Part shown: piece after piece, positions 1 to 64,000 of the stretch
Layout of the letters: each line of letters begins with the position of its first letter
Numbering within the stretch: position 1 is the stretch's first letter
Assembly (NCBI RefSeq): GCF_006517815.1
Contig: NZ_CP041198.1
Coordinates: forward strand, 3,348,001-3,412,000
Direction: 5' to 3'
Source: Pseudarthrobacter sp. NIBRBAC000502770
Lineage (GTDB): Bacteria > Actinomycetota > Actinomycetes > Actinomycetales > Micrococcaceae
DNA: 64,000 nucleotides
The notes under the pieces: model-generated
Told to the model about the DNA's origin: nothing
The model's database searches: none
The model's input: only the letters and a program-made list of their open reading frames with translations
Program-made: the position numbers and the translations under genes

Positions 1-1
1 G

Positions 2-565
2 GGCCTCCGGCCCGGGAAGGCCTTGGAACTGGGGTGCGGCGAAGGTGCCGACGCCATCTGGCTGGCGCAGCAGGGTTGGTCCGTGACCGCCGTCGACGTT
101 TCCTCAGTTGCCTTGGAACGGGCCCGCTCGCACGAACTGGCCGAACTGGCGCGGGAAAGCGTGCACGCCTCAAACGGGACCCTGGAAAGCCGGATCACCT
201 GGCAGCAGGCGGACCTGACGCAGTGGCACCCCGGGAACTCCTACGACCTGGTGACCTCGCAGTTCCTGCATTCCCAGGAACTGGACTGGCGGGTCCCCCT
301 GCGGGCAGCGGCCTCGGCCGTCAAGGCAGGCGGAACGCTGCTGGTGGTGGGCCACCACCCGGACCGGCTTCCGCCCTGGGGCAACGACCACCACCAGCAC
401 CTGGACATGTTCTACACGGGCGACCAGCTGGTGCAGGAACTGGGACTGGATGAGCCCGGGTGGCAGGTGGAGGTCCTCACCAGCCGGGAGCGCCCGGTGA
501 CGGGGCCGGAAGGGCAGGAAGCGACCATCGCCGACGTCGTCCTGCGCGCCACCCGCCTCTCCTAA
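2..565 (+). CDS. Class I SAM-dependent methyltransferase (5' end cut by window)
   Basis: The C-terminal 187 residues of a Rossmann-fold methyltransferase are visible; the reading frame is open back to the first base, so the true start lies outside the window. Motif I (ELGCGEGAD) sits about nine residues in, followed by the acidic end of strand 2 (VDVSS) and motif-II-like residues (YDLVTSQF), the layout of small-molecule class I methyltransferases of the TehB/UbiE type. Nothing identifies the substrate. A TTG codon at 23 could be mistaken for a start but would remove strand 1 ahead of motif I. It converges on the MFS gene downstream with stop codons overlapping by 4 bases. Confidence 0.8.
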   Translation, partial: GLRPGKALELGCGEGADAIWLAQQGWSVTAVDVSSVALERARSHELAELARESVHASNGTLESRITWQQADLTQWHPGNSYDLVTSQFLHSQELDWRVPLRAAASAVKAGGTLLVVGHHPDRLPPWGNDHHQHLDMFYTGDQLVQELGLDEPGWQVEVLTSRERPVTGPEGQEATIADVVLRATRLS

Positions 566-1986
566 CCTGCCCGAGGAGCCGGGGTGGTGACGCGGGGCGC
601 CACCACTGCCGCCGCGACCCCGATGGCTGCGGCGAAGGCGAACACTCCTGCGAAGGACTGGGCCGGCGTGGTGAACGCGGCGAAGACAATCCCGGTGGTG
701 GCCAGCGACAACGCCCCGCCCAGGGAGTCGGAGATGGACATGGCGGAGCTGTTGAAGCCTTCGTCCTCCTTGGTGGACAGCGCCAGGGTCATCACGCTGA
801 GGCGTGGGTAGAGCAGGCCCATGCCGCCCCCTGCCAGCACCCAGCCCGCGATGGCGGTGGCGGCCGGCCAGTGCAGCGCGGTGGTGGCCAGGGCCAGGGT
901 TATCGCGGCCAGGACCATAAGCGATCCGGCCTGGACGGCGCGGCGGTGGGGCAGCCGCGTGCCCATCCGGCCCTGGACGGCGGCAGCCCCCGCCCAGGCG
1001 AGCGCGCCGCCGGTGAGGGTCAGCCCGGCCAGCGTGGGCGGGAACGAATACTGGTCGATCAGCAGATACGGAAGGTAGACCTCGGCGCCGAAGAACGACG
1101 CCGACGCGAGCCCGCGCGCCAGGATCACGCTCGGCAGCCCGCGGCGGGCGGCGAGGGTGCCTGGGGGCACCAAGGGGCGCACGGCCACCAAGGCCAGGAC
1201 GACGGCGGCGAGCGCCAGCAGTGCCGTGGCTGCCGGGAAGCCGGGGATGCCGGCGTCCGCGGAAAGATTGAGCCCCAGCACCGCGAGCGCGGCCAGTGCC
1301 GCCCATCCCAGCCGGCCCAGGGCCCACGGCGGCGCAGTTTCTTCCGCCTGCCCGTTTCCGGCCGGCTGTCCGTCCGCGTCGGGGCCGTCCAGTCCGCGCA
1401 GCACCGGGACGATCATGGCCAGCGCCGGAATGACCAGGCCCACCACGCCCAGGAACACCCAGTGCCAGCTGAAGACCTGGGCCACCACACCGGCGGCGAA
1501 GGGCCCCACCAGGGACGGGACCACCCAGGCCGCCGAGAAGGCAGCGAAGATCCTGGCGTGCAACTGGCCCGGGAAGAACCGCGCCACGAGCACGTAGAGC
1601 GCAACAGTGAGGGCGCCGCCGCCGAGGCCCTGCACCAGGCGGCCGGCGACGAGCAGAGGCATGGTCACGGAAGTCCCCGCGATCAGCAGGCCCGCCACGA
1701 ACAGGGCCACGGAGGCGTACAGCGGTGAGGCGGGGCCCCGGCGGTCAGACCAGTTTCCCGCCCCCACCATGCCGATCACGCCGGTGGCCATGGGCCCAGC
1801 AAAGGCCAGCGCGTAGAGGCTTCCGCCGTTCAACTCCCGGCTGACCAGGGGCATGATGGTGGTCACGGCAAGCGATTCGAAGGCGGCGAGGAACACCAGG
1901 GCGCAGGTTCCCACGGTCACCCACAGGTACGGGGGCCGGAAGATTCCGGCGGCGTCGCGGGTTCCCGGGAGCGTGGAGTCCTGCAC
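562..1986 (-). CDS. MFS transporter (drug/metabolite exporter type)
   Basis: A 474-residue polytopic membrane protein of the major facilitator superfamily. A short soluble leader is followed by a first helix and the DHA-like segment 'ESLAVTTIMPLVSREL'; the loop 2-3 motif (GNWSDRRGP) is the MFS motif A. Roughly 12-14 hydrophobic segments run to the C-terminus, interrupted by a charged central loop (about residues 190-210). I chose the GTG at 1986: it follows the upstream transporter by 8 bases and has GGAG about 11 bases before it. It is probably co-transcribed with that gene, giving a tandem transporter pair. The substrate cannot be read from sequence; export of a small toxic compound is the family default. 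Confidence 0.85.
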   Translation of the reverse strand: MQDSTLPGTRDAAGIFRPPYLWVTVGTCALVFLAAFESLAVTTIMPLVSRELNGGSLYALAFAGPMATGVIGMVGAGNWSDRRGPASPLYASVALFVAGLLIAGTSVTMPLLVAGRLVQGLGGGALTVALYVLVARFFPGQLHARIFAAFSAAWVVPSLVGPFAAGVVAQVFSWHWVFLGVVGLVIPALAMIVPVLRGLDGPDADGQPAGNGQAEETAPPWALGRLGWAALAALAVLGLNLSADAGIPGFPAATALLALAAVVLALVAVRPLVPPGTLAARRGLPSVILARGLASASFFGAEVYLPYLLIDQYSFPPTLAGLTLTGGALAWAGAAAVQGRMGTRLPHRRAVQAGSLMVLAAITLALATTALHWPAATAIAGWVLAGGGMGLLYPRLSVMTLALSTKEDEGFNSSAMSISDSLGGALSLATTGIVFAAFTTPAQSFAGVFAFAAAIGVAAAVVAPRVTTPAPRAG

Positions 1987-1994
1987 GGCCGGCC

Positions 1995-3341
1995 CTACTC
2001 CACGAACCGGTTCCGGCCGGACCGGTAGCCGAAGACGGCCGCGAGCAGGCCCACCACCGTGAACAGGATCCCGGCGGGAACAAAGGACCCCGTTGCCTGG
2101 TGGAGCTGGCCCACCATGAGGGTGCCCGTGGAGCCGACCCCGTAGCCCACACCCTGCATCATGCCGGAGAGGTGGGCTGCGGTGTGCCCGTCGCGGGTGC
2201 GGAGCATAATCAGGGTCAGGGCCGCGGCGGTGAGGCTTCCCTGCCCCAGTCCGAGCACGCCGGCCCACACCCAGATGAGGTTGAGGGGGCCCAGGATGCT
2301 CAGCACGAATCCCCCGCCGGTCATCAGAGCTACCACCGTGTTGATGGCGCGCTGGTCCCGGAACCTTGCGGCGAGGGCGGGAGCGAACAGGGACCCCAGC
2401 ATCTGCAGCACGATGCACACGGCAACGATCAGCCCGGCGGTGGCGCCATCCACGCCCCTCTCCCGGAGGATGGGCGCCAGCCAGGCGAAGCCGCTGAAGG
2501 ACATCATGGCCTGCAGCACCATGAAGATGGTGACCTGCCAGGCGACCGGTGAGCGCCAGACGTTGATCCCGTCCCTGACCGCCTGGTGCCTGACCGTACC
2601 CTGACGCAGGGCCACGGGGAGGAACAGGAGAAGCACGACGGCGGCGGGGAGCGCCCAGACCCACAGTGCCTTGGTCCACTCCCCCGTCGCTGTGTACACC
2701 GGGTAGGTGAAGCCGGCCCCAAGCGCGGCGGAGGCACAGATGGCGGTGGTGTAGAGCCCGCCCATGAGCCCCAGCCGGTGCGGGAAGTCGCGTTTCACCA
2801 GGCCCGGGAGGAGCACGTTGCACAGGGCGATGGCGGCGCCGCAGGCCGCGGTGCCTACCAGGAGGGCAGGAAGGTGGCCGCCCCCGCCCGTTGCTGTTCC
2901 GGTGTCCACGGGCCGCAGCAGCAGCCCGGCGGTCAGCAACACCATGGCGCCCAGCAGCACCCGCTCCGCACCGAACCGGCGCGCCAGGACCGGGGCGAGC
3001 GGCGCGAAGACGCCCAGCAGCGTCACGGGAACAGTTGTCAGCACCACCACGGACCAGCCGGGCAGCCCGGCCTGGGAGGTCACCTCCGGCAGGACGGCGG
3101 AGAGGCTGGAAAAGACGCTGCGCAGGTTCAGGCCGATCAGGACCAGGCACACGCCCAGGTAGGTGAGGGCGCGCCTGCTGCCCACGCGGGTGGGTTCCGC
3201 CGCCGGCAGCTCATCGATTTCTGCGTCCACCAGGGTGCTGAGGTCCACCACACTGCTGCCCGTCCGGGTCCCGCCCTGGGCGTCCCCGAAGGCAGCCATT
3301 CGCCGCTGCTTCCTTGCCTCGGCATTCGTTCCGTCCGTCAT
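1995..3341 (-). CDS. MFS transporter, CynX/NimT (cyanate/nitroimidazole permease-like) family
   Basis: A 448-residue MFS protein. About 60 hydrophilic residues precede the first helix, then the run 'LIGLNLRSVFSSLSAVLPE' is the hallmark start of the CynX/NimT branch; about 12 membrane segments follow. CynX-type proteins move small anions or drugs, but no cyanase gene is nearby, so a cyanate role is not supported. The ATG at 3341 is used; it lacks a convincing Shine-Dalgarno sequence, and an internal ATG 14 codons on is possible. The gene lies directly downstream of a promoter region containing a four-copy 14-bp repeat and is followed 8 bases later by a second MFS gene, implying one transcript. 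Confidence 0.85.
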   Translation of the reverse strand: MTDGTNAEARKQRRMAAFGDAQGGTRTGSSVVDLSTLVDAEIDELPAAEPTRVGSRRALTYLGVCLVLIGLNLRSVFSSLSAVLPEVTSQAGLPGWSVVVLTTVPVTLLGVFAPLAPVLARRFGAERVLLGAMVLLTAGLLLRPVDTGTATGGGGHLPALLVGTAACGAAIALCNVLLPGLVKRDFPHRLGLMGGLYTTAICASAALGAGFTYPVYTATGEWTKALWVWALPAAVVLLLFLPVALRQGTVRHQAVRDGINVWRSPVAWQVTIFMVLQAMMSFSGFAWLAPILRERGVDGATAGLIVAVCIVLQMLGSLFAPALAARFRDQRAINTVVALMTGGGFVLSILGPLNLIWVWAGVLGLGQGSLTAAALTLIMLRTRDGHTAAHLSGMMQGVGYGVGSTGTLMVGQLHQATGSFVPAGILFTVVGLLAAVFGYRSGRNRFVE

Positions 3342-3456
3342 GGGCCCATTCTTGCAGGCGGGGGCGGCGCGGAGTTTTCCACATACGGGACGCCGCTGCT
3401 TCCGGCGCGCAAGGCAGGTTCGTAGGTTGGGGGAAAGCCGCCGGTTTGTCCGGCCC

Positions 3457-3512
3457 GCGCCCACTGATACATGCCCCCTGATACATGCCCACTGATACTT
3501 GCCCACTGGCAG
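3457..3512. repeat. Four tandem 14-bp repeats in a divergent promoter region
   Basis: Four contiguous 14-base units with consensus ATGCCCACTGATAC: 3457-3470, 3471-3484, 3485-3498 and a degenerate 3499-3512. The array lies between the CynX-like transporter (minus) and the small membrane protein gene (plus), ending 15 bases before the latter's start. Tandem direct repeats this close to a start usually serve as a regulator binding array or arise by slippage; which applies cannot be decided from sequence. Confidence 0.85.
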
Positions 3513-3527
3513 ACCGACCGGAAGTAG

Positions 3528-3935
3528 ATGATCACCATGAATTCACAGGAAACCGCCCCGGTTGATGAGCGGGGGCCATCCGTTCAAGGACCGGCAACCG
3601 CCATGCGGGGCCCCGGGAAAGCCATTGCGAGCCTTGTCCTGGCCATCCTTGCACCCCTGGGCCTGGTGATCACCCGCCCCCTCGCCGCCTTCGCGCTGCT
3701 GCTGACCTTCCCCTACAACGGTCCGTCAAAGCTCCCCTGGGTAGCGCCATTGGTTCTTTGGAGCCTGCCTATGATCCTCGGGTCGATCTCCACGGGTTTG
3801 GCCATCGCGGTGATTCGGGACGCGAAACAGCAAGGGTTCGCCAAGGGCATGTCGACAGCCTCACTGTGTGTGTCGGGCGTGGTGTTTGTGATCGGACTCT
3901 TGCTCTCGACAAGTCTCATACTGATGATGCATTAG
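3528..3935 (+). CDS. Small integral membrane protein, unknown function
   Basis: 135 residues (132 if the ATG at 3537 is used). About 25 polar residues are followed by three strongly hydrophobic segments, roughly residues 33-60, 68-95 and 110-133, with a short cationic stretch (RDAKQQG) between the second and third. The layout resembles DUF4190-type small membrane proteins common in actinobacteria, but I see no diagnostic motif. GGAAG lies 3 bases before the first ATG and 12 before the second, so the start is ambiguous. It stands alone between the repeat array and trmB. Confidence 0.7.
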   Translation: MITMNSQETAPVDERGPSVQGPATAMRGPGKAIASLVLAILAPLGLVITRPLAAFALLLTFPYNGPSKLPWVAPLVLWSLPMILGSISTGLAIAVIRDAKQQGFAKGMSTASLCVSGVVFVIGLLLSTSLILMMH

Positions 3936-4024
3936 CCTGCATTTTCGCGGCAGGAGGTTTCCGCCGAATCCAGCCCGTCCCGCGTGCCCGCCCGCGCTGT
4001 TCCTGCGGCGCTATTCTGGAAGGG

Positions 4025-4948
4025 ATGAGTGAATCCCCTGAAAACCCCCAGCAGCCGCATGTCCCCAGGCCCGTGACACCGGGGACCCAGGCCTCCTTCG
4101 GCACATACGGCGGCCGCCCGGTCAGTTTCGTGCGCCGCGGCACCCGTCTCCAGGGCCGCCGGCAGGCAGCCTGGGAGGAACACGCCGAACGGTGGGCCGT
4201 GGACGTGCCCCGGCACGTGGCCAACACCTCGGTCCACCCCGACTACACCTTTGACGCCGCGGCTGAGTTCGGCCGGGACGCCCCGCTCATCGTTGAGATC
4301 GGTTCGGGCCTGGGCGACGCCATTTGCCACGCGGCGGAACAGAACCCCGGCACCAACTTCCTGGCCGTGGAGGTCTACACGCCGGGACTGGCCAACACCA
4401 TCATCAAGATCAACAGCCGGGGCCTGGACAACGTCCGCGTGGTGGAGGCGAACGCGCCCGAAGTTCTGGCCACCATGCTGCCTGAAGGCTCGGTCAGCGA
4501 ATTGTGGGTCTTCTTCCCGGACCCGTGGCACAAGTCGCGGCACCACAAGCGCCGGCTCATCCAGCCGGAGTTCGCCGGCCTCGCTGCCCGCGCGCTGAAG
4601 CCGGGCGGCCTGTTCCGGATCGCCACCGACTGGTCCAACTACGCAGTCCACGTCCGCGATGTCATGGCCGGCTCCGCAGACTTCGAGAACCTCCACACCG
4701 GCGAGCGCCGCGGCCCCGAAAGCCCCCTGACGCAGGTGTGGCAGTCCGGTGTCGAAGCGGTGGTGGGCGGTGCACCCGTGCGGGAAGGACGTGCACCGGT
4801 GAGCACGGAACACACCGGGCCCAACGAAGGCGTGGACGAGACCGGCGGCTGGGCCCCCCGCTTCGAGGGCCGGATCAGGACCAGCTTCGAGGCGAAGGCG
4901 CATGAGGCCGGCCGGTTGATCTTCGACCTCTGCTACCGCCGCCGCTAA
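4025..4948 (+). CDS. trmB: tRNA (guanine-N7)-methyltransferase TrmB
   Basis: 307 residues. It methylates G46 in the variable loop of tRNA using SAM. The SAM site reads VEIGSGLGD (about residues 90-98), and the family signature PDPWHKSRHHKRR (about residues 164-176) is complete, including the Asp and basic residues used for tRNA binding and catalysis. An N-terminal extension of about 60 residues ahead of the catalytic domain and a 30-residue insertion near the C-terminus are typical of actinobacterial forms. The ATG follows GGAAGGG directly. The stop codon lies in the loop of a perfect GC hairpin. Confidence 0.95.
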   Translation: MSESPENPQQPHVPRPVTPGTQASFGTYGGRPVSFVRRGTRLQGRRQAAWEEHAERWAVDVPRHVANTSVHPDYTFDAAAEFGRDAPLIVEIGSGLGDAICHAAEQNPGTNFLAVEVYTPGLANTIIKINSRGLDNVRVVEANAPEVLATMLPEGSVSELWVFFPDPWHKSRHHKRRLIQPEFAGLAARALKPGGLFRIATDWSNYAVHVRDVMAGSADFENLHTGERRGPESPLTQVWQSGVEAVVGGAPVREGRAPVSTEHTGPNEGVDETGGWAPRFEGRIRTSFEAKAHEAGRLIFDLCYRRR

Positions 4949-4957
4949 GCGGCGGCG
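4937..4957. terminator. GC hairpin with the trmB stop codon in its loop
   Basis: Arms of 9 bp (CGCCGCCGC / GCGGCGGCG) flank a 3-base loop TAA that is itself the trmB stop codon. It sits between convergent genes (trmB and the minus-strand gene ending at 4970), where a bidirectional terminator is expected. No U-tract follows. Confidence 0.6.
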
Positions 4958-4969
4958 CCGGGAATGCCG

Positions 4970-5413
4970 CTAGCCTACGTTGATGGCGGCCACGATCTCC
5001 TTGAGCATGTCCAGGCGCGGTTCGGCTTCCGGGTCCAGGTACGGCCAGACGACCACGACGCCGATGAACCGGTTGCTTTCCCACACGCCCACTGTGGCTG
5101 CCACCTTGGCCGGGCCGCCGTCGTCGTACCCCGCCACCACGGCGTATGCAGCCTTGCCCGGCAGGTCCAGCTCGCCCTCCGCCAGGAGGGTGCCGCCGCG
5201 GTCCTCAAGGTAGTAGCCCGCCATCAGGTGCGCCCAGCCGTTGGCCTGCGGCGCGTCCTGGACGGAGGTGTCGTCCTTGATGACGGTGACCAGGACACCG
5301 CCCGGCAGGCCATACTGCCCGCTGTTGGGCCCGGCCGTGGAGTCGTCCAGGACCTGGGTGTGCTCGGGGAAGTCCGCGGTGAAGCCCAGCGGGGATTCGA
5401 TGTGCACTGACAT
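4970..5413 (-). CDS. Small soluble protein, partner of the WXG100 gene; unknown function
   Basis: 147 residues, no signal peptide and no membrane segment. The start (ESPLGFTADFPE) and the alternating hydrophobic pattern through AELDL..AAYAVVAGY..VVVVWPYLDPE suggest a small mixed alpha/beta fold like Mog1/PsbP or LpqN-type proteins, but this is pattern-level only. It begins 5 bases after the WXG100 gene stops, so the two are almost certainly one operon and probably act together, for instance as chaperone, immunity factor or escort for a secreted protein. No function is claimed. Confidence 0.65.
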   Translation of the reverse strand: MSVHIESPLGFTADFPEHTQVLDDSTAGPNSGQYGLPGGVLVTVIKDDTSVQDAPQANGWAHLMAGYYLEDRGGTLLAEGELDLPGKAAYAVVAGYDDGGPAKVAATVGVWESNRFIGVVVVWPYLDPEAEPRLDMLKEIVAAINVG

Positions 5414-5418
5414 GGGTT

Positions 5419-6999
5419 TCAGAGCCTCTCGAGCTTGGTGTCGTTGGGGACTTTATAGTACGTGGACACGTTGGTGGTGGACTGGTTCTCGGTCTTGATG
5501 TCCACCTCACCCACTTTCACATCGATGCCCGCCTCATTCTTGGCAGTCAGCACCGAGTTCACCTGGACGGTGGCCGAGCCGGCCTCGTAGAGCCGGGCCG
5601 CGTCATGGGCCGCGCCGGTGTCATTTCCCAAGGCAACGTTGTGCAGGTAGCTGTCGATGATGGGACGGTTCACGGGCGTGTAATCGATGTCGATCCTGAC
5701 GGTGCCCTGGGTCCCGGCGGTCACGGTCGAATCGAACTTCGCCCCCTCGGTCTTCAGGCCGGACGTAACGCCCTGGGCCACGGTCCCGTCCATGGAGACG
5801 GAGACAGAATCGATGTTGTTGTGCTTGTCCATATTGACCGCCAGGGCGCCCTTGCCGGAAGCCTCAAAAACCCTGCCGTCCAGCTTGAGCCGGCCGTTGG
5901 CGGAAACCTCGCCGCTGGCCGTGGAGGTGCCGTCCGTCAGGTTCCGCTCGTAGGCGAGGTCGAGCTTCGCACCGCCGGATACCGTGCCGGATTCACCGGT
6001 TGCATCCAGCGAGAACGTGCCCTTGGCCTTATCCGTCTGGCCGGTGGAACCGTTGTCCTTCGCCGCGTCATTGATGGTGTCCAGGATGTAGCCGGGCGGG
6101 TTGCCGGCCACATCCTTGATCTCCCCGATGCTGTCCGGCGGAAGGTCGTGGTACATCTGCTTGCGGGCGGCCATGGCTTCCTCCACGCTGGCGAACGTGT
6201 ACTCGCGGGAGACCTCGCCGGTGAGTGTTGCCCCCGCGGTGCCGGAGGCGTCATTGACGCCCAGGCCCATGTTTCCGTACACCTTCATGGTGGCGGACCC
6301 GTCGGCGTTTTCCACCACCTCCGTGCCCACTTCGGCGCCGCCGTGGACCCAGGCAACCCTGGCTTCGATGGAGGCCTTGCCTGTTTCTGTGTAGACCGGG
6401 ATGTCGGCCCTGGCCAGTTCCTGCAGGTGGCGCTTCGCCAGTTCCTGGGCTGCCGCGGGGATGCCGCCGTCCATGCGCATCAGGTCTTCGGCAAACGGGC
6501 CGTCGCTGCCTTCGCCCTGGATCAGGTACTGCCTGTCGGCGTCGGACAGGCCGGCCCACCACTTTGCCTGCTCTTCCGGGCTGGCGTTGACCATGCTGTC
6601 CAGTCCGGCCGCGAGCTCGCGGCGGTGCCCGGCCGCTGCCTTGGCTTCTTCGGCCCGTTCCTTGAACCACTCCCTCGCCTGCTCCGCCATGGAGGTGATC
6701 CGGTCCCACGTGCTGCCGCCGGAACCGCCACTTCCCGTGGTGGAAGCCTTCTCCTGCTCGTCGGCATGCTTCATCAGGATTTTGGAGTTTTCCCGCAGGC
6801 TGGCCACCACCTTGTCCAGGCTGGGACGGTGGCTGGCGCTCCACTCCTGGCGGAATCGTTCACCGTCCCGGCCCTTCCACGGCGCGGATTGGATCTGGCT
6901 GTGCAGTGACCCGGCGCGGCTGCCCAGCAGTGTCGCTGCCTGGTCGGCGGCCTTGGCCAGCGCCCGCAGCTGGCTGATGTCTGCGCCGTAAAAAGTCAT
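5419..6999 (-). CDS. WXG100-type protein with a long beta-rich C-terminal region
   Basis: 526 residues. The first ~95 form two predicted amphipathic helices with a W-x-G turn at 41-43 (APWKGRDG), the signature of ESX/type VII secretion substrates. A Gly/Ser linker (about 88-96) leads to a helical segment containing WAGLSDADRQYLIQ, a motif seen in WXG100-hydrolase fusions. The remaining ~330 residues are rich in short polar beta-strand patterns (GSATMKVYGNMG, SGTVSGGAKLDL, TVRIDIDYTP) without cysteines or a catalytic motif I recognise. The ATG at 6999 follows GGGGGAAACC. No EccC-type ATPase is in the window. It could be a secreted toxin, a surface protein or a structural protein; the fold would decide. 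Confidence 0.75.
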   Translation of the reverse strand: MTFYGADISQLRALAKAADQAATLLGSRAGSLHSQIQSAPWKGRDGERFRQEWSASHRPSLDKVVASLRENSKILMKHADEQEKASTTGSGGSGGSTWDRITSMAEQAREWFKERAEEAKAAAGHRRELAAGLDSMVNASPEEQAKWWAGLSDADRQYLIQGEGSDGPFAEDLMRMDGGIPAAAQELAKRHLQELARADIPVYTETGKASIEARVAWVHGGAEVGTEVVENADGSATMKVYGNMGLGVNDASGTAGATLTGEVSREYTFASVEEAMAARKQMYHDLPPDSIGEIKDVAGNPPGYILDTINDAAKDNGSTGQTDKAKGTFSLDATGESGTVSGGAKLDLAYERNLTDGTSTASGEVSANGRLKLDGRVFEASGKGALAVNMDKHNNIDSVSVSMDGTVAQGVTSGLKTEGAKFDSTVTAGTQGTVRIDIDYTPVNRPIIDSYLHNVALGNDTGAAHDAARLYEAGSATVQVNSVLTAKNEAGIDVKVGEVDIKTENQSTTNVSTYYKVPNDTKLERL

Positions 7000-7045
7000 G
7001 GTTTCCCCCGGAAAAGAGTGCGGTGCCTGTCGATCGCTGGTCCTC

Positions 7046-8029
7046 ATGGTTGCACAGGTACGGAATCGCGGCGATGGGGATCCCTCCCCATCGCCGGCCT
7101 GGAACCAACTGTTCCGGGACCCCGCGGCGTGGCACGATTGCCCTTACAAGAAGGGCACGCAAACCAGCGCACTACCGCGCCGTCCAAAAGGAAAGACGAT
7201 CAAAGAAGAACTGAAACAGGCCGTTGACAAGGCCGAGGACGTCACCAATTCGCGCGTCCTTGAGATTTTCGCCCGGTCCGGGTTTGCGGCCAGCGGCATC
7301 CTCCACCTCCTGGTGGGCGCCATTTCCATCCGGCTCGCGGTGGGCGGAACCGGAAATGCGGACTTCAGCGGTGCGGTAGCGGAACTCGCCACCATGCCCG
7401 TGGGCCCGTTCCTGCTGTGGGGCAGCTTCGCCGCCTGCGCCGCGTTGTCGCTCTGGCAGGCAGGGGACGCGATCTTCGACTTCAACCATCAGGCCACCAA
7501 GACCAAGGTGAAGAACAAGGCCAAGGCCACCTTGCAGGCGATCGTATACGCCGTCCTTGCCCTGACCCTCTGGCACTTCCTCACGGGCGCTGGAAACGGC
7601 GGCGACAACCGCAAGGCCGCGAGCGACTTCACCGTATCGATGATGCAGGCCCCGGGCGGCGTTGCCCTGCTGGTCCTGATCGGTGTGGCGGTTGCCGTGA
7701 CGGGTGTGGTCTACGGCATCCGGGGACCGAAGAAGTCTTTCCAGAAGCAACTGCGGATGCCGGCTCCGGGGCCGGCCAGGACCGCCGTCACGGCACTGGG
7801 CGTGGCAGGTTACCTGGCGAAGGGAACAGTACTCCTGCTGGCAGGCCTGCTGATCGCCGTCGCCACGCTCAAGCGGCATCCGGAGGATTCCACCGGCCTG
7901 GACGGCGGCCTGCGGGCCCTCCGTGACCAGCCAATGGGCCCCTACCTGCTGGCAGCGGTGGGAGCCGGGCTGATTTGCTACGGGGCGTACATGATCATGC
8001 GCGCACGGTTGGCGAAAATGACCAAGTAG
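7046..8029 (+). CDS. DUF1206 family membrane protein (start uncertain)
   Basis: Three DUF1206 repeats of two helices each: FARSGFAASGILHLLVGAI, then YAVLALTLWHFL with VALLVLIGVAVAVTGVVYGI, then LGVAGYLAKGTVLLLAGLLI with YLLAAVGAGLICYGAYMI, giving six membrane segments. The function of the family is unknown. The start is unclear: the ATG at 7046 gives a 50-residue leader of poor coding quality, while a strong AAGGAAAG at 7189-7196 is followed only by ACG ATC where homologous proteins would begin (TIKEELKQ). It is divergent from the WXG100 operon with 46 bases between the chosen starts. Confidence 0.8.
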   Translation: MVAQVRNRGDGDPSPSPAWNQLFRDPAAWHDCPYKKGTQTSALPRRPKGKTIKEELKQAVDKAEDVTNSRVLEIFARSGFAASGILHLLVGAISIRLAVGGTGNADFSGAVAELATMPVGPFLLWGSFAACAALSLWQAGDAIFDFNHQATKTKVKNKAKATLQAIVYAVLALTLWHFLTGAGNGGDNRKAASDFTVSMMQAPGGVALLVLIGVAVAVTGVVYGIRGPKKSFQKQLRMPAPGPARTAVTALGVAGYLAKGTVLLLAGLLIAVATLKRHPEDSTGLDGGLRALRDQPMGPYLLAAVGAGLICYGAYMIMRARLAKMTK

Positions 8030-8056
8030 CGGGCGCCGGCGTGGTTAGGTTGGGGC

Positions 8057-8575
8057 ATGCCCCAGGTACGCGCCGAACGCTTGATCCGCATCGACCCCGA
8101 GACGGCGTTCGCCTTCTCCCAAACCACCGGGGACTTCCGTCTCAAGTGGGACCCCTTCATTTCCTCGCAGGGCTTCCTTGACGGAGCGCGGGCGCCGGGA
8201 AAGGGCGTCCGGACCCGCACCAGGTCGCGCCTTGGGCTGGCCATGGTGAGCCAGTATGTCTCCTATGCGCCGCCCGGGAACGTAGGAATGACCATGGTGT
8301 CCGGCCCATGGTTTTTCACGAACTTCGGCGGCGGCTGGCGGTTCACCGCGGACGACGACGGCACCCGGGCCGTCTGGAAGTACACGTTTTCCTGCCGCCC
8401 GGCGTTGCTGCGGCCCATTATGGAGCGGATCGGCAGCCGGCTGCTGGGCTACGAGATTGAACGGCGGATCGCCGCCTTCGCCCGCGCCTGCGAGGATGAG
8501 GGCCTGGTAGCGGAATTCCGTGCGTTGGGAACAGACCGGGGACACCACCACCCTGGCCCCGGCCCGCAACCCTAG
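8057..8575 (+). CDS. SRPBCC-fold protein (polyketide cyclase/START-like)
   Basis: 172 residues matching the helix-grip pattern: an N-terminal strand (RAERLIRIDPETAFAF), the W-D-P-F segment, paired strands with aromatic residues (SYAPPGNVGMTM, FFTNFGGGWRFT, AVWKYTF) and a long C-terminal helix (IERRIAAFARACE). Members bind hydrophobic ligands or act as coenzyme Q/polyketide-type cyclases; no catalytic residues single out a role. It lies 27 bases after the DUF1206 gene, so a shared transcript is likely. The 3' end overlaps the convergent anti-sigma gene by 4 bases. Confidence 0.75.
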   Translation: MPQVRAERLIRIDPETAFAFSQTTGDFRLKWDPFISSQGFLDGARAPGKGVRTRTRSRLGLAMVSQYVSYAPPGNVGMTMVSGPWFFTNFGGGWRFTADDDGTRAVWKYTFSCRPALLRPIMERIGSRLLGYEIERRIAAFARACEDEGLVAEFRALGTDRGHHHPGPGPQP

Positions 8576-9228
8576 GGAACGGTTATGACCGCCACGGCCC
8601 GCTGGGCGCCGTCGCGCAGTTCGACGCTGGAGATGCTGCCCAGCTGGATGGGTGTGGCACCGGTGACCTTAACCTTCCCGCTGGGGGTGGCGGTCCAGGC
8701 GCAGGCCCGGTCCTCCGCGCCGGCCCGGTCGCGCACCCACAGCGAGAGCGTCCCTTCCTCCGGCAGGCTGCTGCCGCTGACCGCCAGCTCAGTCCCCCAG
8801 GTCTTCCGGGCCATGTCGATGTTCACCTGGAGCCCTCCGCCGGAGGCCACGGAGTAAGTGGCATCCGGCTGCGGCGGCCTGGCGAGCAGCGGCCCCACAG
8901 CCAGGCCCACCGCCAGGCAGGCAGCGGCAACGGCACCTGCCAACGCCACCCACCGCCGTCGTAACGAGCGGCGACGGTGCGCCAGCTCGCTGAACAGGCG
9001 CGCCGGGGCGCCGGGGTCAGCGCCCTCCCCGCCGCCGGGCGCGGCGGTGAGCGCCACGGCGTCGGGGACGGGGAGGGCATCGAGGAGCATTGGGACCTTC
9101 TCCAGCACGGCAAGCTCTTTGCGGCAGGCGGCGCAGCCCTGGAGGTGTGCTTCGAAAAGGCTGAGGTCGGCGGCGTCGAGGCCGCCCAGCACGTAGGCGC
9201 CCAGCAGGTGGTGCGGGTTGTGAGTCAC
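8572..9228 (-). CDS. Zinc-type anti-sigma factor, RskA-like
   Basis: 218 residues. The cytosolic N-terminus carries the zinc anti-sigma signature H28-x3-C32-x2-C35, preceded by HH at 6-7, which in this family clamps the sigma factor. One membrane helix (about 92-115, VALAGAVAAACLAVGLAVG) leads to an outer RskA-type beta domain ending in ELRDGAQRAVAVITVP. Release of the sigma factor in this family follows regulated proteolysis. It starts at GTG with a GTGA overlap on the sigma gene, so the two are translationally coupled, as expected for a sigma/anti-sigma pair. Confidence 0.9.
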   Translation of the reverse strand: MTHNPHHLLGAYVLGGLDAADLSLFEAHLQGCAACRKELAVLEKVPMLLDALPVPDAVALTAAPGGGEGADPGAPARLFSELAHRRRSLRRRWVALAGAVAAACLAVGLAVGPLLARPPQPDATYSVASGGGLQVNIDMARKTWGTELAVSGSSLPEEGTLSLWVRDRAGAEDRACAWTATPSGKVKVTGATPIQLGSISSVELRDGAQRAVAVITVP

Positions 9229-9725
9229 CGTTCCACCCCCATCTCGTCCAGGATGGTGCGCAAAGCCCGGAGCGCGTAGAAGGCGCGGGACTTGACGGTG
9301 CCGCTGGGGATGCTGAGTTGGACAGCCGCCTCGTTGACGGTGAACCTGCGGTAATGGAGGGCCACCAGGACGTCCCGGTGTTCCTTGCTCAACCGGAGCA
9401 GGGCCTCCTCCATCAGGACCCGGTTCAGCAGCTCGTCAACGCGGCCCATCACCTCTGCGGGTTCGGTCAGGCTGCTTTCCAGCGCCTCATGGGGGCGGCG
9501 CTGGCTCCGGCGGTAATTGTCGATCATGATGTTCCTGGCTGTGCGGTACAAGTAACTGCGGAAGCTGCCGTTGACCTCCGGGGCGTGCTGCCAGACGCGG
9601 AGCACCGTTTCCTGGACCACGTCCTCCGCGAGCTGCGGATCCCTGGTGGCGCTGAGCACGAAGCGGCGCAGGGCGCTGCCATGTTCACGGTAGATGGCCT
9701 CCACCACGTTGTCGTCGAGCGGCAT
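9225..9725 (-). CDS. ECF RNA polymerase sigma factor
   Basis: 166 residues. Region 2 (IYREHGSALRRFVLSATRD..LAEDVVQETVLRVWQH..LYRTARNIMIDNYRR) contains the usual 2.1-2.4 blocks that bind RNA polymerase and the -10 element; region 4 (HYRRFTVNEAAVQLSIPSGTVKSRAFYALRAL) is the helix-turn-helix for the -35. The relation to SigL/SigK-type factors is suggested by the promoters beside it. The ATG at 9725 is chosen because GGAGGAGCGGG precedes it; an upstream GTG-type extension has no such site. It is coupled to the anti-sigma gene and probably autoregulated. Confidence 0.92.
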   Translation of the reverse strand: MPLDDNVVEAIYREHGSALRRFVLSATRDPQLAEDVVQETVLRVWQHAPEVNGSFRSYLYRTARNIMIDNYRRSQRRPHEALESSLTEPAEVMGRVDELLNRVLMEEALLRLSKEHRDVLVALHYRRFTVNEAAVQLSIPSGTVKSRAFYALRALRTILDEMGVER

Positions 9726-9777
9726 CCCGCTCCTCCCGTCACTGCCAACACCACGGCATCCTGCGCTCCCGGCTGTT

Positions 9778-9805
9778 ACCACGACGGAAAGCAGGAAAAG
9801 GTTCA
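9778..9805 (-). promoter_or_regulatory. ECF promoter of the sigma/anti-sigma operon
   Basis: On the minus strand, TGAACC (9805-9800), a 16-base spacer and CGTGGT (9783-9778) lie 53 bases before the sigma gene start. This is the -35/-10 form used by SigL-like ECF factors (TGAACC...CGT). The same form occurs on the opposite strand beside it, so autoregulation is likely. Confidence 0.75.
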
Positions 9806-9830
9806 CCTACCCGGCGCGGCAGCCTGCCTG

Positions 9831-9858
9831 TGAACCATTCTTCACCCGGAGGCGTCGT
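9831..9858 (+). promoter_or_regulatory. ECF promoter of the lipoprotein gene
   Basis: TGAACC at 9831-9836, a 16-base spacer and CGTCGT at 9853-9858, 93 bases before the lipoprotein start. Same sequence elements and identical spacing as the divergent sigma-operon promoter, which makes chance unlikely and marks the lipoprotein as a target of the adjacent sigma factor. Confidence 0.75.
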
Positions 9859-9951
9859 AGGGGTTAGCGCAGTGATCCAGCGCCGGGCGCCCCGCGAAGC
9901 GCCACACCCCAGAACGCACACAGCCACGCAAGAACATCCAAGGAGCACACC

Positions 9952-10518
9952 ATGAAACACCATCTCGGGGCAGGCCTTGCCATCCTGGTTCTGGCGGCAG
10001 CCCTCACCGGCTGCGGCAGCAGCACCGGGACCACGCCGGCGGCCTCCAGCCCGGCCACGGGCGGCGCCACCAGTTCAGCAGGAACTTCCTCCGGGACGTC
10101 CTCCGCCAGCCCCTCCGGAACGTCGGCGTCGTCATCGCAGGCAAGTTCCGCCGTCGACCTTAAGGCAGCGTCCTCGGCGGCAGGAAGCATTGTGGTGGAT
10201 GCGAAGGGAATGAGCCTCTACTTCTTCACCAAGGACACCAAGGACTCCGGCACCAGCGCCTGCACTGGTTCCTGCCTGGTCCAATGGCCTCCGCTCACCA
10301 CCACTTTGGGATCCCCCACGGCAGAAGGAGTCACCGGGAAACTGGGCACCATCACCACGCCTGACGGCAAGAAGCAGGTGACGTTGAACGGCATGCCCCT
10401 CTACTACTTCGCGAAGGACACCAAGCCGGGCGACACTTTGGGCCAGGGTGTGGGCGGCGTCTGGTACTTGTCCGATCCGTCAGGCGCCATGATCAAATCG
10501 GCCGGACAAGGCTACTAG
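9952..10518 (+). CDS. Secreted lipoprotein with COG4315-type repeats
   Basis: 188 residues. A lipoprotein signal peptide ends at the lipobox LTG-C21. A Ser/Thr/Ala-rich linker (about 22-65) precedes two copies of the 'secreted repeat of unknown function': GMSLYFFTKDTKDSG with a CTGSC pair, then GMPLYYFAKDTKPGD ending in a GVWYLSDPSG block. Such proteins are anchored outside the membrane; their role is unknown, though the paired cysteines and aromatic clusters have led to redox proposals. It is divergent from, and very probably controlled by, the neighbouring ECF sigma factor. Confidence 0.88.
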   Translation: MKHHLGAGLAILVLAAALTGCGSSTGTTPAASSPATGGATSSAGTSSGTSSASPSGTSASSSQASSAVDLKAASSAAGSIVVDAKGMSLYFFTKDTKDSGTSACTGSCLVQWPPLTTTLGSPTAEGVTGKLGTITTPDGKKQVTLNGMPLYYFAKDTKPGDTLGQGVGGVWYLSDPSGAMIKSAGQGY

Positions 10519-10543
10519 CCCGGCAGGATCCGCCCGGCGGGGC

Positions 10544-11296
10544 CTACTTCAGCGGAACGTCCGCGGCCTTGCCCGGGAGCGGGATGTCGGTGGGCAGCGG
10601 AACGGGCACTTTAGGGCCCTGTTCCAGCCCCTTCCGGACGTCTCCCGGCACTTCGGTGGGCAGCGCCGGCGAAGCCGGGACCTCCGCAGGCTTCTGCGAG
10701 GGCGTTCCGTGGGCGGGCATGGTTCCCTGCCGTGTTGGAACGCTCGACGGCGCCGCGGCGGCAGGTGCAGAAGCGGGCGCGGGTGCCGGTGGGACGGCAT
10801 CCGCGCTGCTGGTTGCCGAAGGCCGCGGCGCTGCCGGCGCGGGAACCGGAAGCTGCTTGCCGTCATTGCCGGCGGGGGCCGCGGTTGAGCCTGCCACGAA
10901 TGAGGTGACGGCGTGGTTCAGCTGGGAGATGGAGTCCCGGAATCCCTGGTCGGAGGCGGCGGCAACCGCGCCGCCGGCCGCAAGCGAGGCAGCCACGGAG
11001 AGCGTGGTGAGTGTGATGCGGCGCTTGGCCCTGCGGCGGGCGGCCAGTTGGTCAGCCGGCTGCCCGGCAGCGGGAAGCGTGGTGGTGGCTGCCGCGCCCA
11101 CCGGAAACACCGGGGTGGTGGCTGCCGAGGGGCCAGCCATCAGCGCCGCGATGTCGGCAGAAGGCGCCGGGGCCTCGGCCGCCAGGGCGCGAAGATGGAG
11201 CAGTGCGTCGCGGAGCTGGCCGTCGCCGCCCATGCCTGCCTCCAGCAGAAGCTGGTCAACGGCACCGTCGTTCCGGGATCCTGCGGTATCACTCAT
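10544..11296 (-). CDS. Single-pass membrane protein, putative regulator of the adjacent sigma factor
   Basis: 250 residues. A cytosolic N-terminus of about 95 residues with two helical segments (VDQLLLEAGMGGDGQLRDALLHLRALA) is followed by a basic stop (RRRAKRR) and one membrane helix (ITLTTLSVAASLAAGGAVAA), then a low-complexity Pro/Ala/Ser outer region ending in VPLPTDIPLPGKAADVPLK. It overlaps the sigma gene by 8 bases. Position and topology match anti-sigma factors, but there is no zinc motif and no recognisable anti-sigma domain, so the role is inferred from context only. Confidence 0.65.
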   Translation of the reverse strand: MSDTAGSRNDGAVDQLLLEAGMGGDGQLRDALLHLRALAAEAPAPSADIAALMAGPSAATTPVFPVGAAATTTLPAAGQPADQLAARRRAKRRITLTTLSVAASLAAGGAVAAASDQGFRDSISQLNHAVTSFVAGSTAAPAGNDGKQLPVPAPAAPRPSATSSADAVPPAPAPASAPAAAAPSSVPTRQGTMPAHGTPSQKPAEVPASPALPTEVPGDVRKGLEQGPKVPVPLPTDIPLPGKAADVPLK

Positions 11297-11867
11297 GATG
11301 TGCCTGGTTTCTCTTGAGCGTTTGTGCCTTGAGGTTATGGAGGGCCCGGCGCTGGAGCTGCTTGATGGCTCCGGTGCTCTTGCCCATGATGGCGGCTACC
11401 TGCTCGATGGACAGGTCCGCAACGACGCGAAGGGCCAGGACCTCCTGGTGTTCTTCGCTGAGGCCTTCCAGCATGGCTTCGGCACCGGCCGTCAGTTCCA
11501 CCGCGTGGTCCTCCGCGGACGGGGTGGTCCGGGCATCAAGCTGGGGGTCGTAGGGCGTCAACTGAGGCCTGCGCTCCTGCCGGCGGTAGTGGTCCACCAT
11601 GCGGGCGTGGGCGATTGAGAAGATCAGGGACTTTGCGCCCTGCAGTCCACCGGTGAGGGTGCCGGTCCGCGGGTAGAAAGCCATGAAGACGTCCTGGGTC
11701 ACAGCCTCGGGATCATCCAGTCCGCGCGCTTTAAGGTACCCCTGCACCGGGCCCGCGAAGGTTCGATAGGCAGCAGCGAACAACACGGCCGGATCAGTTC
11801 CGGCTGCGTTGTCGAATATGTCGATCTCTTCTTGGGCCAAAGTGTCCAGCACCAGCGGCTCCTCCAT
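11289..11867 (-). CDS. RNA polymerase sigma-70 family (ECF-type) factor
   Basis: 192 residues. Region 2 is recognisable (AYRTFAGPVQGYLKARG..DPEAVTQDVFMAFY..KSLIFSIAHARMVDHYRRQERR) and region 4 ends the protein (LSEEHQEVLALRVVADLSIEQVAAIMGKSTGAIKQLQRRALHNL). The sequence is clearly different from the ECF factor at 9225-9725. The ATG at 11867 has no obvious ribosome site, so the start may be wrong by a few codons. It is the first gene of a two-gene unit with the membrane protein; a secreted-protein gene lies directly upstream on the same strand. Confidence 0.88.
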   Translation of the reverse strand: MEEPLVLDTLAQEEIDIFDNAAGTDPAVLFAAAYRTFAGPVQGYLKARGLDDPEAVTQDVFMAFYPRTGTLTGGLQGAKSLIFSIAHARMVDHYRRQERRPQLTPYDPQLDARTTPSAEDHAVELTAGAEAMLEGLSEEHQEVLALRVVADLSIEQVAAIMGKSTGAIKQLQRRALHNLKAQTLKRNQAHHE

Positions 11868-12006
11868 CCCGGGATCAGGCCCTTGCCTTATCCCGGTTTC
11901 CGGTTCGGGCTGCCAATCCCCGTGGTATTCCGGCTGCCTCGCGGCAGGTCTGCCAGGGGCGCTCCTTCAAGCTTTTCCAGCGGCGCGCGTACCCGCCCGG
12001 CTGCCC

Positions 12007-12030
12007 GGACTGCGGCCGCAGCCGCAGTCC
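12007..12030 (-). terminator. GC-rich hairpin after the secreted Ala/Pro protein gene
   Basis: 9-bp arms GGACTGCGG / CCGCAGTCC around a 6-base loop, 18 bases beyond the stop of the gene ending at 12048. No U-tract. It separates that gene from the sigma operon downstream. Confidence 0.6.
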
Positions 12031-12047
12031 AGACTAGCCAATGCGCC

Positions 12048-12749
12048 TTAGCGGGCCGAAACCGACGGCGTGTGGACGGTGTTGCCACCCACGGCGGGAA
12101 CGGCAGGAACAGCGGGAACGGCCTTGGCGCCGTCTACCCCCGGGACGGCCGGAACGGCCGGCACTGCAGGAGCGGCGGGGACCTCCGGCTTTGCGGCGTC
12201 AACGGAGACGGAACCGTTGCCCTCGGCACCGGCCTTGGCTGCGGCGTCGGCCTTAGCCACGACGTCGGCGCAATAGCTCTTGATGTTGGCGTCACCCTTG
12301 GCAGCGATGGACAGCGAGGAGAACGCCTTGGAGGAAGCGTCCAGGCCGCCGTGGGTGAAGGCGGTGCAGAGGCCCAGGGCTGCAGGGCCGGCCGCGTCCA
12401 CGGCGGTGTTGGCCGTTGCGGAACCGGTTACATCAGCGCTGGCCTTTTCGTCGGAAGCGCCAGCCGTGGCCGTTGCCTTGGCGGTGGCTTCCGCGGTGCC
12501 GTCGGCGGTCTTCAGGGCGTCGGACACTGCCGAGGTGGCGGTGGGGGCCGGGGTGGCCTGGGCATCAGCGGCTGCTTCGGCTGAAAGCTTGGGGGCAGGC
12601 GCACCAAAGAGCTCGTGCGCAGTCTGCTGGGCCTGAGTGGGAAGGGCACCGGAGACGGCTGCGGCGCCGGTTCCGCCTACTGCCAGGGTTCCGGCGGCCA
12701 GGACTCCGGCGGCGACTTTGCTGGTGGCGAGAACGGTGAATACAGACAT
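12048..12749 (-). CDS. Exported Ala-rich protein with Pro-Ala-Val repeats
   Basis: 233 residues. The N-terminus (SKVAAGVLAAGTLAVGGTGAAAVSGALP) is a hydrophobic export or anchor segment shared by a poorly described actinobacterial family, followed by a conserved block ending QQTAHELFGAPAPK. The middle is an Ala/Thr helix-rich region with two cysteines (LGLCTAF and KSYCADV) that could pair outside the cell. The C-terminus is a low-complexity VPAVPAVP tract. GGAGAAGTAA precedes the ATG. It lies just upstream of the second sigma gene and has an ECF-like promoter of its own, suggesting it is a target. No function is known to me. Confidence 0.7.
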   Translation of the reverse strand: MSVFTVLATSKVAAGVLAAGTLAVGGTGAAAVSGALPTQAQQTAHELFGAPAPKLSAEAAADAQATPAPTATSAVSDALKTADGTAEATAKATATAGASDEKASADVTGSATANTAVDAAGPAALGLCTAFTHGGLDASSKAFSSLSIAAKGDANIKSYCADVVAKADAAAKAGAEGNGSVSVDAAKPEVPAAPAVPAVPAVPGVDGAKAVPAVPAVPAVGGNTVHTPSVSAR

Positions 12750-12810
12750 TTACTTCTCCAAAACCTAGACAACACATAGGACTGGGCCCGCCGGGCGGAC
12801 CCATCACTGA

Positions 12811-12840
12811 CTACATCGCCCGTGGTTGCGGAAAGGTTAC
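12811..12840 (-). promoter_or_regulatory. Candidate ECF promoter of the exported Ala-rich protein gene
   Basis: On the minus strand GTAACC (12840-12835), 16 bases, then CGATGTAG (12818-12811), about 60 bases before the start codon. The spacing and AACC/CG elements fit ECF promoters and differ from the first module's promoters. There is no clear second copy before the sigma gene, so the link to that factor is tentative. Confidence 0.4.
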
Positions 12841-12902
12841 GGGTGCGGTGGATTTCTTTTTCCTGTCCCCACCGCCGGCAAGCCCGGCGGCCGGCGGACC
12901 CG

Positions 12903-13505
12903 CTAGAGATGGTTCGCTGCGCCGCTGCGAACCGACCCCGTGCCGGCGTCCTCAAGGGCCATGGCGGCAAGGCGCTGGATGTACGGACCCACTTCCTCGT
13001 CGTCGAGCACCAGCAGGTCCGGCTGGCCGCGCAGCCAGCGGGCGTTAAGCGAGGTGATGTTCTCGTGTTCCAGCAGTTCCTCGAACTCGCCGTCGAGCTC
13101 CTCGATGCGGAGGACGGCGCGGTTGACCGCACCGGTGTCATCGGTGCCACCGGCCAGGTAGGACGCTGCCGTTCCGTCGGTCAGCACGGCGTAGGCCTCC
13201 GCGGCGCGGTTGAAGAGGTCCAGGTGGGCGGCTGCGCCCATCCCTGCCATGCCTTCGCGGACCAGCGGGTCGGTGGCGATCCGGCCACCGGCCATAACGG
13301 CGTACTGCGCGAAGCCTCCCTCCAGGGCCTGGGACAGGTAGAAATCCACCAGGCAGCTGCGGACGGCCACCGGCGACATGTCCTCCAGCCGCAGCATGGC
13401 CTTGCGCATGGCGTCGATGATGGCAGCGTTGGCCTCCACCACTTCCTCGTCCCTGCCTCCGATGCTGCTGCTGGTCAGGACGACGGGCTGGTGCGTGATG
13501 GTCAT
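12903..13505 (-). CDS. DMP19/DUF4375-like protein, unknown function
   Basis: 200 residues, soluble. A helical N-terminal half with the block FYLSQALEGGFAQYAVMAGG resembles the G-G-F-x-Q-Y/F core of DUF4375/DMP19-like proteins, some of which mimic DNA through surface acidity. Acidic clusters (EELDGEFEELLEHE, VLDDEEVGPY) are present in the second half. AAGGATCGCC precedes the ATG. It is divergent from the SNF2 helicase gene. The family match is moderate; the role is unknown. Confidence 0.6.
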   Translation of the reverse strand: MTITHQPVVLTSSSIGGRDEEVVEANAAIIDAMRKAMLRLEDMSPVAVRSCLVDFYLSQALEGGFAQYAVMAGGRIATDPLVREGMAGMGAAAHLDLFNRAAEAYAVLTDGTAASYLAGGTDDTGAVNRAVLRIEELDGEFEELLEHENITSLNARWLRGQPDLLVLDDEEVGPYIQRLAAMALEDAGTGSVRSGAANHL

Positions 13506-13662
13506 GGCGATCCTTGCTGGGCGGCGGTTTTGCTCCGGACGCTTTCACGCTACGACGGCCGGTTCACGGCAACACCGGGAACGAAATGAACGTCAAGCGA
13601 AGTTTTCGGGACCGGCACGGAAGGAAGCCCGGCGGCGTGGGGGCGCCCCCGGGCGAACTAAG

Positions 13663-16600
13663 ATGGATCAGATAACCTCCCACCGGACCCGGCTCCGCCG
13701 TGGCCTGCCGAAAGTAGCCCCCACCATGCCATCCCAACCGGACGAAAGTGCGGACCTGGCAATACAGACACCTGCAATCAACGACCGCTCGCTGGCGGCC
13801 GGGCTGGCGTATGCCATGGCAAGCAGGGTCTCGGGCATATCGTTCGACGGCGGCACGGGGCTGATGCTGGGAAAGGTCCGGGGCGGGGCGGACGTTCCGT
13901 ACTCCACCACCGCCAAGCTGGTCCGGAAAGCCGGCGGCTGGAGCTGCACCGTCGGTGTGTGCAGCTGCCCGGTCCGCAAGGACTGCAAGCATGTGGCGGC
14001 CCTGCTGTTCGCGGCCGAGGACAACCCCGCCATCCGGGTGCAGTTGCTGGCGCCGTCCACCTCCGCCCAGGTGTCCCGTGCGCCGGCCGCGGCCCTCTCC
14101 GACTGGGAGCAGGCCCTCAGCCCCCTGATCTCCCGGCCCGGTGCCACCCCCTCCACCGCCGGGGTTCCCCTCGCCCTGCAGTTCGAAGTGGAGGAACCCC
14201 CGCCGCATTTCTCCTACACCGGCCGCCGGGACCCGGTGCGCGGCGTCCGCCAGCTCAAGGTCCGGCCGGTCATCATGGGCGCCAAGGGCAAATGGATCCG
14301 CGGCGATGTTTCCTGGAACACCCTGAGCTACCTGAACTTCCGGCGGGAATCCAACCAGGCGCACGTGGACTGGCTGCAGGAGTTCCTGGCCGGCCATTCC
14401 TCCTCCGCGAGCCGGATGCACAACTCCGCCGGCCTGTGGCTAAGCCTGAACTCTTATGCCGGCAGGAACCTGTGGAGCCTGCTGTCCGAGGCACGGAAGA
14501 TCGGGCTCGCGCTGGTCCACTCGCGCGGCACAGAGCCTGTCCGCATCACTGAAGCCCCCGCCGTCGTCGGGCTTTCCCTGAGCCGGTACGGGGCACCGGT
14601 GGCTGGACCCGACGAAGAAGCCGCCGCGGCAAAAACAGATGCGTCCGACGGCGGGCTGGAGCTGTCGCCCACCATCACGGTTGAGGGCGCGGAGGTTGAT
14701 CCGGCATCCGTGGGAACGATCGGCCGGCCGGCGCACGGGTTGTTCTTTACCTCGGGGGAAGCCTCGCTGCCGGGCGTGCCGGACCCCAACGGCACCATCA
14801 CGCTGGCGCCGCTGGAAAACGGGCTGAGCGAGGAGCTGCTGGCGTTCGTCACCGCGGGCAGCATGCTGCATATCCCCGCCAGGGACGAATCCCGCTTCCT
14901 GACCGGGTTCTACCCGAAACTGAAGCAGGCGGCCCGGGTAACGGCGCGCGACGAGTCCGTGGAACTGCCCGAACTGGCCGTCCCCACCCTTTCCCTGCTG
15001 GCCAACTATGGTGCTGACCACCGGGTACGGCTGCATTGGGAGTGGCACTACAAGACCGGGACGCTGGTCACGGCGCAGCCCTTGTGGCGTCACCCCGGCG
15101 ATCACGGTTACCGTGACGACACCGCCGAGGCGCGCATCCTGGAGGGCATCGGCCAGCCATGGGACGTGGTCCCTGCCCTGGGTGAATCAGCCACGGGCGG
15201 CTGGGGCACTCCGCGGCTTGCGGCATCCGCCGAACTGACGGGACTGGACACGCTGGCGTTCACCGAGGAGGTACTGCCCCGGCTGTGGGAAGCGCCGGAC
15301 GTTGACGTGGAAGCCGTGGGTGACATCGCGGACTACCGGGAGGCCGGGGAAGCTCCCGTGGTGTCCATCTCCACCAAGGCCACCGAGCAGCGTGACTGGT
15401 TCGACCTGGGCATCCAGATTTCGCTGGAAGGCCAGCCCGTCTCCTTCGCTGCCGTGTTCTCCGCGCTGGCGGCCGGCCAAACCAGGATGCTGCTGCCCAG
15501 CGGAGCCTATTTCTCCCTGGACCTGCCGGAACTGCACCAGTTGCGGGCTTTGATCGAAGAAGCCAGATCGCTGCAGGACAACAAGGATGCTCCACTGCAG
15601 ATCAGCAGGTTCCAGGCCGGCCTCTGGGACGAGCTGGCACAGCTGGGGATTGTCGACGAACAGGCAGCGGCCTGGCGGTCCGCCGTCGGCGGCCTCCTGG
15701 AGGGCGGCACCGACGGGCTGCCGCTGCCTGCCACGCTGAACGCGGAGCTGCGGCCTTACCAGCTGGAGGGGTTCAACTGGCTGAGCTTCCTCTACAAGCA
15801 CGGGCTGGGCGGCATCCTGGCGGACGACATGGGCCTGGGCAAAACCGTCCAGGCGCTGGCGCTGATGTGCGCGGCGAAAGACCTTGCGGCAGCGGCTGCC
15901 TCGTCCCTGGAAACGTCCGACGGCGGTGCTGCCGCCAGCTCCGGTGGCGGGCCCGCCGCCGTCGCGCCCTTCCTGGTGGTGGCGCCCACCAGCGTGGTGG
16001 GCAACTGGGCGCTGGAAGCCGCCCGCTTCGCCCCTGGCCTCACCGTCCGGACCGTCGGCGAGACCTTCGGGAAGAGCGGGCAGGACGTTGCGGAGGCACT
16101 GGGCGGGGCCGACGTCGTGATCACCTCGTACGCGCTGTTCCGCATCGACTACGAGGCCTACGCCATGCGGACGTGGAACGGGCTGGTCCTGGACGAGGCG
16201 CAGTTCGTGAAGAACCACCAGTCCAAGGCCTACCAGTGCGCCCGCAAGCTGCCGGCGGCGTTCAAGCTGGCCATCACCGGCACCCCGCTGGAGAACAACC
16301 TGATGGAGTTCTGGGCCCTGACATCCATCGTCGCTCCCGGGCTGTTCTCCAGCCCCAAGCGCTTTGCCGAGTATTACCAGAAGCCGGTGGAAAAGAACGG
16401 CGACAAGGGGCAGCTGGAGAAGCTCCGGCGCCGGGTCCGGCCGCTGATGATGCGGCGCACCAAGGACCAGGTGATCAAGGACCTGCCGCCCAAGCAGGAG
16501 CAGGTCCTTGAGGTGGTGCTCAACCCGCGGCACCAGAAGGTGTACCAGACCCACCTGCAGCGTGAGCGGCAGAAGATCCTGGGGCTGATCGAGGACGTCA

Positions 16601-17202
16601 ACAAGAACCGGTTCACCATTTTCCAGTCGCTGACCCTGCTGCGGCAGCTCAGCCTGGATGTGTCCCTGGTGGATCCTGCCTTGTCCGCGGTGCGGTCCTC
16701 GAAGCTGGATGTACTGTTTGAGCAGCTCGAGGACCTGGTGGCCGAGGGGCACCGGGCGCTGATCTTCAGCCAGTTCACCGGGTTCCTGGGGAAGGTCCGC
16801 GAGCGGCTGGACCAGGAGGAGATCGAGTACTGCTACCTCGACGGCGGAACCCGGAACCGTGCCGACGTTGTCAGCGAGTTCAAGAACGGCAGCGCGCCGG
16901 TGTTCCTGATTTCGCTCAAGGCCGGCGGGTTCGGCCTGAACCTCACGGAGGCCGATTACGTCTTCCTGCTGGACCCCTGGTGGAACCCGGCGTCCGAGGC
17001 CCAGGCCGTGGACCGGACCCACCGGATCGGGCAGGCCCGGAACGTGATGGTGTACCGGCTCGTGGCCAAGGACACCATCGAGGAAAAGGTCATGGCACTG
17101 AAGACCCGGAAGTCGCAGCTGTTCGCTGACGTCATGGAGGGTGACGCCCTGGCCGGCGGGGCCATCACGGCCGAGGACCTTGCGGGGCTGTTCAAGGAGT
17201 AA
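13663..17202 (+). CDS. SWIM zinc-finger SNF2-family DEAD/DEAH-like helicase
   Basis: 1179 residues from the ATG at 13663 (an ATG at 13726 is an alternative; neither has a strong ribosome site). A SWIM finger (C-S-C-P...C-K-H, about residues 105-114) is followed by a long middle region that includes the bacterial SNF2-associated domain, then the ATPase: Walker A DDMGLGKT (about 722-729), DEAQ box (about 842-845), motif III TGTPLENN, and helicase C with DRTHRIGQ and VYRLVAKDTIEEKV (about 1114-1140). This matches bacterial SWIM-SNF2 helicases, which remodel nucleoprotein complexes and act in transcription or repair. No restriction or defence genes are adjacent, so a housekeeping role is as likely as defence. 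Confidence 0.92.
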   Translation: MDQITSHRTRLRRGLPKVAPTMPSQPDESADLAIQTPAINDRSLAAGLAYAMASRVSGISFDGGTGLMLGKVRGGADVPYSTTAKLVRKAGGWSCTVGVCSCPVRKDCKHVAALLFAAEDNPAIRVQLLAPSTSAQVSRAPAAALSDWEQALSPLISRPGATPSTAGVPLALQFEVEEPPPHFSYTGRRDPVRGVRQLKVRPVIMGAKGKWIRGDVSWNTLSYLNFRRESNQAHVDWLQEFLAGHSSSASRMHNSAGLWLSLNSYAGRNLWSLLSEARKIGLALVHSRGTEPVRITEAPAVVGLSLSRYGAPVAGPDEEAAAAKTDASDGGLELSPTITVEGAEVDPASVGTIGRPAHGLFFTSGEASLPGVPDPNGTITLAPLENGLSEELLAFVTAGSMLHIPARDESRFLTGFYPKLKQAARVTARDESVELPELAVPTLSLLANYGADHRVRLHWEWHYKTGTLVTAQPLWRHPGDHGYRDDTAEARILEGIGQPWDVVPALGESATGGWGTPRLAASAELTGLDTLAFTEEVLPRLWEAPDVDVEAVGDIADYREAGEAPVVSISTKATEQRDWFDLGIQISLEGQPVSFAAVFSALAAGQTRMLLPSGAYFSLDLPELHQLRALIEEARSLQDNKDAPLQISRFQAGLWDELAQLGIVDEQAAAWRSAVGGLLEGGTDGLPLPATLNAELRPYQLEGFNWLSFLYKHGLGGILADDMGLGKTVQALALMCAAKDLAAAAASSLETSDGGAAASSGGGPAAVAPFLVVAPTSVVGNWALEAARFAPGLTVRTVGETFGKSGQDVAEALGGADVVITSYALFRIDYEAYAMRTWNGLVLDEAQFVKNHQSKAYQCARKLPAAFKLAITGTPLENNLMEFWALTSIVAPGLFSSPKRFAEYYQKPVEKNGDKGQLEKLRRRVRPLMMRRTKDQVIKDLPPKQEQVLEVVLNPRHQKVYQTHLQRERQKILGLIEDVNKNRFTIFQSLTLLRQLSLDVSLVDPALSAVRSSKLDVLFEQLEDLVAEGHRALIFSQFTGFLGKVRERLDQEEIEYCYLDGGTRNRADVVSEFKNGSAPVFLISLKAGGFGLNLTEADYVFLLDPWWNPASEAQAVDRTHRIGQARNVMVYRLVAKDTIEEKVMALKTRKSQLFADVMEGDALAGGAITAEDLAGLFKE

Positions 17203-17426
17203 GCCCGTCGTTATCGACTCGCATCCTGGTTTTCGACGCACATCTTCGCTGTCGCAGCCCATATTTCGGTAGCGCCAGCGAATCCGCGCAGCGCAAATGC
17301 GTTTGCGCCGCGCGCTGTTGGTGCACCATGGCGCCGGACCTGCGCAGGCGCCCCAGCCACGTCCGCGCAGCGGTGCTCGAAGGGCGCGGCGGCATCCTGG
17401 CCTGCACGGACTTGTAGGCACGACGA

Positions 17427-17486
17427 AGGGCCAAACCCTGGAACTATAAGCCGGCTGCTGCCGGCACCGGTCCAAGGTTTGGCCCT
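17427..17486. other. Two-tier inverted repeat
   Basis: Outer arms AGGGCCAAACC (17427-17437) and GGTTTGGCCCT (17476-17486) pair perfectly over 11 bp; TGG/CCA continues the stem after one mismatch; an inner stem GCCGGC-TGCT-GCCGGC (17450-17465) caps it. It could terminate helicase transcription, but it has no U-tract, and the perfect outer arms also resemble the ends of a small mobile repeat. Confidence 0.6.
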
Positions 17487-17528
17487 GATTCGAGAACTGG
17501 GACGCGCCGCGTGACGCGTAAGGGGTAT

Positions 17529-17562
17529 GCCGGGCGCCGCCCCCAGCAGGCGGGCGCCCGGC
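17529..17562 (-). terminator. Terminator hairpin of amtB
   Basis: 10-bp perfect arms GCCGGGCGCC / GGCGCCCGGC with a 14-base loop, 18 bases beyond the amtB stop codon on its strand. No U-run, as usual for GC-rich actinobacterial terminators. Confidence 0.65.
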
Positions 17563-17579
17563 AGCTTGTGGAAGTGGAA

Positions 17580-18872
17580 CTAGACCCGCTGCGGGGAGCC
17601 CAGCTCCACCGGATCCTCGTCCATCAGGTAGGCCAGCTCGGAGTGGGCCGCGAGGTCGATGCCGCGCAGTTCGTCCTCGGGCTTGATGCGCAGGCCGCCC
17701 ATGGTCTTGTCCAGGATCTTCGCCAGGATCCAGGTGACCCCGAAGGAGTAGGCCAGGACGCTGACGGTGGCGATCGCCTGGACGCCAAGCAGGTCGAAGC
17801 CGCCGCCGTAGAAGAGGCCGCTGACGCCGTTCGGGGCCTTGTCCGTGGCGAAGAGGCCGATCAGCAGGGTGCCCAGGATGCCGCCCACCAGGTGGACGCC
17901 GACGACGTCGAGTGAATCGTCGAAGCCCAGGCGGAACTTCCATTCGATGGCCAGCGAGCAGACAGCCCCGGCGATCGCGCCGATGGCCAGTGCGCCGAGC
18001 GGGCTGACTGCGCCACAGGCAGGAGTGATGGCGACCAGCGCGGCGATCAGGCCTGATGCTGCACCCATGCTGGTGGCCGCACCATGCCGGACCCGCTCAA
18101 CAAGGGCCCAGGCCAGCAGTCCGGCCGAAGCTGCGACGGCGGTGTTCAGGAACACCACGGACGCGGACTGGCCGGCGGCGAGCGCGGAGCCCGCGTTGAA
18201 GCCGAACCAGCCCACCCACAGCAGGCCTGCGCCCACCAGGACCAGCGGCCGGCTGTGCGGCTTGGCGTGTTCCACCTTGGGCCAGCCGGAGCTCTTGCCC
18301 AGTACCAGGGCCAGGGCCAGGGCGGCGGCGCCGGCGTTCATGTGCACCGCGGTGCCGCCGGCGAAGTCGATGGCTTTGATGCCGTTGGCAATCCAGCCAC
18401 CCACTGTGCTGCCGTCCGCCGAGTCGAACGCAAACACCCAGTGCGCGATGGGGAAGTACACCACCGTGGCCCAGATGCCGGCGAAGACCATCCAGGCGCC
18501 AAACTTCATGCGGCCCGCGGCGGCACCGGCAACCAGTGCGGTGGTGACGCAGGCGAAGAACAGCTGGAATGCTGCGAACAGGATGACCGGGATGGACGCC
18601 GAATCATCCTTGGCCAGCAGCTGCCCCATGCCGGGGAATTCGGTGACGTCACCGATCAGGCCCAGGCCGCCCACGGAGTTGCCAAAGGCCATTGAGTAGC
18701 CGAACAGTGCCCAGAGGACGGCCACCAGGCTGGCGCCGCCGAAGCACATCATCATCATGTTGAGAATGCGGCGCGACCCCACCATGCCCCCGTAAAACAG
18801 GGCCAGGGCGGGGATCATCATGCACACCAGCGCCGAGCTGGCCAAAATCCAAGCGACATTTCCCGAATCCAT
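17580..18872 (-). CDS. amtB: Ammonium transporter Amt
   Basis: 430 residues, about 11 membrane segments. It conducts ammonium (and methylammonium) across the cytoplasmic membrane. The twin-histidine pore is recognisable: FAGGTAVHMNAG and VVGVHLVGGILG. The start region DSGNVAWILASSALV and the conserved ALFYGGMV block near residues 25-32 fit the family. The ATG at 18872 follows AAAGGGG. No glnK/glnD follows, unlike the common amtB-glnK-glnD operon of other actinobacteria. A GlnR-like site about 150 bases upstream suggests induction under nitrogen limitation. Methylammonium transport would fit the amine-assimilation genes next to it. Confidence 0.95.
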   Translation of the reverse strand: MDSGNVAWILASSALVCMMIPALALFYGGMVGSRRILNMMMMCFGGASLVAVLWALFGYSMAFGNSVGGLGLIGDVTEFPGMGQLLAKDDSASIPVILFAAFQLFFACVTTALVAGAAAGRMKFGAWMVFAGIWATVVYFPIAHWVFAFDSADGSTVGGWIANGIKAIDFAGGTAVHMNAGAAALALALVLGKSSGWPKVEHAKPHSRPLVLVGAGLLWVGWFGFNAGSALAAGQSASVVFLNTAVAASAGLLAWALVERVRHGAATSMGAASGLIAALVAITPACGAVSPLGALAIGAIAGAVCSLAIEWKFRLGFDDSLDVVGVHLVGGILGTLLIGLFATDKAPNGVSGLFYGGGFDLLGVQAIATVSVLAYSFGVTWILAKILDKTMGGLRIKPEDELRGIDLAAHSELAYLMDEDPVELGSPQRV

Positions 18873-19019
18873 GGGAAACCCCTTTCGTGATGCGAAGAGA
18901 GAACGGTCGATTGCCGTCAGAGCCGCTCTGCGGAGGGACGTGGCCGGAGAAACCACGTTCAGCGGGAGGGGCGGCTGTTGCCGTCTGATTCCAACTTTAT
19001 GGCGGCAATTCCCGGGTGG

Positions 19020-19046
19020 GTTTCCGGTGTGTTAAATGATCGTTTC
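19020..19046 (-). promoter_or_regulatory. Candidate GlnR-type nitrogen regulator site upstream of amtB
   Basis: Read on the amtB strand: GAAAC (19046-19042), 6 bases, TTAAC (19035-19031), 6 bases, GAAAC (19024-19020). The GlnR consensus is gTnAC-n6-GaAAC repeated with 6-base gaps; three of four boxes are present with exact spacing. It lies 148 bases before the amtB start. Confidence 0.6.
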
Positions 19047-19119
19047 GGTCATCCACAGGCGAGTTTCAGGGGTCCCGCAGCACGCAGGAAGCGACTGCAG
19101 GAGCCACCAGTAACGGGCA

Positions 19120-19743
19120 TTATTTGGCGGAGACCGCCAGGAACCGGATGGGAAGGTCCAGCAATTCCAGCGGGCCGTGCGGGCCTTCACCGTCCAGGAG
19201 CAGGGAGTCCCCCGGTTCCATGGCGTACTCGTAGGAGCCGTGGCCGTAGACCATCTTCCCGGCGAGCATGTAGATGAACTCGGTGCCCGGGTGCTGGAAC
19301 AGGGGAAACACGTCGCTGGCGTCGGTGAGGGTCACCAGGGTGGGTTCAATGGCATCGGTCCGGCCTTTGAGGGTTCCCAGCACGCGATATTCGTGGCCGT
19401 GCTGGGTGCCGCTCCGGACGGTGAGGCTGCCTTGGCCGCTCTTGGTGAAGGTGGCGTCCCGGTCGGTGTCCGCGCCGCGGAACAGTGCGGTGACCGGAAC
19501 GTTGAGGCCGTCGGCCAGCCGCTGCAAGGTGGTGAGGGAACAGGAAGTGGTGGCGGTTTCCACCCGGGAGATCATGGCCTTGGACAGGCCGGTCCGGGCT
19601 GCGAGCTCGGCCGACGACAAGCCGGCCGACGTGCGGTAGTGCCGGACCTGCGCCGCGATGACCTGCTCCAGCCGGCCGGCAACCTGTCCGGCAGCGTCCT
19701 CTGCGGGTTGGTCCGTTCCGTGGTCCCCGGCCTGTTCGGTCAT
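19120..19743 (-). CDS. XRE-family regulator with C-terminal cupin domain
   Basis: 207 residues. An HTH_3 domain (about 35-90; RTSAGLSSAELAARTGLSKAMISRVE) is followed by a flexible segment and a cupin barrel (about 125-205; VFPLFQHPGTEFIYMLAGKMVYGHG..EPGDSLLLDGEGPHG). This architecture (PuuR/SutR-like) senses small ligands such as polyamines or amino acids through the cupin. An alternative start three codons upstream (19752) is equally plausible. It lies 57 bases downstream of the amidohydrolase gene on the same strand and ends the amine island, so it is the obvious candidate local regulator. Confidence 0.88.
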   Translation of the reverse strand: MTEQAGDHGTDQPAEDAAGQVAGRLEQVIAAQVRHYRTSAGLSSAELAARTGLSKAMISRVETATTSCSLTTLQRLADGLNVPVTALFRGADTDRDATFTKSGQGSLTVRSGTQHGHEYRVLGTLKGRTDAIEPTLVTLTDASDVFPLFQHPGTEFIYMLAGKMVYGHGSYEYAMEPGDSLLLDGEGPHGPLELLDLPIRFLAVSAK

Positions 19744-19800
19744 GCCTGCCATCTTAGGCGGGCCGCGGTAGGCCCGGCGTACGACGACGGTCGTGGCCAA

Positions 19801-21078
19801 TCACACTGCCCCGCCCAGCAGCCCGGCAAGGGAGTCCGCCAGGGCGAGCGCGCCGGCTTCGGCGTCGCTGTCCTCCACGAGTTCGTCCGGCGAATGCGAT
19901 ACGCCGGTGGGGTTCCGGACGAACAGCATTGCGGTGGGCAGGTTCGCGGCCAGCACCCCGGCGTCGTGCCCTGCGCCGGTGTCCAGCACCGGGGCGGCAG
20001 GCAGGAGCTGCTGCAGCCGGTCCCGGAGGCCGCCGTCGAAATGGACTGTGGGGCTCAACGATTCCGTGCCCAGGACGGCTGTGCAGCCTTCCTCCGCGGC
20101 GATGACCTGGGCGTTCAACCCGATGGCCTCCACCAGCGCGGCGGTGACCGAATCCTCCGGGTGCCTGACGTCGATCCAGAGATCCACCCGCGAGGCGATC
20201 ACGTTGGTACCGCCGGGGACGGGCTGTAGCCGGCCCACCGTGGCGCGGGCCTCCTTGTACTTCCGGGCGGTGTCCCGGACGGACACCGTGACTTTGGCCG
20301 CTGCGATCATGGGGTCGCGCCGGTCCCTCATGAGCGTGGTTCCGGCGTGGTTTCCCTCGCCCGTGATGCTCAGTTTCCAGCGGCCGTGGCCAAGGATGGA
20401 GGACCCGATGGCCACCGGCTGGTGCAGGTCCACCAGTCCCCTCCCCTGCTCCACATGCAGTTCCACGAACACCCCCAGCTGCTGCAGGGCCTTGTGGTCG
20501 GCGCCGATGAACCGCGGGTCCTGCCCGTTCGCCGCGGCGGCGTCGGCGTAAGTGTTGCCGTCCGCGTCGCGGAGGTTGCGGGCCTTGTCCGGGTCCAGTC
20601 GGCCGGTGAGGAGCCGCGAGCCAAGGCAGGCCACGCCGAACCGGGAGCCTTCCTCCTCCGGGAACACCGCGAGCACCAGGGGCCGCCGGGGCCGGAAGTT
20701 ACGGGCCTTGAGGAGGTCGACGGCAACCAGCGCCGAGGCAACCCCCAGCGGGCCGTCATACCCGCCGCCGCCGGGGACGGAATCGAGGTGGCTTCCGGTG
20801 GCGACGGCGTCTTTCCGCACTCCGGTTGCTGTGTCCCACCAGGCCCAGATAATCCCGTTGGCATCGGTGTGCACGTCCAGCCCGCGCCGGGCCGCCTGCT
20901 CAATGAACCAACTGCGGAGGTCCGTTTCGGCGGTGGAGAACACCGGGCGGGAGTAGCCGCCGCGGGTGCTGTCGCGGCCGACGTCGGAAATCTCTTTCAG
21001 GAGGCCGGCAACGGTGGGTGCGCCCGCAGTTTCGGCGGGTACCGCGTGCGGCGCTGGTGCTGTGCGGGAAAGGCTCAC
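19801..21078 (-). CDS. Zn-dependent M20 amidohydrolase (allantoate/N-carbamoyl amino acid hydrolase-like)
   Basis: 425 residues. The fold and motifs are those of AllC/HyuC-type enzymes: GSHLDSVPGGGGYDGPLG (metal His and bridging Asp), PEEEGSRF (general base Glu), ELHVEQG (metal His) and the C-terminal GHDAG and SHSPDE blocks. Family members split allantoate, N-carbamoyl or N-formyl amino acids, ureidoglycolate and related amides. The GTG start at 21078 lies 11 bases after the oxidase stop, so it belongs to the glnT-glx operon. In this setting an amide or gamma-glutamyl-type substrate linked to amine use is conceivable, but the actual substrate is unknown. Confidence 0.85.
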   Translation of the reverse strand: MSLSRTAPAPHAVPAETAGAPTVAGLLKEISDVGRDSTRGGYSRPVFSTAETDLRSWFIEQAARRGLDVHTDANGIIWAWWDTATGVRKDAVATGSHLDSVPGGGGYDGPLGVASALVAVDLLKARNFRPRRPLVLAVFPEEEGSRFGVACLGSRLLTGRLDPDKARNLRDADGNTYADAAAANGQDPRFIGADHKALQQLGVFVELHVEQGRGLVDLHQPVAIGSSILGHGRWKLSITGEGNHAGTTLMRDRRDPMIAAAKVTVSVRDTARKYKEARATVGRLQPVPGGTNVIASRVDLWIDVRHPEDSVTAALVEAIGLNAQVIAAEEGCTAVLGTESLSPTVHFDGGLRDRLQQLLPAAPVLDTGAGHDAGVLAANLPTAMLFVRNPTGVSHSPDELVEDSDAEAGALALADSLAGLLGGAV

Positions 21079-21089
21079 GGTTGTCCGTT

Positions 21090-22244
21090 CTACGTGGTGA
21101 GTGCCGGGGAGGAGGCGCTCCGGAACCGGTCCGGAACTGACCCGGCACCGGTGGCCAGGTCCGCCGCCCACTGCCCGGTCAGCGGGGCGAACTTCGCGCC
21201 GTGGCCCGAGCAGGGTGAGACGACGGTGAGGTTCTCCGCCCGGTCAATGAGGAAGTCCTCGGTGGGGGTGTTGGTGAACAGGCAGGTGGTTTCGGCGTAA
21301 GGTTCGGGGTCCAGGCCAGGCAGGTAGCGGCGGACGTAGTCCACCACGCGGGTACGGTTGGCCGGGTCCACCACTCCGGTCTGGTCCGCGGCGGACCGAA
21401 TCCGCGGGCCGCCGTTGTATTCGGCCACTTTCTGCCCGGCAAAATCCGCATCCCGGCCGCCGGGGAGGCCGTAGGTTTGGAGGTCGCCGGCCTTGTGGAT
21501 GAAGGTGGGCCAGTTGGTGCCGGAAAAGCCGGGGTCTTCCCGGTACCTGAAGTGGAAGGCCTGCTCCTGGCGGACGGTAAATTCCGGCAGGCCGGCGAGG
21601 AACCCGGCCGGCAGTGGCAGGGAGTCCAGCAGCCGTGGCAGCCAGCCGCCGGCGCTGATGACGAGGTTGCCGGCGTCGAGTGTTTCCCCCGTGGTGGAGT
21701 GCAGCCGGTAGCCGGCCCCGCCCAGCTGCTCCACCCGGTCCAGGCTCCAGCCGGTCAGGACTTTTGCCCCGTGCCGGACCGCGAGGGCCACCATGGCGTT
21801 GACAGAGGTTTCGGCGTCGATCACGCCCGCACCGGGATGCCAGAGGACCTCGGTGTCGAACGCGATCTGCGGCCAGCGGTTGCGGGCGTCGGCGGCCGAC
21901 AGCAGCTCGTGGTCGATTCCGGCACGGGCCAGTACCTCAGCGAGGAGGGCGGGTTGACGTTTGGGGCCATGGTCCACCGCACCGAACGGCGTGATCAGCT
22001 CAACGCCGGCGTCCGCTGCGAGCCCGTCCCAAAGGTCTTTGGAATCGAGCACGGCCCGGGTGTAGAAGGGGTCCGGGTAGGCGTAGCGGAAGATCCGGGC
22101 GGAGCCGTGCGAGCTGCCGTCGTGGGCGGCGGGAACGTCGCGCTCCAGCAGGGTGACCTGGTGGCCGCGCGCTGCGAGCTGCCACGCGGTGGCGGCGCCG
22201 GCCAGGCCGGCGCCCACCACCACATAATCCGACGGGTCGGCCAT
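21090..22244 (-). CDS. FAD-dependent N-methyl amino acid/sarcosine oxidase-like (MSOX/SolA family)
   Basis: 384 residues, the size of monomeric sarcosine oxidase. An N-terminal FAD site (VVGAGLAGAATAWQLAARG, about 9-27) and the family block GSSHGSARIFRYAY are present. Cys321, in TTCLFTNTPTEDF, occupies the position of the Cys that binds FAD covalently in MSOX (Cys315), and the C-terminal SGHGAKFAP block is conserved. Such enzymes oxidise N-methyl amino acids to the amine plus formaldehyde and H2O2. It overlaps glxD by one base (TGATG), so it is translationally coupled to the amidotransferase-type genes; N-methylglutamate would be the fitting substrate, though this is inference. Confidence 0.87.
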   Translation of the reverse strand: MADPSDYVVVGAGLAGAATAWQLAARGHQVTLLERDVPAAHDGSSHGSARIFRYAYPDPFYTRAVLDSKDLWDGLAADAGVELITPFGAVDHGPKRQPALLAEVLARAGIDHELLSAADARNRWPQIAFDTEVLWHPGAGVIDAETSVNAMVALAVRHGAKVLTGWSLDRVEQLGGAGYRLHSTTGETLDAGNLVISAGGWLPRLLDSLPLPAGFLAGLPEFTVRQEQAFHFRYREDPGFSGTNWPTFIHKAGDLQTYGLPGGRDADFAGQKVAEYNGGPRIRSAADQTGVVDPANRTRVVDYVRRYLPGLDPEPYAETTCLFTNTPTEDFLIDRAENLTVVSPCSGHGAKFAPLTGQWAADLATGAGSVPDRFRSASSPALTT

Positions 22245-23611
22245 CAAAAGCTCCCCTGCGCGCCGGGGATCCAACTGGTGCCGGCCAGCGGCACGCGGGC
22301 CATGGCGGAGGCCTCGATGGTCAGTGCCACCAGGTCTTCCGGCTCCAGGTTGTGCAGGTGCGACTTGCCGCAGGCCCGGGCGATGGTCTGGGCTTCCATG
22401 GTGAGGACACGAAGGTAGTTGGCCAGCCGGCGGCCGGCGGCCACGGGGTCCAGCCGGGAGGAGAGCTCAGGGTCCTGGGTGGTGATGCCGGCGGGGTCGC
22501 GGCCGTCCTGGAAGTCGTCGTAGAACCCGGCGGCCGAACCGAGGGCGGAGTATTCGGCGGCGTAGCGGGGGTCGTTGTCGCCGAGGGCGATCAGCGCGGC
22601 GGTTCCGATGGCCACTGCATCGGCACCCAGGGCCATGGCCTTGGCGACGTCGGCGCCGGTGCGGATGCCGCCGGAGACGATCAGCTGGACCTTCCGGTGC
22701 ATCCCCAGTTCCTGCAACGCCTGGACCGCCTGCGGGATGGCCGCGAGGATGGGGATCCCCACGTGTTCGATGAACACCTGCTGCGTGGCGGCGGTGCCGC
22801 CCTGCATGCCGTCCAGCACCACGACGTCGGCGCCGGACTTCACGGCGAGCGCCGTGTCGTAGTACGGGCGGGAGGCACCGATTTTGACGTAGATGGGGGT
22901 CTTCCAGTCGGTGATTTCGCGCAGCTCGCCGATCTTGATTTCGAGGTCGTCCGGGCCGGTCCAGTCCGGGTGGCGGCTGGCGGAGCGCTGGTCGATGCCC
23001 ACCGGCAGGGTGCGCATCCCGGCGACGCGTTCGGTGATTTTCTGGCCCAGGAGCATGCCCCCGCCGCCGGGCTTGGCGCCTTGGCCGAGCACGATCTCGA
23101 TGGCGTCAGCCTTGCGGAGGTCGTCCGGGTTCATGCCGTACCGGGAGGGCAGGTACTGGTACACCAGGTGTTTGGATTGGCCGCGCTCCTCAGGCGTCAT
23201 GCCGCCGTCGCCCGTGGTGGTGGAGGTGCCCACCTCGGACGCGCCGCGGCCCAGCGCTTCCTTGGCGTTGGCGGACAGGGCGCCGAAGCTCATGCCGGCA
23301 ATGGTCACCGGGGTCTCCAGGTGCAGCGGGCGGCTGGCGTACCGGTCACCGAGGACGACGTCGGTGTCGCACTTTTCGCGGTAGCCCTCCAGTGGGTAGC
23401 GGGACATGGAGGCGCCGAGGAACAGCAGGTCGTCGAAGTGCGGGACCTTGCGCTTGGCGCCCCAGCCGCGGATGTCGTACACGCCGGTGGCGGCCGCGCG
23501 CTGGATGTCCGCGATGGTGGCGCGGTCAAAGGTGGCGGACTCCCGCAGGCCCTGTTCAGCAAGGTCCTGGAGAGGTGCTGCGCCCGCGGCAGGAACGGAG
23601 GTGATGGTCAT
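22244..23611 (-). CDS. glxD: FMN-binding glutamate synthase-family protein, GlxD/MgsC type
   Basis: 455 residues: a stand-alone version of the FMN/synthase domain of GltB. Conserved blocks include GMSFGALSANAKEALG, the GTSTTTGDGGM loop, IVLGQGAKPGGGGML, IYVKIGASRPYYDTA, VVLDGMQGGTAATQ and ALGADAVAIGTAAL. The C-terminal IARACGKS block replaces the Cys-rich 3Fe-4S motif of classical GltB, as in other GlxD proteins. In N-methylglutamate synthase the equivalent subunit joins methylamine-derived nitrogen to 2-oxoglutarate. GGAGG precedes the ATG and only 9 bases separate it from glxC. Confidence 0.88.
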   Translation of the reverse strand: MTITSVPAAGAAPLQDLAEQGLRESATFDRATIADIQRAAATGVYDIRGWGAKRKVPHFDDLLFLGASMSRYPLEGYREKCDTDVVLGDRYASRPLHLETPVTIAGMSFGALSANAKEALGRGASEVGTSTTTGDGGMTPEERGQSKHLVYQYLPSRYGMNPDDLRKADAIEIVLGQGAKPGGGGMLLGQKITERVAGMRTLPVGIDQRSASRHPDWTGPDDLEIKIGELREITDWKTPIYVKIGASRPYYDTALAVKSGADVVVLDGMQGGTAATQQVFIEHVGIPILAAIPQAVQALQELGMHRKVQLIVSGGIRTGADVAKAMALGADAVAIGTAALIALGDNDPRYAAEYSALGSAAGFYDDFQDGRDPAGITTQDPELSSRLDPVAAGRRLANYLRVLTMEAQTIARACGKSHLHNLEPEDLVALTIEASAMARVPLAGTSWIPGAQGSF

Positions 23612-23620
23612 GGGGGCCTC

Positions 23621-24349
23621 CTAGTAGGCAGTCGAGTTGTCGACGTGGAAGTGGTAGAGGTTCCGGGCCGAGCCGTAACGCTTGAAATCGGCAGGGTTGT
23701 CGGTGCGGCCGGCGGCAGCCAGCAGTTCCGCGAGCTCGGCAATGTGCTCTTCGCGCAGCGGCTTTTCGACGCAGTCCGCACCGAGGGAGGCCACCGTCCC
23801 TTTGACGTAGATCCGCGCCTCGTAGATCGAGTCGCCCAGGGCGTCCCCGGCGTCACCGCACACCACCAGGCGGCCGGCCTGCGCCATGAACGCCGACATG
23901 TGGCCGATGTTGCCGCCCACCACGATGTCCACGCCCTTCATGGAGATCCCGCAGCGGGCGCCGGCGTTCCCGTCGATGACCACCAGGCCGCCGTGGCCGG
24001 TGGCGGCGGCGGACTGGGAGGCGTCGCCCTTCACATGGACGCTGCCGGACATGATGTTCTCGGCCAGTCCGACGCCGGCGTTGCCGTTGACGGTCACGGT
24101 TCCCTTCTGGTGCATCCCGGCGGCGTAGTAGCCGGCATGGCCGTCGATGGTCACCGAGACGTCGGCGTTGATGCCGACGGCGAGGCTGTGCTTGCCGCCG
24201 GGGTTGGCAACGGTCCAGGACTGGCCGTCGGCCGCGTTGTGGAGTGCCTGGTTCAGGCTGCGGACCGGGGAGCCGGAAAGGTCCACCACGGTGGGTGCCT
24301 CGGCAGTAACTGCAGTTTCCAGGCTTTCGGGGGCTGTCAGAGTGACCAT
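23621..24349 (-). CDS. glxC: GXGXG-domain subunit, GlxC/MgsB type (GltB C-terminal domain)
   Basis: 242 residues. The right-handed beta-helix of repeated G-x-G units is visible: TIDGHAGYYAAGMHQKG, TVNGNAGVGLAENIMSG, VIDGNAGARCGISMKG, VVGGNIGHMSAFMAQAG. This corresponds to the C-terminal domain of glutamate synthase, here a separate protein that holds the complex together between the amidotransferase and FMN subunits. It overlaps glxB by 13 bases, which indicates coupled translation and equal amounts of the subunits. Confidence 0.88.
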   Translation of the reverse strand: MVTLTAPESLETAVTAEAPTVVDLSGSPVRSLNQALHNAADGQSWTVANPGGKHSLAVGINADVSVTIDGHAGYYAAGMHQKGTVTVNGNAGVGLAENIMSGSVHVKGDASQSAAATGHGGLVVIDGNAGARCGISMKGVDIVVGGNIGHMSAFMAQAGRLVVCGDAGDALGDSIYEARIYVKGTVASLGADCVEKPLREEHIAELAELLAAAGRTDNPADFKRYGSARNLYHFHVDNSTAY

Positions 24350-25245
24350 GTGTAGACCTTTCCGGGTTCCGGTTCAAAAATGCGGGCGTTGTCGATGCCG
24401 GGCAGCCCGGCGAGGGCGCGGTATTCGGAGGCCATGGCCACGTAGTCCTCGGTTTCGGCGATGATGGCCGGCTTGCAGGCGATGGGGTCGCGGACCACTG
24501 CCATGCTGTCCGCGGTGGTGACCACCAGGGTGTAGAAGCCGTCCAGGACGTTGCCCAGGTTCACCAATGCTTCCTCGAGGGTGTCGCCCTGCTGCAGCCG
24601 TGAGGCGACGTAGCGGGCGCCCACCTCGGTGTCATTCTCGGAGTCGAACACCACGCCCTCACGCTTCAGGTTCCGCCGGACCGTGGCGTGGTTGGAGAAG
24701 GAGCCGTTGTGGACCAGGCAGAGGTCGTCGGCCACGGAGAAGGGGTGCGAGCCGCCCGCGGTGACGGCCGACTCGGTGGCCATCCGGGTGTGGGACAGGC
24801 CCTGGCTGCCGGCCATCGCCTCCAGCCCGTGGTGGGCGGCGATCTCCATCGGGTGTCCCACGCTCTTCATCACGGCCACGTGTTCGCCGCGGCCAATGAT
24901 GGTGGCGGCGGGCACGGTTTCGGTGACGGCCTTCACCAGGAGGTCCGTCCCGACGGCGGCGCCCACCAGGGTGGTGTCGCCCACCACTTGCACTGCTGCT
25001 GCCGCGTCAGACGGCAGGAGCGCCGCGACGCCTGCGGTGAGTGCCGCCGTCGTCATTCCCTGGTCCCTGCCGAGCAGGCTCAAGGTGGACCTGCCCGGCG
25101 ACAGCAGGCCCGGGGTGTTGTAGACGGCGAGGCCTGCGGAGTCGGGTCCGCGGTCCACGATCTGGCAGAGCATCGAGGACAGCAGGCTGCCCATCTTGGG
25201 GTGCAGCGAGGGATTGCGCAGCTGCAGCGCGGCGATTCCGCACAT
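24337..25245 (-). CDS. glxB: Class II glutamine amidotransferase-like subunit, GlxB/MgsA type
   Basis: 302 residues. Cys2 directly after the initiator Met (MCGIAAL) is the N-terminal nucleophile of class II amidotransferases; the partner blocks IVDRGPDSAGLAVY, GLSHTRMATESAVTAGGSHPF and LVHNGSFSNHATVR are all present. In N-methylglutamate synthase this subunit acts on gamma-glutamylmethylamide rather than glutamine. AAAGGAATCCC precedes the ATG; the gene follows glnT by 26 bases. Confidence 0.88.
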   Translation of the reverse strand: MCGIAALQLRNPSLHPKMGSLLSSMLCQIVDRGPDSAGLAVYNTPGLLSPGRSTLSLLGRDQGMTTAALTAGVAALLPSDAAAAVQVVGDTTLVGAAVGTDLLVKAVTETVPAATIIGRGEHVAVMKSVGHPMEIAAHHGLEAMAGSQGLSHTRMATESAVTAGGSHPFSVADDLCLVHNGSFSNHATVRRNLKREGVVFDSENDTEVGARYVASRLQQGDTLEEALVNLGNVLDGFYTLVVTTADSMAVVRDPIACKPAIIAETEDYVAMASEYRALAGLPGIDNARIFEPEPGKVYTWSL

Positions 25246-25271
25246 GGTGGGATTCCTTTACGGGGTAGTGG

Positions 25272-26678
25272 TCAGATCGAGGTGAGGTACGTCCGGATTT
25301 CCCAGTCGCTGACCTGGTTGTGCCAGCTGAGGAACTCCTCTTCCTTGGCGTTTGCGTAGTAGGTTCCGATCTCCGGATCGCCGCTGAGGCTGGCCAGGAT
25401 GACCGGGTCCCTGCGGAGCGCTTCCACGGCGTGGAGCAGGGTGGCCGGCAGGAGATGGGCATCCGCTTTGGACTCCCCCGGCCCGGATGGCGTCCCGGGG
25501 TCGAGTGCCTTCTCCACGCCGTCCAGCCCTGCGGCGATGACGGTGGCGACGGCGAGGTAGGGGTTGGCGGAACCGTCGCCGGAGCGGAGTTCGAGCCTCG
25601 CGTTGTCCGGCACGCGGATCATGTGGGTCCGGTCGTTGCCCCCGTAGGAGGCCTTCCGCGGCGACCACGTGGCGCCGGAGGAACTGGTAGTGGCGCCGGT
25701 GCGCTTGTAGGAGTTGACCGTGGGGGCGAGGAAGGCCTGCAGCGCGGGGGCGTGGTCCAGGATTCCGGCGATGAAGGAATACGCGAGGCCGGACAGCCCC
25801 AGGCCGCGTCCGCCGTCGTCCGTGTTTCCGTCCTTCCCCGGGAACAGCGCGTCCGCGCCCGACCACAGCGAGAGGTGGAAGTGCAGGCCGGTGCCGGTGC
25901 GGTCCGTGAACGGCTTGGGCATGAAGGTGGCGGTCATGCCGCGCTGCCCGGCCAGGATATTCAGGATGTAGCGGAGCGAGATGACGCGGTCGGCGGTGGT
26001 GAGGGCATCGGCGTACGTGAAGTTCTGCTCGAACTGGCCGGCGGCGTCCTCGTGGTCGTTGGCGTAGTTGCCCCAGCCGAGTGAGTTCATCGCGTCGCTG
26101 ATGGACGTGAGGTGCTCATACATCCGGGTCACGCCGCGGGCGTCGTAGCAGGGGCGGGGCGAATCGTCCCGGGTGTCGGCGGTGCTCAGCGTCCCGTCGT
26201 CGCTCCTGTTGACCAGGAAGTACTCCACCTCGGCGCCTACCTTGGCCTGCATTCCCTGGTCCGCCAGGCGGGCGAGGGCGTTCTTGAGGATGACGCGCGG
26301 GGCGTAGGGCCAGGGCTTGCCGTCGACGTGCGGGTCGCAGTGGATGATGGCCAGCCCTTCCTTGATGAAGGGGACGGGGGTGAAGGAGGCGAGGTCCGGG
26401 ACGGCGATGAGGTCCCCGTCCTGGGGCTTCTGGCCGATGAGGCCGGCCGCGTAGCCGGCAAAGCCCATGGCGCCCGCTTCGAGTTCGTGGGCGGCTTCCA
26501 CCGGAACGAGCTTGGCGCAGGGCTTTCCGGTCATGTCCACGAAGGTGGCCAGGAGGAAGCGGATGTCATGGGCGCGGGCGATGTCGGCGAGGGTGATCGT
26601 CGGTTCGGAGGCGGGAGCGGCGGACGCAAGGGCCGGCTCCATGGCGGGGGTTACAGCAGGGGTTGCGACACTGGTCAT
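25272..26678 (-). CDS. glnT: Type III glutamine synthetase-like ligase, GlnT (gamma-glutamylmethylamide synthetase type)
   Basis: 468 residues from the ATG at 26678 (AGGA before it). The N-terminal beta-grasp region (FLLATFVDMTGKPCAKLVP) and catalytic blocks KVGAEVEYFL, NDHEDAAGQFEQNF, DRTGTGLHFHLSLW, APTVNSYKRTG and ARLELRSGDGSANPYLA fit the GlnT branch of GS-I-like ligases. GlnT enzymes ligate ammonia or small alkylamines to glutamate using ATP; those grouped with glx/mgs genes make gamma-glutamylmethylamide. It is the first gene of the operon glnT-glxBCD-oxidase-amidohydrolase, transcribed away from the sugar-type genes. Confidence 0.88.
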   Translation of the reverse strand: MTSVATPAVTPAMEPALASAAPASEPTITLADIARAHDIRFLLATFVDMTGKPCAKLVPVEAAHELEAGAMGFAGYAAGLIGQKPQDGDLIAVPDLASFTPVPFIKEGLAIIHCDPHVDGKPWPYAPRVILKNALARLADQGMQAKVGAEVEYFLVNRSDDGTLSTADTRDDSPRPCYDARGVTRMYEHLTSISDAMNSLGWGNYANDHEDAAGQFEQNFTYADALTTADRVISLRYILNILAGQRGMTATFMPKPFTDRTGTGLHFHLSLWSGADALFPGKDGNTDDGGRGLGLSGLAYSFIAGILDHAPALQAFLAPTVNSYKRTGATTSSSGATWSPRKASYGGNDRTHMIRVPDNARLELRSGDGSANPYLAVATVIAAGLDGVEKALDPGTPSGPGESKADAHLLPATLLHAVEALRRDPVILASLSGDPEIGTYYANAKEEEFLSWHNQVSDWEIRTYLTSI

Positions 26679-26826
26679 CGAAACATTCCTGTCCAATTGG
26701 TTAGTTACAGTAAACCTTGTTGCATCAGAGTATCCAAGGCTGTGTTTCACGCGTCGGGCCGGAAGGTTAAATGCATGTTTCGAGGGGATGGGGGTACGCG
26801 TCCAGCAAAGAGAGAGGGTGTACCCG

Positions 26827-27960
26827 TTGAGCAATGAGCAGTCCCCTGACCCGCAGGCACCCGCCGAAGCAAAGACCCCCGTCCCGGACTTACGGGTGGG
26901 GGTGGTGGGCATCGGCTGGGCCGGCCAGCAGCACCTCAAGGCCTACTCGGCGCTGGACGGAGTAAGCATCGTCTCGGTGGCCGGCATGGAACAGGACCTC
27001 CGGGACTCCCTGCAGGCCGAATACGCCATCCCGAACGCCCTCGCCGGCTGGGAGGACATGCTGGAGCACGGCGGCCTGGACGCGGTCAGCGTGGCAGTGC
27101 CCACCTTCCTGCACGCCCCGATCGCCATCGCCGCCCTGGAACGGGGCCTCCACGTGCTCAGCGAGAAGCCGATCGCCCGCAACGCTGCGGAAGGCCAGGC
27201 CATGGTGGACGCCGCCCGCAAAGCCGGCCGCGTCCTTGACGTCGCCTTCAACCACCGCCGCCGCGGGGACATCAGGGCGCTCAAGGACGTGATCGACGGC
27301 GGCGGCCTGGGCCGGCCGTATTACGCGAAGGCCTCGTGGCTGCGGCGCGCCGGCATCCCCACGCTGGGCAGCTGGTTCACCAACCCGGAGCTCGCAGGCG
27401 GCGGCCCCCTGGCGGACATCGGCGTCCATGTGCTCGACTTCGCCCTGTACCTCCTCGGCGAGCCGAAGGTGGTGGCGGTATCCGCAGCCACCCATGCCGA
27501 ACTGGGTCCGCAGGGCCGGGGCGGCGGAAGCCGGTTCTCCGCCCACGCCACCAGCCATGCCTTCGACGTGGAAGACTTCGCCACGGCGTTGCTGCGGCTG
27601 GAGGGCGGCGCGACCCTGCTGGTCGAGGCCAGCTGGGCTGCCTACCGGGAAACCGACGACCAGCTGGACTTCACCGTGTACGGTACTGACGGCGGTGCCG
27701 AGCTCAGGGTGCACGGGGCCCCCTTTCCGCCGGTGGGCCGGCTGCGGGTGTTCGCGGACAAGGACGGGGAGTCCGCGGACTACCTGCCCCCGGTCCTGCC
27801 GGGCCGCGCACACGATGCAGTGGTGGAGGACTTTGTCACCGCCGTGCGCGGCGGCGCGAACGTCTGGGCCAACCATGACGGATCCCTGGCGCTGTACCGG
27901 GCGCAGGTCATCGACGCGTGCTACCAGTCCGCACGCGAGCAGAGGGAGGTTCGGCTCTGA
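26827..27960 (+). CDS. Gfo/Idh/MocA family NAD(P)-dependent oxidoreductase
   Basis: 377 residues. Rossmann NAD(P) site [17 protein letters not shown] (about 20-36), the conserved EKP-type block [19 protein letters not shown], and the C-terminal beta-sheet domain beginning [20 protein letters not shown]. Members oxidise sugars, inositols or related polyols. I place the start at TTG 26827 because GAGAGGG lies 8 bases ahead; an in-frame ATG at 26788 is possible but has its purine run directly against the codon. Its stop overlaps the ThuA gene by one base, so the two are coupled. Confidence 0.88.
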
Positions 27961-28718
27961 TGGACGGCGAACTGCGGATCCTGGTGTGGAACGAAGGCGT
28001 CCACGAAGCCAACAATGAGCCGTCCCACATCGGGGAGATATACCCGGACGGCATCCACGGCGCCATCGCCGCCGGCCTCCGCTCCCACTTTCCGGACGCG
28101 GAGATTACGACGGCGGTCCTGGCCACCGGCGCCGACCACGGCCTCAGCGAAGAGGTGCTCGCGGAGACTGACGTGCTGTTGTGGTGGGGCCACATCGCGC
28201 ACGCCGAGGTGGGGGACGCCGTCGTCGAGCGCGTCCACCGGCACGTGCTGGGCGGGATGGGACTGATCGTGCTGCACTCGGGGCACTTCTCGAAGATCTT
28301 CACCAGACTGCTCGGTACCAGCTGCTCCCTTGCCTGGCGGAATGACGGCCAGCGCGAACTGGTGTGGACCGTCAAGCCGTCCCACCCCATCGCGGACGGG
28401 GTGGACAGCCCCATCGTCATCCCGGAGCAGGAGATGTACGGCGAACTGTTCGACATCCCGGACCCTGACGACCTGATCTTCATCAGCTCGTTTGCCGGCG
28501 GTGAGGTATTCCGGTCCGGCGTCACCTTCACCCGCGGAAAAGGCCGCATCTTCTACTTCAGCCCGGGCGACCAGGAGTACCCGGTGTACCACCATCCGCA
28601 GGTCCAGCGGGTCCTGGCCAACGGCGTGCGGTGGGCTGCGCAGCCGGATGTGGACCGTTCCGCCCCGGCTGTGACCAACCCGGCCCGGGAGTGGTTTGAC
28701 GGGGCAAAACAGCATTGA
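27960..28718 (+). CDS. ThuA-family protein (trehalose-utilisation-like)
   Basis: 252 residues with the ThuA (GATase1-like) fold: [16 protein letters not shown] at the start, a GADHGL turn, [15 protein letters not shown], and [16 protein letters not shown], then the C-terminal [26 protein letters not shown] block. ThuA proteins accompany Gfo/Idh/MocA dehydrogenases in disaccharide (3-keto-sugar) pathways. Coupled to the upstream oxidoreductase by TGATG. Confidence 0.9.
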
Positions 28719-28839
28719 CATCACCTCTGCGGCGGAGCAGATTGGGATCGTCGCACACGAGGTTCGGCAGGTTCCGGACGGGCACACCCCTCCCTGGCGG
28801 ACCATCCTCCCGGAGCGCCCGCACGCCCGGGTGAACTAA
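28696..28839 (+). CDS. Possible small protein or coding remnant after the ThuA gene
   Basis: A 47-residue frame from TTG 28696 (GGGAG four bases before) to TAA 28837, overlapping the ThuA end by 23 bases. About 80% of its third codon positions are G or C and the text ([22 protein letters not shown]) looks like real protein. It may be a genuine small gene or the remains of a longer one, for example the C-terminus of a second dehydrogenase. No family is recognised. Confidence 0.35.
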
Positions 28840-28867
28840 ACAACCCCCTCCTTCCCAGGAGCCTGAA

Positions 28868-29242
28868 ATGCCCGCAGTAACGGTCAAGGACCTTGAATCA
28901 AAATCCTTCGATGAGCCGGATGAAAAGCGCCGGCCGCCCATGACGCAGGTCGATGTCGTCACCCTCGGCGGTACCACCCTGGGCCGCTTCACTTTCGAAC
29001 CCGGCTGGCGCTGGTCGGAGACCGTCAAGACGGTGGTCCACACGGACAGCTGCCAGGTCAGCCATTTGGGCGTCTGCGTAGCCGGAACCCTGACCGTTGA
29101 ACTGGTCGATGGAGGCAGGATGACCATCCACGCCGGTGACGCCTACTCCATTCCGGCCGGGCACGATGCCTGGGTGGAGGGCAGCGAGACCTACGTTTGC
29201 TACGAAGTGATGAGCGCCGCGGAGTACGCCAAGCCGGAGTGA
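28868..29242 (+). CDS. Cupin-domain protein
   Basis: 124 residues, one cupin barrel. Motif 1 is diverged (FEPGWRWSETVKTVVHTDSCQVSHLGVCVAG) and motif 2 reads IHAGDAYSIPAGHDAWVEG. Such small cupins bind metal-chelated small molecules or act as isomerases. AGGAG sits 8 bases before the ATG. It lies in the sugar-type group, between ThuA and the epimerase, and ends at a strong hairpin. Confidence 0.82.
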   Translation: MPAVTVKDLESKSFDEPDEKRRPPMTQVDVVTLGGTTLGRFTFEPGWRWSETVKTVVHTDSCQVSHLGVCVAGTLTVELVDGGRMTIHAGDAYSIPAGHDAWVEGSETYVCYEVMSAAEYAKPE

Positions 29243-29264
29243 CCGGCGGCCCGCCGCCAACCAC

Positions 29265-29299
29265 GGGGAAAGGGAGGTCCGCAGGCCCTCCCTTTCCCC
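29265..29299 (+). terminator. Perfect 13-bp hairpin after the cupin gene
   Basis: GGGGAAAGGGAGG (29265-29277) pairs with CCTCCCTTTCCCC (29287-29299) over 13 bp with a 9-base loop, 23 bases past the cupin stop. It separates the Gfo/ThuA/cupin transcript from the epimerase gene. Confidence 0.8.
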
Positions 29300-29345
29300 G
29301 CTGCTGCGGCCCTACCGTTTGAGGAAACGCAACGATCGGAGAGCA

Positions 29346-30329
29346 ATGAGAGTCACCGTCATCGGCGGCAGCGGCCACATCGGGTCGTTCCTGGTCCCCC
29401 GGCTGGTCCGCGCCGGCCATGAGGTCACCAACATCACCCGCGGCACCAGCAGGCCTTACACGGAGGCACCGGAGTGGCAGCAGGTGCACCACGTCACCGC
29501 AGACCGTGAGGCGGAAGACCGGGACGAAACGTTCGCGGACCGGGTGGCGGCCCTCAAACCGGACGTCGTGGTGGACCTGGTCTGCTTCACCCTCGAATCG
29601 GCGGCGCAGCTGGTGCAGCGGCTGCGGGGCGAGGTGGGGCACCTGCTGCACTGCGGCTCCGTCTGGCGGTACGGGCAGAGCCTGAAGCTGCCCATCAGGG
29701 AGGGCTCGGATTCCGCTGCTCCACCCTTTGGCGAATATGGCATCCAGAAGAACCGGATTGCCCTGATGCTGAAGGAAGAAACCGCCAGCGGCGGCCTGGC
29801 CACCACGTCCCTGCATCCCGGCCACATTGTGGGGCCGGGATGGCAGCCGGTCGGTCCGTTGGGCAACCTCGATCCCACCGTCTGGCAGACCATCTCTGCA
29901 GGCCAGCCCCTTCGGATTCCCGGCAGCGGCACGGAGCTGATGCACCATGTGCACGCCGATGACGTCGCGCAGGCGTTCGAACAGGCGATTGCCCGGCGCG
30001 GAGCGGCCGCCGGGCAGGACTTCAACATCGTTGCCCCTACCGCGCTGACGGTGCGCGGCTATGCGGACATCGCTGCCGCCTGGTTCGGCCACGCTGCAGT
30101 GCTGGAGACAGTTTCGTGGGACCGCTTCCGCGGGAACACCTCCCGCGAGCACGCGGATGCGAGCTGGAACCATCTCTACCGCAGCCAGTGCTTCAGCATC
30201 GAAAAAGCGGACTCCGTGCTCGGCTACGCGCCGCGGTACGAACCGGAGCAGGCAATCTTCGAATCCATCCAGTGGTTGGTTGACCACGAACAGCTGCACG
30301 TGGCCCGCCCGCTCGGCGTCGCCGGCTGA
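29346..30329 (+). CDS. NAD-dependent epimerase/dehydratase family protein
   Basis: 327 residues, extended short-chain dehydrogenase fold. The N-terminal dinucleotide site is VIGGSGHIGSFLVPRL (5-20); a CGSVWRYG segment and a Y-x3-K pair (YGIQK, about 135-139) correspond to the catalytic region. It probably acts on a sugar or sugar nucleotide. GGAGAGCA precedes the ATG. It is set apart from the upstream group by a hairpin, so it may have its own promoter, but the theme matches the carbohydrate-type neighbours. Confidence 0.85.
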   Translation: MRVTVIGGSGHIGSFLVPRLVRAGHEVTNITRGTSRPYTEAPEWQQVHHVTADREAEDRDETFADRVAALKPDVVVDLVCFTLESAAQLVQRLRGEVGHLLHCGSVWRYGQSLKLPIREGSDSAAPPFGEYGIQKNRIALMLKEETASGGLATTSLHPGHIVGPGWQPVGPLGNLDPTVWQTISAGQPLRIPGSGTELMHHVHADDVAQAFEQAIARRGAAAGQDFNIVAPTALTVRGYADIAAAWFGHAAVLETVSWDRFRGNTSREHADASWNHLYRSQCFSIEKADSVLGYAPRYEPEQAIFESIQWLVDHEQLHVARPLGVAG

Positions 30330-30340
30330 GCCTCGACGGC

Positions 30341-30820
30341 CTACCGGCAGGACCGCCGGAGCCGGGCTACCAGCGTGGCGGCGAGCACCGCCGTCGTTAG
30401 TTCCAGGGCAATAACCAGCAACAGGTCCGTGCTGCCGGAGCCGCTTCCAGCGGACGACGGCGGCTGGCCGCCGTGCGCGTGCCCGGCACCGCCGGCGCCG
30501 AGCAGCAGTGCTGCATGCAGGGCAGCCATCGCCACGGCAGCGATGGTGACCTGGTGCAGCGCACCCACCCGGCTGTGCCGCCAGATATGGACCGCGCAGG
30601 GAGCGCAGACCGCGGTGAGTGCCAGCATGAGCACGCCAAGCCACGTGCCGTGGCGCCCGGATACGGCCAGCCATACGTGGGCCGCGCAGGAGACGGCGGT
30701 AACGATGGCAACCAGCCGGGCGTGCTGGCCGGGCCGTTGGGCATGGACCCGCAGGGCACGGTCCCGTCCAGCCGCCGTCGTGCTCCCTGCCGGGGCGGGG
30801 GTCAGGCTAGTGGCAGCCAC
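30341..30820 (-). CDS. Four-helix membrane protein overlapping the amine oxidase gene
   Basis: 159 residues from GTG 30820 (AGGG eight bases before); an ATG at 30838 would add six residues. Four membrane segments: [57 protein letters not shown] and [20 protein letters not shown]. The second carries C-A-P-C followed by H, the third has a lone His, and the loop after it contains HAHGG, possible copper ligands. It starts inside the end of the copper amine oxidase gene and so is co-translated with it. Copper supply to the oxidase is a reasonable guess and nothing more. Confidence 0.6.
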
Positions 30821-32744
30821 CGCTGCTGCCCTCGGCATGGCAGGAGGATTCCTGCTTGTTGGGGTTGGCGGGAACGTCCAGGACCGGGCTGCGGTCGAAG
30901 AAGCCCTCCGGCCGCAGCTTGAAGCCGACGGTGTCCACGGGCATGATGGGCCAGTCCTCCACCCGGGGGAAGTGGGTCAGGCCGAAGGTGTGCCACACCA
31001 CGATGTCCTGGCCGTCGATGTCCCGGTCCTGCGCGACATAGGCGGGCAGGCCCGCGCCGCCGGCGTGCTGGTTCACGAAGTCGCCCGTGGGGTACTTCTC
31101 GTCCTCGGCGTACCGGGTGACCCAGAGGTCCTTGGTGGCAAAGGCGGCGCGGCGGGCGATGGAGGAGTCCGGGTCTGCCAGCAGCGTGGGCTGGTTGTGG
31201 GAGTGCAGTTTGTAGCCCACGGGCTCGCCCAGCCGGTTCCTTGACCCCGGGTTGGAAATGATCCAGGTGCGGCCGGCGCGGGCGTCGGCTTCCCGGACGC
31301 CTTCGGACTCGCGGGCCAGGACGGTACGCCTGCGGGAGAACGCGTTGCCCCGTTCGTTTCCTGGCCCCATGGCCTGGCGGATGACGTCCTCCTCCTCCAC
31401 GCGGTTGGTGAAGCCGTCGATGGCCATGTCCAGCCGGGCGCTGAAGAGGTGCTGGTGGAAGGGGGCGCCCAGGCCTGGCGCCAGTTGGGAGATGTTGTCC
31501 GAGCCGCCCTCGGGGAACGCGGAGGTGAACACGATGCCGGTGGCTTTGGCCTCGAATTCGATGGTTCCATCCAGGTAGAGGTACCAGTAGAAGCCGTAGT
31601 CGTAGTTGCCGATCGTGGTGAAGAAGGAGATGACCAGCCGGCGGTTGCGGCGGGTGTAGGTGACGCCGCTCCAGAGGTCGGAGTGCTTGGAGAGGATACT
31701 CCAGTCCTCCTCGTGCATGCAGATGCCGTTGCGGATTTCCCGCGGGGTGCCGAAGGCGTCGCTGATGACCGGGCTGAGGTAGGTGATCTCACCCAGGCAG
31801 TCGCAGCCCAGTTCCAGGGAGTTGGCGTACTGGCCAATCAGGTATTCGCCGGTGTCGAAGTAGTTCTGCCAGGACCGGACGGGCGACGGGTCACCATACG
31901 GCACCACCATCTCGGCGATGGACGCGCGGTTGATGATCTGCCGCTTCCGGCCGCCGTCCCGAAACGCGAGGTTGTGCAGGACCACGCCTTCGCGGACATC
32001 GAAGCCCACGTCCACGCTCCATTTTTCCCACTCCACGTGGTTGCCGCCCGTGACGGTGAAGCTGGGGCCCTCCGGTTGGGTGATGCTGATGGGTTTCTGG
32101 GTTTCGCGGAGCGGCCCGGTCAGTTCGGGGTCGGTGTAGTTGCCGTGCTCGGCCGGGATGGGCATGGCACCGAGGTCGATGACCTGGGTGACTTCCCTGC
32201 TGACCACGTCCACGTAGGCCACCAGGCCGTCCACCGGGTGTGCCCAGGCGCTGTCCTCGGGGAAATCCTGCACGAACGCCAGGCCGCGGAGGATGCGGCG
32301 GCCCTTCTCTTCGCCGTATTCGAAGACGCCGGCCGAGAGCGGGGCCACGCGGACCTTTTGGACATCGAGGCCCCTGACCGCGAGTGCCGTAAGCCATCGT
32401 TCGTCAGTGGCGAGGAGGGACTCCACCACTTCGAACTCCTCCTCCAAAACCGGCAGTTCGCCGGTCACTGCAGTGTCCAGGACGACGGCGGAGAGCACCT
32501 TTTGCTGGGTAACGGAGACAACGACGTCCCTCGGCGCAGCCCCCGAGGCGTCGTGGATGAAGACCCGGAAACGGCGGTCCGCCTGCGGTTCCGCGCCCCG
32601 CGCCGGATCCAGCAGGCCGAGATAGGCGATGCGGTGCTGGGGGCCCAGGTGGCCTTCCGCCTGCAGAAGGGCGCGGACGTCCAGGATTTCCTCCGCGGTT
32701 GCCAGGCGGAAGGCGGAGGCGGTTTCGGTTGCTGCGAGAGTCAT
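30807..32744 (-). CDS. Copper amine oxidase, phenylethylamine oxidase type
   Basis: 645 residues. It oxidises primary arylalkylamines (phenylethylamine, tyramine) to the aldehyde, releasing ammonia and H2O2. The cofactor precursor is Tyr381 in T-x-x-G-N-Y-D; the catalytic base Asp297 lies in NYFDTGEYL; copper ligands are His430 and His432 (FHQHLF) and the His of [10 protein letters not shown]. These positions are one residue from those of Arthrobacter globiformis AGAO (Asp298, Tyr382, His431/433), and the text is nearly the same throughout. The C-terminus is longer and Cys/His-rich ([13 protein letters not shown]). No signal peptide, as in AGAO. AAAGGCTC precedes the ATG. Expression is probably controlled by the divergent TetR gene. 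Confidence 0.96.
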
Positions 32745-32780
32745 GGGAAGAGCCTTTGTCCGGGCCGTCACCGGCCACTG

Positions 32781-32810
32781 GTTTATTTTCTATAGTTGTA
32801 GAGAATAAAC
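32781..32810. promoter_or_regulatory. 30-bp palindromic operator between amine oxidase and tetR
   Basis: GTTTATT-T-TCTA...TAGA-G-AATAAAC: 11 of the outer 12 bases in each half are complementary. It lies 36 bases before the oxidase start and 55 before the tetR start, where a TetR dimer could shut both promoters. It is also the most AT-rich stretch in the area, so it overlaps the promoter elements. Confidence 0.75.
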
Positions 32811-32865
32811 GTCCGTAACATGGCCCACAAGAGTCTGAGCGAAAAATTTCCGGGGAGTGGCCGCG

Positions 32866-33471
32866 GTGCCGAAGATAGTTGACCATGATGAGCGCCGCCT
32901 GGAACTCATGGATGCCACCTGGCGGATCATCGCCCGGCAGGGCCTTGAGAGCGCCACCATGCGCGAGATCGCCACGGAGGCAGGCTTTGCCAACGGTGCC
33001 CTGAAACCCTACTTCCCCACCAAGGACACCCTGCTCGAATTCGCCTTCAGCCACGTCTTCAACAGGACCAACCGGCGCATCGCAGAGGTCACGGCCGGGC
33101 GGACGGGCCTGGACGCGCTGCGCGCCTTTTCCCTCGAGGTCCTTCCCCTCGACGAAGAGCGCGTCAACGAGGCACGCATCGTAGTCCCGTTCTGGCAACG
33201 GGCCATCAACGACCCCCGGAAGGCGGCGATCCACCAGCAGTCAATGAATGAATGGCTGGTTGCCATCCGGCGCTTCCTGGGAGAGGCGAGGGACAGCGGC
33301 GACGTGACCGCCGCCGTCGACGATTCCATCCTTGCCGGGCAGCTGCTGAACATGCTGCTGGGAGCCCAGATCGAGGCGGCCCTGGCGCCGGAAGGCGAAA
33401 CGGATTTTGGCCATGCCGCCCAGCTTGAGGGCTATCTCGCGCTCCTCGGCAAAATTCCCGGCCGGAAATGA
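32866..33471 (+). CDS. TetR-family transcriptional regulator (BetI-like)
   Basis: 201 residues. The N-terminal DNA-binding domain is clear (RRLELMDATWRIIARQGLESATMREIATEAGFANGALKPYFPTKDTLLEFAF), with the C-terminal ligand domain resembling BetI-type regulators. GTG 32866 is preferred over GTG 32857 because GGGGAG lies eight bases ahead of it. Divergent from the amine oxidase; a palindrome between them is the expected operator. The effector may be an amine or an aldehyde. Confidence 0.92.
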   Translation: MPKIVDHDERRLELMDATWRIIARQGLESATMREIATEAGFANGALKPYFPTKDTLLEFAFSHVFNRTNRRIAEVTAGRTGLDALRAFSLEVLPLDEERVNEARIVVPFWQRAINDPRKAAIHQQSMNEWLVAIRRFLGEARDSGDVTAAVDDSILAGQLLNMLLGAQIEAALAPEGETDFGHAAQLEGYLALLGKIPGRK

Positions 33472-33556
33472 GCGGCAAACTCGAAAGTATGCTTACTATT
33501 GGTGGGTCAGGTTCTGGCAGATGCCGGAGCGAGCACGAACTGTAAGGAGCATCTCC

Positions 33557-33733
33557 ATGGGTTTGGATGACAAGATCGGCAACGCTGCAGAGAAGCTCGG
33601 CGGCAAGGGCAAGGAAGCTGCCGGAAACGCCACGGGCGACGAGAGCCTGAAGGCCGAAGGCCAGACGGACCAGGCAAAGTCGGATATTAAGCAGGCCGGC
33701 GAACACGTCAAGGACGCCTTCAAGAAGGACTAG
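33557..33733 (+). CDS. CsbD family stress-response protein
   Basis: 58 residues, highly charged: DDKIGNAAEKLGGKGKEAAG and KSDIKQAGEHVKDAFKKD are typical of CsbD/YjbJ proteins, which accumulate in stress in many bacteria without a known biochemical role. TAAGGAGC seven bases before the ATG is the strongest ribosome site in the area, consistent with high expression. A perfect terminator follows. Confidence 0.93.
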   Translation: MGLDDKIGNAAEKLGGKGKEAAGNATGDESLKAEGQTDQAKSDIKQAGEHVKDAFKKD

Positions 33734-33746
33734 TCGGCGCTCGCAT

Positions 33747-33780
33747 AATGGGTGCAACTCCAACCGGAGTTGCACCCATT
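33747..33780. terminator. Perfect 15-bp terminator hairpin after csbD
   Basis: AATGGGTGCAACTCC and GGAGTTGCACCCATT pair over 15 bp around the loop AACC, 13 bases past the csbD stop. Symmetrical ends mean it could also stop the convergent DUF1345 gene. Confidence 0.88.
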
Positions 33781-33818
33781 GCGTTTAAGCGCCCGGCTTG
33801 GCCGGGACGCCGGGACGC

Positions 33819-34505
33819 TCAGTGGATCAGCCCCGACACCAGGTTGATGGTGGTGGCCAGGACGATGGCGCCGAGCAGGTAGGAAAGCAGCGCCTGGCGC
33901 AGGACCGTAGAGCGGATGGCAGTGGTCTTCAGGTCGGTGTCCGATACCTGGAACGTCATGCCCACTGTGAAGGCCAGGTAGGCAAAGTCCGAGTACCGGG
34001 GCTGGCTCCCTTCGTTGAAATCCACACCCGTGCCGTCGCGGTAATAGATGGCCGCATACCGCAAGGTGAACAGTGTGTGGACCAGGAACCACGAGAGGGC
34101 AATGCTGCCCAGCGCCATGGCAACCGTGGCATCCTTGGCACCTCCCTGCTCACTGGCGGCGTCAAGCAGGATCAGGGCCACCCCCGCAAAGCTGGCCACG
34201 GTGGCACCCAGGACCAGCGCGTCCGAAAAGACCCTGCCGGGATCCTCCCGCCTGGCATGGGCAGCAGTGGCCGCAGGGCCCAGGCGCCCGATGACGCTCC
34301 AGACCCAGATGAGGTAGGTGGCCGAGGCGGCGGCCCAGCCGAGCGCCGGGGCATACGTCCACGTGCCGAAGGTGCCAACCGCCAGTGCCGCGACAAGGCC
34401 GACGGCGAGCATCACCACCATCCGGAGCCGGGAGTGGTGCGCGCGGGAGTTGAAGTTCCGGTAGTGGTCACCGGCAGCCGTCATGGACCTCATGGCCCCG
34501 ATCAT
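33819..34505 (-). CDS. DUF1345 family membrane protein
   Basis: 228 residues with about five membrane segments (VVMLAVGLVAALAVGTFG, WAAASATYLIWVWSVIGRLG, LVLGATVASFAGVALILL, VAMALGSIALSWFLVHTLFTLRYAAIYY, LRQALLSYLLGAIVLATTI). The signature FTLRYAAIYYRDG...GSQPRYSDFAYLAFTVGMTFQVSDTDL is the DUF1345 core. Function unknown. ATGs at 34505, 34493 and 34484 are all possible starts; none has a strong ribosome site. Confidence 0.85.
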   Translation of the reverse strand: MIGAMRSMTAAGDHYRNFNSRAHHSRLRMVVMLAVGLVAALAVGTFGTWTYAPALGWAAASATYLIWVWSVIGRLGPAATAAHARREDPGRVFSDALVLGATVASFAGVALILLDAASEQGGAKDATVAMALGSIALSWFLVHTLFTLRYAAIYYRDGTGVDFNEGSQPRYSDFAYLAFTVGMTFQVSDTDLKTTAIRSTVLRQALLSYLLGAIVLATTINLVSGLIH

Positions 34506-34658
34506 GGCACGGGAGTCTGGGCTGCGGCTGGAAAGACGAACTTCTTATTTTCGCCGACCGTTGAAAAAAGAGTATCCGCCCGCTAGTCTGGGAAAACTGT
34601 GTCGCAGGGCACAGTTCCGGGGGAAACGTGAAGTGGCCATCCGTCGCGAGGAACATCC

Positions 34659-35615
34659 ATGCAAGCAGCAACCACAGCCCGCATCCCACACCAGGACCTG
34701 ACCTCCAGGGTGGCCGCGTCGTTTGACCACTGGAAGCACCTGGTGGCGGAATCCTTCGTTCCTCTCGCCGCACGGACCGCCGACGTTGACGGCTTCCAGG
34801 GCCGCATGCGGGCCCGGGTGCTGGACCGTATGTCCGTCGTGGAGGTCACCGCCACCTCCCACGAGGTCCACCGCACCCCCGCACTGATCGCACAGTCCCA
34901 TGAGCGCTATTTCAAGCTGAACCTGCAGCTGGAAGGCACGGGCCTGCTGATCCAGGACAACCGCGAAGCCGTCCTCCAGCCCGGCGACCTGGCAATCTAC
35001 GACACCAACCGCCCGTACACCCTTGCCTTCGAGGACAGCACCAGGATCATGGTCCTGATGTTTCCCTGCGATGCCCTGTCCCTGCCCGCGGACTACGTGG
35101 GGCAGCTCGCCGCCGTGCGCATGGGAAGCGGGGGCCTGAGCGGAATGGTGGGCCAGTTCATCCGCGAACTGTCGGCGAACCTGGACGTCCTGAACGGTCC
35201 CAGTGGCTCAAGGCTGGCTACCAACGCCCTGGACCTGGTATCCACCATGCTGCACGCGGAAATGGACATCACGCCGGACCGCATGAAGCCGCAGGCCCTG
35301 CTGGCCGTCTCGGTCCGCGAGTACATCGAAGCCAACCTGGCCGATCCCCTGCTGTCACCGGCAAGCATCGCCGCGGCGCATTTCATCTCCACCCGGCACC
35401 TGCACAACGTTTTCCACGAGTCGGGGACCACCGTAGCCAGCTGGATCCGGACGCAGCGGCTCGAAGGCGCACGCCGCGACCTCCGTGACCCGCTGCATGC
35501 CGGGCAGTCCGTCGGCACGGTTGCCGCCTGCTGGGGCTTCCTGGACGCCGCGCATTTCAGCCGCACGTTCCGGGATGCTTTTGGTGTTTCACCCAGCGAA
35601 TGGCGCCGGGGCTGA
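34659..35615 (+). CDS. AraC-family regulator, FeaR-like
   Basis: 318 residues. An N-terminal AraC-binding-like cupin domain (about 1-190; RYFKLNLQLEGTGLLIQDNREAVLQPGDLAIYD) precedes a C-terminal double HTH (about 215-315) ending in LDAAHFSRTFRDAFGVSPSEWR. This architecture is that of FeaR, which in enterobacteria activates aromatic amine oxidase and aldehyde dehydrogenase genes. GAGGAACATCC precedes the ATG. The amine oxidase lies only 2 kb away, so control of arylethylamine use is plausible, but other targets are possible. Confidence 0.88.
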   Translation: MQAATTARIPHQDLTSRVAASFDHWKHLVAESFVPLAARTADVDGFQGRMRARVLDRMSVVEVTATSHEVHRTPALIAQSHERYFKLNLQLEGTGLLIQDNREAVLQPGDLAIYDTNRPYTLAFEDSTRIMVLMFPCDALSLPADYVGQLAAVRMGSGGLSGMVGQFIRELSANLDVLNGPSGSRLATNALDLVSTMLHAEMDITPDRMKPQALLAVSVREYIEANLADPLLSPASIAAAHFISTRHLHNVFHESGTTVASWIRTQRLEGARRDLRDPLHAGQSVGTVAACWGFLDAAHFSRTFRDAFGVSPSEWRRG

Positions 35616-35627
35616 TGCAGGCGTTTC

Positions 35628-37028
<1,401 letters not shown>

Positions 37029-37098
37029 TTACCCTTCAACTTATCGGATTACGACCGGGGAGCAGTAGGCGGACCGGTCCAGGTCCGATAATCTCCGT

Positions 37099-37122
37099 AA
37101 TGTGACAAGGATATTCCACATT
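37099..37122. promoter_or_regulatory. Inverted repeat upstream of the AmiS/UreI gene
   Basis: AATGTG and CACATT separated by 12 bases, 45 bases before the channel gene and 134 before gdhA. Six-base arms at operator-like spacing; weak on its own. Confidence 0.3.
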
Positions 37123-37166
37123 GTGAGAGCCTGGTTCAAGCGATTCTCTCTAGCGGAGGCGCGCTG

Positions 37167-37790
37167 ATGCCCTTCATTTGCCTGCTTCTCTCCGGGGCCG
37201 CGCTGCTGATCAACGGGCTGGCGACCCTCGAACGCCTCCCCCGCATCGACGCCGCCACCTTCAGCCTGCTGCTCGGCGGCACCCAGCTGGTGCTCGGCGT
37301 CGTCCATCTTTCCACCGGGAGTACCGGCACTGAAGACCTTCTGGCGGCCGCCGGCATGTTCCTTTTCGGGCTGACGTACGCCTATGCCGGACTGGATGGC
37401 CTGCTGGGGCTGGGCTCGACGGGCCTGGGCTGGTTCTGCGGCATGGTGGCGTTCTTCGGCCTGCTGCTGGCGGGCGCCTGGCTCGGTACGGACCCGCTGC
37501 TCGCGGTGCTCTGGGTGTGCTGGGCGGTGCTGTGGGGGCTGTTGTTCACCTCTGCTGCACTCGGGGCCGCGCGGCTGGAGCCGTTCACCGGCTGGGCGCT
37601 GGTGCTGGCCAGCCAGGTTACTGCCACTGTTCCCGCCTTCCTGGGCCTGGCCGGTCTCTGGCCGCGTTCGGCCGCCGTTGCGTGGTTGGCCGCGCTGCTC
37701 CTGGCCGGGCTGTTCGTGGCGGCACGCGCGCTGGCCCGGCGCGGACAGGATGTTCCGCGCCGGGCCAGAGAGTCCCTGCCGGCTAAGTGA
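37167..37790 (+). CDS. AmiS/UreI family urea/short-chain amide channel
   Basis: 207 residues with about seven membrane helices (FICLLLSGAALLINGLATL, FSLLLGGTQLVLGVVHL, AAGMFLFGLTYAYAGLDGL, GWFCGMVAFFGLLLAGAW and three more), the UreI/AmiS layout. The FLFGLTYAYAGLD block at helix 3 is typical. Family members let urea or small amides pass. GGAGG sits before the ATG. No urease or amidase gene is adjacent. Its 3' end overlaps the convergent permease by 8 bases. The nitrogen theme agrees with gdhA across the divergent promoter. Confidence 0.88.
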   Translation: MPFICLLLSGAALLINGLATLERLPRIDAATFSLLLGGTQLVLGVVHLSTGSTGTEDLLAAAGMFLFGLTYAYAGLDGLLGLGSTGLGWFCGMVAFFGLLLAGAWLGTDPLLAVLWVCWAVLWGLLFTSAALGAARLEPFTGWALVLASQVTATVPAFLGLAGLWPRSAAVAWLAALLLAGLFVAARALARRGQDVPRRARESLPAK

Positions 37791-39258
37791 GCGCGTGGCC
37801 CAGGGAGCCAACGTGCTGGCGTCGCTGGATGGCCGATTCCACCAGGACGCCCGCCAGGAAGACCACCGGGACCGCCACCAGCAGGGCAGCAGCAGTCTCG
37901 GCGCTGCCGCCGATGAGGGCGGTGAAGTTGCTGACCACCAGGGACAAAACCCAGGCCAACAGGACCGCCGCCAGGACGGGAGCGACGCGGGTCTGCCACA
38001 GTTGGGCTCCCGCGCGCTCCCGGCGGAAGAACGCGACGACGGCCGCGGAACACAGCATGTACAGCACCAGCAGTGCCGCCACGGCCAGGCCGCTGAACCA
38101 GGAAAACAGCGTCAGGACAGGATCCAGGGCCAGGATGGCGAAGGGCACCACCAGCACGACGGCGGTGGCGGACTGGACCCAGGCTGCCACGGCAGGTGCC
38201 CGGTGCCGGTTGGTCCGGGCGAGGACGGCGGGCATGGAACCACGCAGTGCCAGGGAGTGGAGGTACCGGTTGATGCCGTTGTGGAAGGCGATGATGCCGG
38301 CGAGCAGCGAGGTGACCAGCAGGATGCCGGCCACGATGCCCGCCCAGGGGCCGAACAGTTCCACCAGCGGGCCCAGCACGAAGGAGGTGGCATCCCCTGA
38401 CTCGAGCGCGGCACCCGCGGCGTCCATCACCTGCGAGGGCCCGTAATAGCTCACCAGCATCCAGGAAATAAAGGCGAAGAACACCGAGATCACGCCGACG
38501 GACAGGTAGGTTGCCCGGGCCACAGTGCGGTGCGGATCCTTCGCCTCGGCGGAGTAGATGGCCGTGGACTCGAAGCCGAACATGGAGGCCACCGCGAACA
38601 TGATGGCAACACCGGGAGCTCCTGCACCGATGGCTTCCGGGGAGAAGGACGCGGCCACGCTGATGCCTTCCGGGCCGCCGCCGTGCAACAGCACGGCGAA
38701 GCCGAACATCAGGAGGATGGCCACCTCCAGGCCCACCAGCACGGCCAGCACGCGCGCACCGAGTTCGATGTTAAGGGAGCCCAGAACCTGGACGCCGGCC
38801 ATGGTGGCCAGGGCCGGCAACCACCAGGGAATGGCCAGCCCGGCAGAGGCTAGGAGCCCGGAGAAGGCAGCGCCGTAGAGCCCGTACATGGCGGCCTGGA
38901 CGGTACTGTAGGCCAGCAGTGCCAGCCACGCCGCACCGGCTCCCGTCCGCCTGCCGAATGCCGCCGTCACGTAGGCGTAGAAGGCGCCGTTGGCCTGGAT
39001 CTTGCGGCTCATCGCCACGAACCCCACTGCGAAGATCACGATGACGATGCCCACGATGAGGTAGGCGCCGGGTGCGCCGGCACCGTTACCGAGCGCTGCT
39101 GCAAGCGGCGAGGCGCCCACGATCCCCGTGAGGGGAGCCTGTGCCGACAGGACGAAGAAGAGGATGCCCAGGACGCCGATGCTGCCGGCACGCAGTGCCG
39201 TTGAATGCTCCTTGGCCGGAGCGTCAGTGGTCCGGGGCTCGGAATTCGAAATACTCAT
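37783..39258 (-). CDS. APC-family amino acid/amine permease
   Basis: 491 residues, about 12 membrane helices. The start of the transport domain (LGILFFVLSAQAPLTGIVGASPLA), FGFESTAIYSAEAKDPHRTVARATYLSV (the GFE...A..E block of helix 6) and IIAFHNGINRYLHSLALRGSMP are typical of amino acid-polyamine-organocation permeases. AAGGATCAA precedes the ATG. It lies 316 bases downstream of the sarcosine operon on the same strand but beyond a likely terminator. A methylated glycine or amine is a fitting substrate; sequence alone cannot say. Confidence 0.9.
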   Translation of the reverse strand: MSISNSEPRTTDAPAKEHSTALRAGSIGVLGILFFVLSAQAPLTGIVGASPLAAALGNGAGAPGAYLIVGIVIVIFAVGFVAMSRKIQANGAFYAYVTAAFGRRTGAGAAWLALLAYSTVQAAMYGLYGAAFSGLLASAGLAIPWWLPALATMAGVQVLGSLNIELGARVLAVLVGLEVAILLMFGFAVLLHGGGPEGISVAASFSPEAIGAGAPGVAIMFAVASMFGFESTAIYSAEAKDPHRTVARATYLSVGVISVFFAFISWMLVSYYGPSQVMDAAGAALESGDATSFVLGPLVELFGPWAGIVAGILLVTSLLAGIIAFHNGINRYLHSLALRGSMPAVLARTNRHRAPAVAAWVQSATAVVLVVPFAILALDPVLTLFSWFSGLAVAALLVLYMLCSAAVVAFFRRERAGAQLWQTRVAPVLAAVLLAWVLSLVVSNFTALIGGSAETAAALLVAVPVVFLAGVLVESAIQRRQHVGSLGHALT

Positions 39259-39443
39259 TTGATCCTTCTTAACGGTCATGAGTTCAGGAAAATTGCGGTG
39301 GAATCCAGCTTGGCAGCGGGGCGCCGAAGCCCTTTGTCCACCAGCGACGAGTTGTTGATTGTCAGCGCAGTGCAGGTCCGGGCATCTTCCCGCCGCTGCC
39401 GCCGCGCTGAGATTCCCCACCTTTCCGCCCGCACCACTCACAG

Positions 39444-39474
39444 CCGACGGCGTGTGGCGGGGACACGCCGTCGG
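39444..39474. other. Perfect 12-bp inverted repeat, permease leader
   Basis: CCGACGGCGTGT and ACACGCCGTCGG around a 7-base loop. It has no U-tract on either strand and lies 186 bases upstream of the permease, so it could be a second terminator, a leader structure or an operator. Confidence 0.5.
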
Positions 39475-39514
39475 GCGCGCTTAAACATGGGGAGAGTCAG
39501 CCGGGCATGACAAA

Positions 39515-39551
39515 GCGCGGCCGGTCACCCGGAAAGGGCAGCCAGCCGCGC
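39515..39551 (-). terminator. Terminator of the glyA-sox-sdaA-purU operon
   Basis: Outer arms GCGCGGC / GCCGCGC with partial inner pairing (ACCC/GGG) around a GGAAA-type loop, 24 bases beyond the purU stop; the next bases on that strand are TTTGTC, a weak U-tract. Confidence 0.6.
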
Positions 39552-39574
39552 TGACAGTATTCAGTTGAGTAGGC

Positions 39575-40471
39575 CTACCGCAGCACCACGGTGCGGTTTC
39601 CCTGCAGCAGGACCCTGCCCTCGCAGTGCCATTTCACCGCGTTGGAGAGGGCCTTGCACTCCGTGTCGCGGCCGGCGGCCACCAGGTCTTCGGGCCCGTA
39701 AGTGTGGTCCACCTCCACCACCTGCTGGGCGATGATGGGTCCCTCGTCCAGTTCAGCGTTGACATAGTGCGCGGTGGCGCCGACGGTCTTGACGCCCCGC
39801 GCGTACGCCTGGTGGTACGGCTTGGCACCCTTGAAGCTGGGCAGGAACGAATGGTGGATGTTGATGGCCCGGCCGTCCAGTTTGCGGGTCAGGTCGTCGC
39901 TGAGCACCTGCATGTAGCGGGCCAGCACCACGAGTTCGACGTCGAGCCCGTCCACCAGTTCCATGAGCGCAGCCTCGGCCGCGGGCTTGGTCTCCGCCGT
40001 GACCGGGATGTGGTGGAACGGGATGCCGTGCCACTCCACCAGTGCCTGGTGGTCCCGGTGGTTGGACACCACGGCCACCACCTCAACGGGAAGTTCGCCG
40101 ACCCGGGCGCGGAACAGCAGGTCGTTGAGGCAATGCCCAAACTTGGACACCATGATCAGCACCTTGCGCTTGGACCCGTGGCGTTCCAGCTGCCAGCGCA
40201 TGCCGAACTTCTCCGCCACCGGGGCGAACGAGGTCCGCAGCTTCTCCAGCGTGGACTCATCGCCTTCGGAGACAAAGTGCACGCGCATGAAGAAGTGGCC
40301 TTCGGAGCGCTCACCGAACTGCTTGTTGTCGATGATGTCGCAGCCGTGCTCCAGCAGGAACCCGGACACGGCGTGCACAATGCCGGGCCCTTCCGGGCAG
40401 TCCAGGGTCAGGACGTGTTCCACGGTGGTGGGCGCCTTCGATGCGGGGATATGGGTTTCAGTAACAGTCAT
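39575..40471 (-). CDS. purU: Formyltetrahydrofolate deformylase
   Basis: 298 residues. It hydrolyses 10-formyl-THF to THF and formate. An N-terminal ACT-like domain (about 18-95; LTLDCPEGPGIVHAVSGFLLEHGCDI) is followed by the formyltransferase-type domain with VVSNHRDH, INIHHSFLPSFKGAKPYHQAY and GATAHYVNAELDEGPII (catalytic His and Asp region). It is the last gene of the sarcosine operon, three bases after sdaA, where it would free THF loaded by the C1 unit of sarcosine. Confidence 0.95.
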   Translation of the reverse strand: MTVTETHIPASKAPTTVEHVLTLDCPEGPGIVHAVSGFLLEHGCDIIDNKQFGERSEGHFFMRVHFVSEGDESTLEKLRTSFAPVAEKFGMRWQLERHGSKRKVLIMVSKFGHCLNDLLFRARVGELPVEVVAVVSNHRDHQALVEWHGIPFHHIPVTAETKPAAEAALMELVDGLDVELVVLARYMQVLSDDLTRKLDGRAINIHHSFLPSFKGAKPYHQAYARGVKTVGATAHYVNAELDEGPIIAQQVVEVDHTYGPEDLVAAGRDTECKALSNAVKWHCEGRVLLQGNRTVVLR

Positions 40472-40474
40472 GGC

Positions 40475-41890
40475 TCAGCACTCGATCACATTCACGGCGA
40501 GGCCTCCTCGGGAGGTTTCCTTGTACTTGGTTTTCATGTCGGCTCCGGTATCGCGCATGGTCTTGATCGCCTTGTCCAGCGAGACCTTGTGGCTGCCGTC
40601 CCCGTGCAGGGCCAGCCGGGCCGCGTTGATCGCCTTCACGCTGGCGATCGCATTCCGCTCAATGCACGGGATCTGCACCAGGCCGCCCACGGGGTCGCAG
40701 GTCAGGCCCAGGTTGTGCTCGATGCCCACCTCGGCGGCGTTTTCCACCTGTGCCGGCGTTCCGCCGAGCACCTCGCAGAGCCCGGCCGCGGCCATCGAGC
40801 AGGCGGAGCCCACCTCCCCCTGGCAGCCCACTTCGGCGCCGGAGATGGAAGCGTTCAGTTTGAACAGGATTCCGACGGCGGCCGCCGCCAGCAGGAAGCG
40901 GACCACACCATCGTCGTCGGCCCCTGGAACAAACTTCACGTAGTAGTGCAGGACTGCCGGCACAATGCCCGCGGCCCCGTTGGTGGGGGCGGTGACGATC
41001 CGGCCGCCGGCCGCGTTCTCCTCGTTCACGGCCAGCGCGAAGAGGTTCACCCATTCCATCGCCAGCAGCGGATCCGCGGGTGCCTGGACGGGCGACGGCG
41101 ACGCTGCCGCGGCTTCGGCGGAGGCGGCCGAGGCCGTCAGGGTGCGGAACAGGGCGGGGGCCCGCCGGGTGACGTTCAGGCCTCCGGGCAGGATGCCTTC
41201 GGCGTTGCAGCCGTTCTCCACGCATTCACGCATGACAGCCCACAGCCACAGCAGCTGTTCGCGGAGCTCCGCTTCGCTGCGCCAGGTCAGTTCGTTGGCC
41301 AGCATGACCTCGGAGATGGACATGCCTTCACGGCTGCAGATCTGCAGCAGTTCATCCGCCGTGGAGAACGGGTACGGCAGCACGGTGTCATCCGGCACCA
41401 CCTTGTCCGCACCCTCGGCGTCGCCGTCCACCACGAATCCGCCGCCGATCGAGTAGAAGCTCCGCTCGCTCAGCACGGCGCCCGTGTGGTCCAGGGCCCG
41501 GAAGGTCATGCCGTTGGGGTGCGCGGGAAGGGACTTTCGCCGGTGGAGCACCACGTCCTCTTCCCAGTTGAAGTCCACCCGGTGCACCCCGGCGATGTGC
41601 AGTTCGGCGTCCAGCGCGGCGGCTGCCACCTGGTCGTCGGCGGTGAAGGTGTCCACGGTTTCCGGGTCCAGGCCTTTCAGCCCCAGGACCACTGCCTTGT
41701 CCGAGCCGTGGCCGCGGCCGGTGGCGCCGAGCGACCCGAACAGTTCGGTCTGGACGCGGGCGGTGGCAGCCAGCTGGCCGTCACCCTTCAGTCCATCCGC
41801 GAACAGCTTGGCCGCCCGCATCGGGCCCACCGTGTGTGACGACGAGGGCCCGATGCCAACGGAAAAGAGGTCAAGGACGCTGAGCGCCAT
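40475..41890 (-). CDS. sdaA: L-serine ammonia-lyase, single chain
   Basis: 471 residues. It converts serine to pyruvate and ammonia with a 4Fe-4S cluster. The N-terminal [18 protein letters not shown] block, the GGGFVVDG turn, and the C-terminal catalytic part ([65 protein letters not shown]) contain the conserved cluster cysteines. Start and soxG stop overlap as TGATG. In this operon it disposes of the serine that GlyA makes from sarcosine-derived glycine. Confidence 0.95.
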
Positions 41891-42540
41891 CAGGGGACCT
41901 CTGGCGAGGCGTACTCCCGCATGGCGTCCAGCAGCCACCGGCCCAGGAACTCGGCGAACGAAGCGCGGGGGAAGATCCGGAAGGACTCGTCACCGGTCTT
42001 CCACAGGATGGCGGGGATGTTCGCGATTTCCGTGGAGAAGGCGGTCCCGGCCTTGAAGACCCGCGGGTGGAGGTCCAGCGAGCAGCCCTTTTCCAGGACG
42101 GCACGGGCCCGGGGGCCCGTCAGTTCGAACGTGGTCCGGTTGGCGGACAGGTCCACCACCTGGCCCGCGTCGCCGCCCAGCGCGTCCCGGAGCGCGGGGA
42201 TGAGGTCCCCGCCCAGGGATTCGTGCGCCTCGGTGGGTGCAACCACCAGGAACTCGGCGGGGCCGAGCCACAGGACGGACACGTCGCCGCTGCCGGTTAC
42301 GGCACCGGAGCCGGCGGGGAGGCCGCCGGTCACACCGGCCAGGCGCTCCGCCGCGGCGGATCCTGCGAGTGCCCGGAGGCCCACCATGGTCAGGAAGGGC
42401 ACCTCGGAGATTTCAACGGTTCCTGTCAGGGAGCCAGCCGCGAATTCTTCCGCCAGCTGACGCGCCGGGCTGACGCGGGCGGCGAGGTTCTTCTCGGCGT
42501 TGGTCTTGGCGGAGGTCGGGGATGCTGCTGTTTCAGCCAT
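41890..42540 (-). CDS. soxG: Sarcosine oxidase gamma subunit
   Basis: 216 residues, near the family's usual ~200. The fold is a small GcvT-like domain ([51 protein letters not shown]), typical of SoxG. It is part of the heterotetramer SoxABDG that demethylates sarcosine. The start overlaps soxA by 8 bases. An ATG 15 codons upstream exists but would lie deep within soxA and lacks a ribosome site. Confidence 0.93.
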
Positions 42541-45475
42541 CTTTACGGGTCCCTTCAGAGTCAAAAAGCACTGTTTCTGCGACAACCACGTCCACCAGCT
42601 GGTCGCCGGCGGCTGCCACCAGCGTTTCGCCGATGCGGTTGCGTCCGTTCTTGATCAGGGCCAGGCCGAACGACCGGCCCAGCGCTGCGCTGTGGTAGCT
42701 GGAGGTGACGAACCCTTCCATCGGCACGGGACCGTAGGCAGGGTTGGTCGAACGTCCCTTCTCCACGAGCTGGGTGCCTTCGGGCAGCCGCAGCGTGCCA
42801 TCCACGGGGAGGACGCTGACCAGGTGCTTGCGGTCCTCACGCTGGGCGTCCGACCGGGTGTAGGAACGCTTGCCGATGAAGTCCTTCGCCTTGGAGACGA
42901 TCCATTCCATGCCGGCATCCTGCGGAGTGACGGTGCCGTCGGTGTCCTGCCCGACGATCGGGTAGCCCTTCTCGGCGCGCAGCACGTGCATGGTTTCGGT
43001 GCCGTAGGGGGTGATGTTGAACTCCGCCCCGGCAGCAGCAACGGATTCCCACGTGTTCAGCCCGTACCAGGCGGGGACGTTGATCTCGTAGGCGAGTTCA
43101 CCGGAGAACGAGATCCGGCAGATCCGGGCCCGCACGCCGGAGGCGAGGGTGGTTTCGCGGAAGGTCATGAACGGGAAGGCTTCCGCGTCCAGGCCGCCGT
43201 TGGCAGCCAATTCAGGGGCCACGCGGGCGATGACCTCACGGGATTTGGGCCCGACGACGGCGATGGTGCTCCACTGTTCCGTCACGGAGGTGCACTGCAC
43301 GTCCAGCTCCGGCCACTCGGTCTGCAGCCATTCCTCCAGCCAGTCCAGTACCTTGGCGGCACCGCCGGTGGTGGTGGTCATGAAGTAGGTCTCGTCGTCG
43401 ACGCGGAGGGTCACGCCGTCGTCGAAAATCATGCCGTCCGGGGTGCACATGACGCCGTACCGTGCCGAACCCGGGGCGAGCTTCTTGAACGCGTTGGTGT
43501 ACATCCGGTTCAGGAACTCCCCCGCGTCCTTGCCGCGGATTTCGATCTTGCCCAGGGTGGTGGCGTCCATGAAGCCCACGGATTCGCGGACGGCGGCGCA
43601 TTCGCGCAGCACGGCAGCATCCATGTCTTCCCCGGCCTGCGGGTAGTACCAGGGCCGCTTCCACTGTCCGACGTCTTCGAACAGCGCGCCCTTGGCCACG
43701 TGCCAGGGGTGGATCGACGTGACGCGGGCGGGGTCGAACAGTTCCCCGCGCTGGCGTCCGGCCAGTGCGGCGAAGGCCACCGGGGTGAAGGGCGCGCGGT
43801 AGGTGGTGGTGCCGATGTCGCCGATGCCGCGGGAGGCCTCGCCGGCAGTGCGGAGCGCCGCGGCGATGACGCCAATGGCGTTGACGCCGGAGGTCTTGCC
43901 CTGGTCGTTGGCGGTGCTGATGGAGGTGTACCGCTTGATGTGTTCCACCGAACGCATGCCCGCGCCCGTGGAGCGAAGGACGTCCGCCACGGACTGGTCG
44001 CGCTGGAAGTCCACGAAGTGGTGGTGCCAGTCATCCGGAGTGCCGCTCTCGCCCGGCACCAGCCACAGCTGGCGGGTGGGGGCGGAGGCCTTCGGGTCGC
44101 CGGACACGGACGGCTCGACGGCGGATTCGAAGCCGGCGGCGATGGCCGCCTTGGCGCCGGCGGAGATGCCCTCCGCAACGCAGTCTTCGGTGGCGAAGGA
44201 GCCGCGGCCGGCACCAATGGTCTGCTGGGCGGGGACCTCGGTGCTGGGCACGAAGGCTGCCAGCTCTTCGTCCCAGCGCAGCTTGCCCTGGCGCTGGGAG
44301 TGCAGGTGGACCAGCGGGCTCCAGCCGCCGGACACAGCCAGCAGGTCCGCTGCGATCTGCTCAACGCCGGAGGTGAGCTCGCCGTCGTCGTTGATGCTGC
44401 GGACGGTCACGCCGTCCAGGCGGCCGTCGGCGCCGGCGGAGGTGTTGGCCACCGCGCTGCCGATGAGCACCCGGATTCCGGATTCGACGGCGGCGCTGGC
44501 CACCGCAGTGAGGGCCGGGCGGGCGTCCACCACGGCGGCGACCTTGACGCCTGCGGCGGCGAGGTCGGCGGCGGTGGCGTAGGCGCTGTCATTGGTGGTG
44601 CTGATGACCACGCGCTTGCCGGCGGCCACGCCGTAACGGTTCAGGTAGCTGCGCACGGCGGAGGCGAGCATGATGCCGGGGCGGTCGTTGTTCTCGAACA
44701 CCAGCGGACGTTCGTGGGCGCCCGGGGCGACCACCACCTGGCTGGCACGGATGTGCCAAATACGCTGGCGGGACACACCTGCAGCTGCGGGGCTGCTGAG
44801 GTGGTCGGTGCGGTTCTGGACGGCGATGACGTAGTTGGCGTCGTAGGCGCCGAACGCGGTAGTGCGGTTCAGGACCGTGGATTCGGCGCCGGAAACCAGT
44901 TCGGCTTCGACGTCGGCCACCCATTCAAGGGCCGGCTTGCCTTCGATGGTCTCGGCCAGGCCCTCGGCGGTGGAGCCGGAGAGCAGGGAGCCGCCGAGTT
45001 CGGGCTGGTCGTCGAGGAGCATGACCCTGGCGCCGGTGCGGACAGCCTCGCGGGCTGCGGCGAGTCCGGCGGGGCCGCCGCCGATCACCAGGACGTCGGT
45101 GTGGACGTACTTCTTGTCGTATTCGGCGCGGTCGTCCTCCGGGTCCAGCTTGCCCAACCCGTTGAGCAGGGTGGCCTGGAGTCCGTCCACCAGGGAGACA
45201 GTGGTGGCGGGAAGCATGGATTCGGCAACGTGGCCGGGGAAGCGGGCTTCCACGCGGACCAGGGCGTTGGCCTCTTCCACCCCGGCGGACATGATGCCTC
45301 GGGGGCGGTCCTCGTAGAGGGAGTTGCCGGCGGCGATGCGGCCGTTGGCCAGCAGCGCGGAGGCAAGGGTGTCACCGGGGTGGCCGGTGAACTCCTCGCC
45401 GTCCACGGTGAAGCGCCAGGAGATGGTGCGGTCGATGCGGCCGCCGGTAGCCAGGCGGGCGTTCTGGGAGGTCAC
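42533..45475 (-). CDS. soxA: Sarcosine oxidase alpha subunit
   Basis: 980 residues, the normal size. It contains a ferredoxin-like N-terminal piece ([26 protein letters not shown]), the dinucleotide site [15 protein letters not shown] (about 130-144), a second Rossmann region ([29 protein letters not shown]) and a C-terminal GcvT-like folate domain (about 580-970; [28 protein letters not shown]). This subunit binds NAD and passes the methyl carbon to THF. GTG start in a GTGA overlap with soxD. Confidence 0.97.
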
Positions 45476-45876
45476 TTGGTCGCTCCTTCCGGGGCGGTGG
45501 TGCTGAGGATGCTCGTGGCGGAGGTGCTGGGTGCCGCACTTCCCGTGGTGGTGCTGTCAGGGCCGGTGCTGGCGGCCCCGGTTTCGGGTGCGCCGTCCGG
45601 GGAGCGGTCGGGCCGCTTCGCCCCCATCGGGTAGACAGCCTTGATGTCATAGCTCACGGTGTCGCGGAGCATGTTGAACCACTGGCGGCAGCCGGTGCTG
45701 TGGACCCAGCGCTCGGCGAAGATGCCTTTGGGGTTCTCCCGGTAGAAGAGGTAGCGGGACCACTCCGTGTCGCTCAGCTCGTTGGGGTTCTCGGGGTACG
45801 GAACGTGAGCCTGTCCCCCGTAGTGGAATTCGGTTTCGTCCCGCGGGCCGCAGTTGGGGCATGGGATCAGCAGCAT
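45472..45876 (-). CDS. soxD: Sarcosine oxidase delta subunit (with extended C-terminus)
   Basis: 134 residues. The zinc site is intact: C6-P-N-C9 at the start, a His around 18, and a Cys in STGCRQWFN near residue 70. SoxD is usually about 95-100 residues; here about 35 extra residues rich in Thr, Ser, Ala and Pro are added (from [10 protein letters not shown] to the end). AAGGACTAACGCAC precedes the ATG. The extension looks disordered and may be recent slippage or a linker. Confidence 0.93.
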
Positions 45877-45905
45877 GTGCGTTAGTCCTTTTCTGGTGGC
45901 GGCGG

Positions 45906-47126
45906 CTAGTGGGCCACGGCGGCAGCGCCGTGTTCGTCGATGAGGGCGCCGGTTTCGAAGCGTTCCAGCGAGAACGGCTTGTTCAGCTGGTGCGGGGCGC
46001 CGGTGGCAATGGTGTGGGCGAAGGTCATGCCCGCGGCAGGGGTTCCCTTGAACCCGCCGGTACCCCAGCCGCAGTTCACGAACATGTTCTCCACGGGGGT
46101 CAGGCCCACGATCGGTGAGGCGTCCAGGGTGGTATCGACGATCCCGCCCCAGGTCCGGAGCACGTGGGCCCGGGCGAAGATGGGGAAGAGCTCGACGGCG
46201 GCCGCCATTTGCTGCTCGATCACGTGGAACGAGCCGCGCTGGCCGTAGCCGTTGTAGGAGTCCACGCCGGCGCCCATGACCAGTTCGCCCTTGTGCGCCT
46301 GGGAGACATAGACGTGCACGTGGTTGGACATGACCACCGTGGGGTGGACGGGCTCGTGCAGTTCCGAGACCAGTGCCTGCAGGGGGTGGGACTGGATGGG
46401 GAGCTGGAATCCGGCCATTTCGGCCAGGACGGAGCTGTGGCCGGCGGCGGCCAGGCCCACCTTTTCGGTGTTGATGGTGCCGCGGTTGGTCTTGACGCCC
46501 ACGACGCGGTTGCCGTCCTTCAGGAAGCCGGTCACCTCGCAGTTCTGGATGATGTCCACGCCCATTTCGTCGCACTTGCGGGCGAAGGCCCAGGCCACGT
46601 GGTCGTGCTTGGCGATGCCGGCGCGGGGCTGGTAGGTGGCGCCCATGACGGGGTACCGGATGTTGTCGCGGATGTTCAGGATGGGGCAGAGTTCCTTGAC
46701 CTGCTGCGGGTCCAGCCATTCCGCGTCCACGCCGTTGAGCTTGTTGGCGCCGACGCGGCGGATGCTTTCCCGCACGTCGCCCAGGGTGTGGGCCAGGTTC
46801 ATCACGCCGCGCTGGCTGAACAGGAAGTCGTACTCGAGTTCCTCGGGCAGGATTTCCCAGAGCTTGAGGGCGTGCTCGTAGATGGCGGCGCTCTCGTCCC
46901 AGAGGTAGTTGGAGCGGATGATGGTGGTGTTCCGCGCCATGTTGCCACCGGCCAGCCAGCCCTTTTCCAGGACGGCGATGTTGGTCATGCCGTGGTTCTT
47001 GGCCAGGAAGTAGGCGGTGGCCAGGCCGTGGCCGCCGCCGCCGACGATCACGGCGTCGTAGGAGGACTTGGGTTCCGGGTTCCGCCAGAGGAAGTCCGGG
47101 TGCTCAGGAAGGTGCGGGGCGCTCAC
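45906..47126 (-). CDS. soxB: Sarcosine oxidase beta subunit
   Basis: 406 residues. It carries the active-site flavins and oxidises sarcosine. FAD site [18 protein letters not shown] (26-43); His174 and His176 in [14 protein letters not shown] correspond to the segment where FMN is bound covalently in heterotetrameric sarcosine oxidases; [16 protein letters not shown] and [15 protein letters not shown] close the active site. GTG start with a GTGA overlap on glyA. Confidence 0.96.
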
Positions 47127-48463
47127 TGTGCGGCTCCAATCAGGTCTGCCTCGATGCCGGCCAGGTTGGCGTCGGCGGAGAGGTGCGGGTAGAGGGGGAA
47201 CTTTTCGGCCAGGGCGGTCACGCGTGCGCGGAGTCCGACGGCGGTGTCCCCCGGGAGGGTGCCCGTGCCGGCGGAGGCGATCAGAGCCGTGGCGATGATG
47301 TCCGCAACCTCGGTGAACTCGGCGGCCCCGAAGCCGCGGGCGGCCAGGGCGGGGGTGCCGATCCGGAGGCCGGAGGAAACCATCGGCGGGCGGGGGTCGA
47401 AGGGGACGGCGTTGCGGTTGACCGTGATGCCGATCTGGTGGAGCGCGTCCTCACCCTGCTGGCCATCCAGTTCGGAGTTGCGGAGGTCCACCAGGACCAG
47501 GTGGACGTCGGTGCCGCCGTTGACAACCGAAATGCCCGCGGCTGCGACGTCTTCCTGGAGGAGGCGGTCGGCCAGCAGCCTGGCGCCTTCCAGTACGCGC
47601 TCCTGCCGTTCCTTGAATTCGGGGGCTGCTGCGAGCTTGAAGGCCACGGCCTTGGCGGCGACAACGTGCTCCAGCGGGCCACCCTGCTGGCCCGGGAAGA
47701 CGGCGGAGTTGATCTTCTTGGCGTACTCTTCCTTGGCCAGGATGACGCCGCCGCGGGGGCCGCCCAGGGTCTTGTGGGTGGTGGTGGTGACCACATCCGC
47801 GTACGGGACGGGGTTGGGGTGCAGCCCGGCGGCTACCAGGCCGGCGAAGTGGGCCATGTCCACCATCAGGTAGGCGCCCACGAGGTCCGCGATGCGGCGG
47901 AACTCGGCGAAGTCCAGCTGGCGGGAGTACGCGGACCAGCCGGCAACGATCAGCTTGGGCTTGTGTTCCAGGGCCAGCGCTTCCACCTCGGCCATATCGA
48001 TCCGGAGGTCTTCCTCGCGGACGTGGTAGGGAACCACGTTGTAGAGCTTGCCGGAGAAGTTGATCTTCATGCCGTGGGTGAGGTGTCCGCCGTGGGCCAG
48101 GGAGAGGCCCAGGATGGTGTCGCCCGGGTTCAGCAGGGCGAACATGGCGGCGGCGTTGGCCTGGGCGCCGGAGTGCGGCTGCACGTTGGCGAACTCGGCA
48201 CCGAACAGTGCCTTCACGCGGTCAATGGCGAGCTGTTCGATGACGTCCACGTGCTCGCAGCCGCCGTAGTAGCGCTTGCCCGGGTATCCCTCGGCGTACT
48301 TGTTGGTGAGCACCGAGCCCTGGGCTTCCATCACGGCGGTCGGAGCAAAGTTCTCCGACGCAATCATTTCCAGGGTGGACTGCTGGCGGTGCAGTTCCTG
48401 TGCCACAGCGGCGGCGACGTCGGCGTCGACCGTGGCGAGCGAGGCGTTCAGTACGTCCTGCAT
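47123..48463 (-). CDS. glyA: Serine hydroxymethyltransferase
   Basis: 446 residues. It interconverts glycine plus methylene-THF and serine with PLP; the Lys is in [16 protein letters not shown]. First gene of the operon glyA-soxB-soxD-soxA-soxG-sdaA-purU, with AAGGAGAACA before the ATG. Sarcosine oxidase yields glycine and methylene-THF, the two substrates of this enzyme, so the operon makes its own serine, then pyruvate (SdaA). This set of genes around soxBDAG is known in Arthrobacter. Confidence 0.97.
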
Positions 48464-48485
48464 TGTTCTCCTTCTGAGCCCTTCG

Positions 48486-48518
48486 GAGTTACTGACCTGT
48501 AACTGATCTGTAACTGAT
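48486..48518. repeat. Three 11-bp direct repeats in the glyA/gntR divergent promoter
   Basis: CTGTAACTGAT occurs twice in exact tandem (48497-48507, 48508-48518) and a degenerate copy GAGTTACTGAC precedes it (48486-48496). An 11-base period places the copies on one face of the helix, as in regulator arrays. They lie 23 bases from the glyA start and 70 from the GntR gene. Confidence 0.6.
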
Positions 48519-48588
48519 ATATTAGAACTGTCGTAATAGTATGTTCCAGATCACTTGGACGTCAATAGCACTCCTGGGAAGGCTCGAA

Positions 48589-49257
48589 ATGAGCGTCACA
48601 TTAGAGAACCACCTGGCCGGCGACGGGGACCTCTCACTCTCCGAACAGGCCTACCGGCACCTCCGGGACCGGCTCATCATGCTGGACATCAGGCCGGGCG
48701 AGGCGATCAACGACGGCAAGCTGGCCGCCGAACTGGGGATCGGCCGCACGCCGGTCCGGGAAGCCCTCAAGCGGCTGGAAAGTGACCACCTGGTGGTGTC
48801 CTATCCCCGCCGCGGAACGTTTGCCACCATCGTCGACATCACCGAACTGGCAGACGTCTCAGAGCTGCGCGAGTCCTTGGAACCTCTGGCCGCCCGCCGC
48901 GCCGCCAAGCTGGCAACGCCGGCACTGCGGAGGGAAATCCGGGAAACCGCGGCAGCGATTTCCACCATGGGCGATGACGACGATGCCTACGACCTCATGC
49001 GGTACGACATCAAGGTCCACCGGCTGATCTACCGGGCCGCCGCCAATGCGCACCTCGAGGACGTCCTGATCCGCTACGACAACCTGGCCACGCGCATCTG
49101 GTGCATGGTGCTGGAAAAAGTACCGTCCGTCGCGTCCCACATTGCCGAGCACGTTGAACTGCTGGAGGCAGTGGCCGACGGCGACGCGGACCGGGCCGGC
49201 AAGCTCGCCCTGGAGCATGTCACCAGTTTCGAGCAGGCCATCCGCAACGTGCTTTAG
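48589..49257 (+). CDS. GntR-family (FCD) transcriptional regulator of the sarcosine operon
   Basis: 222 residues. The winged HTH is clear (LSEQAYRHLRDRLIMLDIRPGEAINDGKLAAELGIGRTPVREALKRLESDHLVVSYPRRGTFAT), followed by an all-helical FCD domain with the His/Asp metal or ligand residues (YDIKVHRLIYRAA; SHIAEHVELLEAVADGD). GGGAAGG six bases before the ATG at 48589. Divergent from glyA-sox, it is the natural local regulator; sarcosine or glycine may be the effector. Confidence 0.93.
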   Translation: MSVTLENHLAGDGDLSLSEQAYRHLRDRLIMLDIRPGEAINDGKLAAELGIGRTPVREALKRLESDHLVVSYPRRGTFATIVDITELADVSELRESLEPLAARRAAKLATPALRREIRETAAAISTMGDDDDAYDLMRYDIKVHRLIYRAAANAHLEDVLIRYDNLATRIWCMVLEKVPSVASHIAEHVELLEAVADGDADRAGKLALEHVTSFEQAIRNVL

Positions 49258-49357
49258 GCAGCCCGCGCCAACAGGCGCCGCCCGCATGTGACGTGGAATA
49301 CTTCCGTACAAGCGCCGCCGAATGTTCCGGCGGGAAGTTCGGGAGGGACAGGCGGAC

Positions 49358-51271
49358 ATGCAGGGATTGGTCAACGAGGACGAAGAAGCCCGGCGGCATG
49401 TCCTGGCGGTGCTGGCGGCGGAGAGCAGCAGGGGGCTGCGCCCCGACCCTGATTTCGACCGCCGCTTCAATGGGCACTTTCCCACGCTCCGCAGCCTTTT
49501 CCATTCCCTTTACGGTGGCCGGACGGACTGGCTGGACCAGCTCGCTGCGCTGGTGGTGCAGAGCGCCCGGTCCTGGCAGGAACGGCCGGCGGAGCTGAAG
49601 GTCCTGGACGCCGGGCGGGAGGAAAACCCGGACTGGTTCCAGTCCAACCGGATGCTGGGCGGCGTCTGCTACGTGGACCGCTATGCCGAAAGCCTGGAAG
49701 GGGTCCGGAAGCGCATCCCTTACTTCAGGGAGCTTGGCCTCACGTACCTGCACCTCATGCCGCTCTTCCTGGCGCCGGAACCACACTCGGATGGCGGGTA
49801 TGCGGTCTCCAGCTACCGTGAGGTGAACCCGAAGCTGGGCACCATGGAGCAGCTGCGCTCCCTGGCAGCGGAACTGAGGGACAACGGCATCAGCCTGGTG
49901 GTGGACTTCATCTTCAACCACACGTCGGACGAGCACGAGTGGGCCCGCAAGGCGGCCGCGGGCGATCCGGAATACAGCGGCTACTACTGGATCTTCCCGG
50001 ACCGGACCATGCCGGACGCCTTCGAAGCGAACGTGCGCGAGATCTTCCCGGAAAACCACCCAGGATCCTTTATCCGGATGGATGATGGCCGCTGGGTCTG
50101 GGCCACGTTCCACACCTACCAATGGGACCTGAACTACTCCAACCCGGAGGTCTTCCGGGCCATGGCTGCCGAGATGCTGTTCCTCGCCAACCAGGGCGTG
50201 GACATCCTGCGGATGGATGCGGTGGCATTCATCTGGAAGCAGCTGGGCACCCCCTGCGAGAACCTCCCGCAGGCGCACACGCTGCTCCGGGCGTTCAACG
50301 CGGTGTGCCGGCTGGCGGCGCCGTCGCTGCTGTTCAAGTCCGAGGCGATCGTGCACCCGGACGAGGTGGCGCTCTACATCGACCGCAAGGAATGCCAGCT
50401 TTCCTACAACCCGCTGCAGATGGCGCTCATCTGGGAATCCCTGGCGACGCGGGATGTGTCGCTCCTTGCCCAGGCACTGCACCGGCGGCACAACATCCCG
50501 GCCGGCACCGCGTGGGTGAACTACGTCCGCAGCCATGACGACATCGGCTGGACCTTCGCGGACGAGGACGCGGCCGAACTGGGCATCAACGGCTTCGACC
50601 ACCGGCGCTTCCTGAACTCCTTCTACGTCAACCGGTTTCCCGGCAGTTTTGCCCGCGGCGTCCCCTTCCAGGACAACCCCAAGACCGGCGACTGCAGGAT
50701 TTCAGGCACGACGGCGTCCCTGTGCGGGATGGAGGTTGACCCGGCCGAGGCGGTGGAACGGATCCTCCTGGCCCATTCGGTGCCCTTCAGCACCGGCGGC
50801 GTCCCGCTGCTGTACCTGGGCGACGAGGTGGGGCAGGTCAACGACTACGCCTACGCCTCGGAACCTGGCCACGAGGAGGACAGCCGGTGGGTGCACCGGC
50901 CGCATTTCCCCGCGGAGCAGTACGCCCGCCGCCTGGACCCGGCCACACCGGAAGGCGCGGTGTACGCCGGGCTGAAGCGGATGATCGAGGTCCGGACCAG
51001 CACCCCCGGGCTGGCGGGGACCACGCTGATCGATTTCGGCACCAACAACCGCGCAGTGCTCGGCTACCAGCGGCCGGGCGCGACGGAGGGCGGCCCCATC
51101 ATCCTGGTCCTGGCCAACTTCAGCGACTCAGCCCAGACCCTCCCGGCGGAAACGTTCAGCGGGTTCTCCCCTGCCGCCGTCGACCTTCTCTCCGAAGCAA
51201 CCCTGCAGTTGGATGACGGCGTCACCCTCCTGCCCCGGCAGTACCTCTGGCTGCGCGTTACGCCGCAGTAA
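49358..51271 (+). CDS. Amylosucrase-type glycoside hydrolase (GH13_4)
   Basis: 637 residues. The (beta/alpha)8 GH13 catalytic residues are Asp287 (ILRMDAVAF), Glu329 (FKSEAIVHP) and Asp394 (SHDDIGW), each one residue beyond the numbering in Neisseria polysaccharea amylosucrase (Asp286, Glu328, Asp393; 636 residues). This match is why I use the ATG at 49358, with AGGCGGAC before it, rather than the one at 49322. Amylosucrase transfers glucose from sucrose to make alpha-1,4-glucan or hydrolyses sucrose. It stands apart from the amine genes around it. Confidence 0.9.
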   Translation: MQGLVNEDEEARRHVLAVLAAESSRGLRPDPDFDRRFNGHFPTLRSLFHSLYGGRTDWLDQLAALVVQSARSWQERPAELKVLDAGREENPDWFQSNRMLGGVCYVDRYAESLEGVRKRIPYFRELGLTYLHLMPLFLAPEPHSDGGYAVSSYREVNPKLGTMEQLRSLAAELRDNGISLVVDFIFNHTSDEHEWARKAAAGDPEYSGYYWIFPDRTMPDAFEANVREIFPENHPGSFIRMDDGRWVWATFHTYQWDLNYSNPEVFRAMAAEMLFLANQGVDILRMDAVAFIWKQLGTPCENLPQAHTLLRAFNAVCRLAAPSLLFKSEAIVHPDEVALYIDRKECQLSYNPLQMALIWESLATRDVSLLAQALHRRHNIPAGTAWVNYVRSHDDIGWTFADEDAAELGINGFDHRRFLNSFYVNRFPGSFARGVPFQDNPKTGDCRISGTTASLCGMEVDPAEAVERILLAHSVPFSTGGVPLLYLGDEVGQVNDYAYASEPGHEEDSRWVHRPHFPAEQYARRLDPATPEGAVYAGLKRMIEVRTSTPGLAGTTLIDFGTNNRAVLGYQRPGATEGGPIILVLANFSDSAQTLPAETFSGFSPAAVDLLSEATLQLDDGVTLLPRQYLWLRVTPQ

Positions 51272-51308
51272 TTGGGAGCTGGCGCCGGGGCGTGAAACCA
51301 TACGGATC

Positions 51309-52163
51309 ATGGCCTCCAAGATTGCGTACCAGGGTGAGCCCGGCGCCAACTCCAACATCGCGTGTCAGCAAATGTTCCCGGACATGGAGAGCGTGCCGTG
51401 CGCCAGCTTCGAGGATGCCTTTGAGCTGGTGGCAAGCGGCGAGGCGGAGCTCGCCATGATCCCCATCGAGAACTCGATCGCCGGGCGGGTGGCGGATATC
51501 CACATCCTGCTGCCGCAGTCCAGCCTGCAGATCGTGGGCGAGTACTTCCTGCCCATCCACTTCGACCTGCTGGGCATCCCTGGCAGCACCATCGAAGGCG
51601 CCACCGAGGTGCACAGCCACATCCACGCCCTGGGCCAGTGCCGGAAGCTGATCCGCGACCATGGCCTCAAGCCCGTCATCGCCGGCGACACCGCCGGGTC
51701 CGCCCGGGAAGTGGCGGAGTGGAACGATCCCCGCAAACTCTCGCTCGCGCCGCCGCTGGCAGCCCAGATCTACGGACTTGAGGTCCTGGCCTCCCGGGTG
51801 GAGGACGACCCCTCCAACACCACCCGCTTCGTGGTCCTGGCCCGCGAAAAGGCGCTTCCGGCCAAGGACGAACTTCCCGGTCCGGCCGTCACCAGCTTCG
51901 TGTTCCGCGTCCGCAACGTCCCGTCCGCCCTGTACAAGGCACTCGGCGGCTTCGCCACCAACGGCGTGAACATGACCCGGCTGGAAAGCTACATGGTGGG
52001 CAACGAGTTCGCCGCCACCATGTTCATGGCCGACGTCGAAGGCCACCCCGAGGACCTGCCGCTGAAGCTGGCCCTCGAGGAACTGGACTTCTTCACCACC
52101 GAGGTACGGATCCTCGGCGTGTACGCCGCGGCCGACTACCGGGCCGCAGCCGCCACCGCCTGA
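51309..52163 (+). CDS. pheA: Prephenate dehydratase
   Basis: 284 residues. It makes phenylpyruvate in phenylalanine synthesis. The catalytic domain (KIAYQGEPGANSNIACQQMFP...AMIPIENSIAGRVADI, SNTTRFVVLAR with the catalytic T-R-F) is followed by an ACT domain (about 195-275; FRVRNVPSALYKALGGFATNGVNMTRLESYMVG). The usual ESRP effector motif is ESYM, as in the alpha-proteobacterial-type enzymes. The ATG lacks a strong ribosome site. Its 3' end overlaps the convergent hydroxylase by 28 bases. Confidence 0.95.
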   Translation: MASKIAYQGEPGANSNIACQQMFPDMESVPCASFEDAFELVASGEAELAMIPIENSIAGRVADIHILLPQSSLQIVGEYFLPIHFDLLGIPGSTIEGATEVHSHIHALGQCRKLIRDHGLKPVIAGDTAGSAREVAEWNDPRKLSLAPPLAAQIYGLEVLASRVEDDPSNTTRFVVLAREKALPAKDELPGPAVTSFVFRVRNVPSALYKALGGFATNGVNMTRLESYMVGNEFAATMFMADVEGHPEDLPLKLALEELDFFTTEVRILGVYAAADYRAAAATA

Positions 52164-54058
52164 CGCGGCGCCGCGGGGGCGGCCTTCAACACGGGCGCGA
52201 AGAACGCGCCGAGTTCCGTGGTTGCCGTCAACGGCAGCACGTTGGCCACGTACTGGTCCGGACGGACCACCACCACAGCTCCGGAACGGTCCACGCCGCG
52301 AAGGTCGAAGATGTCGGCCTTGGGATCGGTGGCATACACCTTCTCGTAGTCGGTCAGCTTGAAGGGCCCCACCAGCGGCTTGAACACTGCGGGCACGGCA
52401 TTGATGTCGACGGCGGTGTGCGGCTGCTGGTAGATGACCTTCAGGTCGAACCACGCGTCAGGGTCGGCACCGGTGGGCGTCGCGGCCAGCGGGGACTCCG
52501 GCGATTTCGCGAACCAGTCCGCCAGCCTGTCCGTTGCCGAGCTGGTGCCCGGCAGGGCGGGATCGGCGAAGACGTAGATCCGCCAGCGGCCGTCAGCGGT
52601 GGCGTGGTGGCCCAGGTGGAGGGGGTTGGTGTCCCCCACCCGGACCACGGGGGCCGACTTGAAGCGCTTGCCCACCGGGAACCCGGTGGCCAGGTCCTGA
52701 TGGTCAGGGGTGCCAACGATCAGGGACGGCGTGTACTGCGTCATGAAGCCGGCCGGGAATTCGGCGGTCTGCACGTAGAAGTCCTCAAGGTCGGAGGGGT
52801 GCTCGAACTCCTCCGGCTTCTTGGCCATCATGGTGGACCATTCCTTGTCGAAGTCGATGAGGTTCTTGGCCACCACCTGCCGTTCCTCGGAATACGTGGT
52901 GAGCAGGCTCTCGGGGCTGCGGCCTTCGAGCACGTGGCCCAGCTTCCAGGCGATGTTGAAGCCGTCCTGCATGGACACGTTCATGCCCTGGCCGGCTTTG
53001 GCGCTGTGGGTGTGGCAGGCATCGCCGGTGATGAACACCCGCGGGGTGCGCGTGCCGCGCTCGGCTGGCAGGACGTCGTCGAACCTGTCCGTAAGCCGGT
53101 GGCCCACCTCGTACACGCTGTGCCATGCCACGTTCCGGACGTCCAGCGTGTAGGGGTGGAGGATCGCATTGGCCTTGGCGATGATCTGCTCGATGGTGGT
53201 CTCACGGACCGAGTGCTGGCTGGCGGGGTCCACTTCGCCCAGGTCCACGTACATGCGGAACAGGTGGCCGCCTTCGCGCGGGATCAGCAGGATGCTGCCT
53301 TCGGCACCCTGGATGGCGCACTTGGTCCTGATGTCCGGGAAGTCGGTGACGGCAAGCACGTCCATGACGCCCCAGGCATGGTTCGCCTGGTCACCGGCGA
53401 GCGTGCAGCCGATGGCCTGGCGCACCTTGCTGCGCGCACCGTCCGCTCCCACGACGTACTTCGCGCGGACAACACGGTCCTGGCCTTCATTCGGGCCTGA
53501 TGTGTGCCGGAGCGTCACCGTCACCGGGTAATCGCCTTCACCGGTCACCGTCAGTCCCTGGAAGTCATAGCCGTAGTCAGGCTTCATCCGGGTGGGAGCG
53601 TTGGCCATGTACTCGGCGAAGTAGTCGAGCACGCGGGCCTGGTTGACGATCAGGTGCGGGAACTCACTGATGCCCATCTCGTCATCCACGGCCCGGGCGG
53701 TCCGGATGATGTTCGCATGGTTGGCGGGATCCGGCTTCCAGAAGGCCATTTCAGTGATGCGGTACGCCTCGGCGATGATCCGCTCCGCGAAGCCGAAGGC
53801 CTGGAACGTCTCCACGCTGCGCGCCTGGATGCCGTCAGCCTGCCCGATGGCGAGCCTGCCGGGACGGCGTTCGATGATGCGGGTGGTCACGCTGGGGAAC
53901 ATGGACAGCTGGGCCGCGGCGAGCATGCCGGCAGGTCCGGTACCCACAATGAGGACGTCCACTTCGTCGGGAAGTTCCTCGGGGCGGTTAAGGCCGACGC
54001 CGGCCGCCGGCTGGACTCGCGGGTCACCGGATACGTATCCGTGGTGGTGGAACTGCAC
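52136..54058 (-). CDS. FAD-dependent aromatic hydroxylase (phenol 2-/3-hydroxybenzoate 4-monooxygenase family)
   Basis: 640 residues. FAD site VLIVGTGPAGMLAAAQL (about 35-51), the DG loop (VVGADGARSKVRQ), GDACHTHSAKAGQGMNVSMQDGFNIAWKL, and a C-terminal thioredoxin-like domain, exactly the group A hydroxylase plan of phenol hydroxylase/MobA. GTG start at 54058 with GAGGAAAG before it. It is divergent from the homoprotocatechuate operon, so the likely job is ring hydroxylation of a hydroxyphenylacetate to homoprotocatechuate in place of HpaBC, but hydroxybenzoate or phenol cannot be excluded. Confidence 0.9.
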   Translation of the reverse strand: MQFHHHGYVSGDPRVQPAAGVGLNRPEELPDEVDVLIVGTGPAGMLAAAQLSMFPSVTTRIIERRPGRLAIGQADGIQARSVETFQAFGFAERIIAEAYRITEMAFWKPDPANHANIIRTARAVDDEMGISEFPHLIVNQARVLDYFAEYMANAPTRMKPDYGYDFQGLTVTGEGDYPVTVTLRHTSGPNEGQDRVVRAKYVVGADGARSKVRQAIGCTLAGDQANHAWGVMDVLAVTDFPDIRTKCAIQGAEGSILLIPREGGHLFRMYVDLGEVDPASQHSVRETTIEQIIAKANAILHPYTLDVRNVAWHSVYEVGHRLTDRFDDVLPAERGTRTPRVFITGDACHTHSAKAGQGMNVSMQDGFNIAWKLGHVLEGRSPESLLTTYSEERQVVAKNLIDFDKEWSTMMAKKPEEFEHPSDLEDFYVQTAEFPAGFMTQYTPSLIVGTPDHQDLATGFPVGKRFKSAPVVRVGDTNPLHLGHHATADGRWRIYVFADPALPGTSSATDRLADWFAKSPESPLAATPTGADPDAWFDLKVIYQQPHTAVDINAVPAVFKPLVGPFKLTDYEKVYATDPKADIFDLRGVDRSGAVVVVRPDQYVANVLPLTATTELGAFFAPVLKAAPAAPRQAVAAAAR

Positions 54059-54122
54059 GGGCTTTCCTCACTTCGTTGTGGATGGCAATCGCTGGGGTAG
54101 TGTTCCATATGAGAACACAAGG

Positions 54123-54135
54123 TTCGATAATCGAA
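54123..54135. promoter_or_regulatory. Candidate IclR-family operator upstream of the hydroxylase
   Basis: TTCGATAATCGAA, a perfect palindrome around one base, 65 bases before the hydroxylase start. It matches the PcaR/PobR-type core GTTCGATAATCGC of IclR regulators of aromatic pathways. No IclR gene is in the window. Confidence 0.55.
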
Positions 54136-54255
54136 AAATAGAAACTTGGTTTCAACTGTACGCTCGATGTGATCCGGGCGACAAGTACCGTCGGTCCAGC
54201 CGCCAAAAGCCCGGAAAACCGGGGGTTGACGGCTAGCTCGGGATGGGTAATAGTG

Positions 54256-54267
54256 ATCGTATACGAT
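54256..54267. promoter_or_regulatory. Candidate GntR/FCD operator before the meta-cleavage operon
   Basis: Perfect 12-bp palindrome ATCGTATACGAT with the GTATAC core common to FadR-type GntR sites, 19 bases before the first operon gene, whose own second gene encodes such a regulator. Position over the transcription or translation start fits repression. Confidence 0.65.
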
Positions 54268-54285
54268 TTCGTACCTGATGAGGAG

Positions 54286-55758
54286 ATGGCTTTGGAGCAG
54301 GTCAACGGCGACACCCTGGCGGCAGCACGCAAGGTGGTCGCAGTGCACATCAACTACCCCAGCCGGGCGGCACAGCGGGGCCGCACCCCGGCCCAGCCGT
54401 CCTATTTCCTCAAGCCTTCCAGCTCGCTGGCACTGGGCGGAAGCCCTGTGGAGCGGCCCGCCGGCTGCGAACTGCTGGGCTACGAGGGCGAGATCGCCCT
54501 GGTGATCGGCAAGGCCGCCCGCCGCGTTTCGATCGAGGACGCCTGGAGCCACGTCGCAGCCGTCACCGCCAGCAACGATCTCGGCGTCTACGACCTCCGC
54601 TACGCGGACAAGGGCTCCAACCTCCGGTCCAAGGGCGGCGACGGGTTCACCCCGGTGGGCCCGGCACTGATCCCGGCAGACGCCGTCGACCCTTCCAAAC
54701 TGCGCATCCGCACCTGGCACAACGGGGACCTGGTCCAGGACGACACCACCGAAGACCTGCTCTTCCCGTTCGCCCGGCTCATCGCGGACCTCTCCCAGCT
54801 CCTCACCCTCGAGGAGGGCGACATCATCCTCACCGGCACCCCGGCCGGCGCCTCCGTTGCCGCACCCGGCGACGTCCTGGAAGTTGAGGTGGGCACGCTT
54901 GATGGCAGCCTCACCACCGGACGCCTGGCCACCACCGTGGAGCAGGGAACGACTGCGTTCGCGGACTTTGGTGCCCAACCCAAGGTCGATGACCTGCAGC
55001 GGGAGGAAGCCTACGGGTCCCGTGAAGCAGCGGGCCTCGCCGCCGTCGAACCCGTCCTCACCCCGGAACTGAAAGCCAAGCTCGAGTCCGTCGCCACCGC
55101 CACCCTGTCCTCCCAGATGCGCAAGCGCGGCCTGAACAACGTCAGCATCGACGGGCTGCAGGCCACCCGCCCGGACCGCCGGGTGGTGGGCGTGGCCCGC
55201 ACCCTCCGTTACGTTCCCAACCGCGAGGACCTGTTCAAAACGCACGGCGGCGGCTTCAACGCCCAGAAGAAGGCCATCGACTCCGTCAACGAGGGCGAAA
55301 TCCTGGTGATGGAAGCCCGCGGTGAAAAAGGAACCGGCACCGTGGGCGACATCCTGGCCCTCCGGGCCCAGGTCCGCGGCGCCGCGGCCATCATCACCGA
55401 CGGGGGCGTCCGCGACTACTCCGCCGTGGCTGGCCTGGAGATGCCCACCTACTTCGCCAACCCGCATCCCGCGGTGCTGGGCCGCCGCCACATCCCGTGG
55501 GACACCGACATCACCATCGCCTGCGGCGGCGCCACCGTCCAGCCCGGCGACATCATCGTGGCCGATTCCGACGGCATCCTGGTGATCCCGCCGGCCATCG
55601 CCGAAGAACTGGTGGCGGACTGCATCCAGCAGGAGAGGGAAGAAACCTTCATCTTCGAGATGGTCAAGCAGGGCAACAGCGTTGACGGCCTCTACCCCAT
55701 GAACTCCGAATGGCAGGCCCGTTACCAGGAGTGGGAAGCAGGAAACCACAATGACTGA
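54286..55758 (+). CDS. Fused fumarylacetoacetate hydrolase-family and RraA-family protein (HpaG-like)
   Basis: 490 residues in two domains. The N-terminal half (about 1-235) is an FAH-type isomerase/decarboxylase with metal residues in GYEGEIALVIG and NDLGVYDLRYADKG. The C-terminal half (about 270-485) is RraA/4-hydroxy-4-methyl-2-oxoglutarate aldolase-like, with the active-site D-G-x-x-R-D motif intact (ITDGGVRDY). It holds the HpaG position in the operon: isomerising and decarboxylating the ring-cleavage product. Enterobacterial HpaG is two FAH domains; here one is replaced by RraA. GAGGAG abuts the ATG and lies six bases from TTG 54292, so either may be used. Confidence 0.87.
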   Translation: MALEQVNGDTLAAARKVVAVHINYPSRAAQRGRTPAQPSYFLKPSSSLALGGSPVERPAGCELLGYEGEIALVIGKAARRVSIEDAWSHVAAVTASNDLGVYDLRYADKGSNLRSKGGDGFTPVGPALIPADAVDPSKLRIRTWHNGDLVQDDTTEDLLFPFARLIADLSQLLTLEEGDIILTGTPAGASVAAPGDVLEVEVGTLDGSLTTGRLATTVEQGTTAFADFGAQPKVDDLQREEAYGSREAAGLAAVEPVLTPELKAKLESVATATLSSQMRKRGLNNVSIDGLQATRPDRRVVGVARTLRYVPNREDLFKTHGGGFNAQKKAIDSVNEGEILVMEARGEKGTGTVGDILALRAQVRGAAAIITDGGVRDYSAVAGLEMPTYFANPHPAVLGRRHIPWDTDITIACGGATVQPGDIIVADSDGILVIPPAIAEELVADCIQQEREETFIFEMVKQGNSVDGLYPMNSEWQARYQEWEAGNHND

Positions 55759-56416
55759 GGCCACCATGGTCGCCGGCAGCAAGTCCGAGCAGGCCTACCA
55801 GGCCGTCAAGGCCCGGATCGTCGAAGGCACCTACACCCCCGGCTACCGGCTTGTCCTCGGCTCCATCGCCAAGGACCTCGGGTTCAGCGTGGTCCCCGTC
55901 CGCGAAGCCATCCGCCGGCTCGAAGCCGAAGGCCTGGTGACCTTCGAACGCAACGTGGGCGCCACCGTCGCCGGCATCGACCCCACCGAGTACCTCTACA
56001 CCATGCAGACCCTCAGCATCGTGGAAGGCGCAGCCACCGCGCTGTCCGCGCCGCTGATCGATCCCGCGGCCGTGGCCCGGGCCCGCGCCGTGAACGAGGA
56101 GATGCGCGCATGCCTGGACCACTTCGACCCGGTCCGGTTCACGCAGCTCAACCAGGACTTCCACAGCGTCCTGTTCGAGCACTGCCCCAACCCGCACATC
56201 CTGGACCTGGTGCACCGCGGCTGGAACAGGCTCGCCGCACTCCGGTCCTCCACGTTCCGTTTCGTCCCGGGCCGCGCCCGCGACTCCGTGGACGAGCACG
56301 AAAACCTGCTGAAGCTCATTGAAACCGGAGCCGACGCGGAGCAGATCGAAAAAGCCGCCCGCCAGCACCGGGCCGCCACCCTTGACGCATATCTCGCCCA
56401 AGCCAAGCACCAGTAA
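55751..56416 (+). CDS. GntR-family (FCD) regulator of the aromatic operon
   Basis: 221 residues. Winged HTH (SEQAYQAVKARIVEGTYTPGYRLVLGSIAKDLGFSVVPVREAIRRLEAEGLV) then an FCD domain (FTQLNQDFHSVLFEHCPNPHILDLV; SVDEHENLLKLIETGAD). Starts 8 bases inside the end of the fusion gene, so it is made with the enzymes; autoregulation by a ring-cleavage intermediate is likely. Confidence 0.93.
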   Translation: MTEATMVAGSKSEQAYQAVKARIVEGTYTPGYRLVLGSIAKDLGFSVVPVREAIRRLEAEGLVTFERNVGATVAGIDPTEYLYTMQTLSIVEGAATALSAPLIDPAAVARARAVNEEMRACLDHFDPVRFTQLNQDFHSVLFEHCPNPHILDLVHRGWNRLAALRSSTFRFVPGRARDSVDEHENLLKLIETGADAEQIEKAARQHRAATLDAYLAQAKHQ

Positions 56417-56427
56417 GGACTTCAACG

Positions 56428-57939
56428 ATGACGACCTCAGTAGAAACCGCCAAGCACCACGTCCCTGAGGACCTGCCCACTCACATCCAGCACTACATCA
56501 ACGGCCAGTTCGTTGACTCCGTGGGCGGCAAGACCTTCGACGTCCTGGACCCGGTCTCCAACCGGAACTACGCCACCGCCGCCGCCGGCCAGAAAGAAGA
56601 CATCGACCTCGCCGTCGCCGCAGCCCGCGAAGCGTTCGTGAACGGTCCCTGGCCGAAGATGAAGCCGCGCGAGCGTGCCCGAGTCCTGAACAGGATCGCC
56701 GACGCCGTCGAAGCCCAGGAAGCCCGCCTCGCGGAACTCGAAACCTTCGATACCGGCCTGCCGATTACCCAGGCCAAGGGCCAGGCCCTCCGCGCCGCCG
56801 AGAACTTCCGCTTTTTCGCGGACCTCATCGTGGCCCAATTCGACGACGCCATGAAGGTCCCCGGCTCCCAGATCAACTATGTGAACCGGAAGCCGATCGG
56901 CGTGGCCGGCCTGATCACCCCGTGGAACACCCCGTTCATGCTCGAATCCTGGAAGCTGGCCCCGGCCCTGGCCACCGGCAACACCGTGGTCCTGAAGCCG
57001 GCCGAGTTCACCCCGCTCTCCGCCTCCCTGTGGGCCACCATCTTCAAGGACGCCGGCCTGCCCGACGGCGTCTTCAACCTGGTCAACGGCCTGGGCGAGG
57101 AAGCAGGGGACGCCCTGGTCAAGCACCCGGACGTCCCGCTGATCTCCTTCACCGGGGAGACCACCACCGGCCAGACGATCTTCCGGAACGCCGCCACCAA
57201 CCTCAAGGGCCTCTCCATGGAGCTCGGCGGCAAGTCCCCCTGCGTCGTCTTCGCCGACGCCGACCTGGACGCCGCCATTGACTCCGCCCTCTTCGGCGTC
57301 TTCTCCCTCAACGGCGAGCGCTGCACCGCCGGCTCGCGCATCCTCGTGGAACGCGCCATCTACGACGAATTCTGTGAAAAGTACGCCGCCCGGGCCAAGA
57401 ACATCGTGGTGGGCGATCCGCACGATCCCAAGACCCAGGTGGGCGCCCTGGTCCACCCGGAGCACTACGAAAAGGTGGCCTCCTACGTGGAGATCGGCAA
57501 GTCCGAAGGCCGGCTCCTCGCCGGCGGCGGCCGCCCCGGCCACCTGCCCGAGGGCAACTACATCGCGCCCACGGTGTTCGCCGACGTCGCCCCGGACGCG
57601 CGGATCTTCCAGGAGGAAATCTTCGGCCCGGTGGTTGCCATCACCCCGTTCGAGAACGACGACGAAGCCCTCGCCCTGGCGAACAACACCAAGTACGGCC
57701 TGGCTGCCTACATCTGGACCCAGAACCTGACCCGCGCCCACAACTTCTCGCAGAACGTCGAGGCCGGCATGGTGTGGCTGAACAGCCACAACGTCCGCGA
57801 CCTGCGCACGCCGTTTGGCGGCGTCAAGGCCTCGGGCCTGGGCCATGAAGGCGGCTACCGCTCCATCGACTTCTACACCGACCAGCAAGCCGTGCACATC
57901 ACCCTCGGCACCGTCCACACCCCCAAATTCGGCGCCTAA
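56428..57939 (+). CDS. hpaE: 5-carboxymethyl-2-hydroxymuconate semialdehyde dehydrogenase
   Basis: 503 residues, full-length aldehyde dehydrogenase with NAD site (GLITPWNTPFML, VSFTGE-like SFTGETTTG), general base Glu in MELGGKSP and nucleophile Cys in NGERCTAGSR. The text is of the HpaE branch, which oxidises the semialdehyde made by HpaD. AAGGAC seven bases before the ATG. Confidence 0.93.
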   Translation: MTTSVETAKHHVPEDLPTHIQHYINGQFVDSVGGKTFDVLDPVSNRNYATAAAGQKEDIDLAVAAAREAFVNGPWPKMKPRERARVLNRIADAVEAQEARLAELETFDTGLPITQAKGQALRAAENFRFFADLIVAQFDDAMKVPGSQINYVNRKPIGVAGLITPWNTPFMLESWKLAPALATGNTVVLKPAEFTPLSASLWATIFKDAGLPDGVFNLVNGLGEEAGDALVKHPDVPLISFTGETTTGQTIFRNAATNLKGLSMELGGKSPCVVFADADLDAAIDSALFGVFSLNGERCTAGSRILVERAIYDEFCEKYAARAKNIVVGDPHDPKTQVGALVHPEHYEKVASYVEIGKSEGRLLAGGGRPGHLPEGNYIAPTVFADVAPDARIFQEEIFGPVVAITPFENDDEALALANNTKYGLAAYIWTQNLTRAHNFSQNVEAGMVWLNSHNVRDLRTPFGGVKASGLGHEGGYRSIDFYTDQQAVHITLGTVHTPKFGA

Positions 57940-57994
57940 GCCAGCCGGCCGCCGTCGTACTTTCCACGCCCCCTTTCAAAGAAGAGAGACTCCA

Positions 57995-59074
57995 ATGACC
58001 AACTTCGTCCCCACCCCCACCGTCCCGGCTCCGGACATCGTCCGCTGCGCCTACATGGAAATCGTGGTCACGGACCTCGCCAGGTCCCGCGAGTTCTACG
58101 TGGACGTCCTGGGCCTGCATGTCACCGAAGAGGACGAAAACAACATCTACCTGCGCTCCCTGGAGGAGTTCATCCACCACAACCTGGTGCTGCGCAAGGG
58201 CCCGGTCGCCGCCGTCGCGGCCTTCGCCTACCGCGTGAAGTCCCCCGCCGAGGTGGACGCCGCGGAGGCCTACTACAAGGAGCTCGGCTGCCGGGTGGAG
58301 CGCCGCAAGGACGGCTTCACGAAGGGCGTGGGCGACTCCGTCCGTGTGGAGGACCCGCTGGGCTTCCCCTACGAGTTCTTCTACGAGGTGGAGCACGTGG
58401 AGCGGCTCACCCAGCGCTACGACCTCTACTCAGCCGGCGAACTGGTCCGCCTGGACCACTTCAACCAGGTCACCCCGGACGTTCCCCGCGGCCGCAAATA
58501 CCTGGAGGACCTGGGCTTCCGCGTCTCCGAGGACATCAAGGATTCCGACGGCGTCACGTACGCCGCGTGGATGCACCGCAAGCAGACCGTGCACGACACC
58601 GCCCTCACCGGCGGCAACGGCCCGCGCATGCACCACGTCGCCTTCGCCACGCACGAGAAGCACAACATCATCCAGATCTGCGACAAGATGGGCGCCCTGC
58701 GCATCAGCGACCGGATCGAACGCGGCCCCGGCCGGCACGGCGTCTCCAACGCCTTCTACCTCTACATCCTGGACCCGGACGGCCACCGCATCGAGATCTA
58801 CACCCAGGACTACTACACCGGCGACCCGGACAACCCCACCATCACCTGGGACGTCCACGACAACCAGCGCCGCGACTGGTGGGGCAACCCCGTGGTCCCG
58901 TCCTGGTACACCGAAGCCTCCCTGGTCCTGGACCTGGACGGCAACCCCCAGCCGGTCATCGTCCGCGAGGAAAAGTCCGAGATGGCCGTGACCGTGGGCG
59001 CCGACGGCTTCTCCTACACCCGCAAGCCCGAAGGCGAAGCCGCTGAGGGCTTCAAGCTGGGAGTCCAGGTCTGA
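57995..59074 (+). CDS. hpaD: Homoprotocatechuate (3,4-dihydroxyphenylacetate) 2,3-dioxygenase
   Basis: 359 residues, two vicinal-oxygen-chelate modules. It opens the ring of 3,4-dihydroxyphenylacetate next to the diol. Metal ligands are His155 (LDHFNQV), His214 (MHHVAF) and Glu267 (HRIEIY), and the second-sphere His200 and Tyr257 are also at the same numbers as in Brevibacterium fuscum HPCD and Arthrobacter MndD. Those two use Fe and Mn; the sequence does not tell which this one binds. AAGAGAG precedes the ATG. Confidence 0.97.
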   Translation: MTNFVPTPTVPAPDIVRCAYMEIVVTDLARSREFYVDVLGLHVTEEDENNIYLRSLEEFIHHNLVLRKGPVAAVAAFAYRVKSPAEVDAAEAYYKELGCRVERRKDGFTKGVGDSVRVEDPLGFPYEFFYEVEHVERLTQRYDLYSAGELVRLDHFNQVTPDVPRGRKYLEDLGFRVSEDIKDSDGVTYAAWMHRKQTVHDTALTGGNGPRMHHVAFATHEKHNIIQICDKMGALRISDRIERGPGRHGVSNAFYLYILDPDGHRIEIYTQDYYTGDPDNPTITWDVHDNQRRDWWGNPVVPSWYTEASLVLDLDGNPQPVIVREEKSEMAVTVGADGFSYTRKPEGEAAEGFKLGVQV

Positions 59075-59076
59075 CC

Positions 59077-59862
59077 ATGCTGGAGCCAAAGACGATTGAG
59101 GCCATCGCGGACGAGCTGGTGGAAGCCGGCCGGACCCGCACCCCTGTTCCCCGCCTGACGGCCCGCTATCCGGAGATGACGGTGGAGGACTCCTACGCCG
59201 TGCAGCAGCTGTGGCGCCGCCGCAACGAGGACGCCGGCCGGACGCTGGTGGGGCGCAAGATCGGCCTCACGTCCAAGGCGATGCAGGCCGCCACCGGCAT
59301 CACCGAACCTGACTACGGCGCCATATTCGATGACATGGTGCTGGAGACCGGCTGCTCCGTGGAGTGGGACAAGTACACCCATCCGCGGGTGGAGGTGGAG
59401 CTGGCGTTCGTATTAAAGGATGGACTCAAAGGCCCGGGCGTGACCATTTTCGATGTCCTGAAGGCCACCGACTACGTGGTTCCGGCCCTCGAGATCCTGG
59501 ATTCCCGGATTGAGATGGAGGGCCGGACCATCGTGGACACCATCTCGGACAACGCCGCGATGGGTGCCATGGTGATCGGCGGCAACCCGGTGAAGCCGGA
59601 CACTGTGGACCTTCGTTGGGTCTCCGCCATCCTGTACAAGAACCAGACCGTGGAGGAAACCGGCGTGGCGGCCGGCGTCCTGGACCATCCCGCCAATGGG
59701 GTCCACTGGCTGGCCAACAAGATCGCCGCCCACGGCGACGCCCTGAAGGCCGGGGACATCATCCTGGCCGGGTCCTTTACCCGGCCCATGTGGGTCTACA
59801 AGGGCGATACCGTCCACGCCGACTACGGACCCCTGGGGAGCGTGACATGCCGTTTCGAGTAG
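59077..59862 (+). CDS. hpaH: 2-oxo-hept-4-ene-1,7-dioate hydratase
   Basis: 261 residues, FAH-fold hydratase of the MhpD/HpaH type. The metal pair E-x-E is in HPRVEVELAFVL and the C-terminal ILAGSFTRPMWVYKGDTVHADYGPLG is characteristic. It adds water to the dienoate, giving the HpaI substrate. Starts two bases after hpaD ends. Confidence 0.94.
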   Translation: MLEPKTIEAIADELVEAGRTRTPVPRLTARYPEMTVEDSYAVQQLWRRRNEDAGRTLVGRKIGLTSKAMQAATGITEPDYGAIFDDMVLETGCSVEWDKYTHPRVEVELAFVLKDGLKGPGVTIFDVLKATDYVVPALEILDSRIEMEGRTIVDTISDNAAMGAMVIGGNPVKPDTVDLRWVSAILYKNQTVEETGVAAGVLDHPANGVHWLANKIAAHGDALKAGDIILAGSFTRPMWVYKGDTVHADYGPLGSVTCRFE

Positions 59863-60650
59863 AGGACACCTTCCGGTCCGCGTTGGCCCAGGCGGACCGC
59901 CCGCTGGCAGGTATGTGGGTGTGTTCCGGCAGCCCGCTGGTCGCGGAACTGTGCGCCGGGTCCGGCCTGGACTGGCTCCTGGTGGATGCCGAGCACAGCC
60001 CCAACGGGCTCGAATCCATCCTGGCCCAGCTCCAGGCCGTCAACGGCTACCCGGTCCACACCCTGGTCCGGCCGCCCGTGAACGACACCGTAATGATCAA
60101 GCAGTACCTGGACCTTGGCGTGCAGAACCTGCTGGTCCCCATGGTCAACTCGGTGGCAGAGGCGGAAGCCGCGGTGGCGGCCACCCGCTACCCGCCGCAG
60201 GGAGTCCGCGGGGTGGGGTCCGCCCTGGCCCGCGCCGCCCGCTGGAACCGGGTCCCCGACTACCTGGCCCGCGCCAACGAGACCATCAGCGTCACCGTCC
60301 AGATCGAATCCACCGCCGCCGTCGAGGCTGTCGAGGACATCCTCAAGGTCGACGGCGTCGACGCGGTGTTCATCGGCCCATCAGACCTCGCCGCCTCCAT
60401 GGGCCTGCTGGGACAGCAGGAACACCCGGAGGTGCGTGCCGCCGTCGACCACTGCCTGTCCGCCGCGAGGGCGGCCGGAAAGCCCGCCGGGGTGAACGCC
60501 TTCAACCCGGACACCGCCACGCACTACCTCGCGAACGGTGCCGACTTCATCCTGGTTGGGGCCGACGTCGCCCTCCTCGCCCGCGGCTCCGAAGCCCTCG
60601 CCGCCAAGTACATCAAACCTGCCGACGGCGGCACCCCCGCCAGTTACTGA
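59847..60650 (+). CDS. hpaI: 4-hydroxy-2-oxoheptane-1,7-dioate aldolase
   Basis: 267 residues, class II pyruvate aldolase. Active-site His in VDAEHSPN, Arg in LVRPP, metal ligands Glu (VQIES) and Asp (IGPSDLAASMG), and the QGVRGVGS loop are all in place. It gives pyruvate plus succinate semialdehyde. Start overlaps the hpaH end by 16 bases. Confidence 0.95.
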   Translation: MPFRVEDTFRSALAQADRPLAGMWVCSGSPLVAELCAGSGLDWLLVDAEHSPNGLESILAQLQAVNGYPVHTLVRPPVNDTVMIKQYLDLGVQNLLVPMVNSVAEAEAAVAATRYPPQGVRGVGSALARAARWNRVPDYLARANETISVTVQIESTAAVEAVEDILKVDGVDAVFIGPSDLAASMGLLGQQEHPEVRAAVDHCLSAARAAGKPAGVNAFNPDTATHYLANGADFILVGADVALLARGSEALAAKYIKPADGGTPASY

Positions 60651-60673
60651 CTTTCCCTTCCAAAGGACTTCTG

Positions 60674-62176
60674 ATGACACTTTCTGCGATCTCCCCTGCC
60701 TTCTCGCCGGAGCATGAAGCCTCGCTCCTGGCTTCCGTCCCTACCGGCCTGCTCATCAACGGTCAGTGGCGCGAGGCGTCCGACGGCGGCACGTTCGATG
60801 TGAACGACCCCGCCACCGGCGAGGTCCTCGCCACCCTCGCCTCCGCCACCAGCGACGACGCGGTGGCCGCTCTGGACGCGGCCGACGCCGTCCAGGCCTC
60901 CTGGGCGCGCACCGCACCCCGGGTACGCGCAGACATCCTCCGCCGCGCCTTTGACCTCGTCACCGAACGCGCCGAACACTTCGCCCTGCTGATGACCCTG
61001 GAAATGGGCAAACCCCTGGCAGAAGCCCGCGGCGAAGTCACCTACGGGGCGGAGTTCCTGCGCTGGTTCGCCGAGGAAGCCGTCCGGGACTACGGCCGCT
61101 ACCTCACCACCCCCGAAGGCAAGAACAAGATCCTGGTCCAGCACAAACCCGTCGGCCCCTGCCTGCTCATCACCCCCTGGAACTTCCCCCTGGCCATGGC
61201 CACCCGCAAAGTCGCCCCGGCAGTGGCCGCCGGCTGCACCATGGTCCTCAAACCCGCCAAGCTCACACCGCTCACGGCCCAGTACTTCGCCCAGACCATG
61301 CTCGACGCCGGCCTCCCGCCCGGGGTCCTCAACGTCGTCGCCTCCTCCTCCGCCTCAGGGGTTTCCGGGCCGCTGCTGAAGGACTCCCGCCTCCGGAAGG
61401 TCTCCTTCACCGGCTCCACCCCGGTCGGGAAACGGCTCATGGCCGACGCGGCGAAGAACGTGCTGCGGACCTCCATGGAACTCGGCGGCAACGCCCCCTT
61501 CATCGTCTTCGAGGACGCAGACCTCGACGCCGCCGTGGAAGGGGCCATGGCGGCGAAGATGCGGAACATGGGCGAAGCCTGCACCGCAGCCAACCGCTTC
61601 CTCGTCCACGAAACCGTCGCCCAGGAATTCACCCGCAAGTTCGCCGCCGCCATGGGCGCCCTGACCACCGGCCGCGGCACCCACCCGGAGACGAAGGTTG
61701 GCCCGCTCATCGACGGCGGCGCCCGTGACGACGTCCACGCCCTGGTGTCAGCGGCAGTCGCCGCCGGAGCCGTGGCCGTCACCGGCGGCGCCCCCGTGGA
61801 CGGGCCCGGCTACTTCTACCAGCCCACCGTCCTGGCCAACGTCCCCAACGACGCTGCGATCCTGGGCCAGGAAATCTTCGGACCCGTCGCCCCCATCACC
61901 ACCTTCACCACTGACGAAGAAGCCATCACACTCGCCAACGCCAGTGAGTACGGGCTGGCGTCCTACCTCTACAGCCGCGACTTCAACCGCCTCCTTCGTG
62001 TGGCGGAGCAGATCGAATTCGGCATGGTCGGGTTCAACGCCGGCGTCATCTCCAACGCCGCAGCACCCTTCGGCGGCGTCAAACAATCCGGCCTCGGCCG
62101 CGAAGGCGGCTCCGAAGGCATCGCCGAATACACCACCACCCAATACATCGGCATCGCAGACCCCTACGCCGGATAA
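60674..62176 (+). CDS. gabD: Succinate-semialdehyde dehydrogenase
   Basis: 500 residues. NAD site PWNFPLAMATRKVAPA and SFTGSTPVGK, base Glu in MELGGNAPF and Cys in GEACTAANRF. The C-terminal IEFGMVGFNAGVISNAAAPFGGVKQSGLGREGG is typical of SSADH. It follows the aldolase in the operon and would turn succinate semialdehyde into succinate. AAAGGAC precedes the ATG. Confidence 0.92.
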   Translation: MTLSAISPAFSPEHEASLLASVPTGLLINGQWREASDGGTFDVNDPATGEVLATLASATSDDAVAALDAADAVQASWARTAPRVRADILRRAFDLVTERAEHFALLMTLEMGKPLAEARGEVTYGAEFLRWFAEEAVRDYGRYLTTPEGKNKILVQHKPVGPCLLITPWNFPLAMATRKVAPAVAAGCTMVLKPAKLTPLTAQYFAQTMLDAGLPPGVLNVVASSSASGVSGPLLKDSRLRKVSFTGSTPVGKRLMADAAKNVLRTSMELGGNAPFIVFEDADLDAAVEGAMAAKMRNMGEACTAANRFLVHETVAQEFTRKFAAAMGALTTGRGTHPETKVGPLIDGGARDDVHALVSAAVAAGAVAVTGGAPVDGPGYFYQPTVLANVPNDAAILGQEIFGPVAPITTFTTDEEAITLANASEYGLASYLYSRDFNRLLRVAEQIEFGMVGFNAGVISNAAAPFGGVKQSGLGREGGSEGIAEYTTTQYIGIADPYAG

Positions 62177-62231
62177 CCGCCGGGTACGACGGCGTCACGC
62201 ACGGCACCCTTCAAGCCCACCTTCGGCGTCC

Positions 62232-62253
62232 GGACCCCGGAAACACGGGGTCC
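62232..62253 (+). terminator. Hairpin after gabD
   Basis: GGACCCCG / CGGGGTCC, 8 bp with a GAAACA loop, 55 bases past the gabD stop. It ends the core pathway transcript. The rest of the 244-base gap up to the next gene holds the inverted pair GTGCGCA (62266-62272) / TGCGCAC (62319-62325) and presumably a promoter. Confidence 0.65.
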
Positions 62254-62420
62254 CGACACCGTCCGGTGCGCAAAAGCGTGCTTGGCGTGACATTGCGTTC
62301 GCTACCGAACAAGCGCTCTGCGCACAAAGACAAGAGACTCGACCGGGTTGCCAACCACACTGTGAGTAACCCGCTACGCCGACCGGCTGGCGTCCTTGCC
62401 TACTCGAAGTGGAGTATCCC

Positions 62421-63830
62421 TTGGAAACCTATGATGCGCTTCTCGCGTCCGTTGCCCCCGCCGCCGGCTCCGGCCGGACCATCTTTGACCCGGCCACCGG
62501 CGAAGCTGTGGGCGAAGCCCCCATCCACGAACTCGACTACCTGGAAAGTGCCGTGTCCGCCGCCGCCGCCGCCCAGCCCGCGTGGGCTGCCCTGGGCCAC
62601 GACGCCCGGTCCGCCGCGCTCCTCAAAGCAGCCGACGCCGTCGAACGCTCCGCCGAGGAACTCGCCCAGGTGCTCTCCCGCGAGCAGGGCAAACCCCTCA
62701 ACGGCCCTAACGCCCGCTTCGAAGTCGGCGCCTGCGTCGCGTGGCTCCGCGCCACCGCCGGCCTGCCGCTGGAACCGGAAACCATCGTGGACGACGGCGA
62801 AACCCGCGCCGAACTGCACTACCGGCCCATCGGCGTCGTCGGCGCCATCGGTCCCTGGAACTGGCCCATGATGATCGCCGTCTGGCAGCTCGCCCCGGCC
62901 CTGCGGATGGGCAACGCCGTGGTGGTCAAGCCCTCCGGCAACACTCCGCTGTCCGTGCTGGCCCTGGTGAAGGTCATCAACGAAGAGCTCCCCGACGGCA
63001 TCCTCTCGGCCGTTTCCTGCGGCCGCGAAGTAGGCGCCCGCCTCACCGACCACCCGGCGATCGGCAAGATCATGTTCACCGGCTCCACCGCCGGCGGCCG
63101 CGCCATCATCAAGTCCTCCGCGGACACCGTCAAGCGGCTCACCCTGGAACTGGGCGGCAACGACGCCGGCATCGTCCTGCCCGATGCCGACCCCAAGGCC
63201 ATCGCCCAGGACATCTTCTGGGGCGCGTTCCTGAACACCGGCCAGACCTGCGCCGCGCTCAAGCGCCTCTACGTCCACGACGACATTTACGACTCCGTTT
63301 GTGACGAGCTCGTGGCGGTCGCCAAGCAGATGCCCATGGGCAACGGCCTGGACGAGAACAACGTCCTGGGACCGCTGCAGAACAAAGCCCAGTACGACGT
63401 CGTCGCCAACCTCGTGGAGGCGGCAAAGGCTTCCGGAGCACGCATCCTGCTCGGCGGCAACCCGGACACCAGCCGGCCCGGCTACTTCTACCCCACTACC
63501 CTGGTGGCGGACATCGACAACGACAACCCGCTGGTGGCCGAGGAACAGTTCGGCCCGGCCCTGCCGATCATCCGCTACAGCACCATCGACGAAGCGGTGG
63601 AGATGGCGAACGGGCTTGACGTCGGACTGGGCGCCTCCGTCTGGTCCGCGGACCTGAAGGCCGCCCGCGACGTCGCAGCCCGCATCCAGGCCGGCACCGT
63701 GTGGATCAACCGGCACGGCGCCGTGGACCCCCGCATCCCGTTCGGCGGCGCGAAACAGTCCGGCTACGGGGTGGAGTTCGGCGTCGAAGGCCTCAAGGCC
63801 CTCGGCGTCCCCCAGGTCATCAACGGTTAG
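62421..63830 (+). CDS. NAD-dependent aldehyde dehydrogenase, possibly for (hydroxy)phenylacetaldehyde
   Basis: 469 residues with catalytic Glu in LELGGNDAG and Cys in NTGQTCAALKRL; the NAD site is PWNWPMMIAVWQLAPA and FTGSTAGGRA. TTG 62421 is chosen because GGAG lies six bases ahead; a GTG at 62409 has nothing before it. It follows a terminator, so it has its own promoter. The pathway around it lacks only the step from arylacetaldehyde to arylacetate, which this enzyme could supply. Confidence 0.88.
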   Translation: METYDALLASVAPAAGSGRTIFDPATGEAVGEAPIHELDYLESAVSAAAAAQPAWAALGHDARSAALLKAADAVERSAEELAQVLSREQGKPLNGPNARFEVGACVAWLRATAGLPLEPETIVDDGETRAELHYRPIGVVGAIGPWNWPMMIAVWQLAPALRMGNAVVVKPSGNTPLSVLALVKVINEELPDGILSAVSCGREVGARLTDHPAIGKIMFTGSTAGGRAIIKSSADTVKRLTLELGGNDAGIVLPDADPKAIAQDIFWGAFLNTGQTCAALKRLYVHDDIYDSVCDELVAVAKQMPMGNGLDENNVLGPLQNKAQYDVVANLVEAAKASGARILLGGNPDTSRPGYFYPTTLVADIDNDNPLVAEEQFGPALPIIRYSTIDEAVEMANGLDVGLGASVWSADLKAARDVAARIQAGTVWINRHGAVDPRIPFGGAKQSGYGVEFGVEGLKALGVPQVING

Positions 63831-63846
63831 GGTTTCTGGCCGGAAA

Positions 63847-63886
63847 CTGCCCCGGTCCCGGGATTGCTAGCCCATGGCCGGGGCAG
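63847..63886. terminator. Hairpin between convergent genes at the right edge
   Basis: CTGCCCCGG (63847-63855) pairs with CCGGGGCAG (63878-63886) over 9 bp around a 22-base loop. It lies 17 bases past the aldehyde dehydrogenase stop and overlaps the end of the facing gene, a bidirectional terminator layout. Confidence 0.5.
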
Positions 63887-64000
63887 TGGATGACCGGCCG
63901 GCGAACTGGCGGCGGGCCCAGCGGGCGAGCTTCTTTCCCTTGCCCTTCCACCAGTTGTCCTCGTCCTTGTTGTAGTGGAAGCGGAAAACGATGGCCACCA
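63867..64000 (-). CDS. C-terminal tail of an unidentified protein (cut by window)
   Basis: Only the last 44 residues are present; the frame is open to the window edge and ends at TAG (63869-63867). A hydrophobic/aromatic start (VAIVFRFHY) runs into a strongly basic tail (WWKGKGKKLARWARRQ), which looks like the end of a last membrane helix with a cytosolic tail of a transporter. A permease for the aromatic substrate would be natural here, but this cannot be shown. Confidence 0.5.
   Translation of the reverse strand, partial: VAIVFRFHYNKDEDNWWKGKGKKLARWARRQFAGRSSTAPAMG

Follow-up and report, generated by a model that had tools for sequence, protein, structure and literature searches.

A glnT-glxBCD operon with a single-gene flavin oxidase in Pseudarthrobacter, a probable actinobacterial version of the N-methylglutamate route

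In Pseudarthrobacter sp. NIBRBAC000502770, six genes on the minus strand, glnT-glxB-glxC-glxD-oxidase-M20, form a tight operon with an XRE-cupin regulator gene and amtB downstream. We think it probable that this operon lets the cell use methylamine nitrogen by an actinobacterial form of the N-methylglutamate (NMG) route, with a single-gene flavin oxidase (OX1) taking the step of the four-subunit enzyme MgdABCD. The genes were read in a stretch of 64,000 nucleotides (nts) (contig NZ_CP041198.1, positions 3,348,001 to 3,412,000), here called the window, and all coordinates refer to it. As predicted from gene families, gene order, and active-site residues, GlnT would join methylamine to glutamate, giving gamma-glutamylmethylamide; GlxBCD (equivalent to MgsABC) would move the methylamine onto 2-oxoglutarate, giving NMG; and OX1, an FAD enzyme, would oxidize the N-methyl group with O2, regenerating glutamate and presumably producing peroxide.

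The operon begins with glnT (25272 to 26678), which encodes a gamma-glutamylmethylamide synthetase-type ligase (GmaS/GlnT; TIGR03105). It continues through genes for three N-methylglutamate synthase-like subunits: the mgsA-like amidotransferase subunit glxB (24337 to 25245; Pfam GATase_6 and GATase_7), the mgsB-like GXGXG subunit glxC (23621 to 24349; Pfam GXGXG), and the mgsC-like FMN-binding glutamate synthase subunit glxD (22244 to 23611; Pfam Glu_synthase, E 1e-91). OX1, of the MSOX/SolA/NikD family, occupies the N-methylglutamate dehydrogenase slot (21090 to 22244), followed by an M20/AAH amidohydrolase of NF006770, a candidate N-acyl- (N-formyl-)glutamate hydrolase (19801 to 21078, with an inferred GTG start). 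By ORF coordinates, glnT and glxB are 26 nt apart, glxB and glxC overlap by 13 nt, glxC and glxD are 9 nt apart, the glxD stop and the oxidase ATG have one base in common, and the oxidase and the M20 gene, as its start is inferred, are 11 nt apart. The initial annotation had described these six genes and their families, with amtB nearby, and all of this was borne out; the unit runs on past the M20 gene, where it had been ended. The last gene of the operon encodes the XRE-cupin regulator (19120 to 19752, minus strand, start inferred; Pfam HTH_31, HTH_3, and Cupin_2), and beyond it lies the gene for the ammonium transporter AmtB (17580 to 18872, minus strand, start inferred; TIGR00836, 419 bits). 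amtB is probably in the same regulon, and AmtB perhaps also carries methylammonium.

A search for the same gene order in other genomes, proposed initially, found all six genes in 27 of the 79 named loci retrieved with the oxidase, and the order was identical in all 27, so the arrangement is not due to chance. These complete loci are from Micrococcaceae, Microbacteriaceae, and Nocardioidaceae; 25 include the regulator gene and 22 include amtB. (ORF starts outside the window are uncurated.) Within the genus the operon is patchy, with a GlnT of at least 87% identity in 6 of the 36 other genomes searched. On the upstream side of glnT, CAACAAGGTTT (26712 to 26722, minus strand) is a weak candidate for an operator or promoter element. 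It is largely kept across aligned upstream regions (n = 30), and a regular-expression scan of 23 sources placed it 5' of glnT in the window and in locus L004, with a looser form in L134; the scan did not find it in 7 other glnT loci or in 8 OCD loci. An operator uniting the OCD-OX1-M20-Amt loci with the glnT operons was not favored, with CAACANNGTTT-like sites in 0/8 OCD loci and missing from 7 of the 10 glnT loci scanned.

The ligase scored 583 bits against TIGR03105 (type III glutamate-ammonia ligase; cutoff, 469.6), and its best PDB relatives were 7cql (E 6e-111) and 9qur, a "glutamate--methylamine ligase" (E 1e-99). It keeps the GmaS residues K30', A48', Y147, D177, E179, E186, N188, W300, and R312. 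The Asp and the Glu flap of the glutamine synthetase (GS) ammonia site are missing, with A48' for Asp50' and W300 for Glu304, and D177, E186, and R312 are kept. By these residues the active site is of the GmaS type and not the GS type. One position differs: Gln175 of RhGmaS is Ala in GlnT, and for that reason the amine may differ. Adjoining glnT and in order, glxBCD is, by its family matches, the set of split glutamate-synthase subunits; the GlxB N terminus is M-C-G-I, and the best PDB matches of GlxD were glutamate synthases.

OX1 belongs to the DAO family, and its best PDB sequence matches were sarcosine oxidases. Its C321, counted from the ATG, aligns with the covalent-FAD Cys of MSOX, C315, as had been claimed. 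That Cys and MSOX residues R49, R52, K265, and K348 are identical in the window OX1 and in all 79 named OX1 proteins. The substrate pocket has changed: H269 of MSOX is Tyr and Y317 is Phe in the window OX1, and across the named set position 269 is Tyr or Phe in 78/79 and position 317 is Phe in 79/79. OX1 scored 198.8 bits against TIGR01377 (monomeric sarcosine oxidase; cutoff, 479.65) and 228.9 bits against NF008425 (N-methyl-L-tryptophan oxidase; cutoff, 257). The changed pocket and the scores under both cutoffs disfavor a plain sarcosine oxidase. No glxD was recognized beside OX1 in 47 of the 79 named loci (some contigs end nearby), and in two Sinomonas loci OX1 lies, by eye, near an apparent permease, an aldehyde dehydrogenase, and two SDRs. 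Because OX1 is also found with no glxD in view, membership in this family does not by itself imply a role with NMG.

The oxidase slot beside glnT-glxBCD is interchangeable: some lineages have soxB/soxA there, and others have a single-gene flavin oxidase, which is of one or the other of two distantly related kinds. Among 43 other genomes of the class with GlnT, the operon holds the OX1 type in 7, a distant SoxB-like single gene in 23, and soxB, whether or not soxA was in view, in 4; 6 had no recognized oxidase in the stretch and 3 were undetermined. Outside the genus, with at most 14 candidates per genome scored, no full SoxA/MgdC was seen in 22 of the 26 genomes tested that have glnT-glxBCD and a single-gene oxidase. 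A full SoxA is encoded in the Pseudarthrobacter sp. NIBRBAC000502770 genome and in the 6 same-genus genomes tested. In two loci, the formaldehyde (mycothiol) dehydrogenase gene mscR comes after the oxidase. The initial proposal that the monomeric oxidase takes the MgdABCD step thus gained from its context: the GmaS-type site, the swappable slot, the 22 genomes, and the two MscR loci. The proposal was incomplete in one respect: soxB and soxA are in the window, so this organism cannot be said to have no four-subunit enzyme.

The amidohydrolase would most likely hydrolyze an N-acyl-glutamate arising in or beside the oxidase step. It scored 609 bits against NF006770 (allantoate amidohydrolase; cutoff, 372), 198.6 bits against TIGR03176 (AllC allantoate deiminase; cutoff, 597.75), and 263 bits against NF058540 (N-carbamyl-L-glutamate amidohydrolase ErtE; cutoff, 520). 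The TIGR03176 score, far below its cutoff, does not favor an allantoate amidohydrolase; M20 might nevertheless act on allantoate, because an allantoinase over its cutoff is encoded elsewhere in the genome and the operon M20 is the sole relative of its kind there at E 1e-20. The initial annotation had M20 as a new component, but it is not wholly new, since the subfamily occurs in actinobacterial hut operons. In 11 such loci the order was hutU-M20-hutF (10/11) or hutH-M20-hutF (1/11). The hut copies are 50 to 67% identical to the window M20, and the two that were scanned scored 527 and 646 bits against NF006770. N-Formylglutamate is the product of HutF. A single clade of oxidase-linked M20s was rejected by an AU test (the grouping was picked after the first tree, and there is a long-branch warning for L189 with L244 and another for L243). 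Because M20 relatives precede hutF and the oxidase-linked M20s are not one clade, OX1 may take NMG on to N-formylglutamate, which M20 would cleave. We put forward only tentatively that NMG is oxidized a second time (Glu-N-CH3 to carbinolamine to Glu-N-CHO), after which M20 would free formate instead of formaldehyde. Similarly tentative is a formaldehyde-free methylamine route, in which OX1 would carry out two successive two-electron oxidations of NMG to N-formylglutamate and a hydrolase also used in histidine catabolism would yield formate and glutamate. By this account, where M20 is missing, the oxidase would mostly be of the His/Tyr type, formaldehyde would be released, and a mycothiol-dependent dehydrogenase may substitute; in a variant, an ornithine-cyclodeaminase-like (OCD) imine reductase would replace glnT-glxBCD. 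In L017, the OCD gene and glnT-glxBCD are both present.

The alternative that survives best, at somewhat less than an even chance, concerns M20 alone and is compatible with the main reading: M20 would cleave N-carbamoyl-L-glutamate or another N-acyl-glutamate for scavenging, repair, or histidine breakdown, outside the methylamine path, and OX1 would yield formaldehyde. Cleavage of N-carbamoyl amino acids is the classical reaction of AAH enzymes, and ErtE represents a related family. A prediction that an M20 (COG0624) is an alternative N-formylglutamate deformylase is listed as invalidated, a Streptomyces avermitilis protein having proved inactive as a deformylase (Table 3 of PMC3223725). Also in favor, the genome has hutU and hutH, no M20, hutF, or hutI was recognized in the 19.5 kb around them, and no second M20 of the operon kind was found in the genome, so the operon M20 could serve histidine breakdown. 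Against it, M20 tracks the oxidase as if coupled to it. The M20-linked OX2 proteins (n = 4) all fall in one distinct OX2 clade (support, 100/100), and M20 goes with the OX1 type having Tyr or Phe at 269 and Phe at 317. The M20-linked OX1 proteins compared have Tyr269 and Phe317 in 9/9 (related sequences, not independent). Among seven OX1 proteins with no M20 in view, also related, the pair is His/Tyr in L134, L161, L162, L164, and L178, Phe/Phe in L169, and Tyr/Phe in L077; L022, likewise without M20, is Phe/Phe. Because the sequences are related, this correlation is not an independent statistic. The OX1 tree was built by a quick method, and its outgroup branches are long. In addition, M20 and MscR occurred together in none of the 59 glnT loci scanned.

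It is improbable that GlnT and GlxBCD use a larger primary amine, such as ethylamine or ethanolamine, to make an N-alkylglutamate that OX1 converts to glutamate and an aldehyde. With Ala at the RhGmaS Gln175 site the GlnT pocket may be wider, RhGmaS accepts ethylamine well (PMC7948447, Table 1), and the OX1 pocket is altered at 269 and 317. However, 4 of 6 soxA-linked GlnTs carry the whole signature of the window GlnT, Ala included, the aldehyde enzyme encoded behind the oxidase in two loci, MscR, is of the formaldehyde type, and the M20 relatives are in hut operons, whose pathway yields a glutamate derivative bearing a C1 group.

A glyA-soxB-soxA-sdaA-purU operon (39575 to 48463; the soxB and soxA subunits were examined) also lies in the window; it and the OX1 pocket changes had been missed initially. 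Its soxB and soxA (42.5 to 47.1 kb, about 13 to 22 kb from the glnT operon) are the only SoxB/SoxA over the cutoffs in the genome, and the neighbors glyA, sdaA, and purU point to sarcosine as substrate. It is very improbable that this enzyme oxidizes NMG, with OX1 and M20 acting on another N-methyl or N-acyl amino acid (e.g., N-carbamoylsarcosine to sarcosine to glycine): a remote MgdA-D cluster was assigned to Gma-MgsABC in two Mycobacterium strains (PMC5023230, Table 2) and the OX1 fold resembles MSOX, but the neighbors are a sarcosine-to-serine set, 22 of the 26 other genomes tested with glnT-glxBCD and a single-gene oxidase show no full SoxA, and OX1 overlaps glxD by one base. A nearby copper amine oxidase was not favored as a methylamine oxidase, as it matches Arthrobacter phenylethylamine oxidase.

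The Puu putrescine pathway has a GS-like gamma-glutamyl ligase, a DAO-family oxidase, and the regulator PuuR. The window operon likewise has a GS-like ligase, a DAO-family oxidase, and an XRE-cupin regulator that is weakly PuuR-like (31.6 bits; cutoff, 211). Unlike Puu, it has no aldehyde dehydrogenase or PuuD, and glxBCD intervene between ligase and oxidase; consequently, an N-alkyl amino acid, and not a gamma-glutamyl amine, is the expected substrate of the oxidase. As described for Aminobacter NyZ550 (PMC11446756), the proteobacterial NMG pathway (gmaS, mgsABC, mgdABCD) also has a GmaS-type ligase adjoining three split NMG synthase subunits, but the window operon has one MSOX/SolA-like gene in place of mgdABCD and adds the M20 amidohydrolase and the XRE-cupin regulator. 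The same first four genes form the Gma-MgsABC clusters of two actinobacteria, Mycobacterium sp. 141 and 155 (McTaggart et al. 2015, PMC5023230); in strain 141 the dehydrogenase was assigned to the remote MgdA-D cluster (genes 1509-1512 versus 2874-2877). The account of these clusters in that paper names no oxidase next to mgsC and reports no cluster of this type for its Arthrobacter strains. Compared with monomeric sarcosine oxidase, N-methyltryptophan oxidase, and NikD, OX1 has His269 changed to Tyr/Phe and Tyr317 to Phe, and it is about 26% identical to MSOX. The hut-operon M20, whose own function is putative, precedes hutF, whereas the window M20 follows the proposed NMG oxidase. In open-licence papers we found no description of glnT-glxBCD with a single-gene oxidase and no match to "N-methylglutamate oxidase."

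In both soil and sea, methylamine commonly serves as a source of nitrogen, and searches for the NMG route usually rely on its known genes, among them mgdABCD. Should single-gene oxidases catalyze the Mgd step, Actinobacteria that seem to be without the pathway, or that have been assigned a remote Mgd or sarcosine oxidase, hold a complete operon. Two distantly related oxidases in one slot also allow repeated recruitment to be tested cleanly. If N-formylglutamate proves to be cleaved by M20, this would account both for methylamine use that releases no free formaldehyde and for the way in which actinobacterial histidine breakdown through HutF ends, and the name "allantoate amidohydrolase" for NF006770 members would need correcting.

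The operon occupies the minus strand from 26678 down to 19120 of the window, in the order glnT, glxB, glxC, glxD, a single-gene flavin oxidase of the MSOX/SolA/NikD family (OX1), an AAH-type amidohydrolase (M20), and an XRE-cupin regulator; amtB (17580 to about 18872, minus strand) is next after the regulator. Spacing between the genes is small, and the stop codon of glxD overlaps the oxidase ATG by one base. The window itself corresponds to 3348001-3412000 on contig 2 of two, in an assembly resembling Arthrobacter and Pseudarthrobacter. The genes named in the initial annotation were thus found on the same strand and tightly spaced, and the covalent-FAD Cys of OX1 received the number given there, C321, when counted from the ATG overlapping the glxD stop. 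Divergent from glnT (26833-28718, plus strand) are genes for a Gfo/Idh-type dehydrogenase and a ThuA protein, which few relatives show.

Scanning named genomes with OX1 as the query gave 79 loci, the closest oxidases being 86 to 88% identical to the window's. The six-gene order, for which a search of other genomes had been proposed, was present unchanged in 27 of the 79, which are all the loci (27/27) where all six genes were recognized; the regulator was also present in 25 of these and the ammonium transporter (Amt) in 22. Among the 27 are loci from Pseudarthrobacter, Arthrobacter, Cryobacterium, Microbacterium, and Nocardioides. glxD and OX1 occurred together in 32 loci, three of them without a visible M20 (in L022 and L077 the regulator follows OX1; in L028 the stretch stops after OX1). 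Distribution within the strain's genus is patchy: GlnT with at least 87% identity was found in 6 of the 36 other genomes searched. Locus L121 carries two distinct glnT-glxBCD clusters; their GlnTs share 53% and 31% identity with that of the window.

Of 394 genomes sampled evenly across the class, 44 encode GlnT at E 1e-120, the strain's own and 43 others, and we examined all 43 of the latter neighborhoods. An OX1-type oxidase was present in 7 (after glxD in 6, ahead of glnT in L163), and a SoxB-like single gene, OX2, followed glxD in 23. Four contained soxB, with soxA also in view in three (L195-L197). No oxidase was recognized within the stretch in six (L165, L167, L172, L175, L177, and L182), where the regulator came directly after glxD, and three were not classified (L190; L193 and L198, in which glxD was not found within the stretch). 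The one OX2 scored, that of L118, had soxB as its top match, at 142 bits versus a cut-off of 529. Because OX2 and OX1 are only 23 to 27% identical, they are distant members of one superfamily. A wider sample of the phylum added L124, L125, and L130, in each of which soxA or soxB lies close to glnT-glxBCD. In two Sinomonas loci (L039 and L041), the neighbors of OX1 resemble, by eye, an amino acid permease, an aldehyde dehydrogenase, and two SDRs; these OX1 proteins likely act on a different substrate.

The solved structures nearest to GlnT are 7cql, of GmaS, and 9qur, of a glutamate--methylamine ligase. GlnT retains the methylamine-site and catalytic residues of GmaS, as defined in PMC7948447, except that Q175 is Ala. 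A signature of 14 residues of the window's GlnT was compared over all GlnTs collected. It was found in 38 of 40 OX1-linked proteins (one exception is altered at E186, the other unaligned over the site), 25 of 25 labeled OX2 (L132 by a weak 25% match), 4 of 6 linked to soxA, 10 of 11 further proteins accompanied by glxD, and 6 of 9 for which no glxD was visible.

We searched 43 genomes for the SoxA family, scoring 14 candidates per genome. Among 26 genomes outside the genus (7 with OX1 and 19 of the 23 with OX2), full-length SoxA was not found in 22, the best matches being ≤200 bits and mostly to the GcvT domain; four (G619, G572, G352, and G789) encode a full or almost full SoxA. The search does detect such genes, since the four soxB-linked genomes gave best matches of 507 to 799 bits. 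The strain's own genome and all six same-genus genomes tested encode full SoxA. The initial annotation observed the operon correctly but missed a sarcosine-type operon in the same window, glyA-soxB-soxA-sdaA-purU (39575-48463, minus strand; SoxA 1254 bits, SoxB 625 bits, both over cut-offs). Elsewhere in the genome, 35 to 41 kb before the window (L252), two long ORFs have SoxB-like and GcvT-like parts, a hit pattern suggestive of dimethylglycine oxidases. Inside the window, 30807-32771 (minus strand) encodes a copper amine oxidase closely similar to Arthrobacter phenylethylamine oxidase.

On a plasmid of Streptomyces sp. NBC_01320, the gene order is glnT-glxB-glxC-glxD-oxidase-MscR. At 41% identity, the oxidase is a member of the OX1 family; MscR, the mycothiol-dependent formaldehyde dehydrogenase, matches S-(hydroxymethyl)mycothiol dehydrogenase (TIGR03451) at 665 bits. 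In L185, OX2 is followed by an MscR (73% identical). MscR was not found at E 1e-60 in the named OX1 loci; the strain encodes one (74% identical) outside the window.

At 609 bits (cut-off, 372), the window's M20 falls in NF006770, a family that bears the name allantoate amidohydrolase, and 70 of the 394 class genomes, own included, have a match at E 1e-110. Outside the own genome there are 70 such places, of which 14, mostly better-scoring, were examined: 11 are hut operons (10 hutU-M20-hutF and 1 hutH-M20-hutF), 2 are operons of an ornithine-cyclodeaminase family (OCD) gene, OX1, M20, and Amt, and in 1 (L236) a short segment at 8888-9130, OX1-like at 72% identity, immediately precedes M20 and is perhaps the remnant of a lost oxidase. 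Of six further M20 places, from GlnT loci, five are oxidase-linked and one is hut (L180). HutF produces N-formyl-L-glutamate, so the hut M20s occupy a slot needing an N-formyl-L-glutamate hydrolase. In trees, oxidase-linked and hut-linked M20s are intermixed; L189 has the operon glnT-glxBCD-OX2-M20, and its M20 resembles hut M20s (56.7% identity with that of L244) more than it does the other OX2-linked ones (49 to 51%). A single clade of oxidase-linked M20s was rejected (p-AU 1.1e-7), the group having been picked after the first tree and long branches being in play. Hut and N-methylglutamate (NMG) operons thus seem to have exchanged M20 or recruited it separately, which suggests one predicted reaction, on an N-acyl-glutamate, in both. 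The idea that M20 is a wholly new component gives way here: its relatives in hut operons point to glutamate N-acyl chemistry instead. With NMG as the operon's predicted intermediate, N-formylglutamate from a second oxidation is the natural candidate substrate, and N-carbamoylglutamate is an alternative. Counting against N-formylglutamate, Table 3 of PMC3223725 lists the deformylase prediction for COG0624 in histidine degradation as invalidated, a Streptomyces avermitilis protein lacking deformylase activity. No M20, hutF, or hutI was recognized in the 19.5 kb surrounding the strain's own hutU and hutH, and in this organism histidine breakdown might therefore be a further role for the M20 of the operon. 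For the NF006770-type genes of the 11 actinobacterial hut operons (L237, L239, and L241-L249; two scanned against NCBIfam), the name allantoate amidohydrolase is probably wrong.

In eight loci (L029, L031, L042, L047, L056, L059, L238, and L240), an OCD gene and Amt accompany OX1 and M20, replacing glnT-glxBCD. The OCD protein, in the two copies scanned, is NF004848, named tyramine oxidase subunit B. GlnT was not found at E 1e-80 in the genomes of the first four or at E 1e-120 in those of L238 and L240 (G582 and G322); the sole GlnT in the genomes of L056 and L059 is 42% identical. Speculatively, an imine reductase directly forming an N-methyl amino acid would fit. L017 carries both the OCD gene and glnT-glxBCD.

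McTaggart et al. 2015 (PMC5023230) describe Gma-MgsABC in two Mycobacterium strains, assign MgdA-D to a remote cluster, and report no Gma-MgsABC in the Arthrobacter studied there. Among the open-licence papers listed by our searches, we found no description of a single-gene oxidase in the MgdABCD slot. The window operon is predicted to work like the NMG route, but mgdABCD, a feature of that route, is not inside the operon. That the single oxidase would carry out the MgdABCD step, the main proposal of the initial annotation, is the best explanation of the sequences, with comparative support from other genomes that the initial annotation lacked.
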